Of a stretch of DNA of 43,168 bases, positions 1 through 43,168 are shown one piece after another. Below the pieces are notes generated by a model. It had not been told where the DNA came from. It did no database searches and saw nothing but the letters and a program-made list of their open reading frames with translations. The position numbers and the translations under genes were made by a program. The stretch covers positions 1-43,168 of the forward strand of contig CAAHDV010000191.1 of NCBI GenBank assembly GCA_900770535.1, in the 5' to 3' direction. This DNA comes from Lachnospiraceae bacterium. GTDB taxonomy: Bacteria > Bacillota > Clostridia > Lachnospirales > Lachnospiraceae. Numbering within the stretch: the stretch's first letter is position 1; each line of letters begins with the position of its first letter.

Positions 1-66
1 GATTTTGCCGATTTGGAATGCGAAGCATCGGCAAAATCCGTTGCTGTTTGCGCAACGCGTGAACAG
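1..66. repeat. Dispersed 66-bp hairpin repeat, copy 1
   Basis: These 66 bases recur without a mismatch at 24648-24713. The unit contains a perfect 12-bp inverted repeat (GATTTTGCCGAT at 1-12 and ATCGGCAAAATC at 27-38). A second inverted repeat around GTTGCTGTT runs just past the copy's end, with one mismatch here. The copy begins at the first base of the window, so its left end may lie outside. It carries no coding sequence. Confidence 0.85.
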
Positions 67-110
67 TAACGTTGCTGTTTGTATGACATGGGAGCAGCAA
101 TAACGTGCAG

Positions 111-155
111 GCGGGTGTCTGGTAGTGGTCTGACCACCACCTGGCATCCGCTTTT
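111..155 (+). terminator. Imperfect hairpin followed by four T, possible terminator of an upstream gene
   Basis: A 19-bp imperfect stem (111-129 with 133-151, several G-T pairs) encloses a 3-nt loop and is followed by TTTT. It lies about 80 bases before mnmE and could end transcription of the gene before the window. The U-tract is short, so it may be only a structured spacer. Confidence 0.4.
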
Positions 156-232
156 GCATTTATGATACACATTGGGTAGAATGGAAAACGTTCGTTGAGT
201 GACTGGCCGGGAAGGCCGAGTCGGAGGAAAAC

Positions 233-1621
233 ATGCTGAAAGACAGAAGTTCAGATACCATTGCGGCCATTGCAACGGCCATGAGCAGTTCCGGAATCGG
301 AATCATCCGGGTGAGTGGAGACCAGGCGGTTTCCATTGTGAGCCGGATTTTTGCAGGAAAGAAGGCAAATTTTGATCTGAATACGGCACCATCCCACCGG
401 ATCTATTATGGAATGATCCATGACGGAGATGAGATGCTGGATGAGGTGCTGGTGATGCTGATGCGGGGACCGCACAGCTACACAGCGGAAGACACGGTGG
501 AGATTGACTGCCACGGCGGTGTCCTGGTGATGAAAAAAATACTGGAGACAGTAATCAAATATGGAGCAAGACCGGCGGAGCCGGGAGAATTTACCAAACG
601 GGCCTTTTTAAACGGACGGATCGATCTGTCCCAGGCAGAGGCCGTGATCGATGTGATCAACGCGCAGAATGACTATGCGGTGAAAAGTTCCGTGAGCCAG
701 TTAAAGGGCTCTGTATCGAAAAAAGTGAAGGATTTACGGAAGCGGATTCTGTATCAGATCGCGTTTATTGAGTCGGCGTTAGACGATCCGGAGCATATTT
801 CCCTGGATGGATATGAGGCGGAATTATCCGGAAAGCTGGATGATATGACCGGAGAGATGGAAAGGCTGGTACGCTCCGCGGACAGCGGAAAAGTGGTTTC
901 TGAGGGAATTCGTACGGTAATCCTGGGTAAGCCGAATGCGGGAAAATCTTCTTTGATGAATGTACTTCTTGGAGAGGAGCGCGCCATTGTGACGGATATT
1001 GCCGGAACGACCCGGGATACGCTGGAAGAGCATATCCGCATGCATGGCATCAGTTTAAATATCATTGATACGGCCGGCATCCGGGAAACCGATGATGTGG
1101 TGGAGCAGATCGGTGTGAACCGGGCAAAGGTGGCAGCAGATGAGGCGGACCTGATCATTTATGTTGTGGATGGTTCCCGGGAGCTGGATGAGAATGATGC
1201 CCAGATCATGGACCTGATCCGTGACCGGAAGGCGGTAGTGCTGTTAAACAAGACAGATCTGGAAACGGTGATCAGCGAGGAACTTTTGCAGGAGAAGACC
1301 GGAAAGACGGTGATTTCCATTTCTGCAAAAGAGGAGACCGGTATTGACAAACTGGAGAAAACGATTCAGAATCTCTTTTATGAAGGAAGCATCGATTTTA
1401 ATGATGAAGTCCTGATTACCAATGTGCGGCACAAGACAGCGCTTCAGAATGCGTTGAACAGCCTGTATATGGTAAAACAGAGTATTGAAAATCAGATGCC
1501 GGAGGATTTTCTGACCATTGACCTGATGGATGCGTACGAGCAGCTTGGAACAATCATTGGAGAAGCGGTGGAAGATGATCTGGTCAATGAGATTTTTGGA
1601 AAATTCTGTATGGGTAAATAG
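233..1621 (+). CDS. mnmE: tRNA uridine-5-carboxymethylaminomethyl(34) synthesis GTPase MnmE
   Basis: This is the cytoplasmic GTPase that works with MnmG to place the (carboxymethyl)aminomethyl group on U34 of certain tRNAs. The 462 residues match the family's usual length. The N-terminal folate-binding domain spans about 1-120. A G domain is inserted in the helical domain, with the P-loop GKPNAGKSS near 232-240, DTAG at 279-282 and NKTD at 339-342. The protein ends in FCMGK, the C-terminal Cys motif typical of MnmE. The ATG at 233 follows a CGGAGG site at a normal distance. mnmG follows 100 bases downstream, which is the usual pairing near the origin in Firmicutes. Confidence 0.97.
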
Positions 1622-1643
1622 CATACAAAGGAATGCAAGGGTG

Positions 1644-1679
1644 CCAGGCTGTCTGGAAAGCATTACACAGACAGTCTGG
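1644..1679 (+). other. Intercistronic hairpin between mnmE and mnmG
   Basis: A 12-bp inverted repeat with one mismatch (CCAGGCTGTCTG and CAGACAGTCTGG) encloses a 12-nt loop. No T-run follows, so it is more likely an mRNA-processing or stability hairpin than a terminator. Confidence 0.5.
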
Positions 1680-1721
1680 CTGTCGGAAAAAAATTGCAGC
1701 AAAGCTGGAAGGAATAGAATT

Positions 1722-3605
1722 ATGCCATATTTAGAAGAATCATATGATGTTGTAGTGGTCGGTGCCGGTCATGCAGGATGCGAGGCAGCACTGGCCTGCG
1801 CAAGACTGGGGCTGGAGACCATTGTGTTTACAGTGAGTGTCGACAGCATTGCCCTGATGCCCTGCAACCCGAATATCGGAGGAAGCTCCAAGGGCCATCT
1901 TGTTCGGGAACTGGACGCCCTGGGCGGCGAGATGGGAAAAAATATTGATAAGACCTTTATCCAGTCTAAAATGTTAAATGAGTCTAAGGGACCGGCGGTC
2001 CATTCCCTGCGTGCGCAGGCAGACAAACAGGATTACAGCCGTCAGATGCGTCATACGCTGGAGAATACGGATCACCTGACGATCCGCCAGGCGGAGGTTT
2101 CTGAAATTATTGTGGAAGATCACAGGATTACCGGTGTGAAGACCTACTCCGGGGCAGTGTATCACGCAAAGGCTGTGGTACTGGCCACCGGAACGTACTT
2201 AAAGGCACGCTGCATCTACGGTGATGTCAGCAATGCCACCGGCCCGAATGGCCTGCAGCCGGCCAATCATCTGACGGATTCCCTGATTGCAAACGGAATT
2301 GAAATGTTCCGCTTCAAGACCGGAACTCCGGCCCGGGCAGACCGCCGCAGCATTGATTTCTCCAAGATGGAAGAGCAGTTTGGAGATAAGCGTGTAGTTC
2401 CGTTTTCCTTTTCTACGGATCCGGAGTCGGTGCAGAAGGAGCAGGTTTCCTGCTGGCTGACCTATACCAACGAGGAAACGCATCAGATCATCCGCGATAA
2501 TCTGGACCGTTCCCCGCTGTTTTCCGGCGCGATTGAGGGAACCGGCCCGCGTTACTGCCCGTCCATTGAGGATAAGGTTGTAAAATTCCCGGATAAGACC
2601 CGCCATCAGGTATTTATTGAGCCGGAGGGACTTTACACGAACGAGATGTATCTGGGCGGCATGTCCAGCTCTCTGCCGGAGGATGTGCAGTATGCCATGT
2701 ACCGCACCGTGCCGGGGCTGGAGCATGTGCGGATCGTGCGAAATGCTTACGCAATTGAGTATGACTGCATCAATGCAAGACAGTTAAAGCTGTCTCTGGA
2801 ATTTAAGGCCATCGAGGGACTGTTCAGCGGCGGCCAGTTTAACGGAAGCTCCGGTTATGAGGAGGCAGCGGTACAGGGCTTCATGGCAGGTGTAAACGCA
2901 GCTATGAAGGTATTGGGACGGGAACCGGTGATTCTGGACCGCTCTCAGGCGTATATCGGTGTTCTGATTGATGATCTGGTAACTAAGGAGAACCATGAAC
3001 CCTACCGTATGATGACTTCCCGGGCAGAGTACCGCTTACTTCTGCGTCAGGACAACGCAGATCTGCGCCTGCGCGGAATCGGCCATGAGATTGGTCTGGT
3101 GGATGATGAGACCTATGCAAAAGTGCTTCAGAAGGAAAAAGATATCCAGGCAGAGGTAGAACGTCTGGAGAAGACCAATGTAGGTGCCAATCCGAAGACA
3201 CAGGCGTTTCTGGAACGTCACGGAAGTACCGTATTAAAGACGGGAGCAACCCTGGCAGAGCTGGTGCGTAGGCCAGAGCTTGACTATTTTATGTTAACTG
3301 AAATTGATGAGAAACGGCCGGAACTTTCTTATGATACAGCAGAACAGGTTAACATAAATATTAAATATGAAGGATACTTAAAGCGGCAGCAGCAGCAGGT
3401 GGCACAGTTTAAGAAGCTGGAGAAGAAGAAACTGGATCCGGATTTTGACTACAGTACGGTAAACAGCCTGCGGCGCGAGGCTGTGCAGAAGCTGAATCTG
3501 TACAAACCGGCGTCCATTGGGCAGGCATCCCGTATTTCCGGTGTGTCCCCGGCTGATATTTCGGTGCTCCTGGTACATCTGGAGCAGATGCGGCATTCAA
3601 AATAA
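1722..3605 (+). CDS. mnmG: tRNA uridine-5-carboxymethylaminomethyl(34) synthesis enzyme MnmG (GidA)
   Basis: This is the FAD- and NADH-dependent partner of MnmE in wobble-uridine modification. The 627-residue protein opens with a beta strand and the dinucleotide-binding motif [10 protein letters not shown] near residues 15-24. It carries the GidA-type stretch [20 protein letters not shown] and a C-terminal helical domain that would contact MnmE and tRNA. The reading frame is open from 1530, inside mnmE. The ATG at 1722 was chosen because it follows an AAGGAA site and because family members begin a few residues before the FAD motif. Residues encoded upstream of it do not resemble the family. 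Confidence 0.96.
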
Positions 3606-3628
3606 ATATATTCCACATAGGAGGGATT

Positions 3629-4363
3629 ATGGAACAGGTTTTTGTGGATAAGATGACGGAGGGAACCCGGGAGCTGGGGATTTCGTTGTCAGAACAGCAG
3701 ATGGAGCAGTTTTACCGCTACTATGAGTTGCTGGTGGAATGGAACAAGGTGATGAATCTGACCGGAATTACGGAACTGGAGGAAGTGGTAAGCAAGCACT
3801 TTATTGACAGTCTGGCTCTGGTAAAGGCAGTGCCGCTTCAGGATGGAAGAAAGATATCGGCAATCGATGTGGGAACCGGTGCAGGTTTTCCGGGACTTCC
3901 GTTAAAAATCGCATTTCCAAATCTGAAGATTACACTGCTGGATTCTCTGAATAAGCGAATTAAATTCTTAAACGAAGTGATCAGCCAGCTGGGACTTCAG
4001 AATGTGGAGACGATTCACGGAAGAGCAGAGGACTTTGGACGGGATGCAAAATACCGGGAGCAGTATGATTACTGTGTATCCCGTGCCGTGGCCAATGCGG
4101 CAACACTTTCTGAATACTGCCTGCCGTTTGTAAAGGTAGGGGGTGCGTTTGTTCCGTATAAATCCGGTAAAATCGACGAGGAACTGGAGCAGGGAACAAA
4201 GGCAATCGAGAGTCTTGGCGGAAGCATTGCGGATGTGATCCGCTTCGAACTGACCGGAGCTGAAGCAGACCGAAGCCTGGTGGTGATTGATAAGATTGCG
4301 AAAACGGCGAAAAAATATCCGAGAAAAGCAGGTGTGCCGTCGAAAGAACCGATCGGGAAGTAA
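3629..4363 (+). CDS. rsmG: 16S rRNA (guanine(527)-N(7))-methyltransferase RsmG (GidB)
   Basis: RsmG uses S-adenosylmethionine to methylate N7 of G527 in 16S rRNA. The 244-residue protein has the Rossmann SAM-binding motif DVGTGAGFPGLPLKI near residues 80-94, and the N-terminal stretch WNKVMNLTGI is family-typical. The start at 3629 has an AGGAGG site, and the gene follows mnmG by 23 bases, so the two are probably co-transcribed. In many Firmicutes noc follows rsmG. Here no noc gene is seen and parA/parB lie about 2 kb further on. Confidence 0.96.
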   Translation: MEQVFVDKMTEGTRELGISLSEQQMEQFYRYYELLVEWNKVMNLTGITELEEVVSKHFIDSLALVKAVPLQDGRKISAIDVGTGAGFPGLPLKIAFPNLKITLLDSLNKRIKFLNEVISQLGLQNVETIHGRAEDFGRDAKYREQYDYCVSRAVANAATLSEYCLPFVKVGGAFVPYKSGKIDEELEQGTKAIESLGGSIADVIRFELTGAEADRSLVVIDKIAKTAKKYPRKAGVPSKEPIGK

Positions 4364-4482
4364 ATAGCAATTTAAAGGAATAGCTAATAAGGTCCGAAGT
4401 TCCGGAAACACCATACAGAAACTTCTACTTTACTTTTTGAGCAAAGTCAATACATGCTTGCAGCCACTATTCTTTTCCTAGC

Positions 4483-4654
4483 GGAGCCAATAAAGTAGGG
4501 CGTGCGTGGAATTGGATTCTGGAATTTTCTTCATATCCAGGTGTTTGCATCTTGAGCACACAAGCGAACTCGTGTCAGCGAAAGCAAGCAAACAACGGAT
4601 ATGTGAAAATGTAAGAATGCAATTCCTCGTACGCCCGGCCCTTTTATTGATTCC
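4483..4654. repeat. Large imperfect fold-back (inverted repeat) element
   Basis: The gap between rsmG and the convergent glyoxalase-fold gene holds a near-palindrome of about 170 bases. The best arms are GGGCGTGCGTGGAATTG (4498-4514) and CAATTCCTCGTACGCCC (4620-4636), 15 of 17 paired. Pairing continues outward (CAATAAA with TTTATTG) and inward (around CATATCC with GGATATG, and GTTTGC with GCAAAC). The open frame at 4506-4697 runs through the arms and looks accidental. The element could be a bidirectional transcription end or a miniature repeat. Confidence 0.7.
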
Positions 4655-4666
4655 GTCCCCTAATTT

Positions 4667-5032
4667 TTATTTCGCGGGCACAATCTCAATCCAGTAGCCG
4701 TCCGGATCGGAGATGAAGTAGATTCCCATGGCTTTGTTTTCGTAGCAGATGACGCCCTGCTGTTTATGCTGCTCATAGAGCTTTTCATATTCGTCGGTTA
4801 CGAACGCAAGATGGAATTCACATTCGCCGAGATTGTATGGTTCAGTGCGGTCGCGGAGCCAGGTGAGCTCCAGAGTGAAATCACTGGTGCCATCACCGAG
4901 ATAGACCAGTTTAAAGGAACCATCAGCAGCCTCTTTTTCGCGGACCGGCTCCAGGTTCAGCGTATCTTTGTAAAATTTCAGGCTTTTCTCCAGGTTTAAA
5001 ACGTTGAAATTAAAGTGATTGAACTGAATCAT
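4667..5032 (-). CDS. VOC-family protein, glyoxalase I (lactoylglutathione lyase)-like
   Basis: This 121-residue protein has the paired beta-alpha-beta-beta-beta modules of the vicinal oxygen chelate superfamily. The four expected metal ligands are visible as His6, Glu55, His74 and Glu116, nearly the spacing of bacterial GloA. It may therefore be a Ni/Co- or Zn-dependent glyoxalase acting on methylglyoxal-thiol adducts. Many gut anaerobes lack glutathione, so the thiol partner, and even this substrate, are uncertain. The minus-strand start at 5032 has an AAGGAG site. The gene lies downstream of the hydrolase-fold gene on the same strand with two parS sites between them. Confidence 0.8.
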   Translation of the reverse strand: MIQFNHFNFNVLNLEKSLKFYKDTLNLEPVREKEAADGSFKLVYLGDGTSDFTLELTWLRDRTEPYNLGECEFHLAFVTDEYEKLYEQHKQQGVICYENKAMGIYFISDPDGYWIEIVPAK

Positions 5033-5068
5033 ATGAAATGTCTCCTTTTCTTGGTAAAATAAAACCCA

Positions 5069-5084
5069 TGTTTCACGTGAAACA
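5069..5084. promoter_or_regulatory. parS site 1
   Basis: This is the perfect 16-bp palindrome TGTTTCACGTGAAACA, the ParB loading site shared by most bacterial chromosomes. It lies in the gap between two minus-strand genes, 1.4 kb before parA. Confidence 0.95.
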
Positions 5085-5116
5085 TCGTTGCATGGTAAAA
5101 CAGCATAAATATAAAA

Positions 5117-5132
5117 TGTTTCACGTGAAACA
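5117..5132. promoter_or_regulatory. parS site 2
   Basis: A second identical 16-bp palindrome lies 48 bp (start to start) from site 1. Together they form a close pair on the downstream side of the hydrolase-fold gene. Confidence 0.95.
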
Positions 5133-5155
5133 TGAGTAAGAATTACAATGATTGT

Positions 5156-6106
5156 TTAACAAAAATATGTCTTTACAAGTTCCGCAATTTTTTCTGGCTG
5201 CTCCAGATGCGGAAGTCCCTTCGTCTTTGGAACAAGGACTATTTCGATAGAAGAGTTATAATCCTTATATTCATTTAAACGATCTTCTATATTTTCTACA
5301 CAGGAACCACCAACGAGATAAATACTATTATCAATTTTCTTTAGTGCATTTACCAGATTACATTTGGTGTAGTTACAGCGGATGCTAGCAAATGTCGATT
5401 TTGGAGAAGCACCGAGATGGGCGGCTTCATAGCAGGCATCTATATAGCTGGATTTCACAGAATACGGATTGAAAAGTTTCTTTGTTACCAGTTCTTCTGT
5501 GATCATTTTTTTACTGCTTGCAATGTGATACAGGAGCGTTCCAATAATAGGAAGCTCAATCATGCACTTATACATTTTGGCAGTTTTGCCTGGAATGGAA
5601 CTGAAGTCAAGCAGACTGAGTGGATTAATGGCCATGATCTGATCAAAGAGATCTGGATTATTGGCGCATGCCATCAGTGGGATGGAAGCTGCTTCGCCAG
5701 ATGTAATAATGCTGGTCCGGTGTCCAATCTCGGATTTAATAAAGTCGGAGATCATCTGGACATACAGAAAATTCGTGTATGTCATGTTAGCTTTTTCGGA
5801 ACGGCCGAATCCAAGCAGATCAATGGTATAAATCGTATATTCGTTACGAAGAAGTGGGATTAGCTGTTTCCACTCATGACCGGAGGTCATGGTATCCAGA
5901 TCATGAATGAGCAAAAGCGGTTTTCCGGTCCCTTCTTTTGTATAATAAACATTACCGAGACGCCATTTGAAACAGAGCGGTTCTGGTTCTGCCAGCAGAT
6001 TTTTAGAAACAGCAGAGACCTGAATTGCTTTGTTGATAGCTGCCGTGGTGACAGCAGCGCCGGCAGAAAGAATAAGGAGCGTGAGTAATTTGTTTTTGGC
6101 TTTCAT
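5156..6106 (-). CDS. Membrane-anchored alpha/beta-hydrolase-fold protein, probably lacking the Ser nucleophile
   Basis: The 316-residue protein starts at the ATG at 6106, which has a strong AAGGAGG site; an upstream in-frame start would add ten unlikely residues. Residues about 7-25 form a hydrophobic anchor or signal segment. The rest follows the alpha/beta-hydrolase pattern: LLLIHDLD for the oxyanion loop, YTIDLLGFGRSEKA after strand 4, and a conserved late His in GLPHLEQPEKI (about residue 290). At the nucleophile elbow, where G-x-S-x-G is expected, it reads TSGEAA (135-140), which puts Gly137 at the nucleophile position. It may be a non-catalytic member or may use the adjacent Ser136. The gene is flanked on both sides by parS pairs. 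Its function is not known. Confidence 0.82.
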   Translation of the reverse strand: MKAKNKLLTLLILSAGAAVTTAAINKAIQVSAVSKNLLAEPEPLCFKWRLGNVYYTKEGTGKPLLLIHDLDTMTSGHEWKQLIPLLRNEYTIYTIDLLGFGRSEKANMTYTNFLYVQMISDFIKSEIGHRTSIITSGEAASIPLMACANNPDLFDQIMAINPLSLLDFSSIPGKTAKMYKCMIELPIIGTLLYHIASSKKMITEELVTKKLFNPYSVKSSYIDACYEAAHLGASPKSTFASIRCNYTKCNLVNALKKIDNSIYLVGGSCVENIEDRLNEYKDYNSSIEIVLVPKTKGLPHLEQPEKIAELVKTYFC

Positions 6107-6153
6107 AGTACCTCCTTTTTTGCCTTGCAAAGACATACGTTTTGCATATGTTT

Positions 6154-6182
6154 AGTATAGTATTATTTCGTAAAAGATGCAA
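6154..6182 (-). promoter_or_regulatory. SigA-type promoter of the hydrolase-fold gene
   Basis: On the minus strand, TTGCAT (6182-6177) and TATACT (6159-6154) are separated by 17 bases. They lie about 50 bases before the start at 6106. Confidence 0.65.
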
Positions 6183-6218
6183 GAAAAATACAGAACCGGA
6201 ATTATAATATGGAAAAGA

Positions 6219-6234
6219 TGTTTCACGTGAAACA
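6219..6234. promoter_or_regulatory. parS site 3
   Basis: A perfect 16-bp TGTTTCACGTGAAACA palindrome in the divergent region between the hydrolase-fold gene and parA. Confidence 0.95.
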
Positions 6235-6280
6235 TCGAAATTGCGCAAATAAAAATATGAAACAGGGATGCTAAAATAGA

Positions 6281-6296
6281 TGTTTCACGTGAAACA
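6281..6296. promoter_or_regulatory. parS site 4
   Basis: The fourth perfect parS copy, 62 bp from site 3 and about 160 bp before the parA start. Confidence 0.95.
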
Positions 6297-6311
6297 TGGA
6301 AAAAACACAAA

Positions 6312-6337
6312 AAAATGTATTTTTACCGATACATTTT
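6312..6337. repeat. AT-rich perfect inverted repeat upstream of parA
   Basis: AAAATGTAT and ATACATTTT form perfect 9-bp arms around 8 bases, about 35 bp before the likely -10 box of parA. It could be a regulator site; nothing in the sequence names the factor. Confidence 0.4.
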
Positions 6338-6368
6338 AAGACAAAGAATAGGAAAAGCAAAAAAAGTG

Positions 6369-6377
6369 TGCTATACT
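6369..6377 (+). promoter_or_regulatory. Probable extended -10 promoter of parA-parB
   Basis: TGCTATACT is an extended -10 element about 80 bases before the parA start. No good -35 box is visible at the right spacing. Confidence 0.45.
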
Positions 6378-6455
6378 AATTTCATTGCTAAAAATGAAAT
6401 GATGTGACTGGGAGATACGGAACAGTTACAAAACAGAATGATAAAGGATGATACT

Positions 6456-7223
6456 ATGGGAAGAATCATTGCAATTGCAAATCAGAAGGGTGGCGTGGGA
6501 AAAACCACGACAGCGATTAATTTATCTGCGTGTCTGGCAGAAGCGGGACAGAAGGTCCTGGCGGTGGATTTTGATCCGCAAGGAAATGCAACCAGCGGTC
6601 TGGGCTTTGAAAAAGGCTATATGGACAAGACGGTATATGAATTGTTAGTCGGGGAATGCACGTTGGAGGAATGTATTATTAAGGAGGTTCAGGAGAATCT
6701 GGATGTACTTCCTTCGGATGTAAATCTTGCAGGAGCGGAGATTGAGCTTCTGGATGTTCCAAACAAGGAATCGTTGCTCAGAACAGAACTGGAGAAGGTA
6801 GAGGACAATTATGACTATATTATCATTGACTGCCCGCCGTCCCTGAGCCTTTTGACAATCAACGCACTGACTGCAGCAAATACAGTATTAGTGCCAATTC
6901 AGTGTGAATACTATGCACTGGAAGGATTAAGCCAGATTTTACAGACCGTGGAACTGGTAAAGAAAAAACTGAATCCGCAGCTGCAACTGGAAGGCGTTGT
7001 CTTTACCATGTATGACGCGAGAACCAACTTGTCTCTGCAGGTGGTTGAAAATGTAAAAGCACATTTAAATAAGAATATTTACAAAACTATTATTCCAAGA
7101 AACGTAAGACTGGCAGAGGCACCAAGCCATGGTAAGCCGATCAATATTTATGATACACGTTCGACCGGAGCGGAGAGTTACCGGATGCTGGCAGCAGAAG
7201 TAATTAGCAGAGGGGAAGAATAG
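6456..7223 (+). CDS. parA: Chromosome-partitioning ATPase ParA (Soj)
   Basis: ParA/Soj is a deviant-Walker-A ATPase that binds DNA as an ATP dimer and, with ParB and parS, positions origins and can affect DnaA. The 255-residue protein has KGGVGKTT at 11-18, the DFDPQGNAT motif and the DCPPSL Walker B region, all typical of chromosomal Soj proteins. The ATG at 6456 follows AAAGGA at good spacing. An ATG at 6438 has no ribosome site and would add six residues. parB follows with a 2-base gap. Confidence 0.96.
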   Translation: MGRIIAIANQKGGVGKTTTAINLSACLAEAGQKVLAVDFDPQGNATSGLGFEKGYMDKTVYELLVGECTLEECIIKEVQENLDVLPSDVNLAGAEIELLDVPNKESLLRTELEKVEDNYDYIIIDCPPSLSLLTINALTAANTVLVPIQCEYYALEGLSQILQTVELVKKKLNPQLQLEGVVFTMYDARTNLSLQVVENVKAHLNKNIYKTIIPRNVRLAEAPSHGKPINIYDTRSTGAESYRMLAAEVISRGEE

Positions 7224-7225
7224 AG

Positions 7226-8383
7226 ATGGCAGGAGCAAAAAGAGGATTAGGAAGAGGACTCGGCGCATTGTTCGGCGAGGATACCATAGAAGAAGTAATT
7301 GCGGAAGAAAAAGCAGCCGACAGAAAAATGGCAAATGGTGCCGATCGGATTGTTGAAAAAAACAGCGCAAGAACACAGAAAAAGAATGAGAAAAAATCTA
7401 CAGAAAAATCCGACTCTGAGGTTGGAAAAGTAAAAAACACGGATTTGAATCAGAAGGCGCAGGAAAGCGAAAAGCAGATAACAGCAGTATCGCTGCGCAA
7501 AATCGAAAAAGTTTCTGAAAAAACCGAAGAAACCGTAAAGTCTGCATCTTCATTCGCAGTAAAGCCGGAACAGGAAGAGCCGGCTCAGACCGAACTGGAA
7601 CTGAAGGTTTCTGAAATCGAACCGAATCAGGATCAGCCGAGAAAAGCATTTGATCAGGAACAGCTGGAGGAACTGGCAGATTCTATTCGAAAATATGGTG
7701 TGTTACAGCCGCTTCTGGTTCAGAAAAAGGGCGAGAGCTACGAGATCATTGCCGGTGAGCGAAGATGGAGAGCCGCAAAACTGGCCGGATTGAAGACCAT
7801 TCCGGTTGTAATCCGGGAGTACAGTCCACAGCAGGCCATGGAGATTGCGCTGATTGAGAATGTGCAGCGGGAAGATTTAAATCCAATTGAGGAGGCACGT
7901 GCTTATCAGCGCCTGATGCAGGAGTTTTCCTTAAAGCAGGAGGAAATTGCGGAACGGGTTTCCAAGAACCGTACCACCATTACCAACAGTATGCGTCTGT
8001 TAAATCTGGCTTCGGAGGTACAGCAGATGCTGGTAGAAGGACGCATTGCCAGCGGACATGCAAGAGCACTTCTGGCTGTGGCAGATCCATACCAGCAGCT
8101 GGAGCTGGCAAAGAAGGTTGAAGCGGAGCGCATGAGCGTCCGCGAGGTAGAAAAGGCAGTGAAGCTGCTGGGTAAAGAGAAAAAGGAAAAGAAAAAAACC
8201 CAGGTGGATGAAGCAGTTGAGCTGGTATTTCAGGACATGGAAAACCGGATGAAAACCGTTATGGGAACCAAGGTTAATATCAGCCGAAAGGATAAGTCCA
8301 AGGGTAAAATTGAAATTGAGTATTACTCCGAGGCAGAGCTGGAGCGTCTTGTAGAACTGATTGAATCTATCCAGCCGGTATAG
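7226..8383 (+). CDS. parB: Chromosome-partitioning CTPase ParB (Spo0J) with a long linker
   Basis: ParB binds the parS sites upstream and slides on DNA as a CTP-dependent clamp. The N-terminal ParA-stimulating peptide KRGLGRGLGALF is at 5-16. The CTP-binding motif GERRWRA is at about 177-183, ENVQRED at 211-217, and the helix-turn-helix that reads parS near 235-258. A lysine-rich coil and dimerization domain end the protein. At 385 residues it is about 100 longer than typical Spo0J. The excess is a charged, Lys/Glu/Ser-rich low-complexity linker at about 17-122 between the ParA peptide and the ParB domain. The start has a GGGGAAG-type site overlapping the parA end. Confidence 0.95.
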   Translation: MAGAKRGLGRGLGALFGEDTIEEVIAEEKAADRKMANGADRIVEKNSARTQKKNEKKSTEKSDSEVGKVKNTDLNQKAQESEKQITAVSLRKIEKVSEKTEETVKSASSFAVKPEQEEPAQTELELKVSEIEPNQDQPRKAFDQEQLEELADSIRKYGVLQPLLVQKKGESYEIIAGERRWRAAKLAGLKTIPVVIREYSPQQAMEIALIENVQREDLNPIEEARAYQRLMQEFSLKQEEIAERVSKNRTTITNSMRLLNLASEVQQMLVEGRIASGHARALLAVADPYQQLELAKKVEAERMSVREVEKAVKLLGKEKKEKKKTQVDEAVELVFQDMENRMKTVMGTKVNISRKDKSKGKIEIEYYSEAELERLVELIESIQPV

Positions 8384-8413
8384 TGAAAAACGGAAGGACA
8401 GGAATGTATTAAT

Positions 8414-8935
8414 ATGGAAGGAAGTATTTTAAATAATCTGGGGTTTGATCCGGTGTATCTGCTGATCGCATCGGCGGTTCTGACCCTGATTCTGTTGGTT
8501 GTGACGGTGTTGTGCCTGATTAACATGAGAAAGCTTTACCGCCGGTATGACCTCTTTATGAGGGGAAAAGACGCGGAAACCATGGAAAATATGATTGTGG
8601 ATCAGATGAATGCCATCATTGATCTGCAGTCCCAGGACCGTTATAATAAGGATTCTATCCGTACGGCCAACAAAAACAGCCGTGCCGCATTCCAGAAAAT
8701 TGGAATTGTGAAGTATAACGCGTTTAAAGGTATGGGTGGAAATTTGAGCTTTGCCCTGGCTATGCTGGATTATACCAACACTGGTTTTGTGCTGAATTCA
8801 GTTCATAGCCGGGAGGGGTGTTATCTGTACTTGAAGGATGTGGAGCGTGGCGAAACCGAGGTTCTGCTTGGTGCGGAAGAGAAGGAAGCTCTGGAGCAGG
8901 CACTTGGCTATAAGGAGAGAAAACCAGAGGCATAG
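8414..8935 (+). CDS. DUF4446 family membrane protein
   Basis: This 173-residue protein has one N-terminal transmembrane helix (about 16-38) and a short charged helix. A compact C-terminal domain contains KIGIVKYNAFKGMGGNLSFALAMLD and DYTNTGFVLNSVHSREGCYLY, the pattern I recognise as DUF4446. The family is commonly found directly after parB in Clostridia, as here (30 bases downstream). Its role is not established; the location suggests a link to origin segregation or the division cycle. A strong terminator closes the parA-parB-DUF4446 operon. Confidence 0.85.
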   Translation: MEGSILNNLGFDPVYLLIASAVLTLILLVVTVLCLINMRKLYRRYDLFMRGKDAETMENMIVDQMNAIIDLQSQDRYNKDSIRTANKNSRAAFQKIGIVKYNAFKGMGGNLSFALAMLDYTNTGFVLNSVHSREGCYLYLKDVERGETEVLLGAEEKEALEQALGYKERKPEA

Positions 8936-8952
8936 GTAAATAAAGTGTAGTG

Positions 8953-8999
8953 AACAGGCAATAGCAGCAGAAGCATCTGACTGTTATTGCCTGTTTTTT
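8953..8999 (+). terminator. Intrinsic terminator of the parAB operon
   Basis: AACAGGCAATA (8953-8963) pairs perfectly with TATTGCCTGTT (8985-8995), and the run of T continues to 8999. Confidence 0.9.
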
Positions 9000-9048
9000 G
9001 TATACAAAATATGTACAGAAAAAAGATCATAAAATAAGAATAAAAATA

Positions 9049-9076
9049 TTGACAATTATTTAACGAGTGATATAAT
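9049..9076 (+). promoter_or_regulatory. SigA promoter of adhE
   Basis: A consensus TTGACA (9049-9054) and a consensus TATAAT (9071-9076) are spaced by 16 bases, about 90 bases upstream of adhE. Confidence 0.8.
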
Positions 9077-9108
9077 ACTAACAGGTTCAATTGTTAAAGA
9101 AATATCAA
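9049..9108. promoter_or_regulatory. Two possible Rex operators over the adhE promoter
   Basis: TTGACAATTATTTAACGA (9049-9066) overlaps the -35 box and TTGTTAAAGAAATATCAA (9091-9108) lies just past the likely start of transcription. Each fits the Rex pattern TTGTTAA-N4-TTAACAA imperfectly (11 and 12 of the 14 arm bases). Rex, the NADH-sensing repressor, controls adhE in several Clostridia. No rex gene is in this window. Confidence 0.45.
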
Positions 9109-9162
9109 TAAAATCAAGAAGTTTATAAACCCCATTTAAAAATCGTTGGAGGATAAGAAAAC

Positions 9163-11775
9163 ATGGCAAAGAAAGAGATGACAGCAGTTCCGGAAATCAT
9201 CGACAACGTAGAGGCACTGGAAAAAAAGATGGCCGCTATGCGTGAGGCACAGAAGGTATTTGCTACCTACACTCAGGAGCAGGTTGATAAGATTTTCCAT
9301 GCAGCAGCAATTGCAGCAAACCAGATGCGTATTCCGTTAGCGAAAATGGCAGTGGAAGAGACTGGCATGGGCGTTGTAGAGGATAAAGTAATCAAGAACA
9401 ACTACGCAGCAGAGCACATCCACAATGCATATAAGAATATGAAAACCTGTGGCGTGATTGAAGAAGATAAGGCATATGGTATCAAAAAGATCGCAGAGCC
9501 GATTGGCCTGGTCGCAGCCGTTATCCCGACTACCAACCCGACTTCCACTGCAATCTTCAAAACCCTGATCTGCTTAAAGACAAGAAACGCCATCATCATT
9601 TCCCCACATCCGCGTGCAAAAGCCTGCACCATCGCAGCCGCTAAGGTGGTTCTGGATGCAGCTGTAAAGGCTGGAGCACCGGAGGGCATCATCGGCTGGA
9701 TCGATGTTCCGTCACTGGAGCTGACCAACACCGTTATGAAGGACGCAGATATCATTCTGGCAACCGGTGGTCCAGGCATGGTAAAGGCAGCATATTCTTC
9801 CGGTAAACCGGCTCTGGGCGTAGGCGCAGGAAATACTCCGGCCATCATCGACGAGACCGCAGACATCAAGCTGGCTGTAAACTCCATCATCCATTCCAAG
9901 ACCTTTGATAATGGTATGATCTGTGCATCTGAGCAGTCTGTAACGGTTCTCGCACCGGTTTATGAGGCAGTTAAGAAAGAGTTTACATACCGCGGCTGCT
10001 ACTTCTTAAAACCGGATGAGATCGAGAAAGTAAGAAAGACAATCCTCATCAATGGTTCCCTGAACGCGAAGATTGTAGGCCAGAGCGCTTTCAAGATTGC
10101 GCAGATGGCTGGTGTTACCGTTCCGGAGGATACCAAGATCCTGATCGGTGAGGTTGAGTCTGTAGATATCAGTGAAGAGTTCGCACATGAGAAACTGTCT
10201 CCAGTTCTGGCAATGTATAAAGTCCAGAATTTTGATGAGGCCATCGCAAAAGCAGAGCGTCTGGTTGCGGATGGTGGTTACGGCCATACTTCTTCCCTCT
10301 ATATCAATCTGAACGAGAAAGAGAAGATGGCAAAACATGCAGCAGCCATGAAGACCTGCCGTATCCTCATCAATACTCCGTCTTCCCAGGGTGGTATCGG
10401 TGATCTGTACAACTTCAAACTGCTTCCGTCCCTGACACTGGGATGTGGCTCCTGGGGCGGCAACTCTGTTTCTGAGAACGTAGGCGTGAAACACCTGCTG
10501 AACATTAAGACTGTTGCTGAGAGGAGAGAAAACATGCTGTGGTTCCGCGCACCGGAGAAGGTATATTTTAAGAAAGGCTGCATGCCGGTAGCTTTAAGTG
10601 AGCTGAAAGATGTCATGGGCAAGAAGAGAGCATTCATCGTAACCGACTCCTTCCTGTACATGAATGGCTATACAAAACCGATTACCGATAAACTGGACGA
10701 GATGGGCATTGTTTACCAGTGCTTCTCCAACGTACAGCCGGATCCGACCCTGGCAAATGCCATTGAGGGTGCTAAGGCTATGACTGCGTTCCAGCCGGAT
10801 GTCATCATCGCGCTGGGCGGTGGTTCTGCAATGGATGCAGGTAAGATTATGTGGGTAATGTACGAGCATCCGGAAGTAGATTTCCAGGGCATGGCAATGC
10901 GCTTCATCGATATCCGGAAACGTGTTTATACCTTCCCGAAGATGGGCGAGAAAGCTTACTTTGTAGCAATCCCGACTTCCTCCGGTACTGGTTCCGAGGT
11001 GACTCCGTTCGCGGTTATCACCGATCAGGAGACCGGCGTGAAGTATCCGTTAGCAGATTACCAGCTGCTTCCGAATATGTCCATCGTAGATACCGATAAC
11101 ATGATGAGCCAGCCGAAGGGCTTAACCAGCGCATCCGGTGTGGATGTTCTGACCCACGCACTGGAGGCATATGCTTCTGTTATGGCAACTGATTACACCG
11201 ACGGCCTTGCATTAAAGGCTATGAAGAATGTATTCGAGTATCTGCCGACTGCATACAATGACGGCAGCAACGTAGAGGCAAGAAGCAAGATGGCTGACGC
11301 TTCCTGCATGGCTGGTATGGCATTCGCAAACGCATTCTTAGGTGTCTGCCACTCCATGGCCCACAAGCTTGGCGCATTTCATCATCTGCCACACGGTATC
11401 GCAAACGCGCTGCTGATTTCTCTGGTAGTAGAGTACAACTCTGCTGAGTGCCCGAGAAAGATGGGAACCTTCTCCCAGTACCAGTATCCGCACACCATGG
11501 CCCGCTACGCAGAGTGCGCGCGCTTCGTAGGCATTCAGGCAAAGAATGATGAAGAAGCTGTGAAGAAGCTCATTGATAAGATCGAAGAGTTAAAAGCTGC
11601 AGTCGGCGTGAAGAAGACCATTGCTGAGTACGGTGTAGATGAGAAGTACTTCCTGGATACTCTGGATGCTATGGTAGAGCAGGCATTCGACGACCAGTGC
11701 ACCGGCGCTAACCCGAGATACCCGCTTATGAGCGAGATCAAGGAAATGTACTTAAGAGCTTACTACGGAAAATAA
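9163..11775 (+). CDS. adhE: Bifunctional acetaldehyde-CoA/alcohol dehydrogenase AdhE
   Basis: AdhE reduces acetyl-CoA to acetaldehyde and then ethanol, regenerating two NAD+ in fermentation, and forms cytoplasmic spirosomes. The 870-residue protein has an N-terminal aldehyde dehydrogenase domain with catalytic Cys254 in GMICASEQS. After a linker near residue 450 comes an iron-dependent alcohol dehydrogenase domain. It has the nucleotide motif GGGSAMDAGK and the metal-ligand segments GVDVLTHALEAY and HSMAHKLGAFHHLPHGIANA. Both active sites look intact. The start follows TTGGAGG. The gene stands alone between terminators, and its codon use suggests high expression. Confidence 0.97.
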   Translation: MAKKEMTAVPEIIDNVEALEKKMAAMREAQKVFATYTQEQVDKIFHAAAIAANQMRIPLAKMAVEETGMGVVEDKVIKNNYAAEHIHNAYKNMKTCGVIEEDKAYGIKKIAEPIGLVAAVIPTTNPTSTAIFKTLICLKTRNAIIISPHPRAKACTIAAAKVVLDAAVKAGAPEGIIGWIDVPSLELTNTVMKDADIILATGGPGMVKAAYSSGKPALGVGAGNTPAIIDETADIKLAVNSIIHSKTFDNGMICASEQSVTVLAPVYEAVKKEFTYRGCYFLKPDEIEKVRKTILINGSLNAKIVGQSAFKIAQMAGVTVPEDTKILIGEVESVDISEEFAHEKLSPVLAMYKVQNFDEAIAKAERLVADGGYGHTSSLYINLNEKEKMAKHAAAMKTCRILINTPSSQGGIGDLYNFKLLPSLTLGCGSWGGNSVSENVGVKHLLNIKTVAERRENMLWFRAPEKVYFKKGCMPVALSELKDVMGKKRAFIVTDSFLYMNGYTKPITDKLDEMGIVYQCFSNVQPDPTLANAIEGAKAMTAFQPDVIIALGGGSAMDAGKIMWVMYEHPEVDFQGMAMRFIDIRKRVYTFPKMGEKAYFVAIPTSSGTGSEVTPFAVITDQETGVKYPLADYQLLPNMSIVDTDNMMSQPKGLTSASGVDVLTHALEAYASVMATDYTDGLALKAMKNVFEYLPTAYNDGSNVEARSKMADASCMAGMAFANAFLGVCHSMAHKLGAFHHLPHGIANALLISLVVEYNSAECPRKMGTFSQYQYPHTMARYAECARFVGIQAKNDEEAVKKLIDKIEELKAAVGVKKTIAEYGVDEKYFLDTLDAMVEQAFDDQCTGANPRYPLMSEIKEMYLRAYYGK

Positions 11776-11791
11776 AATACAGAAAAATGGG

Positions 11792-11832
11792 AACGCCCCG
11801 GATGCGATATAAAACGCGTCCGGGGCGTTTTT
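11792..11832 (+). terminator. Intrinsic terminator of adhE
   Basis: AACGCCCCGGA (11792-11802) pairs with TCCGGGGCGTT (11819-11829), followed by further T residues. Confidence 0.92.
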
Positions 11833-11905
11833 GTATGCCAGGAAAAACAGGAGCCAGGAGAATTGCGTGAGCTGCGGAACATATGCCCCGAAGGATAATC
11901 AGATA

Positions 11906-11935
11906 TTGACAAAACTAATAATATTAGTCTACAAT
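11906..11935 (+). promoter_or_regulatory. Promoter of the TetR-MATE operon
   Basis: TTGACA (11906-11911) and TACAAT (11930-11935), 18 bases apart, lie directly upstream of the tetR-type gene and overlap the two operators. Confidence 0.6.
11914..11928. promoter_or_regulatory. TetR-family operator 1
   Basis: ACTAATAATATTAGT is a 15-bp palindrome with 7-bp arms in the spacer between the -35 and -10 boxes. It shares the core ACTAAT/ATTAGT with operator 2. Confidence 0.75.
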
Positions 11936-11936
11936 A

Positions 11937-11955
11937 AAACTAATATAATTAGTTT
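11937..11955. promoter_or_regulatory. TetR-family operator 2
   Basis: AAACTAATATAATTAGTTT is a palindrome with 8-bp arms and a 3-bp centre just downstream of the -10 box, 25 bp centre to centre from operator 1. Occupancy would block transcription, which suggests autorepression by the gene that follows. Confidence 0.75.
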
Positions 11956-11972
11956 GCGGGAGGGAACAAAAT

Positions 11973-12551
11973 ATGGCGCACAAAGGACTGAATCCGGACG
12001 CTGTGGTAAAGGCAGCGGCGGAGCTGATTGAAAAACAAGGCAGGGAAGCCTTTTCCATGCGGCTTCTGGCGGAGGACCTGGGGATAAAGACGGCATCGCT
12101 TTATAATCATGTGGATAATATGGAGACACTTTTGGCGGAGGTATGCCGGTATGGCCTGTGCCTTCAGAAAGAGGTGGAGATGCAGGCAATGGAAGGAGCG
12201 CATGGGGAAGATGCAGTGCGCCGGCTGGCAGACACATACCGCAGGTTTGCGAAGGAGCACAGGGAGCTGTACGGACTGATCATGAGCATGTCAGCAAAAA
12301 ATCAGCAGGTGCGGGATGACGCTGCGGTTCTGTTTACAGATCCCTTAAAAAAGATGCTGGAAGAGTTTCATTTAAAGGAAGAGGAGAACATTCATTTCCG
12401 TCGGCTGTTCAGGGCCATTGTTCACGGGTTTGTGTCCCAGGAGGAGCAGGGATTCTTTTCCCACTATCCGGCATCGGTGGAGGATAGTTTTCATTTTGCG
12501 GTGCAGTGTTACATAGACAGCCTGAAGCAGGGAGAAAAGAGGTGCTCTTAA
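11973..12551 (+). CDS. TetR/AcrR family transcriptional repressor (WHG-type C-terminal domain)
   Basis: The 192-residue protein begins with a TetR DNA-binding domain: residues about 8-54 include GREAFSMRLLAEDLGIKTASLYNHVDN, the canonical helix-turn-helix. The remainder is a ligand-sensing helical domain, where FAKEHRELYGLIMSM resembles the WHG-type C-terminal domain. The gene follows two matching palindromes in its own promoter and ends one base before the MATE exporter start, so it most likely represses itself and the exporter until a toxic substrate binds. The ligand is unknown. The ATG at 11973 has a GGGAGGG site. Confidence 0.9.
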   Translation: MAHKGLNPDAVVKAAAELIEKQGREAFSMRLLAEDLGIKTASLYNHVDNMETLLAEVCRYGLCLQKEVEMQAMEGAHGEDAVRRLADTYRRFAKEHRELYGLIMSMSAKNQQVRDDAAVLFTDPLKKMLEEFHLKEEENIHFRRLFRAIVHGFVSQEEQGFFSHYPASVEDSFHFAVQCYIDSLKQGEKRCS

Positions 12552-12552
12552 C

Positions 12553-13962
12553 ATGGGAAAAGGAAAAAATAACGAGGAACTGTTTCGCAGTATGCCGGTG
12601 GCCCAGGCCATCCTGACACTGGCTGTGCCAACTGTGGTGAGTCAGATCATTACCATCATTTACAATATGGCGGATACGTTTTTTATCGGCCAGCTGGGGG
12701 ATCCGAAACAGGTGGCGGCGGCAACGCTGGCCATGCCGCTGTTTATGTTTATGACGGCACTCTCCAACCTGTTTGGTGTGGGCGGCGCCAGCCTGATTTC
12801 CCGGTTTCTGGGAGCAGGGGAGCGGGAAAAGGCATCGCGGTGCAGCGCATTCTGTATCTGGACAGCCGCAGCGGTTTCTGTTTTGTATGGCCTGATGGTT
12901 CTGGCTGGAAGACCAGTACTTTTACCGGTTCTCGGAGCCAATGAGGAAACCTGTGACATGGCGTCTTCCTATTTATTCTGGACAATTGGTCTGGGCGCGC
13001 TGCCAACGGTCATGAATCCGGCATTGGCTCATCTGATCCGGTCAGAAGGATATTCCAGGCAGGCAAGCTTTGGCGTGGCATTTGGCGGCATTCTGAACAT
13101 GGTGCTGGATCCGCTGTTCATTTACGGACTGCATCTGCAGATCACCGGAGCGGCGGTTGCGACACTGATTTCCAACACCACGGCCATGTTCTATTTTCTG
13201 GCATTTATCTGGAAAATACGGGGTGTCAGCGTGCTGACGCTTTCTCCGGGAATGTATACGTTTGGGGAACACATTCCGGCGGAGGTCATCAGCGTAGGAC
13301 TGCCAAGCTTCCTGATTTCCATGATGGGTACGGTTTCCAATACCGTGCTCAATCATATCATTGCCGGTTATTCCAGTGTGGCTGTAGCGGGAATGGGAAT
13401 TGCAAAAAAACTCAATATGCTGGCGTTTGCCGTGGGACAGGGGATTACCCAGGGAACGCTGCCCCTCATCGGCTATAACTATACTTCCGGGAACAAAAAG
13501 CGCATGCTGGACGCGATCCGTGCCCTGTTTGTGTTCAGCCTTGGCGTGGCGCTGGCCATTGCGGTGCTTTTGTATACACAGGCTGCTGCCGTGAGCAGGC
13601 TGTTCATCGACAACAGTGAGACGGTAGCCTATGGCTGCCGGTTCCTGCGCATCATCTGTTCTGCCAGTCCCATGACGACCATGACGTTTTTTGCGCTGAC
13701 CGTGTTTCAGGCCACCGGAAAAAAGAGACAGCCGATTATTCTTTCCATGCTGCGCAAGGGAACGGTGGATGTGCCGTTTATGATCCTGTTTAACCACGTA
13801 TTCGGAATTCGCGGTGTGGCCTGGGCAACTCCCGTGGCCGAAGTAACATCATTGATGGTCGCTGCGGCAATGGTCATTCCGTACATCCGGAAACTGGCCC
13901 GGGAACCGGAACGGAAAGGGCCGGTTTCGGAAACAAAAACCTGTAAATTGGTAGGTGAATAG
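12553..13962 (+). CDS. MATE family efflux transporter
   Basis: The 469-residue membrane protein has twelve predicted transmembrane helices in two repeated halves. The first half starts with the family pattern PVAQAILTLAVPTVVSQIITIIYNMADTFFIG and LGDPKQVAAATLAMP. MATE proteins export cationic drugs or dyes using Na+ or H+. The substrate here cannot be read from sequence. The gene follows the TetR-type repressor with a one-base gap and an AGAGGTG site inside that gene's end, so the two are translationally coupled. Confidence 0.93.
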   Translation: MGKGKNNEELFRSMPVAQAILTLAVPTVVSQIITIIYNMADTFFIGQLGDPKQVAAATLAMPLFMFMTALSNLFGVGGASLISRFLGAGEREKASRCSAFCIWTAAAVSVLYGLMVLAGRPVLLPVLGANEETCDMASSYLFWTIGLGALPTVMNPALAHLIRSEGYSRQASFGVAFGGILNMVLDPLFIYGLHLQITGAAVATLISNTTAMFYFLAFIWKIRGVSVLTLSPGMYTFGEHIPAEVISVGLPSFLISMMGTVSNTVLNHIIAGYSSVAVAGMGIAKKLNMLAFAVGQGITQGTLPLIGYNYTSGNKKRMLDAIRALFVFSLGVALAIAVLLYTQAAAVSRLFIDNSETVAYGCRFLRIICSASPMTTMTFFALTVFQATGKKRQPIILSMLRKGTVDVPFMILFNHVFGIRGVAWATPVAEVTSLMVAAAMVIPYIRKLAREPERKGPVSETKTCKLVGE

Positions 13963-13989
13963 AAAGACAATAATTTACTCCTCGAATTC

Positions 13990-14018
13990 TTGACAGAAAA
14001 AAATAAATGATGTATAAA
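13990..14018 (+). promoter_or_regulatory. SigA promoter downstream of the MATE gene
   Basis: A consensus TTGACA (13990-13995) and TATAAA (14013-14018) are spaced by 17 bases. No large gene begins within 370 bases. A terminator follows about 60 bases later. Confidence 0.7.
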
Positions 14019-14025
14019 ATATACA

Positions 14026-14118
14026 ACGATGAATTTTAATTTGTCTGACATAATTGAAAACTGCAGCGAGGAGACAATGCCGTCATGTTTCTGGAAACGG
14101 GAGCATGGCGGTTTTTTT
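14026..14118 (+). ncRNA. Possible small RNA or leader transcript of about 90 nt
   Basis: A strong promoter (13990-14018) and an intrinsic terminator (stem 14080-14087 with 14104-14111, then seven T) define a transcript of about 90 nt. It contains a GAGGAG site and an ATG at 14077 that would encode 26 residues through the terminator to 14157; the composition is not convincing as a protein. It could be a small RNA, or an attenuated leader reading towards livJ. The terminator could also serve the MATE operon. Confidence 0.45.
14080..14118 (+). terminator. Intrinsic terminator
   Basis: CCGTCATG pairs with CATGGCGG (one G-T pair) around a 16-nt loop, followed by TTTTTTT. Confidence 0.75.
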
Positions 14119-14188
14119 CATAATGACAGGACAGGAGGAACATTCATTGAAGAATAGCCGCTTTCATTTACGGGCCCATGATCCACCA

Positions 14189-14205
14189 TGTCTCAAAATG
14201 AGACA
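14189..14205. promoter_or_regulatory. Palindrome upstream of the liv-dha operon, possible activator site
   Basis: TGTCTCAAAATGAGACA has perfect 7-bp arms and a 3-bp centre and lies about 100 bp upstream of the livJ -35 box. Position and form are those of an upstream activator site for an enhancer-binding-protein-type regulator. The regulator encoded at the end of this operon is a candidate binder. It occurs once in the window. Confidence 0.5.
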
Positions 14206-14305
14206 AACATAGGAAAGAACCTTGTGAGAATGTAATAAATCGTGCAAATAAAACAAATGAAAACCGTGCAGAAACCACGAAGTTAAACAAGATGCACAAA
14301 CAACG

Positions 14306-14334
14306 TTGACATTTATGACGCAAAATTGTAAAAT
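14306..14334 (+). promoter_or_regulatory. SigA promoter of livJ
   Basis: TTGACA (14306-14311) and TAAAAT (14329-14334) are separated by 17 bases, 60 bases before livJ. No sigma54 (-24/-12) element is seen nearby. Confidence 0.7.
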
Positions 14335-14393
14335 TAAAACATCGAAAATGAAAATTTGGACAACAAGATCCATGAAATAAGGAGGAACAAAGT

Positions 14394-15620
14394 ATGAAGA
14401 AAAGAAATCTCGCAGTTTCACTGACACTCGCGGCAGCTATGGCACTTACAACAGCCTGCTCCGGCGGTTCTCAGAGCAGCAGCACTCCGGATACCACTGC
14501 AGCACAGAAGGAAGAGGCAGCAGCTGACACATCCGCAGCAGAGGGCGCAAGCAGTGATCTGGACACTTCCAATCCAATTACCATTGCGGTAGCAGCACCG
14601 ATGACCGGTGATAACTCTGAGTACGGTATCGGCTTCGCCAACGCAGCAAAGTTAATGGCAGAGAAGTGGAACGAGGACGGCGGATGCCTTGGCAGAGAAG
14701 TAAAAATCGTTGAGTACGACGACAAGAACACTTCCGAGGAAGCAACCACCATCGCACAGAAGATCGTATCCGACAAAGACAACATTGCCGGCGTGATCGG
14801 ACATTTCGCTTCCGGCGTATGTATGACAGCAGCTCCGATTTATCAGGAGAATGGCGTTATTGAGATTTCCCCGTCTTCCTCTCACCCGGATTATTCTTCC
14901 ATCGGTGACTACATCTTCAGAAATAACACCGTTATTTCCAAAGAGGGCGGCGCAAGTGTAGATATCGCAGTCAATGACCTTGGCAAGAAGAAAATCGGCA
15001 TCATCTCCATCATGACTGACTGGGGAACCAACACCTCCAAGATCATCACCGACATCATCAGTGGCATGAGCGATCAGGGCGTTTCCGTAGTAGCTCACGA
15101 GGAAGTTATGGAAGGTTCTGATGACTACTCCGCAGCAATCGCAAAACTGAACGACGCTGGCGCAGAGGCAGTTATCTGCTGTGGTATGTACAACCTGGTA
15201 GCACCGGTTGCAAAACAGTACAAACAGGTTAACCCGGATGTCTCCATCATCGCGTTCTCCAACGCTTACAGCCAGCAGCTCCTGGAGCTGGGCGGAAGCG
15301 CAGTAAACGGCGTATGCTTCCCGGTTATCTTCTTCGCAGATTCTGATGATCCTGAGATTCAGGCATATGTAAAACAGTACACCGATGTTTATGGAGCTGC
15401 ACCGTCTGCACTGACCTCTCAGGCATACGATTCCGTAGGCATGCTGCTTACCGCAATCGAAAATGCAGGTACCACCGAGTCTGATAAAGTAAAAGATGAG
15501 CTTTACAAAGTTGATTATCCGGGCGTTACCGGTCAGACCAAGTTTGACTCCAACGGTGATGTAGATAAGGAATTCGTAAAAGTAACCATCGAAGATGGCA
15601 AGTTCGTGAAAATGAAATAA
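14394..15620 (+). CDS. livJ: Branched-chain amino acid-type ABC transporter substrate-binding lipoprotein
   Basis: The 408-residue protein has a lipoprotein signal peptide with Cys22 in TTAC, a Ser/Thr/Ala-rich tether to about 55, and a type I periplasmic-binding fold (Peripla_BP_6). The fold starts with ITIAVAAPMTGDNSEYGIGFANAAKL. This class binds leucine/isoleucine/valine but also amides, urea, aromatic acids and other small molecules, so the name describes the family rather than the ligand. The kinase and methyltransferase genes in the same operon argue that the ligand may not be an amino acid. It has an AAGGAGG site. Confidence 0.9.
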   Translation: MKKRNLAVSLTLAAAMALTTACSGGSQSSSTPDTTAAQKEEAAADTSAAEGASSDLDTSNPITIAVAAPMTGDNSEYGIGFANAAKLMAEKWNEDGGCLGREVKIVEYDDKNTSEEATTIAQKIVSDKDNIAGVIGHFASGVCMTAAPIYQENGVIEISPSSSHPDYSSIGDYIFRNNTVISKEGGASVDIAVNDLGKKKIGIISIMTDWGTNTSKIITDIISGMSDQGVSVVAHEEVMEGSDDYSAAIAKLNDAGAEAVICCGMYNLVAPVAKQYKQVNPDVSIIAFSNAYSQQLLELGGSAVNGVCFPVIFFADSDDPEIQAYVKQYTDVYGAAPSALTSQAYDSVGMLLTAIENAGTTESDKVKDELYKVDYPGVTGQTKFDSNGDVDKEFVKVTIEDGKFVKMK

Positions 15621-15652
15621 ACAAAAGCGACAATCCATGTAAGTACATCTAA

Positions 15653-15682
15653 GGGAGCAGGAAAGCGTGCTTTCCTGCTCCC
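15653..15682 (+). other. Strong intercistronic hairpin after livJ
   Basis: GGGAGCAGGAAAGC (15653-15666) pairs perfectly with GCTTTCCTGCTCCC (15669-15682). No T-run follows. Such a hairpin usually protects the upstream message, giving more binding protein than permease. Confidence 0.75.
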
Positions 15683-15704
15683 TGTATCATTGAAAGGAGC
15701 CAAA

Positions 15705-16583
15705 ATGCTTGCTCAACAGGTTTTTAATGGTTTAGCCCTGGGAATGGGATATGCGTTAATAGCTGTCGGCTATTCGCTCGTATTCGGAATCCTTCGACTG
15801 GTCAATTTCTCACATGGTTCCATTTATGCTTTCGGAGCAGAAATTGCAATGGTATTCATTGTCAGCATGAAATTCGGCATTGTACCGGGGATTCTCTTAA
15901 GTATGTTAGTAACAGGCGCGTTGGGAATCATGATCGATAAGATTGCGCTGGAACCGCTTCGTAAAAAAGGTTCACCGCCTATCGCGTCCCTGATTACCAC
16001 CATCGGTATTTCTAACATTATCACCAACCTTCTGATCGTTTTCATTGGTTCTGAGAAAAGAAACTTCCCGAACATTTTCGGCTACGGCATGGTAAAACTG
16101 GGCGGGATCTCTATCACCATGACTCAGACCATGATGTGTGTGGTTTCTGTCGTGCTGATGCTCATTCTGGTATTCATTGTATTCAAGACCAAGATCGGCC
16201 TTGCAATGAGAGCCAGCCAGCAGAACGCAAAGGCAGCAAAAATGATGGGAATTGATGTAAACTTTGTTATCAGCTTTACATTCTTCCTTGCAGGCGTGTC
16301 CGCAACCCTTGCAGGCGCCCTGGTTGGCGGTTACTATGAGATCGTTTACCCGAACATGGGCTTCATGGCTGGCTTAAAGGCATTCGCGGCTGCGGTTCTT
16401 GGCGGTATTGGAAGTCTGCCGGGCGCAATCCTGGGCGGCCTGATCATTGGTGTTTCCGAGTGTATGGCAGTTACCTTCTTTGGTTCTACCTACCGCGATT
16501 CTGTAGCGTTTATCATTTTGATCCTGGTGCTGATCATTCGTCCGAACGGCCTGTTTGGTAAGAAGGGCATCACCAAGGTATAA
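15705..16583 (+). CDS. livH: Branched-chain amino acid-type ABC transporter permease LivH
   Basis: The 292-residue inner-membrane permease carries the LivH signature GYSLVFGILRLVNFSHGSIYAFGA in its first third and about eight hydrophobic segments. The C-terminal half has the conserved FAAAVLGGIGSLPGAILGGLIIGV loop that contacts the ATPase. The ATG at 15705 was chosen because AAGGAG precedes it directly; an in-frame TTG at 15690 lacks a site. Confidence 0.92.
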   Translation: MLAQQVFNGLALGMGYALIAVGYSLVFGILRLVNFSHGSIYAFGAEIAMVFIVSMKFGIVPGILLSMLVTGALGIMIDKIALEPLRKKGSPPIASLITTIGISNIITNLLIVFIGSEKRNFPNIFGYGMVKLGGISITMTQTMMCVVSVVLMLILVFIVFKTKIGLAMRASQQNAKAAKMMGIDVNFVISFTFFLAGVSATLAGALVGGYYEIVYPNMGFMAGLKAFAAAVLGGIGSLPGAILGGLIIGVSECMAVTFFGSTYRDSVAFIILILVLIIRPNGLFGKKGITKV

Positions 16584-16612
16584 GACACAGTGACGAAACT
16601 TGGAGGATAAAG

Positions 16613-17638
16613 ATGAAAAAAGATAATAGTACACTGCTTTCTTCGTTCGAACAGTTTACAGCGAAGAACGCAAAGATCCTTTGGGGAGTTCTGGCTGTTC
16701 TTCTTATTGCGTTGCCGTTTGTGGTAAAGAACCAGTATTTTTTGACGGTAGTCGCAAAAATCGGATGCTACGCGATTCTGGGTCTCGGCCTTAACATCCT
16801 GACCGGTTATACCGGCCTGGTATCCCTGGGCCATGCGGGATTTGTCGCAATCGGCGCTTATACGGCATCACTCCTGGCCGTAACGCTTGGCTGGTCCTTT
16901 TTCCCGGCTATGCTGGCAGGCATGCTGGTGGCAGCAGTCATCGGTGTATTAGTCGGACTGCCGACCTTACGTGTAACCGGAACTTACCTTTCTATCATCA
17001 CCCTGGGATTTGGTGAGATCGTCAAGATGATACTGATGAACTGGCAGAGCGTGACCAACGGTACTCTGGGCGTCAAAAATATTCCGAAGCCGCAGATTTT
17101 TGGAATCAAGCTGACCGTGGCAAACAACGGAATGTATTTTCTGATCCTGATCCTGATCGTGCTGATCTCCCTGTTCTGCAAGTCCCTCATCCAGTCCAAG
17201 ACCGGAAGAGCACTCCGTGCGATCAAGACCGATGAGATGGCCAGCACCATGATGGGAATCAACATCACAGGCTACAAGATCCTGGCGTTTGTCATTTCCG
17301 CTATGATCTGCGCACTGGGCGGAGCGCTGTATTCCTCCCTGATCGGTTATATCGATCCGAATACATTCAACTTCGATGTTTCAACCCTGATTTTAAGTAT
17401 CGTTATTTTAGGCGGAATGGGTACCCTCAGAGGCATGTATGTAGGCGCAATTGTGCTGGTTGCTTTCCCGGAGGTATCAAGAAGCCTTATGAAATACCGC
17501 TTCGTTCTTTATGGAGTAATCTTAGTCCTGATGATGCGTTTCCGTCCGGAAGGACTGCTGGGCTGGAAATCTTCTTTACCTTACAAATTATCAAAGAAGG
17601 TTCAGGCAAAGTTAAGCGGCGAAGAAGCAAACGCATAA
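16613..17638 (+). CDS. livM: Branched-chain amino acid-type ABC transporter permease LivM
   Basis: This 341-residue permease pairs with LivH. It has the LivM pattern GLGLNILTGYTGLVSLGHAGFVAIGAY near residues 58-84, the GLPTLRVTGTYLSIITLGFGEI stretch, and ILGGMGTLRGMYVGAIVLV as the ATPase-coupling region. About nine to ten membrane segments are evident. The start follows TGGAGG, 29 bases after livH. Confidence 0.92.
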   Translation: MKKDNSTLLSSFEQFTAKNAKILWGVLAVLLIALPFVVKNQYFLTVVAKIGCYAILGLGLNILTGYTGLVSLGHAGFVAIGAYTASLLAVTLGWSFFPAMLAGMLVAAVIGVLVGLPTLRVTGTYLSIITLGFGEIVKMILMNWQSVTNGTLGVKNIPKPQIFGIKLTVANNGMYFLILILIVLISLFCKSLIQSKTGRALRAIKTDEMASTMMGINITGYKILAFVISAMICALGGALYSSLIGYIDPNTFNFDVSTLILSIVILGGMGTLRGMYVGAIVLVAFPEVSRSLMKYRFVLYGVILVLMMRFRPEGLLGWKSSLPYKLSKKVQAKLSGEEANA

Positions 17639-17669
17639 AAAGAACGAACTGGCAACGGATGGAGGCACA

Positions 17670-18458
17670 ATGGCTAGAGAAGATTTGTTATTAGAGGTCA
17701 ACGGAATAACGAAAAGATTTGGCGGTATTGTTGCGGTAGAGAACGTCAGCTTCAAGGTTCATGAGGGCGAGGTCATCAGTATCATTGGACCAAACGGAGC
17801 AGGTAAGACTACAGTATTCAACATGCTGACCGGTGTTTATAAGGTTGATGAGGGGACGATCAGGTTCAAGGGTGAAGAAATCCAGAGCATGAACCCCAGA
17901 GATATTGTAAAAAAGGGTATTTCCAGAACATTCCAGAACATCCGGCTTTTCTCGGATATGCGGGTCATTGAGAACGTGCTTGTGGGCGCGCATATCAAAA
18001 CAAAGTACGATTTCTTTTCTTCTATTTTCAGAACAAAGAAATTTAAGGACGAGGAAGATGAAATCACCTACAATGCGCTGAAGGTTCTGCAGGAAGTAGG
18101 GCTCTATGACAGAAGAGATGATTACGCTTCCAACCTGCCTTATGGTGACCAGCGAAAGCTGGAGATCGCGCGCGCGATTGCTACCGGCGCAAAGCTGATT
18201 CTGCTGGATGAGCCGGCAGCCGGAATGAATCCACAGGAATCCCATGAGCTGATGGAATTTATCCGGCTCCTTAAAAAACAGGGCTATACCGTTTTGATGA
18301 TCGAGCACGATATGAGCGTGGTTATGAATATTTCAGACCGCATCTACGTAATCGACCATGGCAAACCGATCGCGGAAGGACTTCCGGAAGAGATCGCAAA
18401 GAATCAGAAGGTTATCGACGTATATCTGGGAGGTTCGAATAATGCTGCTAAAGATTGA
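17670..18458 (+). CDS. livG: Branched-chain amino acid-type ABC transporter ATPase LivG
   Basis: The 262-residue ATPase has Walker A GPNGAGKTT (about 40-48), the LivG-type insertion GISRTFQNIRLFSDMRVIENVLVGAH, and LPYGDQRKLEIARA as its divergent signature motif, common in LivG. Walker B LILLDEPAAGMNP and the H-loop MIEHDMSVV follow. It energises import with LivF. Its last 17 bases overlap the start of livF, so the two are coupled. Confidence 0.94.
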   Translation: MAREDLLLEVNGITKRFGGIVAVENVSFKVHEGEVISIIGPNGAGKTTVFNMLTGVYKVDEGTIRFKGEEIQSMNPRDIVKKGISRTFQNIRLFSDMRVIENVLVGAHIKTKYDFFSSIFRTKKFKDEEDEITYNALKVLQEVGLYDRRDDYASNLPYGDQRKLEIARAIATGAKLILLDEPAAGMNPQESHELMEFIRLLKKQGYTVLMIEHDMSVVMNISDRIYVIDHGKPIAEGLPEEIAKNQKVIDVYLGGSNNAAKD

Positions 18459-19152
18459 GGATCTGCATACTAATTACGGCGCGATCCATGCCCTGAAGGG
18501 AATCAGCCTGGAAGTAAATGAGGGCGAGATCGTCTGCCTCATCGGCAGTAACGGCGCCGGAAAAACAACGCTTGTGAATTCTATCGTTGGCATTGTGAAA
18601 TCGAGCAGCGGTAAGATCACATTTGACGGAAAAGATATCACGCATGTACCTGCGCATGCAATGACAAAAGCAGGAATCGGCATTTCTCCTGAGGGACGTG
18701 AGGTGTTCCCGGAGCTTACCGTAGAAGAAAACCTGCGTATTGGCGCGTTCATCGTAAAAGACCAGAATCAGATTAAGGAATCTTACGAGAGGGTTTACGC
18801 ATTATTCCCGCGTCTGAAAGAGCGTATCACGCAGTTGGCTGGTACCTTATCCGGCGGCGAGCAGCAGATGCTGGCCGTAGGAAGGGCACTGATGTCAAAC
18901 CCGAAGATGATCCTGCTTGACGAGCCGTCCCTGGGACTTGCTCCGAACTTTGTAGAGATGATCTTCGGCATGATCGAAAAGATCAACAAACAGGGGGTTA
19001 CGGTTCTTCTGATTGAGCAGAACGCGAATATGGCGCTTCAGGTTTCCCAGAGAGCCTATGTACTGGAGAATGGTCTCGTAAGTATGTCTGGCAAGGCCAG
19101 CGACATTGCAAATGATCCGATGGTAAAGAAAGCTTATCTCGGTATGGCATAA
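18442..19152 (+). CDS. livF: Branched-chain amino acid-type ABC transporter ATPase LivF
   Basis: The 236-residue ATPase has Walker A GSNGAGKTT, signature LSGGEQQMLAVGRAL, Walker B MILLDEPSLGLAP and H-loop LIEQNANMA; Gln in place of His in the H-loop region is usual for LivF. The frame is open from 18358 inside livG. The ATG at 18442 was chosen because it follows GGGAGG and matches the family N-terminus (MLLKIEDLHTNYG). Confidence 0.94.
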   Translation: MLLKIEDLHTNYGAIHALKGISLEVNEGEIVCLIGSNGAGKTTLVNSIVGIVKSSSGKITFDGKDITHVPAHAMTKAGIGISPEGREVFPELTVEENLRIGAFIVKDQNQIKESYERVYALFPRLKERITQLAGTLSGGEQQMLAVGRALMSNPKMILLDEPSLGLAPNFVEMIFGMIEKINKQGVTVLLIEQNANMALQVSQRAYVLENGLVSMSGKASDIANDPMVKKAYLGMA

Positions 19153-19179
19153 GGCAAAAACTATGAAAGGATGTATGTT

Positions 19180-20169
19180 ATGAAAAAGATTATCAACAAT
19201 CCGACTGATGTAGTAAGTGAGGCACTGATGGGCATGCAGGCAGCTTATCCGGATAAGCTGGTTTACACACCAAAGATGGAGGTCATCAGCAGAAAAGAGA
19301 AAAAGACCGATAAGGTTGCAGTCATCTCCGGCGGTGGCGCAGGCCATGAGCCGCTGCACGCAGGCTTTGTAGGAAAGGGCATGCTGGATGCTGCTATTTC
19401 CGGAAACGTATTCTCTTCCCCGAGCCCGGACCGTATCGGAAGTGCTATTGAGCAGGTTTCCTGCGGCAAAGGCGTACTGATGGTAATCAAGAACTATTCC
19501 GGTGATATCATGAACTTTGGCCTTTCCGCAGACCTCGCAGAGATGGATGACATCGAGGTTGCGCAGGTTATCGTAAAAGATGATGTTGCTGTTCCGGACA
19601 GAGAAGAAGGAACCGGCAGAAGAGGAATCGCGGGAACTGTTTTTGTACATAAGATCGCAGGCGCAAAGGCAGAGCAGGGGGCAAGCCTGGCTGAGGTAAA
19701 AGAGGCAGCAGAGAAGGCAATACGCAATATCCGCACTATGGGTGTTGCCATGACACCGTGCATCCTTCCGGCAGTCGGCAAACCTGGCTTCCAGATCGCG
19801 GATGATGAGATTGAAATCGGCATGGGAATCCATGGCGAAAAGGGTATTGAGACCACCAAGATCAAAACAGCAAAGGAAATTGCCGAGATTCTGGTAGGAC
19901 GTATTCTGGATGATTATGATTATTCGAACAGCGAAGTCGCAGTTTTAGTAAACGGACTTGGCGGAACTCCGCTGATGGAGCTTTACATCCTGAACATGGA
20001 AGTTCAGAAGATTCTGGAAGAGAAGGGCATTAAGGCATACCGTACTTTTGTAGGCAACTACTGCACCTCCATTGATATGACCGGTGCATCGGTTACCCTG
20101 ATGAAACTGGATGATGAACTGAAGGAACTGCTGGATGCTCCGTGTGACACCCCGGCACTGAAAATCTGA
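19180..20169 (+). CDS. dhaK: Dihydroxyacetone kinase substrate-binding subunit DhaK
   Basis: DhaK binds short ketoses such as dihydroxyacetone as a hemiaminal on a histidine, and DhaL phosphorylates them. The 329-residue protein keeps the E. coli active-site residues at the same numbers: His56 in GGGAGHEPLH, Asp109 in YSGDIMNF and His218 in GMGIHGEKG. A catalytic or carbonyl-sensing role is therefore credible. The ATG at 19180 has AAAGGA eight bases upstream; an ATG at 19171 is too close to that site. The gene follows livF by 27 bases, an uncommon pairing with a Liv-type importer. No DhaM phosphotransferase gene is near, so the phosphate donor path is open. Confidence 0.93.
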   Translation: MKKIINNPTDVVSEALMGMQAAYPDKLVYTPKMEVISRKEKKTDKVAVISGGGAGHEPLHAGFVGKGMLDAAISGNVFSSPSPDRIGSAIEQVSCGKGVLMVIKNYSGDIMNFGLSADLAEMDDIEVAQVIVKDDVAVPDREEGTGRRGIAGTVFVHKIAGAKAEQGASLAEVKEAAEKAIRNIRTMGVAMTPCILPAVGKPGFQIADDEIEIGMGIHGEKGIETTKIKTAKEIAEILVGRILDDYDYSNSEVAVLVNGLGGTPLMELYILNMEVQKILEEKGIKAYRTFVGNYCTSIDMTGASVTLMKLDDELKELLDAPCDTPALKI

Positions 20170-20184
20170 GGGAGGGAATAAGAG

Positions 20185-20835
20185 ATGAGCTTTACTTTAA
20201 CCGCAAAGGATTACGCAGAATACATCAAACTGGCATACGACCTGATTCATTCCAAAGGTGATTATATCACCGAGCTGGACAGCATTACCGGTGACGGAGA
20301 CCACTGGACCAACATCAACATGGGATTTGAGAATCTGGTAAAGAACATCGACCGTCTGGAGGTTATGGGACTTTCCGATGAGTTCAAGGAAATCGGCAAG
20401 ATCATGATGTCTGTCATCGGCGGTTCCTCCGGCGTACTGTACGGCAGCGCTTACATTGCAGCCGCAAAGGTATTAAAGGAGAAAGATGTTCTTCATGACG
20501 CTGACCTGTGCGCGGTCCTGAAAGCAATGCTGGATGCCATTGTTGCAAGAGGACAGGCAAAGGAAGGCTATAAGACCATGATCGATTCCCTGGCACCGGC
20601 CGTTAAGAAATACGAGGAGTGCCTGGCAAACGGAACCCCGACTGCAGAGTTATGTGAGCTGGTAAAGAAGGCAGCAGAGGACGGCGCCGAGAATACCAAG
20701 AACATGGAAGCAATCCGGGGCCGCGCGAGCTATCAGGCAAACCGCGGACTGGGCCATCTGGATCCGGGCGCAGTTACCATGTCCTACCAGATCGCTACTC
20801 TGATGGATTACGCAGCAGGAAAGATCACTGAATAA
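20185..20835 (+). CDS. dhaL: Dihydroxyacetone kinase ADP/ATP-binding subunit DhaL
   Basis: The 216-residue all-helical subunit carries the nucleotide-metal loop with Asp32, Asp37 and Asp39 (TGDGDH), the GGSSGVLYGSAY helix start and the C-terminal GHLDPGA motif, all as in DhaL. In PTS-type kinases DhaL holds ADP permanently and is recharged by DhaM. In E. coli DhaL-ADP also activates the regulator DhaR while DhaK opposes it. With a DhaR-like regulator in the same operon and no DhaM, this pair might sense as well as phosphorylate. It follows dhaK by 15 bases with a GGAGGG site. Confidence 0.92.
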   Translation: MSFTLTAKDYAEYIKLAYDLIHSKGDYITELDSITGDGDHWTNINMGFENLVKNIDRLEVMGLSDEFKEIGKIMMSVIGGSSGVLYGSAYIAAAKVLKEKDVLHDADLCAVLKAMLDAIVARGQAKEGYKTMIDSLAPAVKKYEECLANGTPTAELCELVKKAAEDGAENTKNMEAIRGRASYQANRGLGHLDPGAVTMSYQIATLMDYAAGKITE

Positions 20836-20859
20836 TAAAAGTAAGGAGTCGCAGTATAT

Positions 20860-22878
20860 ATGAGCGAGAATAGAAGGCAGCTTCTGAAAGATGCCATGGA
20901 CAATAAAGAGACATACCGGATCCCAATGGGATTCTGGCATCACTTTGTACTTGGAAAGGACCAGTTCCAGGGACTGGAGCGTCCGGAGCTTCTGGACAAG
21001 ATCGTAGAAGGCCACAAACGCTATTTTGAGACCATCGAGCCGGATATGATGAAGCTTATGAACGAGGGCTTCATGGGATATCCGCCAGTTATGAACAACA
21101 ACCTGGAGACCGCGGAAGATCTTCTTGCCATCAAGAGCATCGGCCCGGATCATCCGTGGATTACGGAGCAGGTAAAGCATGTGCGCCGTCTGGTAGACCT
21201 GTTTGGCGATAAGGTCATGACATTCTACAATGTATTCGCGCCGCTGCAGGTTATTCGTATCCGTCTGGATTTTTATGACCTGAAATATGACCGCTTTGTA
21301 TATCTTGCAGAGCATTTCCCGGAGGAGCTTCACAAAGCCGGAATGGAGATTCAGAAGGATCTGGAGATCCTGGTGACAAAGCTTCTGACCGAGACAAAGC
21401 TGGACGGTATTTACTACTGCGTACAGAATGTACAGAGCAGTATGTATGACCGTGAAACCTATGACCGTCTGATCCGCCCGACCGAGATTGGCGTGCTGGA
21501 GACCGCAAATAAGCTGAGTGATTACAATATTCTCCATATCTGCGGATACGCGCACCACAAAAACAATTTAAGCTGGTATCAGGATTACAAGGCAAAGGCT
21601 TATAACTGGGCAACCTTTACAGAGGGCGTTACCATTGAGGAAGGTCGCAAGCTGTTCTCGGGTAAGTGTGTACTGGGCGGCTTTGACAACAACCCGGAGA
21701 CCCTGATCGACAGTGGAAGCGAAGAGGAAGTCTGCAAATTTGTAGACCAGCTCATTAAGGAAAACGGACACCGCGGCTACATCATGGGCGCTGACTGTTC
21801 CATTCCGAACAACATCAATGACGGAAGAATCCACTGGATTTCCAGACGGGTGAAAGAAAAGGAGAATTGTATGAAAGACGATAGAAAAGCGGTAATTGAC
21901 GCATTTTTAAATAACGAGACCGAGGAGAGAGTACCGGTTGCCTTCTGGCATCATTTCGTATCCTTCCATAACCATTACAGCGGAGCTGATCCGGAAATCT
22001 ACAACACCGTAGTGGCTGAGCAGAAAAAGTACATCGATGAAGTAAAACCAGATTTCTTAAAGATCATGTCGGATGGTTTCTTTGGTCATCCGTCTGTATG
22101 CCGCAAGACCATCACTTCCGTTGAGGATCTGGACAAGGTAGAGTCCGTTGGCCCGGATCATCCGTGGATCACCAAGCAGGTTGAGTATGTGAAAGAAATC
22201 TGTGAGCATGCCGGTGATGATGTATACAAATACTACAACATCTTCTCTCCGCTCCAGTACATTAGACTTCGTTTCGAGGAGTACGATGAGGACTTCAAGA
22301 AATTCGTAAGACTGTTCCACGAGAGCCCGGAGGTTATGGAGAAGGCCGCAAGATGCATCGCGGAGGATACCAAGATTCTGGTTAAGAAGCTGTTTGAGGA
22401 GACTTCCATCGACGGCATTTACTACAGCGTACAGTGTGTACAGGATAAGATGCTGACCCATGCGGGCCACAAGAAACTGGTAGAGCCGCTGGATCTGGAT
22501 GTATTAAACTATATCAACGAGTTTTCTACTAAGACTATTCTCCATATCTGCGGATACGGAAAATATACCAACAATTTAAGCTGGTATAAGGATTACCCGG
22601 TAGCAGCTTACAACTGGGCTGTATATTCTGAGGGCATTACCCTTGGCGAAGGCAAGAAGATTCTGGGCGACAAGCCGGTAATTGGTGGCTTCGACAATGC
22701 AGAGGGAAGCATCCTCTATACCGGAACCGAGGAAGAGTTAAGAGCTGAGATTAAGAAGATCCTCGATGAGGCAGGTACAAAGGGCGTAGCAATCGGTGCT
22801 GACTGCACCATTTCTTCTGATATTGCTCCGGAGAGATTAGAGCTGATCCGCAAGATCGCGGCTGAGTATACAAAATAA
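20860..22878 (+). CDS. Tandem MtaA/UroD-fold zinc methyltransferase-like protein (two fused domains)
   Basis: Two homologous domains of about 336 residues each (1-337 and 338-672) are joined in frame. Shared blocks include FWHHFV, GPDHPWIT, LHICGY, NNLSWY, YNWA and GADC. Each half has the H-x-C...C zinc-ligand pattern of MtaA/MtbA-type methylcobamide:thiol methyltransferases (His226, Cys228, Cys313 and His562, Cys564, Cys649). The arginine-rich N-terminal loop that uroporphyrinogen decarboxylase needs is replaced by FWHHF, so haem synthesis is unlikely. At the junction, ATG 21871 is preceded by AAAAGGAG six bases upstream, the relic of a separate gene start or an internal translation start. 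No corrinoid protein is encoded nearby. Confidence 0.8.
   Translation: MSENRRQLLKDAMDNKETYRIPMGFWHHFVLGKDQFQGLERPELLDKIVEGHKRYFETIEPDMMKLMNEGFMGYPPVMNNNLETAEDLLAIKSIGPDHPWITEQVKHVRRLVDLFGDKVMTFYNVFAPLQVIRIRLDFYDLKYDRFVYLAEHFPEELHKAGMEIQKDLEILVTKLLTETKLDGIYYCVQNVQSSMYDRETYDRLIRPTEIGVLETANKLSDYNILHICGYAHHKNNLSWYQDYKAKAYNWATFTEGVTIEEGRKLFSGKCVLGGFDNNPETLIDSGSEEEVCKFVDQLIKENGHRGYIMGADCSIPNNINDGRIHWISRRVKEKENCMKDDRKAVIDAFLNNETEERVPVAFWHHFVSFHNHYSGADPEIYNTVVAEQKKYIDEVKPDFLKIMSDGFFGHPSVCRKTITSVEDLDKVESVGPDHPWITKQVEYVKEICEHAGDDVYKYYNIFSPLQYIRLRFEEYDEDFKKFVRLFHESPEVMEKAARCIAEDTKILVKKLFEETSIDGIYYSVQCVQDKMLTHAGHKKLVEPLDLDVLNYINEFSTKTILHICGYGKYTNNLSWYKDYPVAAYNWAVYSEGITLGEGKKILGDKPVIGGFDNAEGSILYTGTEEELRAEIKKILDEAGTKGVAIGADCTISSDIAPERLELIRKIAAEYTK
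21857..21873 (+). promoter_or_regulatory. Ribosome binding site and ATG inside the fused methyltransferase gene
   Basis: AAAAGGAG, six bases and ATG occur in frame exactly at the domain boundary. Ribosomes could make the second domain alone as well as the fusion. Confidence 0.6.
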
Positions 22879-22896
22879 CAGGATGAGGTCCTTGGG

Positions 22897-22935
22897 AAGG
22901 TCCGGAAAAGCCGTGCAGGTGCTTTTCCGGACCTT
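22897..22935 (+). other. Strong hairpin between the methyltransferase and regulator genes
   Basis: AAGGTCCGGAAAAGC (22897-22911) pairs perfectly with GCTTTTCCGGACCTT (22921-22935) around nine bases; the next bases are TCTG. It may terminate weakly or separate expression of the regulator from the operon. Confidence 0.65.
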
Positions 22936-22957
22936 TCTGCATGATGTGGGGTGTGTT

Positions 22958-24583
22958 ATGAAGTATAAGGGTGAGTTAAAGACAGAATTTGATGATTTCG
23001 CGCGGGCTATCTCAGATGTCCTGGAAACCGATGTTATTATCACGGATGCAGACATGAATGTGATCGGCAGTGCGTTCCAGTATTTTTCCCTGTATCAGGA
23101 TATTAAAATCGGCTCGCTGATGGCGGAAGTATTTTATGATAATCAGGACGTCCTGCTGGAGCATAAGCGGGACAAGGAAAGCTGCAGGCAGTGTCCGGAA
23201 TATCTTGTCTGTAAGATGGAATCCTTTGTGGGTGTGCCGATCCGCCTGGACCACCGGACCATAGGTGTGATTGCCCTGATTTTACCAAAGGACAGAGGAA
23301 AAGCCTTGTTTAAAAAAATCAATTCTACGGTCACATTTATGCACAGCATGGCCGATTTGATTGCTTCCAAGATTACAGACAGCCAGTATTCACGGATTAT
23401 AGAAGAAAAAAATGATGAATTAAAAGGAATCCTAGATGCCAATGATACGGCGCTGGTTTACACCGATTTTTATGGAAATATCCTGTTTGCCAACGAGTCC
23501 TTCCGAAAGCTGTTCTGGATCACGGAGCCGCTTCTCGGAAAACGAATCCAGGAATTGTTTCCTTATGAGGCCATTCAGGAGACGTTTCGCACTCAGCAGC
23601 GGAAGAACAGAATGATGAAAGCCGCCATTGAGCGGAATCATTTTTACGGCATCATCAACATCAAGCCAATCTATGAGCATGAACACGGTGCTTCTATGCT
23701 GTTTACCTTCCGCAAATACAGCGAGATCCGGAAGGAATCCGTACAGTTTACGAACGGGAGCTACATTACCTTTGATTTTCTGGAGGATATCTGCGATATG
23801 GAGCTGTTAAAACGGGCCAGAACTTATGCACGGGAGAACCGCAATATCATTCTGGTGAATACCGATGATGCGGAGATCAATGAGCTGGTGGCGAAGGCGA
23901 TCCACAATGAATCCAGCCGGAAGCTGAAGGATATTCTGATCATGCACAGCTCCAGCATTTATCAGGATTATCTGTGTGAATATCTGTTTGGCGAGGACGG
24001 GCTGCTGAAAAATATCCATGACGGGACCATCATCATCAATTACCCGGAGCGGATGCAGATCTACTACCAGGAGCGTCTGGCAGAGGTGATCGAGAATCGG
24101 AAAAAACAGAGAGACCTGGAGCCGGTACGGATCATTTTCTGCACGGATCAGAATCTGGAGGAGCGGTGTCAGGCCGGACTGTTCAGCCAGAGGCTGTATG
24201 ACATCATGCAGGGGCAGAGCCTGCGTCCGGTCCATACGGTTCACACAGACCGGGAACTTTTTCTGCGCTATACGGAAAATATGCTGGATTACTATTGCAG
24301 CATTTACAAAAAGAGCAGGACGGCAGCAGCCATAGCGCCTGCGGATTATGAGCGGCTGATGAGGATGGAAATTAACGAACTGAATATCCAGCTGGAAATG
24401 GCGGTGCTGCATGATGGATATGTGCATGCAGCAACAGAACTTCCGGACATTTCCTCCAGGGCGTACGAGCTGAAACAAATACGGGAGCTGCTGGATGCAG
24501 GAAAGACCCAGAAGGAAATCTGCAGCAGGCTCTCTATTTCCCGCAGTACCTTGAACCGCAGAATTGCGGAATTGAGAAAATAA
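22958..24583 (+). CDS. DhaR/PrpR-like transcriptional regulator with a degenerate AAA+ domain
   Basis: The 541-residue protein has the layout of a sigma54 enhancer-binding protein. A GAF-like sensor spans about 5-140 and includes Cys76, Cys79 and Cys85. A PAS domain (150-255), an AAA+-like region (268-425) and a C-terminal helix-turn-helix (505-540) follow. The AAA+ region keeps family landmarks such as ELVAKAIHNESSRK, EYLFGEDGLL and VRIIFCTDQNLEERCQAGLFS. The Walker A glycines and lysine are gone (NTDDAEINE), the GAFTGA loop is deleted and Walker B reads GTIIINYP. It should not hydrolyse ATP or remodel sigma54. E. coli DhaR, also of this family, acts at a sigma70 promoter and is controlled by DhaK and DhaL. 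The ATG at 22958 was preferred because the open frame upstream runs through a hairpin. Confidence 0.85.
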   Translation: MKYKGELKTEFDDFARAISDVLETDVIITDADMNVIGSAFQYFSLYQDIKIGSLMAEVFYDNQDVLLEHKRDKESCRQCPEYLVCKMESFVGVPIRLDHRTIGVIALILPKDRGKALFKKINSTVTFMHSMADLIASKITDSQYSRIIEEKNDELKGILDANDTALVYTDFYGNILFANESFRKLFWITEPLLGKRIQELFPYEAIQETFRTQQRKNRMMKAAIERNHFYGIINIKPIYEHEHGASMLFTFRKYSEIRKESVQFTNGSYITFDFLEDICDMELLKRARTYARENRNIILVNTDDAEINELVAKAIHNESSRKLKDILIMHSSSIYQDYLCEYLFGEDGLLKNIHDGTIIINYPERMQIYYQERLAEVIENRKKQRDLEPVRIIFCTDQNLEERCQAGLFSQRLYDIMQGQSLRPVHTVHTDRELFLRYTENMLDYYCSIYKKSRTAAAIAPADYERLMRMEINELNIQLEMAVLHDGYVHAATELPDISSRAYELKQIRELLDAGKTQKEICSRLSISRSTLNRRIAELRK

Positions 24584-24601
24584 GGTTACTGTACACGGGT
24601 A

Positions 24602-24625
24602 GGTATTTTCTGAACTGAAAATGCC
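24602..24625. other. Short hairpin after the regulator gene
   Basis: GGTATTTTC and GAAAATGCC pair (one G-T) around six bases. No T-run follows. It is a weak candidate for the end of the operon. Confidence 0.35.
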
Positions 24626-24647
24626 GTATGATACAATGGTGGCAGCA

Positions 24648-24713
24648 GATTTTGCCGATTTGGAATGCGAAGCATCGGCAAAATCCGTTGCTGTTTGCGC
24701 AACGCGTGAACAG
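24648..24713. repeat. Dispersed 66-bp hairpin repeat, copy 2
   Basis: Identical to bases 1-66. Here the second inverted repeat is perfect: GTTGCTGTT (24686-24694) with AACAGCAAC (24709-24717). It lies between the regulator gene and the riboswitch promoter. Confidence 0.85.
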
Positions 24714-24734
24714 CAACAAAATAAGGCTTTTTCA

Positions 24735-24763
24735 TTGCCTTTTCTCTGAGGGAATGGTATGAT
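24735..24763 (+). promoter_or_regulatory. Promoter of the cobalamin-riboswitch operon
   Basis: TTGCCT (24735-24740), a 17-base spacer and TATGAT (24758-24763) with an extended TGG before it lie 20-30 bases upstream of the riboswitch. Confidence 0.55.
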
Positions 24764-24785
24764 GGATGCATATCGAAAATAGGGC

Positions 24786-24980
24786 AATCGGTGCCGGGGA
24801 CCGCAAAATGCGGACTCAGGGTAAAAGGGAAGCAGGTGGAAGACCTGCGCGATCTCGTCACTGTAAGCAAGGAGCATTGGATTATGCGCATGCCGGAGGG
24901 GCATGGCAGCCACTGGTTTTTGGAGACCGGGAAGGCAATCTTATGTGTGTTGAGCTGCGAGCCAGGAAACCTGCCGGTTG
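24786..24980 (+). ncRNA. Cobalamin (B12) riboswitch
   Basis: The conserved blocks appear in order: GGTGCC near 24790, AAAAGGGAAGCAGGTG with its core up to CACTGTAAGC, GCCACTG near 24909, and the B12 box GAGCCAGGAAACCTGCC (24959-24975). Adenosyl- or methylcobalamin binding would repress the downstream genes. About 170 bases separate the aptamer from the cbiK-type start and would hold the expression platform; I did not identify a clear terminator there. Confidence 0.93.
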
Positions 24981-25149
24981 TTGGTACAGGAGCATTCCAG
25001 ACCACGAGGACTTGGTCGTGCCGTATGATCTTTGAAAGCGTTTCGTAAGGTTGTTCAGAGCCATTGTTCGTGGTATGTCCCAGTATTCCAAAATCGATAG
25101 TGTCAGTACGAGTGGTGTTACACCATACCATTTTAGAGGAGGACGTATC

Positions 25150-26178
25150 ATGAAGAAAAAAACACTGACAGCGTTATTTGCAGTGACCGCGCTTTCTGCT
25201 GCGATGATGGCAGGCTGTGCGGGAAAGGCAGAGAAAGCAGAGGTAACCACAGCAGAGGAGACTACCACTGAGGCAGCAGAGGAAACTACTGAGGCAGAGA
25301 CGGAAGCGACCGAGGCTGAGGAGGAAGACGAAGAAAATTACGATACTGGAGACGCATCTATGGACAACACAAGAAATCAGGATGAGATCGGGGATCAGGA
25401 GCTTTTAGTAGTGAGCTTCGGAACCAGCTACAATGACAGTCGCCGCCTTACCATCGGCGCTATCGAGAACGCAATGGAAGAGGCATTCCCGGATTACTCT
25501 GTAAGACGAGGATTTACCAGTCAGATCATCATTGATCATGTAAAATCCAGAGATGGCGTAACAATCGATAATGTAGACGAGGCATTAAAGCGTGCTGTAG
25601 ATAACAAAGTGAAGACCCTGGTTATCCAGCCGACTCATCTGATGAATGGTCTGGAGTACACCGATCTGGCAGACGAGGTAGCACAGTATTCAGACGCATT
25701 TGACAAAGTAGCCATCGGTCAGCCGCTGTTAACCAGCGATGACGATTTTAAGGCAGTGATCAAGGCCATTACCGAGGCAACCGCAGAGTACGATGACGGC
25801 GAGACCGCAATCTGCTTCATGGGCCATGGCACCGAGGCAGATTCCAACGCTGTTTACGCAAAGATGCAGGATATGCTGGCTTCTGAGGGTTACGAGCACT
25901 ACTATGTAGGTACCGTAGAGGCAGAGCCGAGCCTGGAAGATGTGATCGCGAAGGTAAAAGAGGGTGAGTACAAGAAGGTTGTTCTTGAGCCGCTTATGAT
26001 CGTTGCAGGTGACCATGCAAACAACGATATGGCAGGCGATGAGGATGGCTCCTGGAAGACCGAGTTTGAGAAGGCTGGTTACGATGTAACCTGTCTGGTA
26101 CGCGGCTTAGGCGAGTTAGAGCCGATCCAGCAGCTGTTTGTTGAGCATGCGCAGGCAGCCATCGACAGCCTGAAGTAA
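25150..26178 (+). CDS. cbiK: Lipoprotein-anchored sirohydrochlorin cobaltochelatase CbiK-like protein
   Basis: CbiK normally inserts cobalt into sirohydrochlorin in the cytoplasm. This 342-residue copy begins with a lipoprotein signal peptide (Cys23 in MAGC) and a Thr/Glu-rich acidic tether to about residue 80, so it should sit outside the membrane. The chelatase domain starts at LLVVSFGTSYNDSRRLT and keeps the metal-site histidines His163 (QPTHL) and His226 (MGHG), with His289 in GDHANND. Secreted CbiK proteins of Desulfovibrio bind haem or act in cobalt/tetrapyrrole handling. The B12 riboswitch upstream and the transporter downstream support corrinoid, tetrapyrrole or cobalt scavenging here. 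The ATG at 25150 has GAGGAGG; longer in-frame starts lie in the leader RNA. Confidence 0.88.
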   Translation: MKKKTLTALFAVTALSAAMMAGCAGKAEKAEVTTAEETTTEAAEETTEAETEATEAEEEDEENYDTGDASMDNTRNQDEIGDQELLVVSFGTSYNDSRRLTIGAIENAMEEAFPDYSVRRGFTSQIIIDHVKSRDGVTIDNVDEALKRAVDNKVKTLVIQPTHLMNGLEYTDLADEVAQYSDAFDKVAIGQPLLTSDDDFKAVIKAITEATAEYDDGETAICFMGHGTEADSNAVYAKMQDMLASEGYEHYYVGTVEAEPSLEDVIAKVKEGEYKKVVLEPLMIVAGDHANNDMAGDEDGSWKTEFEKAGYDVTCLVRGLGELEPIQQLFVEHAQAAIDSLK

Positions 26179-26211
26179 TCAGAGTCATTAGAAAAACAGG
26201 ATAATAAGAAT

Positions 26212-26242
26212 GGGCGGCGGATGGATTCCGGCCGCCCGTTTT
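26212..26242 (+). terminator. GC-rich hairpin with a short T-tract after the cbiK-type gene
   Basis: GGGCGGC (26212-26218) pairs with GCCGCCC (26231-26237), then GTTTT. It could attenuate the genes downstream and lies only 17 bases before the next start. Confidence 0.5.
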
Positions 26243-26258
26243 GATAGGGATGAAAAAT

Positions 26259-27257
26259 ATGAGAAAGAAAATATATGGAATTGTGGCAGCAGTATGCGTA
26301 AGCAGTATTCTGGCAGCAGGCTGCGGTGGAAAAAATCAGGCAGAGACACTGCCCGCACAGGGCGGAAAGCCGGTTGTGGTATCGGAGGAGACTGGAAACG
26401 CGGATGGAGCAGAGAATCAGGACGCGCAGAAGGATGGTGCGGATGCGAAGGACAGTTCGCAGGAGAGTGCTGATGCCGATGTAGCTGCGGCAGATGAGAC
26501 TGCGGCGCAGCAGAGCGTCGGGACAGAAGGCATGACACCGGTGGCCGGATCAGAGTTAAAAGATGGCGTGTACCAGATTCAGGTGGACTCCAGTTCCAGT
26601 ATGTTTAAGATTGAGGCATGTGAGTTGACCGTAAAAGACGGCGAGATGACTGCAGATATGAAGATGGGTGGTACCGGTTACTTAAAGCTTTTTATGGGAA
26701 CTGGGGAAGAGGCTGCGAAGGCTTCTGAGGATCAGATGATCCCCTTTGAGGAAGATGGGGATGGAAGCCATCATTTTACGGTTCCGGTGGAGGCACTGGA
26801 CAAGGAACTGGACTGCGCTGCTTTCAGCAAGAAGAAAGAAAAATGGTATGACCGGGTTTTGGTATTCCGGGCGGATTCCCTTCCGGCGGACGCACTGACA
26901 GATGCGGCCCAGGTGACTGTGGAAAGCCTGGGACTGGCAGATGGTACTTACACTGTGGAGGTGTCCATGGAGGGCGGATCCGGTAAAGTGAGCGTGGAAT
27001 CTCCGGCGAAGCTTACCGTAAAGGATCAGAAGGCGGTTGCGGAGGTTGTGTGGAGCAGCCCAAATTATGATTACATGAAGGTTGGAGAGGAGAAATTTCT
27101 CCCGGTGAATCAGGGTGGAGAAACCTCTATGTTTGAAATTCCGGTGACCGTATTTGACCGGAAGATGTCGGTGGCGGCCGATACTACAGCCATGAGTACG
27201 CCCCATGAGATTGAATATACGCTGCGGTTTGATTCTGCAAGTGTTAAGGCAGAATGA
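26259..27257 (+). CDS. Two-domain NEAT-like surface lipoprotein
   Basis: The 332-residue protein has a lipoprotein signal with Cys22 (LAAGC) and an acidic, Ala/Asp-rich tether to about 95. Two similar beta-sandwich-like domains follow (about 97-215 and 217-330). Each starts DGxYxxxV, has a TVKDxxxxAxxxW/M stretch and ends in a Tyr-containing strand, the general pattern of NEAT (haem/iron-transport) domains. I do not see a clear haem-ligand motif, so the fold call is tentative. Its place between a surface CbiK and a BtuF/FecB-type receptor suggests it binds or passes on a tetrapyrrole. The ATG at 26259 follows AGGGAT; two earlier in-frame starts are less likely. Confidence 0.6.
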   Translation: MRKKIYGIVAAVCVSSILAAGCGGKNQAETLPAQGGKPVVVSEETGNADGAENQDAQKDGADAKDSSQESADADVAAADETAAQQSVGTEGMTPVAGSELKDGVYQIQVDSSSSMFKIEACELTVKDGEMTADMKMGGTGYLKLFMGTGEEAAKASEDQMIPFEEDGDGSHHFTVPVEALDKELDCAAFSKKKEKWYDRVLVFRADSLPADALTDAAQVTVESLGLADGTYTVEVSMEGGSGKVSVESPAKLTVKDQKAVAEVVWSSPNYDYMKVGEEKFLPVNQGGETSMFEIPVTVFDRKMSVAADTTAMSTPHEIEYTLRFDSASVKAE

Positions 27258-27306
27258 GAAAGCAGATGACACGGCGTGTGAATCGCGTTACAGAGTGAGG
27301 ATGAAT

Positions 27307-28620
27307 ATGAGAAAACGTGGAAATATGTGGCTGCGCCGCAACGTGCTGGCTGGTGCGCTGGTGGTGTTTCTGGCGGCGGGAGTTTCGGCCTGCGGTACTG
27401 GCAGGGTGTCGGGATCGGGGACGGAATCGGAGCAGAATGCGGCGGATGCTCGAAAGGCGGCTGCAGAAGCCGGAAATACGGATCAGGATGCGGGCAAATC
27501 CGGGAATGGTTCTGGCGGTGAATTGCAGCAGGATGGTTCAGGACAGTCTGGCCGTGCCGTGTCTGCACCGGTCTGGAGCAACATGAAGCCGGAGCGCAGC
27601 ATGGAGCTTTCCTACGCGAAGCAGTTTTCTGTAGATTATTATGACGGCGGCTATGACCTGATCCAGGTGCAGGATGATAGTACTTATCTGGTGGTGCCAG
27701 AGGAGGCTGCTGTGCCGGAGGGACTTCCTGCGTCCATTACCGTTTTGCAGAAGCCGTTGGATCATGTGTATCTGGCAGCGACATCCGCTATGGATCTGAT
27801 CGCAGCACTGAACCGGACGGACCGCATTACGTTGTCGGGCACGAAGGAGTCTGGCTGGTATGTGGAAGCCGCAAAGGAGGCCATGGAAGAAGGAAGCCTC
27901 ACCTACGCGGGCAAATACAGCGCGCCGGATTATGAGCAGATTGTTTCTTCGGGCTGTGATCTGGCGCTGGAATCCACCATGATCTATCATGTGCCGGATG
28001 TGAAAGCACAGTTAGAACAGTTAAAGATTCCGGTGTTTGTGGAGCGCTCCAGTTATGAGGCTCATCCTCTGGGAAGAATGGAGTGGATCCGCCTGTACGG
28101 TGTGCTGTTTGATGAGGAAGAAAAGGCAGAGCAGCTTTTTAAGGAACAGATGGAGCAGCTTGACGCAGTTCTGGCGAATCAGTCCACCGGAAAGAGTGCA
28201 GCATTTTTCTATATCACGACCAATGGTGCGGTCAATGTGCGAAAGCCGGGTGACTATGTGGCAAAGATGATCGAACTGGCGGGAGGAAGCTATGTGCCTC
28301 AGACGGCGGATGCAGACGAGAATGCCCTTTCCACCATGAACATGCAGATGGAAACCTTTTACGCGGAGGCAAAAGACGCAGACTGCCTGATCTACAACAG
28401 CACCATAGACGGGGAACTGCAGACGCTGGATGAGCTGCTGCAGAAAAGTCCGCTGCTGGCTGATTTTAAGGCGGTAAAGAATGGCAATGTCTGGTGTACC
28501 GGAAAAAATATGTTTCAGGAGACGATGGGGCTTGGAAATATGATTCTGGATATGCATGCAGTGCTTTCGGAGGATGCGCCGGATGAAGCAGAGCTTCATT
28601 ACCTGCACCGGCTGCGGTAA
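27307..28620 (+). CDS. BtuF/FecB-type ABC transporter substrate-binding lipoprotein
   Basis: The 437-residue protein has a signal peptide ending at Cys29 (VSAC), a Gly/Ser/Asp-rich tether and a type III binding fold (Peripla_BP_2). Typical stretches are VYLAATSAMDLIAALNRTDRI, YEQIVSSGCDLALE and NGNVWCTGKNMFQ. This class binds corrinoids, haem or ferric siderophores. The B12 riboswitch at the head of the gene cluster makes a corrinoid or related ligand the best guess. Starts at 27301 and 27307 are both possible; the second has better spacing from GAGG. The open frame reaches back into the previous gene, but that part is not family-like. Confidence 0.85.
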   Translation: MRKRGNMWLRRNVLAGALVVFLAAGVSACGTGRVSGSGTESEQNAADARKAAAEAGNTDQDAGKSGNGSGGELQQDGSGQSGRAVSAPVWSNMKPERSMELSYAKQFSVDYYDGGYDLIQVQDDSTYLVVPEEAAVPEGLPASITVLQKPLDHVYLAATSAMDLIAALNRTDRITLSGTKESGWYVEAAKEAMEEGSLTYAGKYSAPDYEQIVSSGCDLALESTMIYHVPDVKAQLEQLKIPVFVERSSYEAHPLGRMEWIRLYGVLFDEEEKAEQLFKEQMEQLDAVLANQSTGKSAAFFYITTNGAVNVRKPGDYVAKMIELAGGSYVPQTADADENALSTMNMQMETFYAEAKDADCLIYNSTIDGELQTLDELLQKSPLLADFKAVKNGNVWCTGKNMFQETMGLGNMILDMHAVLSEDAPDEAELHYLHRLR

Positions 28621-28733
28621 TTGCAGATCTGCAGCATGACTGGCTGTGAAGCAGTGGAATGTTGTGGGAGACTTATGGAAAACTGCAGGACAGAGAAGGC
28701 GAAAAACACAGGGAGAATGAAAGGAGAGAGAAC

Positions 28734-29750
28734 ATGAAAAATCGAACGGTGCGCTGCCAGCTGGCATTTTTGTTGCTGCTGCTTCTGCTGGCTATTCTGG
28801 CAGCAGTCAGCTTTGGTGTGGGAAGTGTTTCTCTTTCCCTTCGGGATATACAGGCAATTCTGACCGGGGCAGACCGGGAGAGTACGGCATTTCATATTTT
28901 GTGGGATATCCGGCTTCCGCGCATTCTTGCGGCGGCGCTGCTTGGCGGGGCACTTTCCGTATCCGGTTTTCTGCTTCAGACCTTTTTTGCAAACCCCATT
29001 GCCGGACCGTTCGTGCTGGGAATTTCTTCCGGCGCCAAGCTTGTGGTGGCTCTGGTCATGATCCTGTTTCTGGGAAAGGGGCTTTTTATGGGCTCCGCAG
29101 CCATGATCCTGGCGGCCTTTGCCGGATCTATGATCTCCATGGGATTTGTGCTGGCAATCGCAAGGCGGGTGCGGCAGATGTCCGTGCTGGTGGTATGCGG
29201 TGTCATGATCAGCTATATCTGTTCCGCAGTCACAGATTTCGTGGTGACATTTGCAGATGACTCCAATATCGTGAACCTCCACAACTGGTCCATGGGCAGC
29301 TTTTCCGGCACGACCTGGGATCAGGTGCAGGTGATGGCGGCGGTGGTTCTGCCAATCTTTCTCCTTTCGTTCTGTATGGCAAAGCCCATCGGGGCTTACC
29401 AGCTGGGGGAGGCGTATGCCAGAAGCCTGGGGGTCAATGTAAAACGGTTCCGGGCAGAGCTGATCCTGCTCTCCAGCATTTTATCAGCCTGTGTGACGGC
29501 CTTTGCCGGACCGGTATCCTTTGTCGGCATTGCAGTGCCGCAGCTGGTAAAGCGGATGTTCGGAACCGCAAAGCCCATCGTCATGATTCCGGGCAGCTTT
29601 CTGGGCGGCGCGGTGTTCTGCCTGTTCAGTGACCTGATTGCCCGCACGATGTTCGCTCCCACGGAGCTTTCCATCAGCTCGGTGACTGCGGTATTCGGAG
29701 CGCCGGTGGTGATCTGGATGATGATACGGGCAAGAAGCAGGCGGGACTGA
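28734..29750 (+). CDS. BtuC/FecC-type ABC transporter permease (FecCD family)
   Basis: The 338-residue membrane protein has the FecCD pattern: LSLRDIQAILTG, FHILWDIRLPRILAAALLGGALSVSGFLLQTFFANPIAGPFVLGISSGA, and FVGIAVPQLVKRMFGTAKP in the ATPase-contacting loop. About ten membrane helices are expected. It forms the channel for the binding lipoprotein just upstream. The start at 28734 has AAAGGAGAG; an upstream in-frame ATG at 28659 would add 25 polar residues and is unlikely. No ATPase gene follows directly; the likely partner is at 32838. Confidence 0.9.
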   Translation: MKNRTVRCQLAFLLLLLLLAILAAVSFGVGSVSLSLRDIQAILTGADRESTAFHILWDIRLPRILAAALLGGALSVSGFLLQTFFANPIAGPFVLGISSGAKLVVALVMILFLGKGLFMGSAAMILAAFAGSMISMGFVLAIARRVRQMSVLVVCGVMISYICSAVTDFVVTFADDSNIVNLHNWSMGSFSGTTWDQVQVMAAVVLPIFLLSFCMAKPIGAYQLGEAYARSLGVNVKRFRAELILLSSILSACVTAFAGPVSFVGIAVPQLVKRMFGTAKPIVMIPGSFLGGAVFCLFSDLIARTMFAPTELSISSVTAVFGAPVVIWMMIRARSRRD

Positions 29751-29779
29751 TCCGGCAGGAACGGCATCCCTGGGCTGAT

Positions 29780-29845
29780 TTTACAAAAATCATACAGATT
29801 CTATACAATTCCATGCCGGTAGATTTTACATACCCTCTTTATACT
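29780..29845 (+). promoter_or_regulatory. PhoP-box-like repeats and -10 element before the phosphatase gene
   Basis: TTTACA (29780), CATACA (29791) and TATACA (29802) are direct hexamers with an exact 11-bp period, and TTTACA recurs at 29825. The Gram-positive PhoP box is TT(A/C/T)A(C/T)A repeated with about 5-bp gaps. TATACT (29840-29845) is a fair -10 box with no recognisable -35, which suits an activator-dependent promoter. The downstream gene is phosphatase-like, which supports phosphate-starvation control. Confidence 0.5.
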
Positions 29846-29904
29846 CAAGCCATGATTTAAAAATTAACAGGAAGTTGAGTGTGAAACACGGAAAGGGTAT
29901 GGAA

Positions 29905-31464
29905 ATGAGAAAGAGAAACATTGCAGCAGGACTTTTGGCAGGCGTACTTATGATCGGCGGTCAGCATGTATGGGCTTCTACCGTTCATTACAATGACTCT
30001 TCCGCAACCGGCGGATCGGAAGAATGGCAGCAGTGGGTAGCAGACTGGAACCAGACAGCTTCTGACTTTACCAACGTATCGTTAACTCCGGGCGGCGCAG
30101 CATCGGAACTGAATTTTGCCTGGTATAGTGAGGGAACTGCCCCGACACCGGTTGTTTATTTCGGAACCGACAAGGACAATCTTCAGGCATGGAATGGAGC
30201 TGCCAATGGTGTGGATCCGGCTCTTACAGGCGGAAAGGCTTACAGTTATAACTACGTAACGGTAGACGGACTGAAAGAGAACACCACCTATTATTATTCC
30301 GTAGAGAAGAGCGGTGTCAGAACACCGGCGCAGGAGTACAAGACCGGCAGCTTTGAAAATGTAAAGATCCTGTATGTGGGTGATCCGCAGGTGGGCGCTT
30401 CCAAGGGACAGCCACAGGGCGAGGGAAAATTAAGCGCAGATTCCGGCGCAGCCAATACTGCAGCCCGCAACGATGGTTTTGCATGGGATCGTACCATGGA
30501 TAAAGCCCTGGAGCAGAATCCGGATCTGAACTTTGTGATTTCAGCAGGCGATCAGGTTAACAAGACCGGTAAACCGAAGGAGGAAGAGTATGCAGCATAC
30601 CTTTCCGCAAGCGCTTTAAAGGGACTTCCGGTAGCCACCACCATCGGCAACCATGATTCCTTAAATAAAGATTACAGCTATCATTTCAATAACCCGAATC
30701 CGACCAATCTGGGTATGACCGAAGCCGGCGGAGATTATTATTACAGCTATGGCCCGGGCCTCTTTATCGTTTTAAATACCAACAACTACAATGTGGCAGA
30801 ACATGAGCAGTCCATCCAGAAGGCAGTGGCAAACTTCCCGGATACCAAATGGAGAATCGTAACCATCCATCAGGATATCTACGGTTCTGGCCTGGATCAC
30901 TCTGATACAGACGGTATGATCCTTCGTACCCAACTGACTCCGGTCTTTGATAAATATGACATTGACGTTGTTCTTCAGGGACACGATCATACCTACAGCC
31001 GTTCCAAGATCCTTTACGGAGATGGAAAAAACCATGGTGCGTACGAGTTCAGACTGGATGAGACCGGACTGGATTACGACTGGGATCATGCTTACAACAG
31101 AAATACCGGTGACAGCATCACCTTAAATCCGGATGAAGCTGATACCGCAGCTGTGGATGCAAAGAATGGCTTTACTGCAGATAATAAGTGCTATACCATT
31201 GAGAGCTCTGGTAAGTCTGTTGTGACCAACCCGAAGGGAACCCTTTACATGACTGCAAACTCTGCATCCGGTTCCAAGTATTATGAGCTGATCAATTCCC
31301 AGCAGGATTACATTGAGGTAAGAAGTCAGAACTGGCTGCCGAGCTACTCTGTGATCAATCTGAGTGAGAATGATTTCAAGATCACCACCTATCAGATTAC
31401 CGATGAAGGCAAAGTAGAGAATATCGACCAGACCTTTACGATTCACAAAACTGTAGGCCGGTAG
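29905..31464 (+). CDS. Secreted purple-acid-phosphatase-like metallophosphoesterase
   Basis: The 519-residue protein has a signal peptide (cleavage probably after WAS, about residue 25). A fibronectin-like N-terminal domain (about 65-150, ending KENTTYYYSVEKSG) and a calcineurin-type metallophosphoesterase domain follow. Its metal-binding motifs are in order: YVGDPQVG, SAGDQVNKTG, GNHD, TIHQD and GHDHTYSR. This is the layout of bacterial purple acid phosphatases, which release phosphate from organic esters outside the cell. The ATG at 29905 follows GGAAAGGG at seven bases. The gene has its own promoter and terminator, so it interrupts the transporter cluster as a separate unit. Confidence 0.88.
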   Translation: MRKRNIAAGLLAGVLMIGGQHVWASTVHYNDSSATGGSEEWQQWVADWNQTASDFTNVSLTPGGAASELNFAWYSEGTAPTPVVYFGTDKDNLQAWNGAANGVDPALTGGKAYSYNYVTVDGLKENTTYYYSVEKSGVRTPAQEYKTGSFENVKILYVGDPQVGASKGQPQGEGKLSADSGAANTAARNDGFAWDRTMDKALEQNPDLNFVISAGDQVNKTGKPKEEEYAAYLSASALKGLPVATTIGNHDSLNKDYSYHFNNPNPTNLGMTEAGGDYYYSYGPGLFIVLNTNNYNVAEHEQSIQKAVANFPDTKWRIVTIHQDIYGSGLDHSDTDGMILRTQLTPVFDKYDIDVVLQGHDHTYSRSKILYGDGKNHGAYEFRLDETGLDYDWDHAYNRNTGDSITLNPDEADTAAVDAKNGFTADNKCYTIESSGKSVVTNPKGTLYMTANSASGSKYYELINSQQDYIEVRSQNWLPSYSVINLSENDFKITTYQITDEGKVENIDQTFTIHKTVGR

Positions 31465-31483
31465 GTAAAAACAGAAAAAACTT

Positions 31484-31527
31484 TGTCCCGCAGAAGCAAA
31501 ATATGGCTTTTGCGGGACATTATTTTA
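31484..31527 (+). terminator. Intrinsic terminator of the phosphatase gene
   Basis: TGTCCCGCAGAAGC pairs with GCTTTTGCGGGACA (13 of 14) around eight bases, followed by TTATTTT. Confidence 0.85.
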
Positions 31528-31545
31528 GATAAACGGGGTATCAGA

Positions 31546-32682
31546 ATGGATCAGGCACTAAAAAAGCAGATAAAAAAATACGCAGTCATGACGTTGATTA
31601 TGCTGATCATGGCACTGGCTGTGGGAAAACTGAATCAGGTCAATAAAACGCAGCTCATCAACCGCACCGGGCAGACCTTTGAAACGGGAAAAGTGGTCCG
31701 CATTCTGGAGGACAATATCCAGGAAGATGGAATGCGCGTGGGTCAGCAGACGGTGGTGGTGAAGATGACCAGTGGCGTGAAAAAGGGGCAGGAGCTGACA
31801 ACGACCAGCAGCGCCGGATATCTGTTCGGAGCAGCCTGTACTGTGGGTATGCGGGTGGTGGTTCTTCAGAGCGTTGCGGGAGATTCGGTGATCACAAGCG
31901 TGTATTCCATGGACCGGAAAGAAGTCGTGATCGGATTTGTGGTGCTTTACCTGTTGGCATTGTGCCTGGTAGGCGGGATGCAGGGCGTGAAAGGCGCTCT
32001 GGGCCTGATCTTTACCTTCGGAGCCATTCTCCTGATTTATCTTCCGGTGGTGTATATGGGATATTCCCCATTCTGGACAGCGGTATTTTTATGTGTCATT
32101 ACAACGGTGGTGACCATGTATCTCATCGGAGGTGCTTCTGAAAAAACGGTCTGCGCTGTTCTCGGAACCATTGCGGGTGTTCTCATTGCCGGGATCACAG
32201 CGACGGTGTTTTCCAAAATGTCCGGGATCACGGGCTGGAATGTATCTGACATAGAGAGTCTTCTGACCCTTTATGAGACCAACAATATTCAGGTGGGCGG
32301 TCTTTTGTTTTCTGGTCTGCTGATCAGTACACTGGGAGCGGTCATGGATGTGGCTATGTCCATTTCCAGTGCCATGAAAGAGATTTATGACCAGAATCCG
32401 GAGATCACGCGCCTGCAGCTGATCAAAGCAGGAATGCGGGTTGGCCGTGATATGATGGGAACGGATTCCAATACTCTGATCCTGGCGTTTGCAGGAAGCA
32501 GCATTTCGATGCTTCTGATGGATTATGCGTATCATCTTCCATATCTGCAGATTATCAACTCCAATAATATCGGCATTGCCCTGATGCAGGGACTTTCCGG
32601 AAGTTTCGGAATCGTCTTAAGTGTTCCGGCAACGGTGGCTTTCGCTGCCTGGATTTATACGGGCAGAAGCAAAGAGCAGTAG
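31546..32682 (+). CDS. YibE/F family membrane protein
   Basis: The 378-residue protein has one N-terminal membrane segment, an extracytoplasmic beta-rich domain (about 35-125) with the YibE/F pattern EDGMRVGQQTVVVKMTSG, and then seven or so membrane helices. The later stretch GLLISTLGAVMDVAMSISSAMKEI is characteristic of the family. Its biochemical role is not known. The start at 31546 follows GGGG. The gene lies between the phosphatase terminator and the promoter of the BtuD-type ATPase gene and may be transcribed by read-through. Confidence 0.85.
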   Translation: MDQALKKQIKKYAVMTLIMLIMALAVGKLNQVNKTQLINRTGQTFETGKVVRILEDNIQEDGMRVGQQTVVVKMTSGVKKGQELTTTSSAGYLFGAACTVGMRVVVLQSVAGDSVITSVYSMDRKEVVIGFVVLYLLALCLVGGMQGVKGALGLIFTFGAILLIYLPVVYMGYSPFWTAVFLCVITTVVTMYLIGGASEKTVCAVLGTIAGVLIAGITATVFSKMSGITGWNVSDIESLLTLYETNNIQVGGLLFSGLLISTLGAVMDVAMSISSAMKEIYDQNPEITRLQLIKAGMRVGRDMMGTDSNTLILAFAGSSISMLLMDYAYHLPYLQIINSNNIGIALMQGLSGSFGIVLSVPATVAFAAWIYTGRSKEQ

Positions 32683-32725
32683 GTGGAAAATATTTTTGAT
32701 TTGTATCCTTTTTCTGCATAAATTG

Positions 32726-32734
32726 TGTTATAAT
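32726..32734 (+). promoter_or_regulatory. Extended -10 promoter of the BtuD-type ATPase gene
   Basis: TGTTATAAT is a perfect extended -10 element about 100 bases before the GTG start. No good -35 box is present. Confidence 0.55.
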
Positions 32735-32762
32735 CCTTTTTACTTAATTCTTCATAACGATT

Positions 32763-32803
32763 GCGCCAGTGCGCGGATCTGGGATGCCGGACAGCGCCTG
32801 GCG
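32763..32803 (+). other. Stable leader hairpin before the ATPase gene
   Basis: GCGCCAG-T-GCGC (32763-32774) pairs with GCGC-CTGGCG (32794-32803), one bulge and a 19-nt apical region. It lies inside the 5' leader of the ATPase gene. It matches no riboswitch class I can recall. Confidence 0.5.
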
Positions 32804-32837
32804 TATTTCAGTTCCTAATAAAAAGGAGATAGAGACG

Positions 32838-33953
32838 GTGAGACAGGAAGATGCGTATCTGAAAACAGAAGATCTTGCGGCGGGCTACGACGGAACGGCC
32901 TGGATCCGCGAGATCAGCATTCATGCTTCACGCGGAGAGATCGTGACACTGATCGGTCCGAATGGAGCGGGGAAATCTACAATCTTAAAGAGCATTGCTG
33001 GACAGTTAAAGCCGGTGGGCGGTGTGGTCAGCCTGGACGGCCGGGAAATGGGACAGTGGCCGGAAACCGAGATTGCCCACCGGATGGCTGTGATGATGAC
33101 AGAGCGGACGCAGCCAGAGCTTATGACCTGTTTTGATGTGGCTGCCATGGGGCGTTATCCGCACACAGGCCGTTTTGGAATCCTGTCGGAAACAGACCGG
33201 GAGATCGTGCGGGACGCGCTTGCCATGGTGCATGCGCAGGATCTGGCAGACCGGGATTTTTCCCGGATCAGCGATGGACAGAGACAGCGGATCCTGCTTG
33301 CCCGGGCCATCTGCCAGCAGCCGCAGATCATTCTTCTGGATGAGCCGACCTCGTTTCTGGATATCCGGCACAAGATGGAACTGCTGACCATCTTAAAGAA
33401 GCTGGTACGGGAGAAGCGGGTGGCGGTGTTAATGTCCATGCATGAGCTGGATCTGGCCCAGAAGGTGTCGGATTACATTGTGTGCGTGGGGGAAAATAAA
33501 ATCTGGAAATGCGGGACACCGGAGGAAATCTTGACGGCGGAAAACATGGAGATGCTGTTTGGCATTCCGGCGGAAAGCTATCAGGCGGAATACGGATCGG
33601 TGGAACTGCCGCCGGTATCCGGAGAGCCAGAGGTCTTTGTGATTGGCGGAAACGGCAGCGGAATCCCGGTTTACCGGAAGCTGCAGCGCCAGGGCATTCC
33701 TTTTGCAGCAGGCGTACTGCATGAGAATGATCTGGATTATCCGGTGGCAAAGGCACTGGCGGTGCAGGTTGTTTCAGAGCAGCCGTATGAGGAAATCCGG
33801 GAAGAAACGTATGAAGAGGCACTTCGGGCTGTGAAGAGATGCGGGAAGGCGATCTGCTGTGTACAGAAATTTGGAAGCGGGAACAGGAAAAACAAAGAAC
33901 TGGTGCAGTGGGCGGAGCAAAATGGAATATTAGTGAGTCCGGCGAATGCCTGA
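32838..33953 (+). CDS. BtuD/FecE-type ABC transporter ATPase with extra C-terminal domain
   Basis: The 371-residue protein starts at a GTG preceded by AAAAAGGAG. Residues 1-250 are a FecE/BtuD ATPase: Walker A GPNGAGKST (40-48), signature ISDGQRQR, Walker B IILLDEPTSFLD and H-loop MSMHELDLA. The remaining 115 or so residues are unusual for the family. They read as a small Rossmann-like domain with EVFVIGGNGSGIPVYRKL, then ALAVQVVSEQPYEE and a C-terminal helix. It is the only FecE-type ATPase in the window, so it probably serves the BtuF/BtuC-type genes at 27307-29750, though it has its own promoter. The extra domain might sense the ligand or a nucleotide; that is a guess. Confidence 0.85.
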   Translation: MRQEDAYLKTEDLAAGYDGTAWIREISIHASRGEIVTLIGPNGAGKSTILKSIAGQLKPVGGVVSLDGREMGQWPETEIAHRMAVMMTERTQPELMTCFDVAAMGRYPHTGRFGILSETDREIVRDALAMVHAQDLADRDFSRISDGQRQRILLARAICQQPQIILLDEPTSFLDIRHKMELLTILKKLVREKRVAVLMSMHELDLAQKVSDYIVCVGENKIWKCGTPEEILTAENMEMLFGIPAESYQAEYGSVELPPVSGEPEVFVIGGNGSGIPVYRKLQRQGIPFAAGVLHENDLDYPVAKALAVQVVSEQPYEEIREETYEEALRAVKRCGKAICCVQKFGSGNRKNKELVQWAEQNGILVSPANA

Positions 33954-34021
33954 GCCCGGTGGGAAAATATAAGCAAAAGCAGGTTTTTTGTAATAAGAGT
34001 TCCCGTTTTGCGAAAAAAGAG

Positions 34022-34050
34022 TAGACAGAAACACTTTAGTATGCTACCAT
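34022..34050 (+). promoter_or_regulatory. Probable promoter of the polar amino acid ABC operon
   Basis: TAGACA (34022-34027) and TACCAT (34045-34050), 17 bases apart, precede the operon by about 95 bases. Each box is only a partial match. Confidence 0.4.
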
Positions 34051-34080
34051 GATAACGTGTTCGCGGTACGTGTACAGCAT

Positions 34081-34112
34081 TTTGTTTCAGAAAAGGAGTG
34101 AACTGAAACAAA
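34081..34112 (+). promoter_or_regulatory. Perfect inverted repeat in the operon leader
   Basis: TTTGTTTCAG and CTGAAACAAA are perfect 10-bp arms around a 12-nt loop containing AAGGAG. It lies in the leader, 14 bases before the true ribosome site, and could be an operator or an RNA hairpin. Confidence 0.55.
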
Positions 34113-34142
34113 AAACCCCACAAAACGAGGAGGAAAACTATT

Positions 34143-35018
34143 ATGAAAAAGAGAATGTTAAGCGCAGCAATGGCAGGTATGATGGTTGTATCCATGACCG
34201 CATGCGGAGGCAGCAAACCGGCAGAGACCACCGCAGCAGCAACCGAGGCATCAAAGGCTGAGGAAACTTCTGCAGAAGAGACTACTGCAGAGGCAGCAGA
34301 TGAGGCTGGCGAGTTGGGCGGCACCTTCACCGTAGGTTTTGACCAGGATTTCCCGCCTATGGGTTTTGTGGGTGATAATGGTGAGTATACCGGATTTGAT
34401 CTGGAACTGGCAAAGGAAGTTGCCGACAGACTTGGCCTTGAGTTTGTTCCGCAGCCGATTGCATGGGACGCAAAGGATATGGAGTTAAGCTCCGGAACCA
34501 TCGATTGCATCTGGAACGGCTTCACCATGAATGGCCGTGAGGATGATTACACCTGGAGCACTCCTTACATGGATAACAGCCAGGTATTCGTTGTAGCAGC
34601 AGATTCCGGCATCAGCTCTCTGGCAGATCTGGCAGGCAAGGTGGTTGAGGTTCAGACCGATTCTTCCGCTGAGGCAGCTTTAAAAGATAACGCAGACTTA
34701 AGCGCAACCTTCGGAACCCTGCAGACTACCCCGGATTACAATACCGCATTCATGGATCTGGAGATGGGCGCTGTAGATGCCATCGCTATGGATGTGATCG
34801 TAGCTGGTTATCAGATCGAGCAGAGAGGCGAGTCTGACAAGTATGTGATCCTGGATGAGACCCTTTCCTCTGAGGAGTACGGCATTGGCTTTAAGAAGGG
34901 CAACGAGGAGTTAAGAGATAAGGTTCAGGGAGCACTGGACGAGATGGCAGCAGATGGCACCATGGCAGAAATCTCCGAGAAATGGTTTGGCCGTGATGTG
35001 ACCACCATCGGAAAATAA
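34143..35018 (+). CDS. Polar amino acid ABC transporter substrate-binding lipoprotein
   Basis: The 291-residue lipoprotein (Cys21 in MTAC) has a Thr/Ala/Glu tether to about 55 and a family 3 solute-binding fold: FTVGFDQDFPPMGFVGDNGEYTGFDLELAKEVADRLG. WNGFTMNGRED and a C-terminal GIGFKKGNEELRDKVQGALDEM complete the pattern. This class delivers glutamine, arginine, cystine or histidine; the exact ligand is not clear. It has a GAGGAGG site and heads a three-gene operon. Confidence 0.92.
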   Translation: MKKRMLSAAMAGMMVVSMTACGGSKPAETTAAATEASKAEETSAEETTAEAADEAGELGGTFTVGFDQDFPPMGFVGDNGEYTGFDLELAKEVADRLGLEFVPQPIAWDAKDMELSSGTIDCIWNGFTMNGREDDYTWSTPYMDNSQVFVVAADSGISSLADLAGKVVEVQTDSSAEAALKDNADLSATFGTLQTTPDYNTAFMDLEMGAVDAIAMDVIVAGYQIEQRGESDKYVILDETLSSEEYGIGFKKGNEELRDKVQGALDEMAADGTMAEISEKWFGRDVTTIGK

Positions 35019-35055
35019 CATTTAATATGAATCAGAAGACGAAGGAGCAGAAGTT

Positions 35056-35709
35056 ATGCAGGTTAATACAATGGTATCACAATTAGCGGGAGGAATGCTG
35101 GTCAGCACAGAAATTTTTGTGGTGACACTGGTCTTTTCCCTGCCCCTTGGTCTTCTGATCGCGTTTGGAAGAATGTCGAAGAATAAGGTCCTGCAGGGAA
35201 TCGTGAAAACCTACATCTCCATCATGCGCGGCACCCCGCTGATGCTGCAGCTGATGGTGGTATATTTCGGACCTTATTATCTGTTTGGCATTAAGATTAA
35301 GAGCAACAATTACCGCCTGATCGCGGCCATGATCGGATTCGTGATCAACTATGCGGCATATTTCGCAGAGATCTACCGCAGCGGCATCCAGTCCATGCCA
35401 AACGGACAGTACGAGGCGGCAAAGCTTCTGGGCTACAGCCGCAGCCAGACCTTTTTCCGCATTATCCTGCCACAGGTGATCAAGCGGATCCTTCCATCTG
35501 TGACCAACGAGGTCATTACCCTGGTCAAGGATACATCCCTGGCATTTACCATCAGTGTTCTGGAGATGTTTGCCATCGCAAAGGCTCTGGCATCGTCCCA
35601 GACCAGCATGATCCCGTTCGTGGCAGCCGGTGTATTTTATTACATCTTCAACCTTGTGGTGGCCGTGGTCATGGAATGGATCGAGAAGAAACTTTCCTAT
35701 TATGAATAA
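35056..35709 (+). CDS. Polar amino acid ABC transporter permease (HisM/GlnP type)
   Basis: The 217-residue permease has five or so membrane helices, the N-terminal YISIMRGTPLMLQLMVVYFG stretch and the coupling helix region YEAAKLLGYSRSQTFFRIILPQVIKRILPSV. It forms the channel with the ATPase encoded 15 bases downstream and receives substrate from the lipoprotein upstream. Confidence 0.94.
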   Translation: MQVNTMVSQLAGGMLVSTEIFVVTLVFSLPLGLLIAFGRMSKNKVLQGIVKTYISIMRGTPLMLQLMVVYFGPYYLFGIKIKSNNYRLIAAMIGFVINYAAYFAEIYRSGIQSMPNGQYEAAKLLGYSRSQTFFRIILPQVIKRILPSVTNEVITLVKDTSLAFTISVLEMFAIAKALASSQTSMIPFVAAGVFYYIFNLVVAVVMEWIEKKLSYYE

Positions 35710-35724
35710 AACCGGAGGAATATC

Positions 35725-36492
35725 ATGAACTTACTGGAAATGAATCATGTGAAAAAATCATTTGGAGACCTTGGGGTCATTCAGGATATTTCTCTGCATG
35801 TAGGAGAGGGCGAGATTGTTACCATCATTGGTCCGTCCGGCTCTGGTAAATCCACGCTGCTGCGCTGCGCCACCATGTTAGAGACCATGGACAGCGGTGA
35901 ACTCATTTATCTGGGTGAGAAAGCAGCATGGAACGACGAGAACGGCAATGCGGTTTACGCATCCAAACCGGAGTTGAAGAAGATCCAGCAAAATTACGGA
36001 CTGGTATTCCAGAACTTCAACCTGTTCCCGCATTATTCGGTGCTTCGCAATGTGATGGACGCGCCGGTGGCAGTGCAGAAGCGGGATAAGGAAGAAGCAC
36101 GAAAGACCGCAATGGAGCTTTTAGAGAAGATGGGACTGGCAGACAAGGCTGATGCTTACCCATGCCAGCTGTCCGGCGGTCAGTGCCAGCGAGTGGCCAT
36201 TGCCCGTGCCCTGGCATTGAATCCGAAGATCCTGTTCTTTGATGAGCCGACCTCCGCACTGGATCCGGAGCTGACCGGAGAGGTGCTTAAGGTCATCAAG
36301 TCTCTGGCAGACCTGCACATCGCCATGGTCATTGTAACCCATGAGATGGCCTTCGCAAGAGATATCTCTGACCGCGTGATTTTCGTGGCAGATGGAGTGA
36401 TCGTTGAGGAAGGAACTCCGGCACAGGTATTCGCGTCCGAGAATGAGAGGACGAAGAATTTCCTGGGACGCTACGGAGATATGCTAAAATAG
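35725..36492 (+). CDS. Polar amino acid ABC transporter ATPase (GlnQ type)
   Basis: The 255-residue ATPase has Walker [10 protein letters not shown], the Q-loop [17 protein letters not shown], signature [15 protein letters not shown] (Cys for the usual Gln), Walker [15 protein letters not shown] and H-loop VTHEMAFAR. It powers the importer. A 20-residue insertion near position 70 ([18 protein letters not shown]) is seen in some cystine/glutamine-type ATPases. A strong terminator follows. Confidence 0.94.
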
Positions 36493-36517
36493 TTTGGTGC
36501 TATAAGCGTCAAAATGG

Positions 36518-36552
36518 CCCGGAAATCCGCGGTAGCGGATTTCCGGGCTTGT
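36518..36552 (+). terminator. Hairpin terminator of the amino acid ABC operon
   Basis: CCCGGAAATCCGC (36518-36530) pairs perfectly with GCGGATTTCCGGG (36535-36547) around GGTA. The following CTTGTT is a poor U-tract, but the stem is very strong. Confidence 0.75.
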
Positions 36553-36580
36553 TGTATTTATTGGGTCAAATTGGTATAAT
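36552..36580 (+). promoter_or_regulatory. Promoter of the fliB-type gene
   Basis: TTGTAT (36552-36557), 17 bases, and TATAAT (36575-36580) with an extended TGG before the -10 box. Confidence 0.65.
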
Positions 36581-36584
36581 GTAA

Positions 36585-36710
36585 CGAGTGCAAGAGAGCC
36601 AGAAGCGTGCTTGCACGGTTATGGCGAACGACGAGGCAATCGAGTGACAACGTCACGAGATTTGAAGTGAGGTAACTGTGAGGGTACTGAACAGTTGCGA
36701 AGTGAGAAAA
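36585..36710 (+). promoter_or_regulatory. Hairpin-rich 5' leader of the fliB-type gene
   Basis: About 150 bases separate the promoter from the start codon. They hold three successive inverted repeats: GTGCAAG with CTTGCAC, GTGAC-AAC-GTCAC, and AACTGT with ACAGTT. The last resembles in layout (CTGT...GAACAG) the second hairpin of the 66-bp repeat. It may be a repeat-derived or regulatory leader. Confidence 0.45.
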
Positions 36711-36739
36711 TTTGTCTGTAAGAAAGAAGGGGAACGGTT

Positions 36740-37975
36740 ATGCTGTACACATATCCGCATTATTATAAAAAATTTCAGTGCATTGCATCGGACTGTGAGG
36801 ATACCTGCTGCGCGGGATGGGCGATTACGATTGATCCGAAGTCGCTGGAAAAGTACCGTCATGCAAAAGGCGGGATGAAGGCGCGTTTAAAGGAGTCGGT
36901 GGACTGGAAACAGAAGTGCTTTAAGCAGCGGGAACACCGGTGCGCGTTTTTAAATGATGACAATCTCTGCGACCTCTACACTGGCATGGGACCGGACAGT
37001 CTGTGCTGGACCTGTAAGACGTATCCGCGCCATATTGAGGTGTTTGACGGTGTGCGGGAGGTGTCACTGTGTCTGTCCTGCATTGAGGCGGCACGGATCA
37101 TTCTGGGTACAAAGGAGCCGGTGCGCTTCCTCTCCAGTGAGAATGAGAAAGAGGAGAGCTGCGAGGATGAGGATTTTGATTTCTTCCTCTACACCAAGCT
37201 GCAGGAAGCACGGGATGTGATTTTTGAGATTCTGGAAAACCGGGGACTGTCCAGTGAGCTTCGCATGGCAATGTGCCTGTCGCTGGCCCATGATCTGCAG
37301 CGCAGGGTAAGGGATGAGAAGCTGTATGAGGTGGACGGGCTGCTAAAGCGGTATCATAATTGTACTGCGCGGTTCTGCCACCGCCTGGCTTCTGCAGGAT
37401 TGGAGTCCTACAGCCGCTTTGAGACAGCCAGCGAGCTTTACACCGTGTTTGAGAAGATGGAGCCCCTTGATCCTGCATGGCCGGAGCGCCGGGATGGCAT
37501 GGATGAAATTCTCTACGGAGCCGGAAAAGAGGCGTACGAGGCGAACCGCCGTGCTTTCCTTACGGCAAACGGCACACGCATGGAGCTTCTGCGGGAGCAA
37601 ATCATGGTGTACTTTGTGTTCGGTTATTTCTGCGGGGCTGTTTACAATGATAACCCATACGGCAAGATGAAGCTGGCTGTGGCGGCAGCAATCCTGGTGG
37701 AAGAGCTGCTGATGGCAGAGTGGCTTAAAGAGAATCTGCCGGGCAGGCCGGAAAATCGCGGAAAGGCTGTGCCCGTAGTCCCGAGCGGAATCAGAGGCAA
37801 AGCAGTAGCGGCAGCATTGCAGGAAGAGCAGATTGTGGATCTGGTGCACTGCTTTTCCAGAGAGGTGGAGCACTCGGATGAAAACCGGGGCCTGTTGGAG
37901 GATGAACTGGTGAAAAGGGAGGAGTTTTGCCTGAAAGCACTGTTGGCGGCAGTCATCGAATGGAAGCGGGCGTAA
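36740..37975 (+). CDS. FliB family protein (flagellin lysine-N-methylase-like)
   Basis: The 411-residue protein has the cysteine-rich N-terminal pattern of FliB. CIASDCEDTCCAGW (about 14-27) is followed by CAFLNDDNLCDLY, LCWTCKTYPRH and LCLSCIEAARIIL, together probably holding a metal or iron-sulfur cluster. FliB methylates lysines of flagellin in Salmonella. Many gut Firmicutes without flagella also carry homologues, and no flagellar gene is in this window, so the target is open. The start at 36740 follows AAGGGG. Confidence 0.8.
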   Translation: MLYTYPHYYKKFQCIASDCEDTCCAGWAITIDPKSLEKYRHAKGGMKARLKESVDWKQKCFKQREHRCAFLNDDNLCDLYTGMGPDSLCWTCKTYPRHIEVFDGVREVSLCLSCIEAARIILGTKEPVRFLSSENEKEESCEDEDFDFFLYTKLQEARDVIFEILENRGLSSELRMAMCLSLAHDLQRRVRDEKLYEVDGLLKRYHNCTARFCHRLASAGLESYSRFETASELYTVFEKMEPLDPAWPERRDGMDEILYGAGKEAYEANRRAFLTANGTRMELLREQIMVYFVFGYFCGAVYNDNPYGKMKLAVAAAILVEELLMAEWLKENLPGRPENRGKAVPVVPSGIRGKAVAAALQEEQIVDLVHCFSREVEHSDENRGLLEDELVKREEFCLKALLAAVIEWKRA

Positions 37976-38104
37976 GCCGGGAAACAAGTGGCAGATTCCA
38001 ACAAAAAATGGACTGAAACAGGCAATTTTGTGGAAAAGCAGTTACAAAGCTGGAAAAACGGTGGAAAAACCGCGAAATTCCCGCAAAAACCGTTGAAATA
38101 GCGC

Positions 38105-38132
38105 TTGCAAAATACGGAAATTCCTGTAAAAT
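38105..38132 (+). promoter_or_regulatory. Probable promoter of the first ABC-F gene
   Basis: TTGCAA (38105-38110) and TAAAAT (38127-38132) with a 16-base spacer. It lies upstream of a terminator that precedes the ABC-F start. Confidence 0.5.
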
Positions 38133-38150
38133 ATAAATGATGCAAAAGAC

Positions 38151-38178
38151 GAGGGACATGACAATGCCCCTCTTTTTT
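38151..38178 (+). terminator. Leader terminator (possible attenuator) before the first ABC-F gene
   Basis: GAGGG-A-CAT (38151-38159) pairs with ATG-C-CCCTC (38164-38172) around GACA, followed by six T. It ends 19 bases before the ATG at 38198 and lies after the apparent promoter. Confidence 0.75.
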
Positions 38179-38197
38179 ATGAAAGGTGTTAGAAAGA

Positions 38198-39829
38198 ATG
38201 ATTAGTGCAAATGGTGTTACCCTGCGTGTGGGGAAAAAAGCATTATTTGAAGATGTAAATATCAAATTTACCGAGGGAAACTGTTACGGACTCATCGGCG
38301 CGAATGGTGCCGGAAAGTCTACCTTCTTAAAAATCTTATCCGGACAGTTGGAGCCGACCAACGGTGATGTAGTTATCACCCAGGGCCAGCGTCTTTCTTT
38401 CCTGCAGCAGGACCACTTTAAATACGACGAGTACACTGTACTGGATACCGTTATCATGGGCAACAAGCGTCTGTATGATGTTATGAAAGAGAAAGATGCC
38501 ATCTACATGAAGCCGGATTTCTCCGATGAGGACGGAATCAAGGCAGCAGAGTTAGAGGGCGAGTTCGCAGAGATGAACGGCTGGGAGGCTGAGTCCGACG
38601 CAGCCAACCTGTTAAACGGCCTGGGTGTTGATACCGAGTATCATTACAGCCTCATGAAGGACCTGACTGGTGCGTTAAAGGTCAAAGTCCTGCTGGCACA
38701 GGCGCTGTTCGGCAACCCGGACATCCTGCTTCTCGACGAGCCGACCAACCATCTGGATCTGGATGCGATCGCATGGCTGGAGGAGTTCTTAATTAACTTT
38801 GAGAATACCGTTATCGTGGTATCCCATGACCGTTACTTCCTGAATAAGGTCTGCACCAACATCGCAGATATCGACTACGGCAAGATCCAGCTGTACGCTG
38901 GTAACTATGACTTCTGGTATGAGTCCAGCCAGTTAATGGTAAAACAGATGAAGGAAGCAAACCGCAAGAAAGAGGAGAAGATCAAAGAGCTGCAGGAGTT
39001 CATTCAGCGATTCTCCGCAAACGCTTCCAAGTCCAAGCAGGCTACTTCCAGAAAGCGTGCTCTGGAGAAGATCGAGTTAGACGACATCCGTCCGTCCAGC
39101 CGTAAGTATCCGTACATCGACTTCCGCCCGTTCCGTGAGATCGGAAACGAGGTTCTGACCGTCGAGAACTTATCCAAGACCATCGACGGCGAGAAGATCC
39201 TGGACGGCATCAGCTTCACCCTGACCCGTGACAACAAGGTTGCCCTGGTAGGACCGAACGAGCGCGCAAAGACCGTTCTGTTCCAGATCCTTTCCGGTCA
39301 GATGGAGCCGGATGAGGGCTCCTACAAGTGGGGCCTGACCACAACCCAGTCCTACTTCCCAAAGGACAACACAGCAGAGTTTGACAGCGATGATACCATC
39401 GTAGACTGGCTGACCCAGTACTCTCCGGAGAAGGATGTAACCTATGTACGTGGTTTCCTTGGCCGTATGCTGTTCGCAGGTGAGGACGGCGTGAAGAAGG
39501 TCCGCGTTCTTTCCGGTGGTGAGAAGGTTCGCTGCATGCTTTCCAAGCTGATGATCTCCGGCGCAAACGTGCTGATGTTAGACGAGCCGACTGACCATCT
39601 GGATATGGAATCCATCACCGCGCTGAACAACGGCCTGATCAAGTTCCCGGGCGTGCTGATCTTCTCTTCCCGTGACCATCAGATCGTGCAGACCACCGCA
39701 AACCGCATCATGGAGATCGTAAACGGCAAGCTGATCGATAAGATCACCACCTACGACGAGTACCTTGAGAGCGATGAGATGGCAAGAAAACGTTTTGTAT
39801 TCTCAGTTGAGGAGAAAGACGAAGACTAA
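38198..39829 (+). CDS. ABC-F family ATPase (YbiT/YkpA-like) with a variant second Walker A
   Basis: ABC-F proteins bind the ribosomal E-site region and relieve stalled or drug-bound ribosomes; they have no membrane part. The 543-residue protein has two ABC domains joined by a charged interdomain linker. Domain 1 is canonical (GANGAGKST, LLLDEPTNHLD, SHDRYF). In domain 2 Walker A reads GPNERAKTV, the Walker B extension is LMLDEPTDHLD, and the H-loop region reads SSRDHQIVQT. These variants resemble the YbiT/YkpA branch but leave domain 2 activity in doubt. The ATG at 38198 fits the family N-terminus; an in-frame GTG at 38186 is possible. The gene follows a leader terminator. Confidence 0.9.
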   Translation: MISANGVTLRVGKKALFEDVNIKFTEGNCYGLIGANGAGKSTFLKILSGQLEPTNGDVVITQGQRLSFLQQDHFKYDEYTVLDTVIMGNKRLYDVMKEKDAIYMKPDFSDEDGIKAAELEGEFAEMNGWEAESDAANLLNGLGVDTEYHYSLMKDLTGALKVKVLLAQALFGNPDILLLDEPTNHLDLDAIAWLEEFLINFENTVIVVSHDRYFLNKVCTNIADIDYGKIQLYAGNYDFWYESSQLMVKQMKEANRKKEEKIKELQEFIQRFSANASKSKQATSRKRALEKIELDDIRPSSRKYPYIDFRPFREIGNEVLTVENLSKTIDGEKILDGISFTLTRDNKVALVGPNERAKTVLFQILSGQMEPDEGSYKWGLTTTQSYFPKDNTAEFDSDDTIVDWLTQYSPEKDVTYVRGFLGRMLFAGEDGVKKVRVLSGGEKVRCMLSKLMISGANVLMLDEPTDHLDMESITALNNGLIKFPGVLIFSSRDHQIVQTTANRIMEIVNGKLIDKITTYDEYLESDEMARKRFVFSVEEKDED

Positions 39830-39843
39830 AAACAAGATAACAG

Positions 39844-39895
39844 AGGGCAGTCCTTTAAGCGACCCGGAGGGGATCGAAGGGGGCTGCCCTTTTTC
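39844..39895 (+). terminator. Intrinsic terminator between the two ABC-F genes
   Basis: AGGGCAG (39844-39850) pairs with CTGCCCT (39884-39890), and the stem extends inward; TTTT follows. It lies 17 bases before the second ABC-F start. Confidence 0.8.
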
Positions 39896-39911
39896 CTTTC
39901 ATGGAGGACTT

Positions 39912-41807
39912 ATGAGTTTAATTACAATCGAACATCTGACAAAATCTTATACCGAGCGCCTGCTGTTTGACGATACGGCCTTCAGCATCAATGAGGGCGA
40001 GAAGGTAGGCCTCATCGGCATCAACGGTACCGGAAAGTCCACGCTGCTGAAAATTGTGGCCGGGCTGGAGGAGCCGGACAACGGTTCCGTGGTGCGCCGC
40101 AGAAATCTTTACATCCGCTATCTGCCGCAGATCCCGGCGTTTACTGCCGGGGATACGGTGCTGGATGCCATTGTGCGGGATAACCGGGACGAGCCGCACT
40201 TTTCTTCCAGAGAAGAGATTGAGGCCAGCGCGAAGAACATTCTGACACGGCTTGGCATTTACGACTTTGATGAGAAGGTGGAGCACCTTTCCGGCGGACA
40301 GAGAAAGCGTGTGGCGCTGACCAGCGTGCTGCTTTCCACGGCAGACCTTCTGGTCCTGGACGAGCCGACCAACCACTTAGACAGTGAGATGGCAGACTGG
40401 CTGGAGGAGTATTTAAAGAAATTCCGGGGCGCATTGCTGATGATCACCCATGACCGGTATTTCCTGGACAGCGTGACCAACCGCATTGTGGAGCTGGACA
40501 AGGGAAAGCTCTACAGCTATCAGACCAATTATGAGGGCTTTGTCAAGTTAAAGGCGGAGCGCATGGACATGGCGGTGGCTTCCGAGCGCAAGCGCCAGAC
40601 CATCCTGCGGACCGAGCTTGCCTGGATGCAGCGCGGCGCCAGAGCCCGTTCTACCAAGCAGAAAGCACATATCCAGCGTTATGAGGCACTGCGGGATATG
40701 GACGCGCCGGAGTTTGACAAAGAGGTGGAGATGGAGTCCATCTCCAGCCGTCTGGGCCGCACTACGGTGGAAGTAAAGGATCTGTGCAAGGCCTATGGCA
40801 ATAAAGTGCTGTTAAAGGATTTCACCTATATCTTTTTGAAGAATGACCGGGTTGGCATCATCGGTCCGAATGGAAGCGGAAAATCCACCCTTATGAAGAT
40901 GATCGCCGGATGGGTACAGCCGGATTCCGGAATCATTGAGATCGGACAGACGGTTAAGATCGGCTATTTCTCCCAGGAGAATGAGGCCATGGACGAGAAT
41001 CTGAAGGTCATCGACTATATCCGCAACGTGGCAGAGTATGTGCAGACGAAGGATGGAAGTATCAGCGCTTCTCAGATGCTGGAGCGCTTTCTGTTTCCGG
41101 GCAGTGTGCAGTATACCACCATCAGCCGTCTTTCCGGCGGTGAGAAGCGGCGTTTGTACCTGCTGCGAATTTTAATGGACGCGCCGAACGTGCTGCTTCT
41201 GGATGAGCCGACCAACGATCTGGATATCCGTACTCTGACAATCCTGGAGGATTATCTGGACAGCTTCCAGGGCATTGTCATCACCGTATCCCATGACCGG
41301 TATTTCCTCGACCGCATGGTGCGCCGGATCTTTGCCTTTGAGGGCGATGGAAATGTGGTGCAGTATGAAGGCGGATTTACGGATTATCAGGCAGCGTACC
41401 AGATGAAGCATCCGGAGCTGCTGGGCGGAAATGGTGCAGGACGCGTGGGTGGAAGTCGGAATGGAGCCGGAAACAGCGGAGCAGGAAGCGCGGCAGGCGA
41501 TACGGGAGCCGATGGTGCAGACGGAACTGCCACAAAGAAATCCTCCCAGGATGGCAGAGCCCACCAGAAGAAGTTGAAATTTTCCTTTAAGGAGCAGCGG
41601 GAGTGGGATACCATTGAAGACGAGATCGCGAAGCTGGAAGCAGACCTGGAGGCACTGGACGGTCAGATTGCAGAGTCCGCTACCAATTATGGCAAGCTGA
41701 ACCAGCTCATGACTGAGAAGGCAGAGAAGGAAGCACTTCTGGAGGAGAAGATGGACCGGTGGATGTACTTACAGGAATTAGCCGAGAAAATCGCCGCACA
41801 GTCTTAA
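39912..41807 (+). CDS. ABC-F family ATPase (Uup-like) with C-terminal coiled coil
   Basis: The 631-residue protein has two intact ABC domains (GINGTGKST, LSGGQRKR, LLVLDEPTNHLD; and GPNGSGKST, LSGGEKRR, LLLDEPTNDLD). The interdomain linker is positively charged and includes WMQRGARARSTKQKAH. A Gly/Ala/Asn-rich flexible stretch (about 545-585) leads to a C-terminal coiled coil (KFSFKEQREWDTIEDEIAKLEADLEAL onward), as in Uup. Uup-type proteins act on ribosomes or on branched DNA. The ATG at 39912 has GGAGG; the open frame upstream lies in the preceding gene. It probably shares transcription with the first ABC-F gene by read-through. Confidence 0.92.
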   Translation: MSLITIEHLTKSYTERLLFDDTAFSINEGEKVGLIGINGTGKSTLLKIVAGLEEPDNGSVVRRRNLYIRYLPQIPAFTAGDTVLDAIVRDNRDEPHFSSREEIEASAKNILTRLGIYDFDEKVEHLSGGQRKRVALTSVLLSTADLLVLDEPTNHLDSEMADWLEEYLKKFRGALLMITHDRYFLDSVTNRIVELDKGKLYSYQTNYEGFVKLKAERMDMAVASERKRQTILRTELAWMQRGARARSTKQKAHIQRYEALRDMDAPEFDKEVEMESISSRLGRTTVEVKDLCKAYGNKVLLKDFTYIFLKNDRVGIIGPNGSGKSTLMKMIAGWVQPDSGIIEIGQTVKIGYFSQENEAMDENLKVIDYIRNVAEYVQTKDGSISASQMLERFLFPGSVQYTTISRLSGGEKRRLYLLRILMDAPNVLLLDEPTNDLDIRTLTILEDYLDSFQGIVITVSHDRYFLDRMVRRIFAFEGDGNVVQYEGGFTDYQAAYQMKHPELLGGNGAGRVGGSRNGAGNSGAGSAAGDTGADGADGTATKKSSQDGRAHQKKLKFSFKEQREWDTIEDEIAKLEADLEALDGQIAESATNYGKLNQLMTEKAEKEALLEEKMDRWMYLQELAEKIAAQS

Positions 41808-41891
41808 TTTTGTTATGACAGCTTAATGAAAATATAAATCCAGGGCATATCTGCCATGATTTTTAGCAATAAAAGTTTCGAAATGAAGGGA

Positions 41892-41920
41892 TTGACTTTA
41901 GTAATTTAAATTGTTATAAT
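41892..41920 (+). promoter_or_regulatory. SigA promoter of gdhA
   Basis: TTGACT (41892-41897), 17 bases, and a consensus TATAAT (41915-41920). Confidence 0.8.
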
Positions 41921-41939
41921 CTCTACGATACGTAAAGAG

Positions 41940-41983
41940 CAATGGGGCTCCGCCGATATTGGCGGTGCCCTATTGTCATTTTT
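41940..41983 (+). terminator. Leader terminator (possible attenuator) before gdhA
   Basis: CAATGGGGCTCCGCC (41940-41954) pairs with GGCGGTGCCCTATTG (41961-41975), 13 of 15, around six bases; TCATTTTT follows. It lies between the promoter and the gdhA start. Confidence 0.75.
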
Positions 41984-41998
41984 CAGAAAAGATGATAA

Positions 41999-43168
<1,170 letters not shown>

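Follow-up and report, generated by a model that had tools for sequence, protein, structure and literature searches.

Organisation of the locus

The window analysed here, which is the whole stretch of 43,168 nucleotides, contains nine genes in the order LivJHMGF-DhaK-DhaL-URO1-URO2 (fused)-DhaR-like regulator. All are on the plus strand between 14394 and 24583, with gaps of less than 90 bases, and they are flanked by candidate control elements:

14079..14112, plus strand: terminator-like hairpin (15 pairs, then a T-run; consensus match only), 3' of an upstream MATE-like gene and 5' of the operon
14306..14334, plus strand: promoter-like site TTGACA-17-TAAAAT, 5' of livJ (11 of 12 matches; consensus match only)
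14394..15620, plus strand: LivJ-type solute-binding protein (PF13458)
15705..16583, plus strand: LivH-type permease; ATG 15705, after AAAGGAG, preferred over TTG 15690 of the ORF list
16613..17638, plus strand: LivM-type permease
17670..18458, plus strand: LivG-type ATPase
18442..19152, plus strand: LivF-type ATPase; ATG 18442 preferred over start 18358 of the ORF list
19180..20169, plus strand: DhaK (TIGR02363), start ATG 19180
20185..20835, plus strand: DhaL (TIGR02365)
20860..22878, plus strand: fused URO1-URO2 of the UroD superfamily (URO1, 20860-21867; URO2, 21868-22878)
22883..24583, plus strand: DhaR-like regulator, start ATG 22883 or 22958
24772..24992, plus strand: cobalamin riboswitch (RF00174, 91.3 bits), which opens the next unit and lies outside the operon

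The successive intergenic gaps are 87 (84 with LivH ATG 15705), 29, 31, an overlap, 27, 15, 24 and 4 bases. The initial annotation had described a single operon running in one direction with short gaps, and all nine genes were indeed found on the plus strand; the conserved operon is confirmed as real. The operon boundaries drawn earlier fit the positions of the hairpin, the riboswitch (0.2 kb downstream) and the promoter-like site, which has the best consensus score of the region. A scan for sigma-54 promoter patterns found none upstream of this operon or of six others.

Importer and dihydroxyacetone kinase subunits

The Liv subunits are best matched by the LivHMGF models, and the importer belongs to the amino-acid/amide class of transporters. 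Scores against the curated LIV cut-offs were 134.5 against 477 bits for LivJ, 199.3 against 379 for LivH, 241.3 against 366 for LivM, 309.9 against 362 for LivG and 276.1 against 441 for LivF, but these cut-offs are strict and falling below all five says little about ligand class. LivJ stretches such as GHFASGVCM, ISPSSSHPDY and FSNAYS are kept, with small changes, both in operons carrying URO genes (URO-type) and in the sister operons carrying a PF14196 gene instead (PF14196-type; see below). An alignment places Asn or Ser of LivJ at the position of an acidic residue of leucine-binding proteins, which holds the alpha-amino group there; as this reading of the pocket is based on an alignment and on expected residue roles, we gave it no weight.

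DhaK and DhaL both pass the cut-offs of their families (461.6 bits against 406.25 for TIGR02363 and 176.4 against 138.3 for TIGR02365). The catalytic residues named in the initial annotation are present at exactly the numbers given, namely His56, Asp109 and His218 in DhaK, and the three metal-binding residues of DhaL (Asp32, Asp37 and Asp39) are kept as well. DhaL also bears a subfamily mark, GDGDHW, in which Trp41 takes the place of the Gly found in seven DhaKLM-like DhaLs. The catalytic residues are likewise kept in the DhaKs and DhaLs inspected in related operons, a set that covers all but L148-L152 and L157. A second, separate DhaK clade (100/100) occurs in Treponema, Soehngenia, Kallipyga and others, where its neighbours are Liv, PF14196, URO or CyuA genes.

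A search of the 43-kb window with a single DhaM sequence returned no DhaM-like ORF, in line with the earlier reading. With the true DhaM of relatives identified by TIGR02364, DhaM was present in 6 of 16 related genomes and missing from 10, one of which (G013) also lacks DhaK; it was thus not found in 9 of the 15 DhaK-bearing genomes tested. An ORF cluster (c63) considered as DhaM was rejected since its ORFs run antisense to the true gene, and no count was affected. From the apparent lack of DhaM we infer that the phosphoryl donor for DhaKL is probably ATP.

The URO1-URO2 protein and the regulator

The two-domain UroD-type protein of the initial annotation proved to be a tandem duplication with 41% identity between its halves, and it fits the UroD superfamily (PF01208) in fold and profile. 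Each half has an H-x-C followed by a later C (H226/C228/C313 and H562/C564/C649), a zinc-type motif whose His, Cys and Cys are invariant in all 50 aligned UROs. The same feature, His-x-Cys ... Cys, characterises the MtaA/CmuA family, and these residues are putative zinc ligands, judging from the sequence; the score against the family model TIGR01463 was nevertheless only 47.8 bits against a curated cut-off of 235.4. Searches of PDB sequences with URO and with a URO profile gave no match, and a search of a plasmid collection returned two short matches from which nothing was gained.

No corrinoid protein is encoded in the operon. Of 32 genomes with URO, 14 have the corrinoid domain PF02607 and 18 lack it; among the latter are Oribacterium OT078, Catonella, Peptoniphilus and every one of the six streptococci examined. 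Among the twelve genomes G001-G012, a PF02607 protein of 216-219 residues was found in three (G006, G007 and G008) and a long one in two more.

The regulator matches GAF, AAA and C-terminal HTH domains, with a weak PAS match under the Pfam cut-off, and its degenerate AAA domain has neither Walker A nor GAFTGA. Apart from the sub-threshold PAS, this is the GAF-PAS-AAA-HTH layout without GAFTGA of DhaR, which works with sigma-70. The best NCBIfam match is also DhaR (PRK11388), at 50.9 bits against a cut-off of 551. The DhaR-like regulator proposed before is supported.

Conservation of the gene order

The complete gene order recurs in 12 fetched genomes from several families, in which URO1 and URO2 are separate genes, and chance adjacency was rejected on these grounds. 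Among the loci with a URO1 identity of at least 56% (L001-L013), Liv, DhaK, DhaL and two URO genes stand together in 12 of 13, a count that includes L006, cut at the contig start and visible from LivM onwards; in L007, URO1 lacks the Liv, DhaK, DhaL and second URO partners. The comparison of genomes proposed with the initial annotation therefore shows the liv and dha-UroD parts occurring together, and rare co-occurrence was not seen. These operon counts come from genes selected by homology, and several ORFs in GC-rich loci are antisense artefacts. Further afield, none of the partners looked for was seen in 14 of 85 labelled URO contexts, and the distant UROs L108 and L110-L119 likewise lack them all.

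Five sister operons (L148-L152) carry LivJHMGF, DhaK, DhaL, a DhaR-like regulator and a PF14196-type (ATC-hydrolase-like) gene, with no URO. The PF14196 gene occupies the slot of URO1-URO2 in three of them and lies directly 5' of DhaK in the other two; all four proteins run pass the Pfam cut-off, and the fifth (L151) was recognised by phmmer only. Between the window and L149, LivH is 82% and DhaK 80% identical. URO matches were found in 18 of 392 genomes, none of the five PF14196-type genomes being among them, and the window itself has neither a PF14196 gene nor a CyuA gene; the reading favoured below predicts that CyuA is encoded at another place in its genome. The PF14196 protein had no match among PDB sequences; its predicted fold resembles ligand-binding domains of the TRAPP/V4R type. 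Given this predicted fold, and a family name that derives from one characterised reaction, the exchange of URO for PF14196 could mean that the two have a sensing or carrier role in common and not the same reaction.

A DhaR-like regulator lies in the fetched stretches of 5 of 12 URO-type and all five PF14196-type operons. The remaining seven URO-type operons have DhaKL without it: GntR is found in L004, L010, L012 and L157, and neither regulator in L008, L009 and L011.

An L-cysteine desulfidase, CyuA, was found in the fetched stretch of 10 of 17 operons (6 of 12 URO-type and 4 of 5 PF14196-type), where about 0.14 would be expected by an estimate that ignores shared ancestry. Operon neighbours were counted in samples of 392 and 391 genomes. 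Seven operons have no CyuA in that stretch, and in L008 and L009 CyuA is divergent. The one CyuA-like protein run, from L149, matched a solved structure of L-cysteine desulfidase (9he0) at 1.6e-30. Of 24 CyuA-like proteins, 23 retain the GCTE motif's Cys and Glu, which were found to be essential in PMC12647591.

What the operon may do

An important question is which compound such an operon handles. What the related operons point to is a sulfur compound resembling cysteine, and not the chemistry of methyl groups. In the reading we favour, with chances that we consider evenly balanced, the operon serves to break down a small amino compound that contains sulfur and probably derives from cysteine, its exact identity being a guess. 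By a rule set out in a preprint (PMC10418091), a His-Cys-Cys set in the UroD superfamily points to sulfur or selenium over oxygen; the sets of URO1 and URO2, as read from their residues, suit zinc and a soft sulfur ligand.

Counting against it are the lack of CyuA and PF14196 genes in the window, the operons without a nearby CyuA, the URO contexts without any of the partners, the cobalamin riboswitch just downstream and the PF02607 proteins in some of G001-G012. The initial annotation had instead offered, as one of two readings, the uptake of a small methylated or hydroxy-carbonyl compound with its demethylation and phosphorylation; we examined this as a corrinoid-dependent reaction with URO as the methyltransferase. 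No corrinoid family is found among the genes of the 12 complete URO-type operons and PF02607 is missing from more than half of the URO genomes, all six streptococci included; this, the low score against the MtaA/CmuA model and a His-Cys-Cys set favouring sulfur or selenium make demethylation improbable. The other suggestion in that annotation, that the main task of DhaK and DhaL is to sense carbonyls on behalf of the DhaR-like regulator, would agree with the regulator's best match, its lack of GAFTGA and its presence in five URO-type and all PF14196-type operons. Nonetheless, the seven URO-type operons whose fetched stretch lacks that regulator still have DhaKL, the catalytic residues are kept in the proteins inspected and a second DhaK lineage occurs in such operons, so a mainly sensory role appears quite improbable. 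Of the earlier interpretation, then, the conserved operon, the intact DhaKL with no DhaM detected in the window and the DhaR-like regulator are supported, while demethylation and the sensor role are not. The connection with cysteine desulfidase and PF14196 was out of reach of that annotation.

A different substrate is conceivable, namely a hydroxy-carbonyl or a short sugar (a triose or tetrose) that contains no sulfur and is imported by Liv, phosphorylated by DhaKL and acted upon by URO as an isomerase or lyase, with CyuA and PF14196 incidental. The known DhaKL substrates are dihydroxyacetone and its kin, the second DhaK lineage is close to DhaKs of operons with what appear to be sugar ABC transporters, and PfkB beside L015 and LacI beside L026 hint at sugar chemistry. 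Against this we weigh the frequency of CyuA relative to its expectation, the invariant His-Cys-Cys set and the amino-acid/amide class of the transporter, and hold this alternative to be unlikely. Very improbable, finally, is an ordinary branched-chain amino acid importer beside unrelated dha and UroD genes: the LivHMGF models do match best, but the same order is kept in 12 genomes of several families, and the scores below the LIV cut-offs, strict as these are, count little. Sulfoquinovose degradation, in which dihydroxyacetone kinase is induced (PMC11659671), was also considered; the terms 'branched-chain' and 'DhaK' are absent from that text.

Relation to known systems

No described pathway with this gene set was found in the open-licence literature searched, in agreement with the initial annotation. 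The operon resembles the dha regulon of E. coli and Klebsiella in its DhaK and DhaL families, complete in their catalytic residues, and in its regulator, for which DhaR is the best match among NCBIfam models. In contrast to that regulon, the window has no detected DhaM, its DhaL carries the GDGDHW mark, importer and URO genes lie inside the operon and the regulator falls far under the DhaR cut-off. The cobalamin-independent methionine synthase MetE is known to bind zinc only in its C-terminal barrel, whereas both URO halves keep the ligands and are separate genes in relatives. L-2-amino-thiazoline-4-carboxylate hydrolase is known in a Pseudomonas pathway, which is not known to involve DhaKL or Liv; the sister-operon proteins resemble it in passing the PF14196 cut-off (the four run) but differ in their predicted TRAPP/V4R-like fold. 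MtaA, MtbA, MtsA and the Mlps of type 1 mlp clusters (PMC10418091), which are thiol methyltransferases, have the UroD fold and the sulfur/selenium-suited His-Cys-Cys set in common with URO, but the URO operon has no corrinoid protein, its partners are Liv and DhaKL, and URO1 and URO2 are a pair of paralogues that travel together. The cysteine fermentation of E. coli by CyuP and CyuA (PMC9040844) likewise joins import to an L-cysteine desulfidase, here a frequent neighbour; unlike that system, the combination of Liv importer, DhaKL and URO or PF14196 suggests that cysteine is taken up as a conjugate and not in free form.

A possible pathway for cysteine conjugates

Under the reading we favour, LivJ would bind the compound outside the cell, and URO1/URO2, or the PF14196 protein in sister operons, would hold the sulfur of its thiol or thioether on a metal and, with no corrinoid involved, cleave off or transfer a small carbon group. 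His218 of DhaK may then covalently hold the hydroxy-carbonyl form of this group, or of the intact compound, for phosphorylation by DhaL, probably from ATP, while freed cysteine would be turned by CyuA into pyruvate, ammonia and sulfide. The DhaR-like protein, presumably acting without sigma-54, might sense the compound directly or via DhaK/DhaL. All parts would be accounted for if the compound were a triose-like hydroxycarbonyl in the form of its cysteine conjugate or thiazolidine, although this identity is guessed; candidates include thiazolidines and thioethers, for example S-glyceryl-cysteine or an adduct of a triose with cysteine.

Taken as a whole, this would be an undescribed anaerobic pathway in which an imported cysteine-hydroxycarbonyl conjugate is cleaved by a corrinoid-free zinc-thiol URO protein, ATP-dependent DhaKL feeds glycolysis and the desulfidase releases hydrogen sulfide, a scheme that is tentative and rather unlikely to hold in full. 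If true, it would provide the first genetic handle on the use of a class of cysteine adducts by gut and oral anaerobes and a possible hidden source of hydrogen sulfide, as well as UroD-type zinc proteins that act without a corrinoid and a DhaKL independent of the phosphotransferase system with a substrate other than dihydroxyacetone. The apparent exchange of the two-barrel UroD protein for an unrelated PF14196 protein would also allow a single function to be tested with two sets of proteins that are unrelated to each other.

The hosts of this putative pathway are gut and oral Lachnospiraceae, Peptoniphilaceae, Tissierellaceae and Treponema. In one Streptococcus (L041), the binding protein beside the UROs best matches the NCBIfam cystine model, with 64.3 bits against a cut-off of 312.

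Operon layout and conservation

In the window, nine genes on one strand encode LivJ, LivH, LivM, LivG, LivF, DhaK, DhaL, a UroD-superfamily protein (URO) of 672 residues and a regulator, with intergenic spacing running from overlap up to 87 bases (84 if the preferred LivH start is used). A promoter-like site lies 5' of livJ, with a terminator-like hairpin farther 5'. The AdhE encoded upstream is 91% identical to a Brotaphodocola sp.-labelled protein and 98% to another database protein, which makes a Lachnospiraceae the probable host.

14394-24583, + strand: operon
20860-22878, + strand: fused URO1-URO2
22883-24583, + strand: DhaR-like regulator
24772-24992: cobalamin riboswitch, 3' of the operon, opening the next unit
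24772-29750: tetrapyrrole-related unit; the riboswitch, then lipoprotein-like CbiK cobaltochelatase, NEAT-like protein, periplasmic binding protein and FecCD-type permease

The last of these is a tetrapyrrole or corrinoid/heme salvage unit.

A scan of genome contigs for URO relatives gave 166 stretches, and among the best 80 retained, LivJHMGF-DhaK-DhaL-URO-URO is complete in 11 loci (L001-L005, L008-L013); the L006 copy is interrupted by a contig end, and a DhaL search supplied a twelfth complete operon (L157). URO1 and URO2 are separate genes in all 12, forming two paralogous clades that travel together, with their order reversed in three (L008, L009, L011); among the 14 proteins listed, their fusion is found only in the window, P0001 and P0002. 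The database protein P0005 (551 residues) joins a DhaL domain to a URO domain in a single chain; this second kind of fusion again ties DhaL to URO. Across 392 genomes drawn from the order, centred on G001, URO matches at 1e-20 occur in 18, of which G001 and G012 have the URO-type operon; in 13 others inspected the operon is not beside that URO (G167, G381 and G391 are outside this count). The URO-type operon is thus uncommon in the order.

Sister operons and the cysteine desulfidase link

DhaL of the window type carries GDGDHW, present in 118 of the 120 proteins listed with the window DhaL as query (the other two did not fit the pattern), whereas seven DhaKLM-like DhaLs compared have GDxDHG at this motif. 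A close DhaL (1e-50) occurs in 8 of the 392 genomes: two with the URO-type operon (G001, G012), five with a sister operon (L148-L152) and one in another context (L153 in G400). The sister operons contain LivJHMGF, DhaK, DhaL, a DhaR-like regulator and a PF14196-type gene (Pfam was run on four of the five) and have no URO, nor is any of their genomes among the 18 of 392 with a URO match. In L148-L150 the PF14196-type gene occupies the slot of URO1-URO2, after DhaL and ahead of the regulator; in L151 and L152 it directly precedes DhaK. Identity to the window Liv and DhaKL proteins is 70-82% in L149 and 50-67% in L152, the two loci computed, and characteristic LivJ stretches are common to both operon types with small changes. 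Because the sister operons keep Liv, DhaKL, the regulator and these stretches but swap URO for PF14196, we read the two types as probably sharing an importer and a class of ligand, with either of two unrelated sets of proteins serving it.

A gene resembling that for L-cysteine desulfidase (CyuA) occurs in 10 of the fetched stretches, 6 from the 12 URO-type and 4 from the 5 PF14196-type operons; among the genes it comes first in L001, L148, L149, L151 and L152 and is divergent in L008 and L009. At the background rate, taken from 32 genomes (80 Mb in all, 32 matches) that do not include the PF14196-type ones, 17 stretches of 20 kb would hold about 0.14 matches by chance; the binomial P, near 2e-17, ignores shared ancestry and is a guide only. 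The one operon-neighbour protein compared matched L-cysteine desulfidase 9he0 in the PDB. A Cys and a Glu are reported to be essential in this enzyme and not conserved in serine dehydratases (PMC12647591); both are kept in 23 of 24 CyuA-like proteins.

Corrinoid protein, DhaM and the regulator

The corrinoid domain PF02607 is present in 14 of 32 URO genomes and absent from 18, although some absences may be gaps, genome completeness not being given. In eight of the 14 the match falls within a frame of about 790-860 residues, a length like that of methionine synthase MetH; frames of 216-219 residues in G006, G007 and G008 resemble true corrinoid proteins. No PF02607 was found in G001, G003, G009 or G012 (loci L001, L003, L010 and L013), all from named strains. 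A corrinoid protein is not a fixed partner of URO.

Ten of 16 genomes lack DhaM. Among these ten, G013 also has no DhaK; in four of the other nine (G001, G002, G009, G011) the sole DhaK is the operon copy. A second DhaK/DhaL pair, with DhaM between its two genes (TIGR02364 matches), adjoins the operon in L006, L008 and L011, divergent in the former two and upstream on the same strand in the last. A distinct DhaK clade (support 100/100) from Treponema, Kallipyga, Soehngenia and others has the same kinds of neighbours, namely Liv genes, PF14196, URO or CyuA (L015, L021, L026, L120, L121), which suggests that DhaKL entered such gene sets on at least two occasions, and this repeated recruitment argues for a catalytic role.

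Of the 12 URO-type operons, five have the DhaR-like regulator, four have a GntR gene there and three have neither. GAFTGA is absent from the window regulator and 10 relatives, and Walker A is missing in all but L151 and L152, so sigma-54 activation by the DhaR-like regulator is unlikely. A conserved cysteine cluster (CxxC...C) before the PAS region, in the window protein and 10 aligned relatives, is possibly a metal or redox site.

Substrate and wider contexts

We give about an even chance to the operon being a pathway for a sulfur compound. Against this reading, the window itself contains no CyuA or PF14196 gene, 7 of the 17 operons have no CyuA in the fetched stretch, 14 of 85 labelled URO contexts show none of the partners sought, PfkB and LacI are neighbours in two distant relatives, and a B12-controlled unit adjoins the operon. 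That the substrate is specifically a hydroxycarbonyl-cysteine conjugate, processed by corrinoid-free chemistry, we give a markedly lower chance.

In Streptococcus, a binding-protein gene comes after the URO genes; for the one tested (L041), the best NCBIfam match is a cystine model, at 64.3 bits (cut-off 312), and the best PDB matches are amino-acid-binding proteins. L041, L053 and similar oral streptococcal loci combine tandem URO genes with an ABC transporter of the polar amino acid type, in the vicinity of a gene that by eye resembles glmS; these genomes have no PF02607 match. Two Treponema loci (L022, L025) have URO and PF14196-type genes among amidohydrolases, an M28 and an M20 peptidase (Pfam was run on L022), which suggests that the same compound also occurs in N-acyl or peptide form. 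In an Anaerolineaceae genome (L122, G015), a single Liv operon carries two PF14196-type genes and two DhaK/DhaL pairs.
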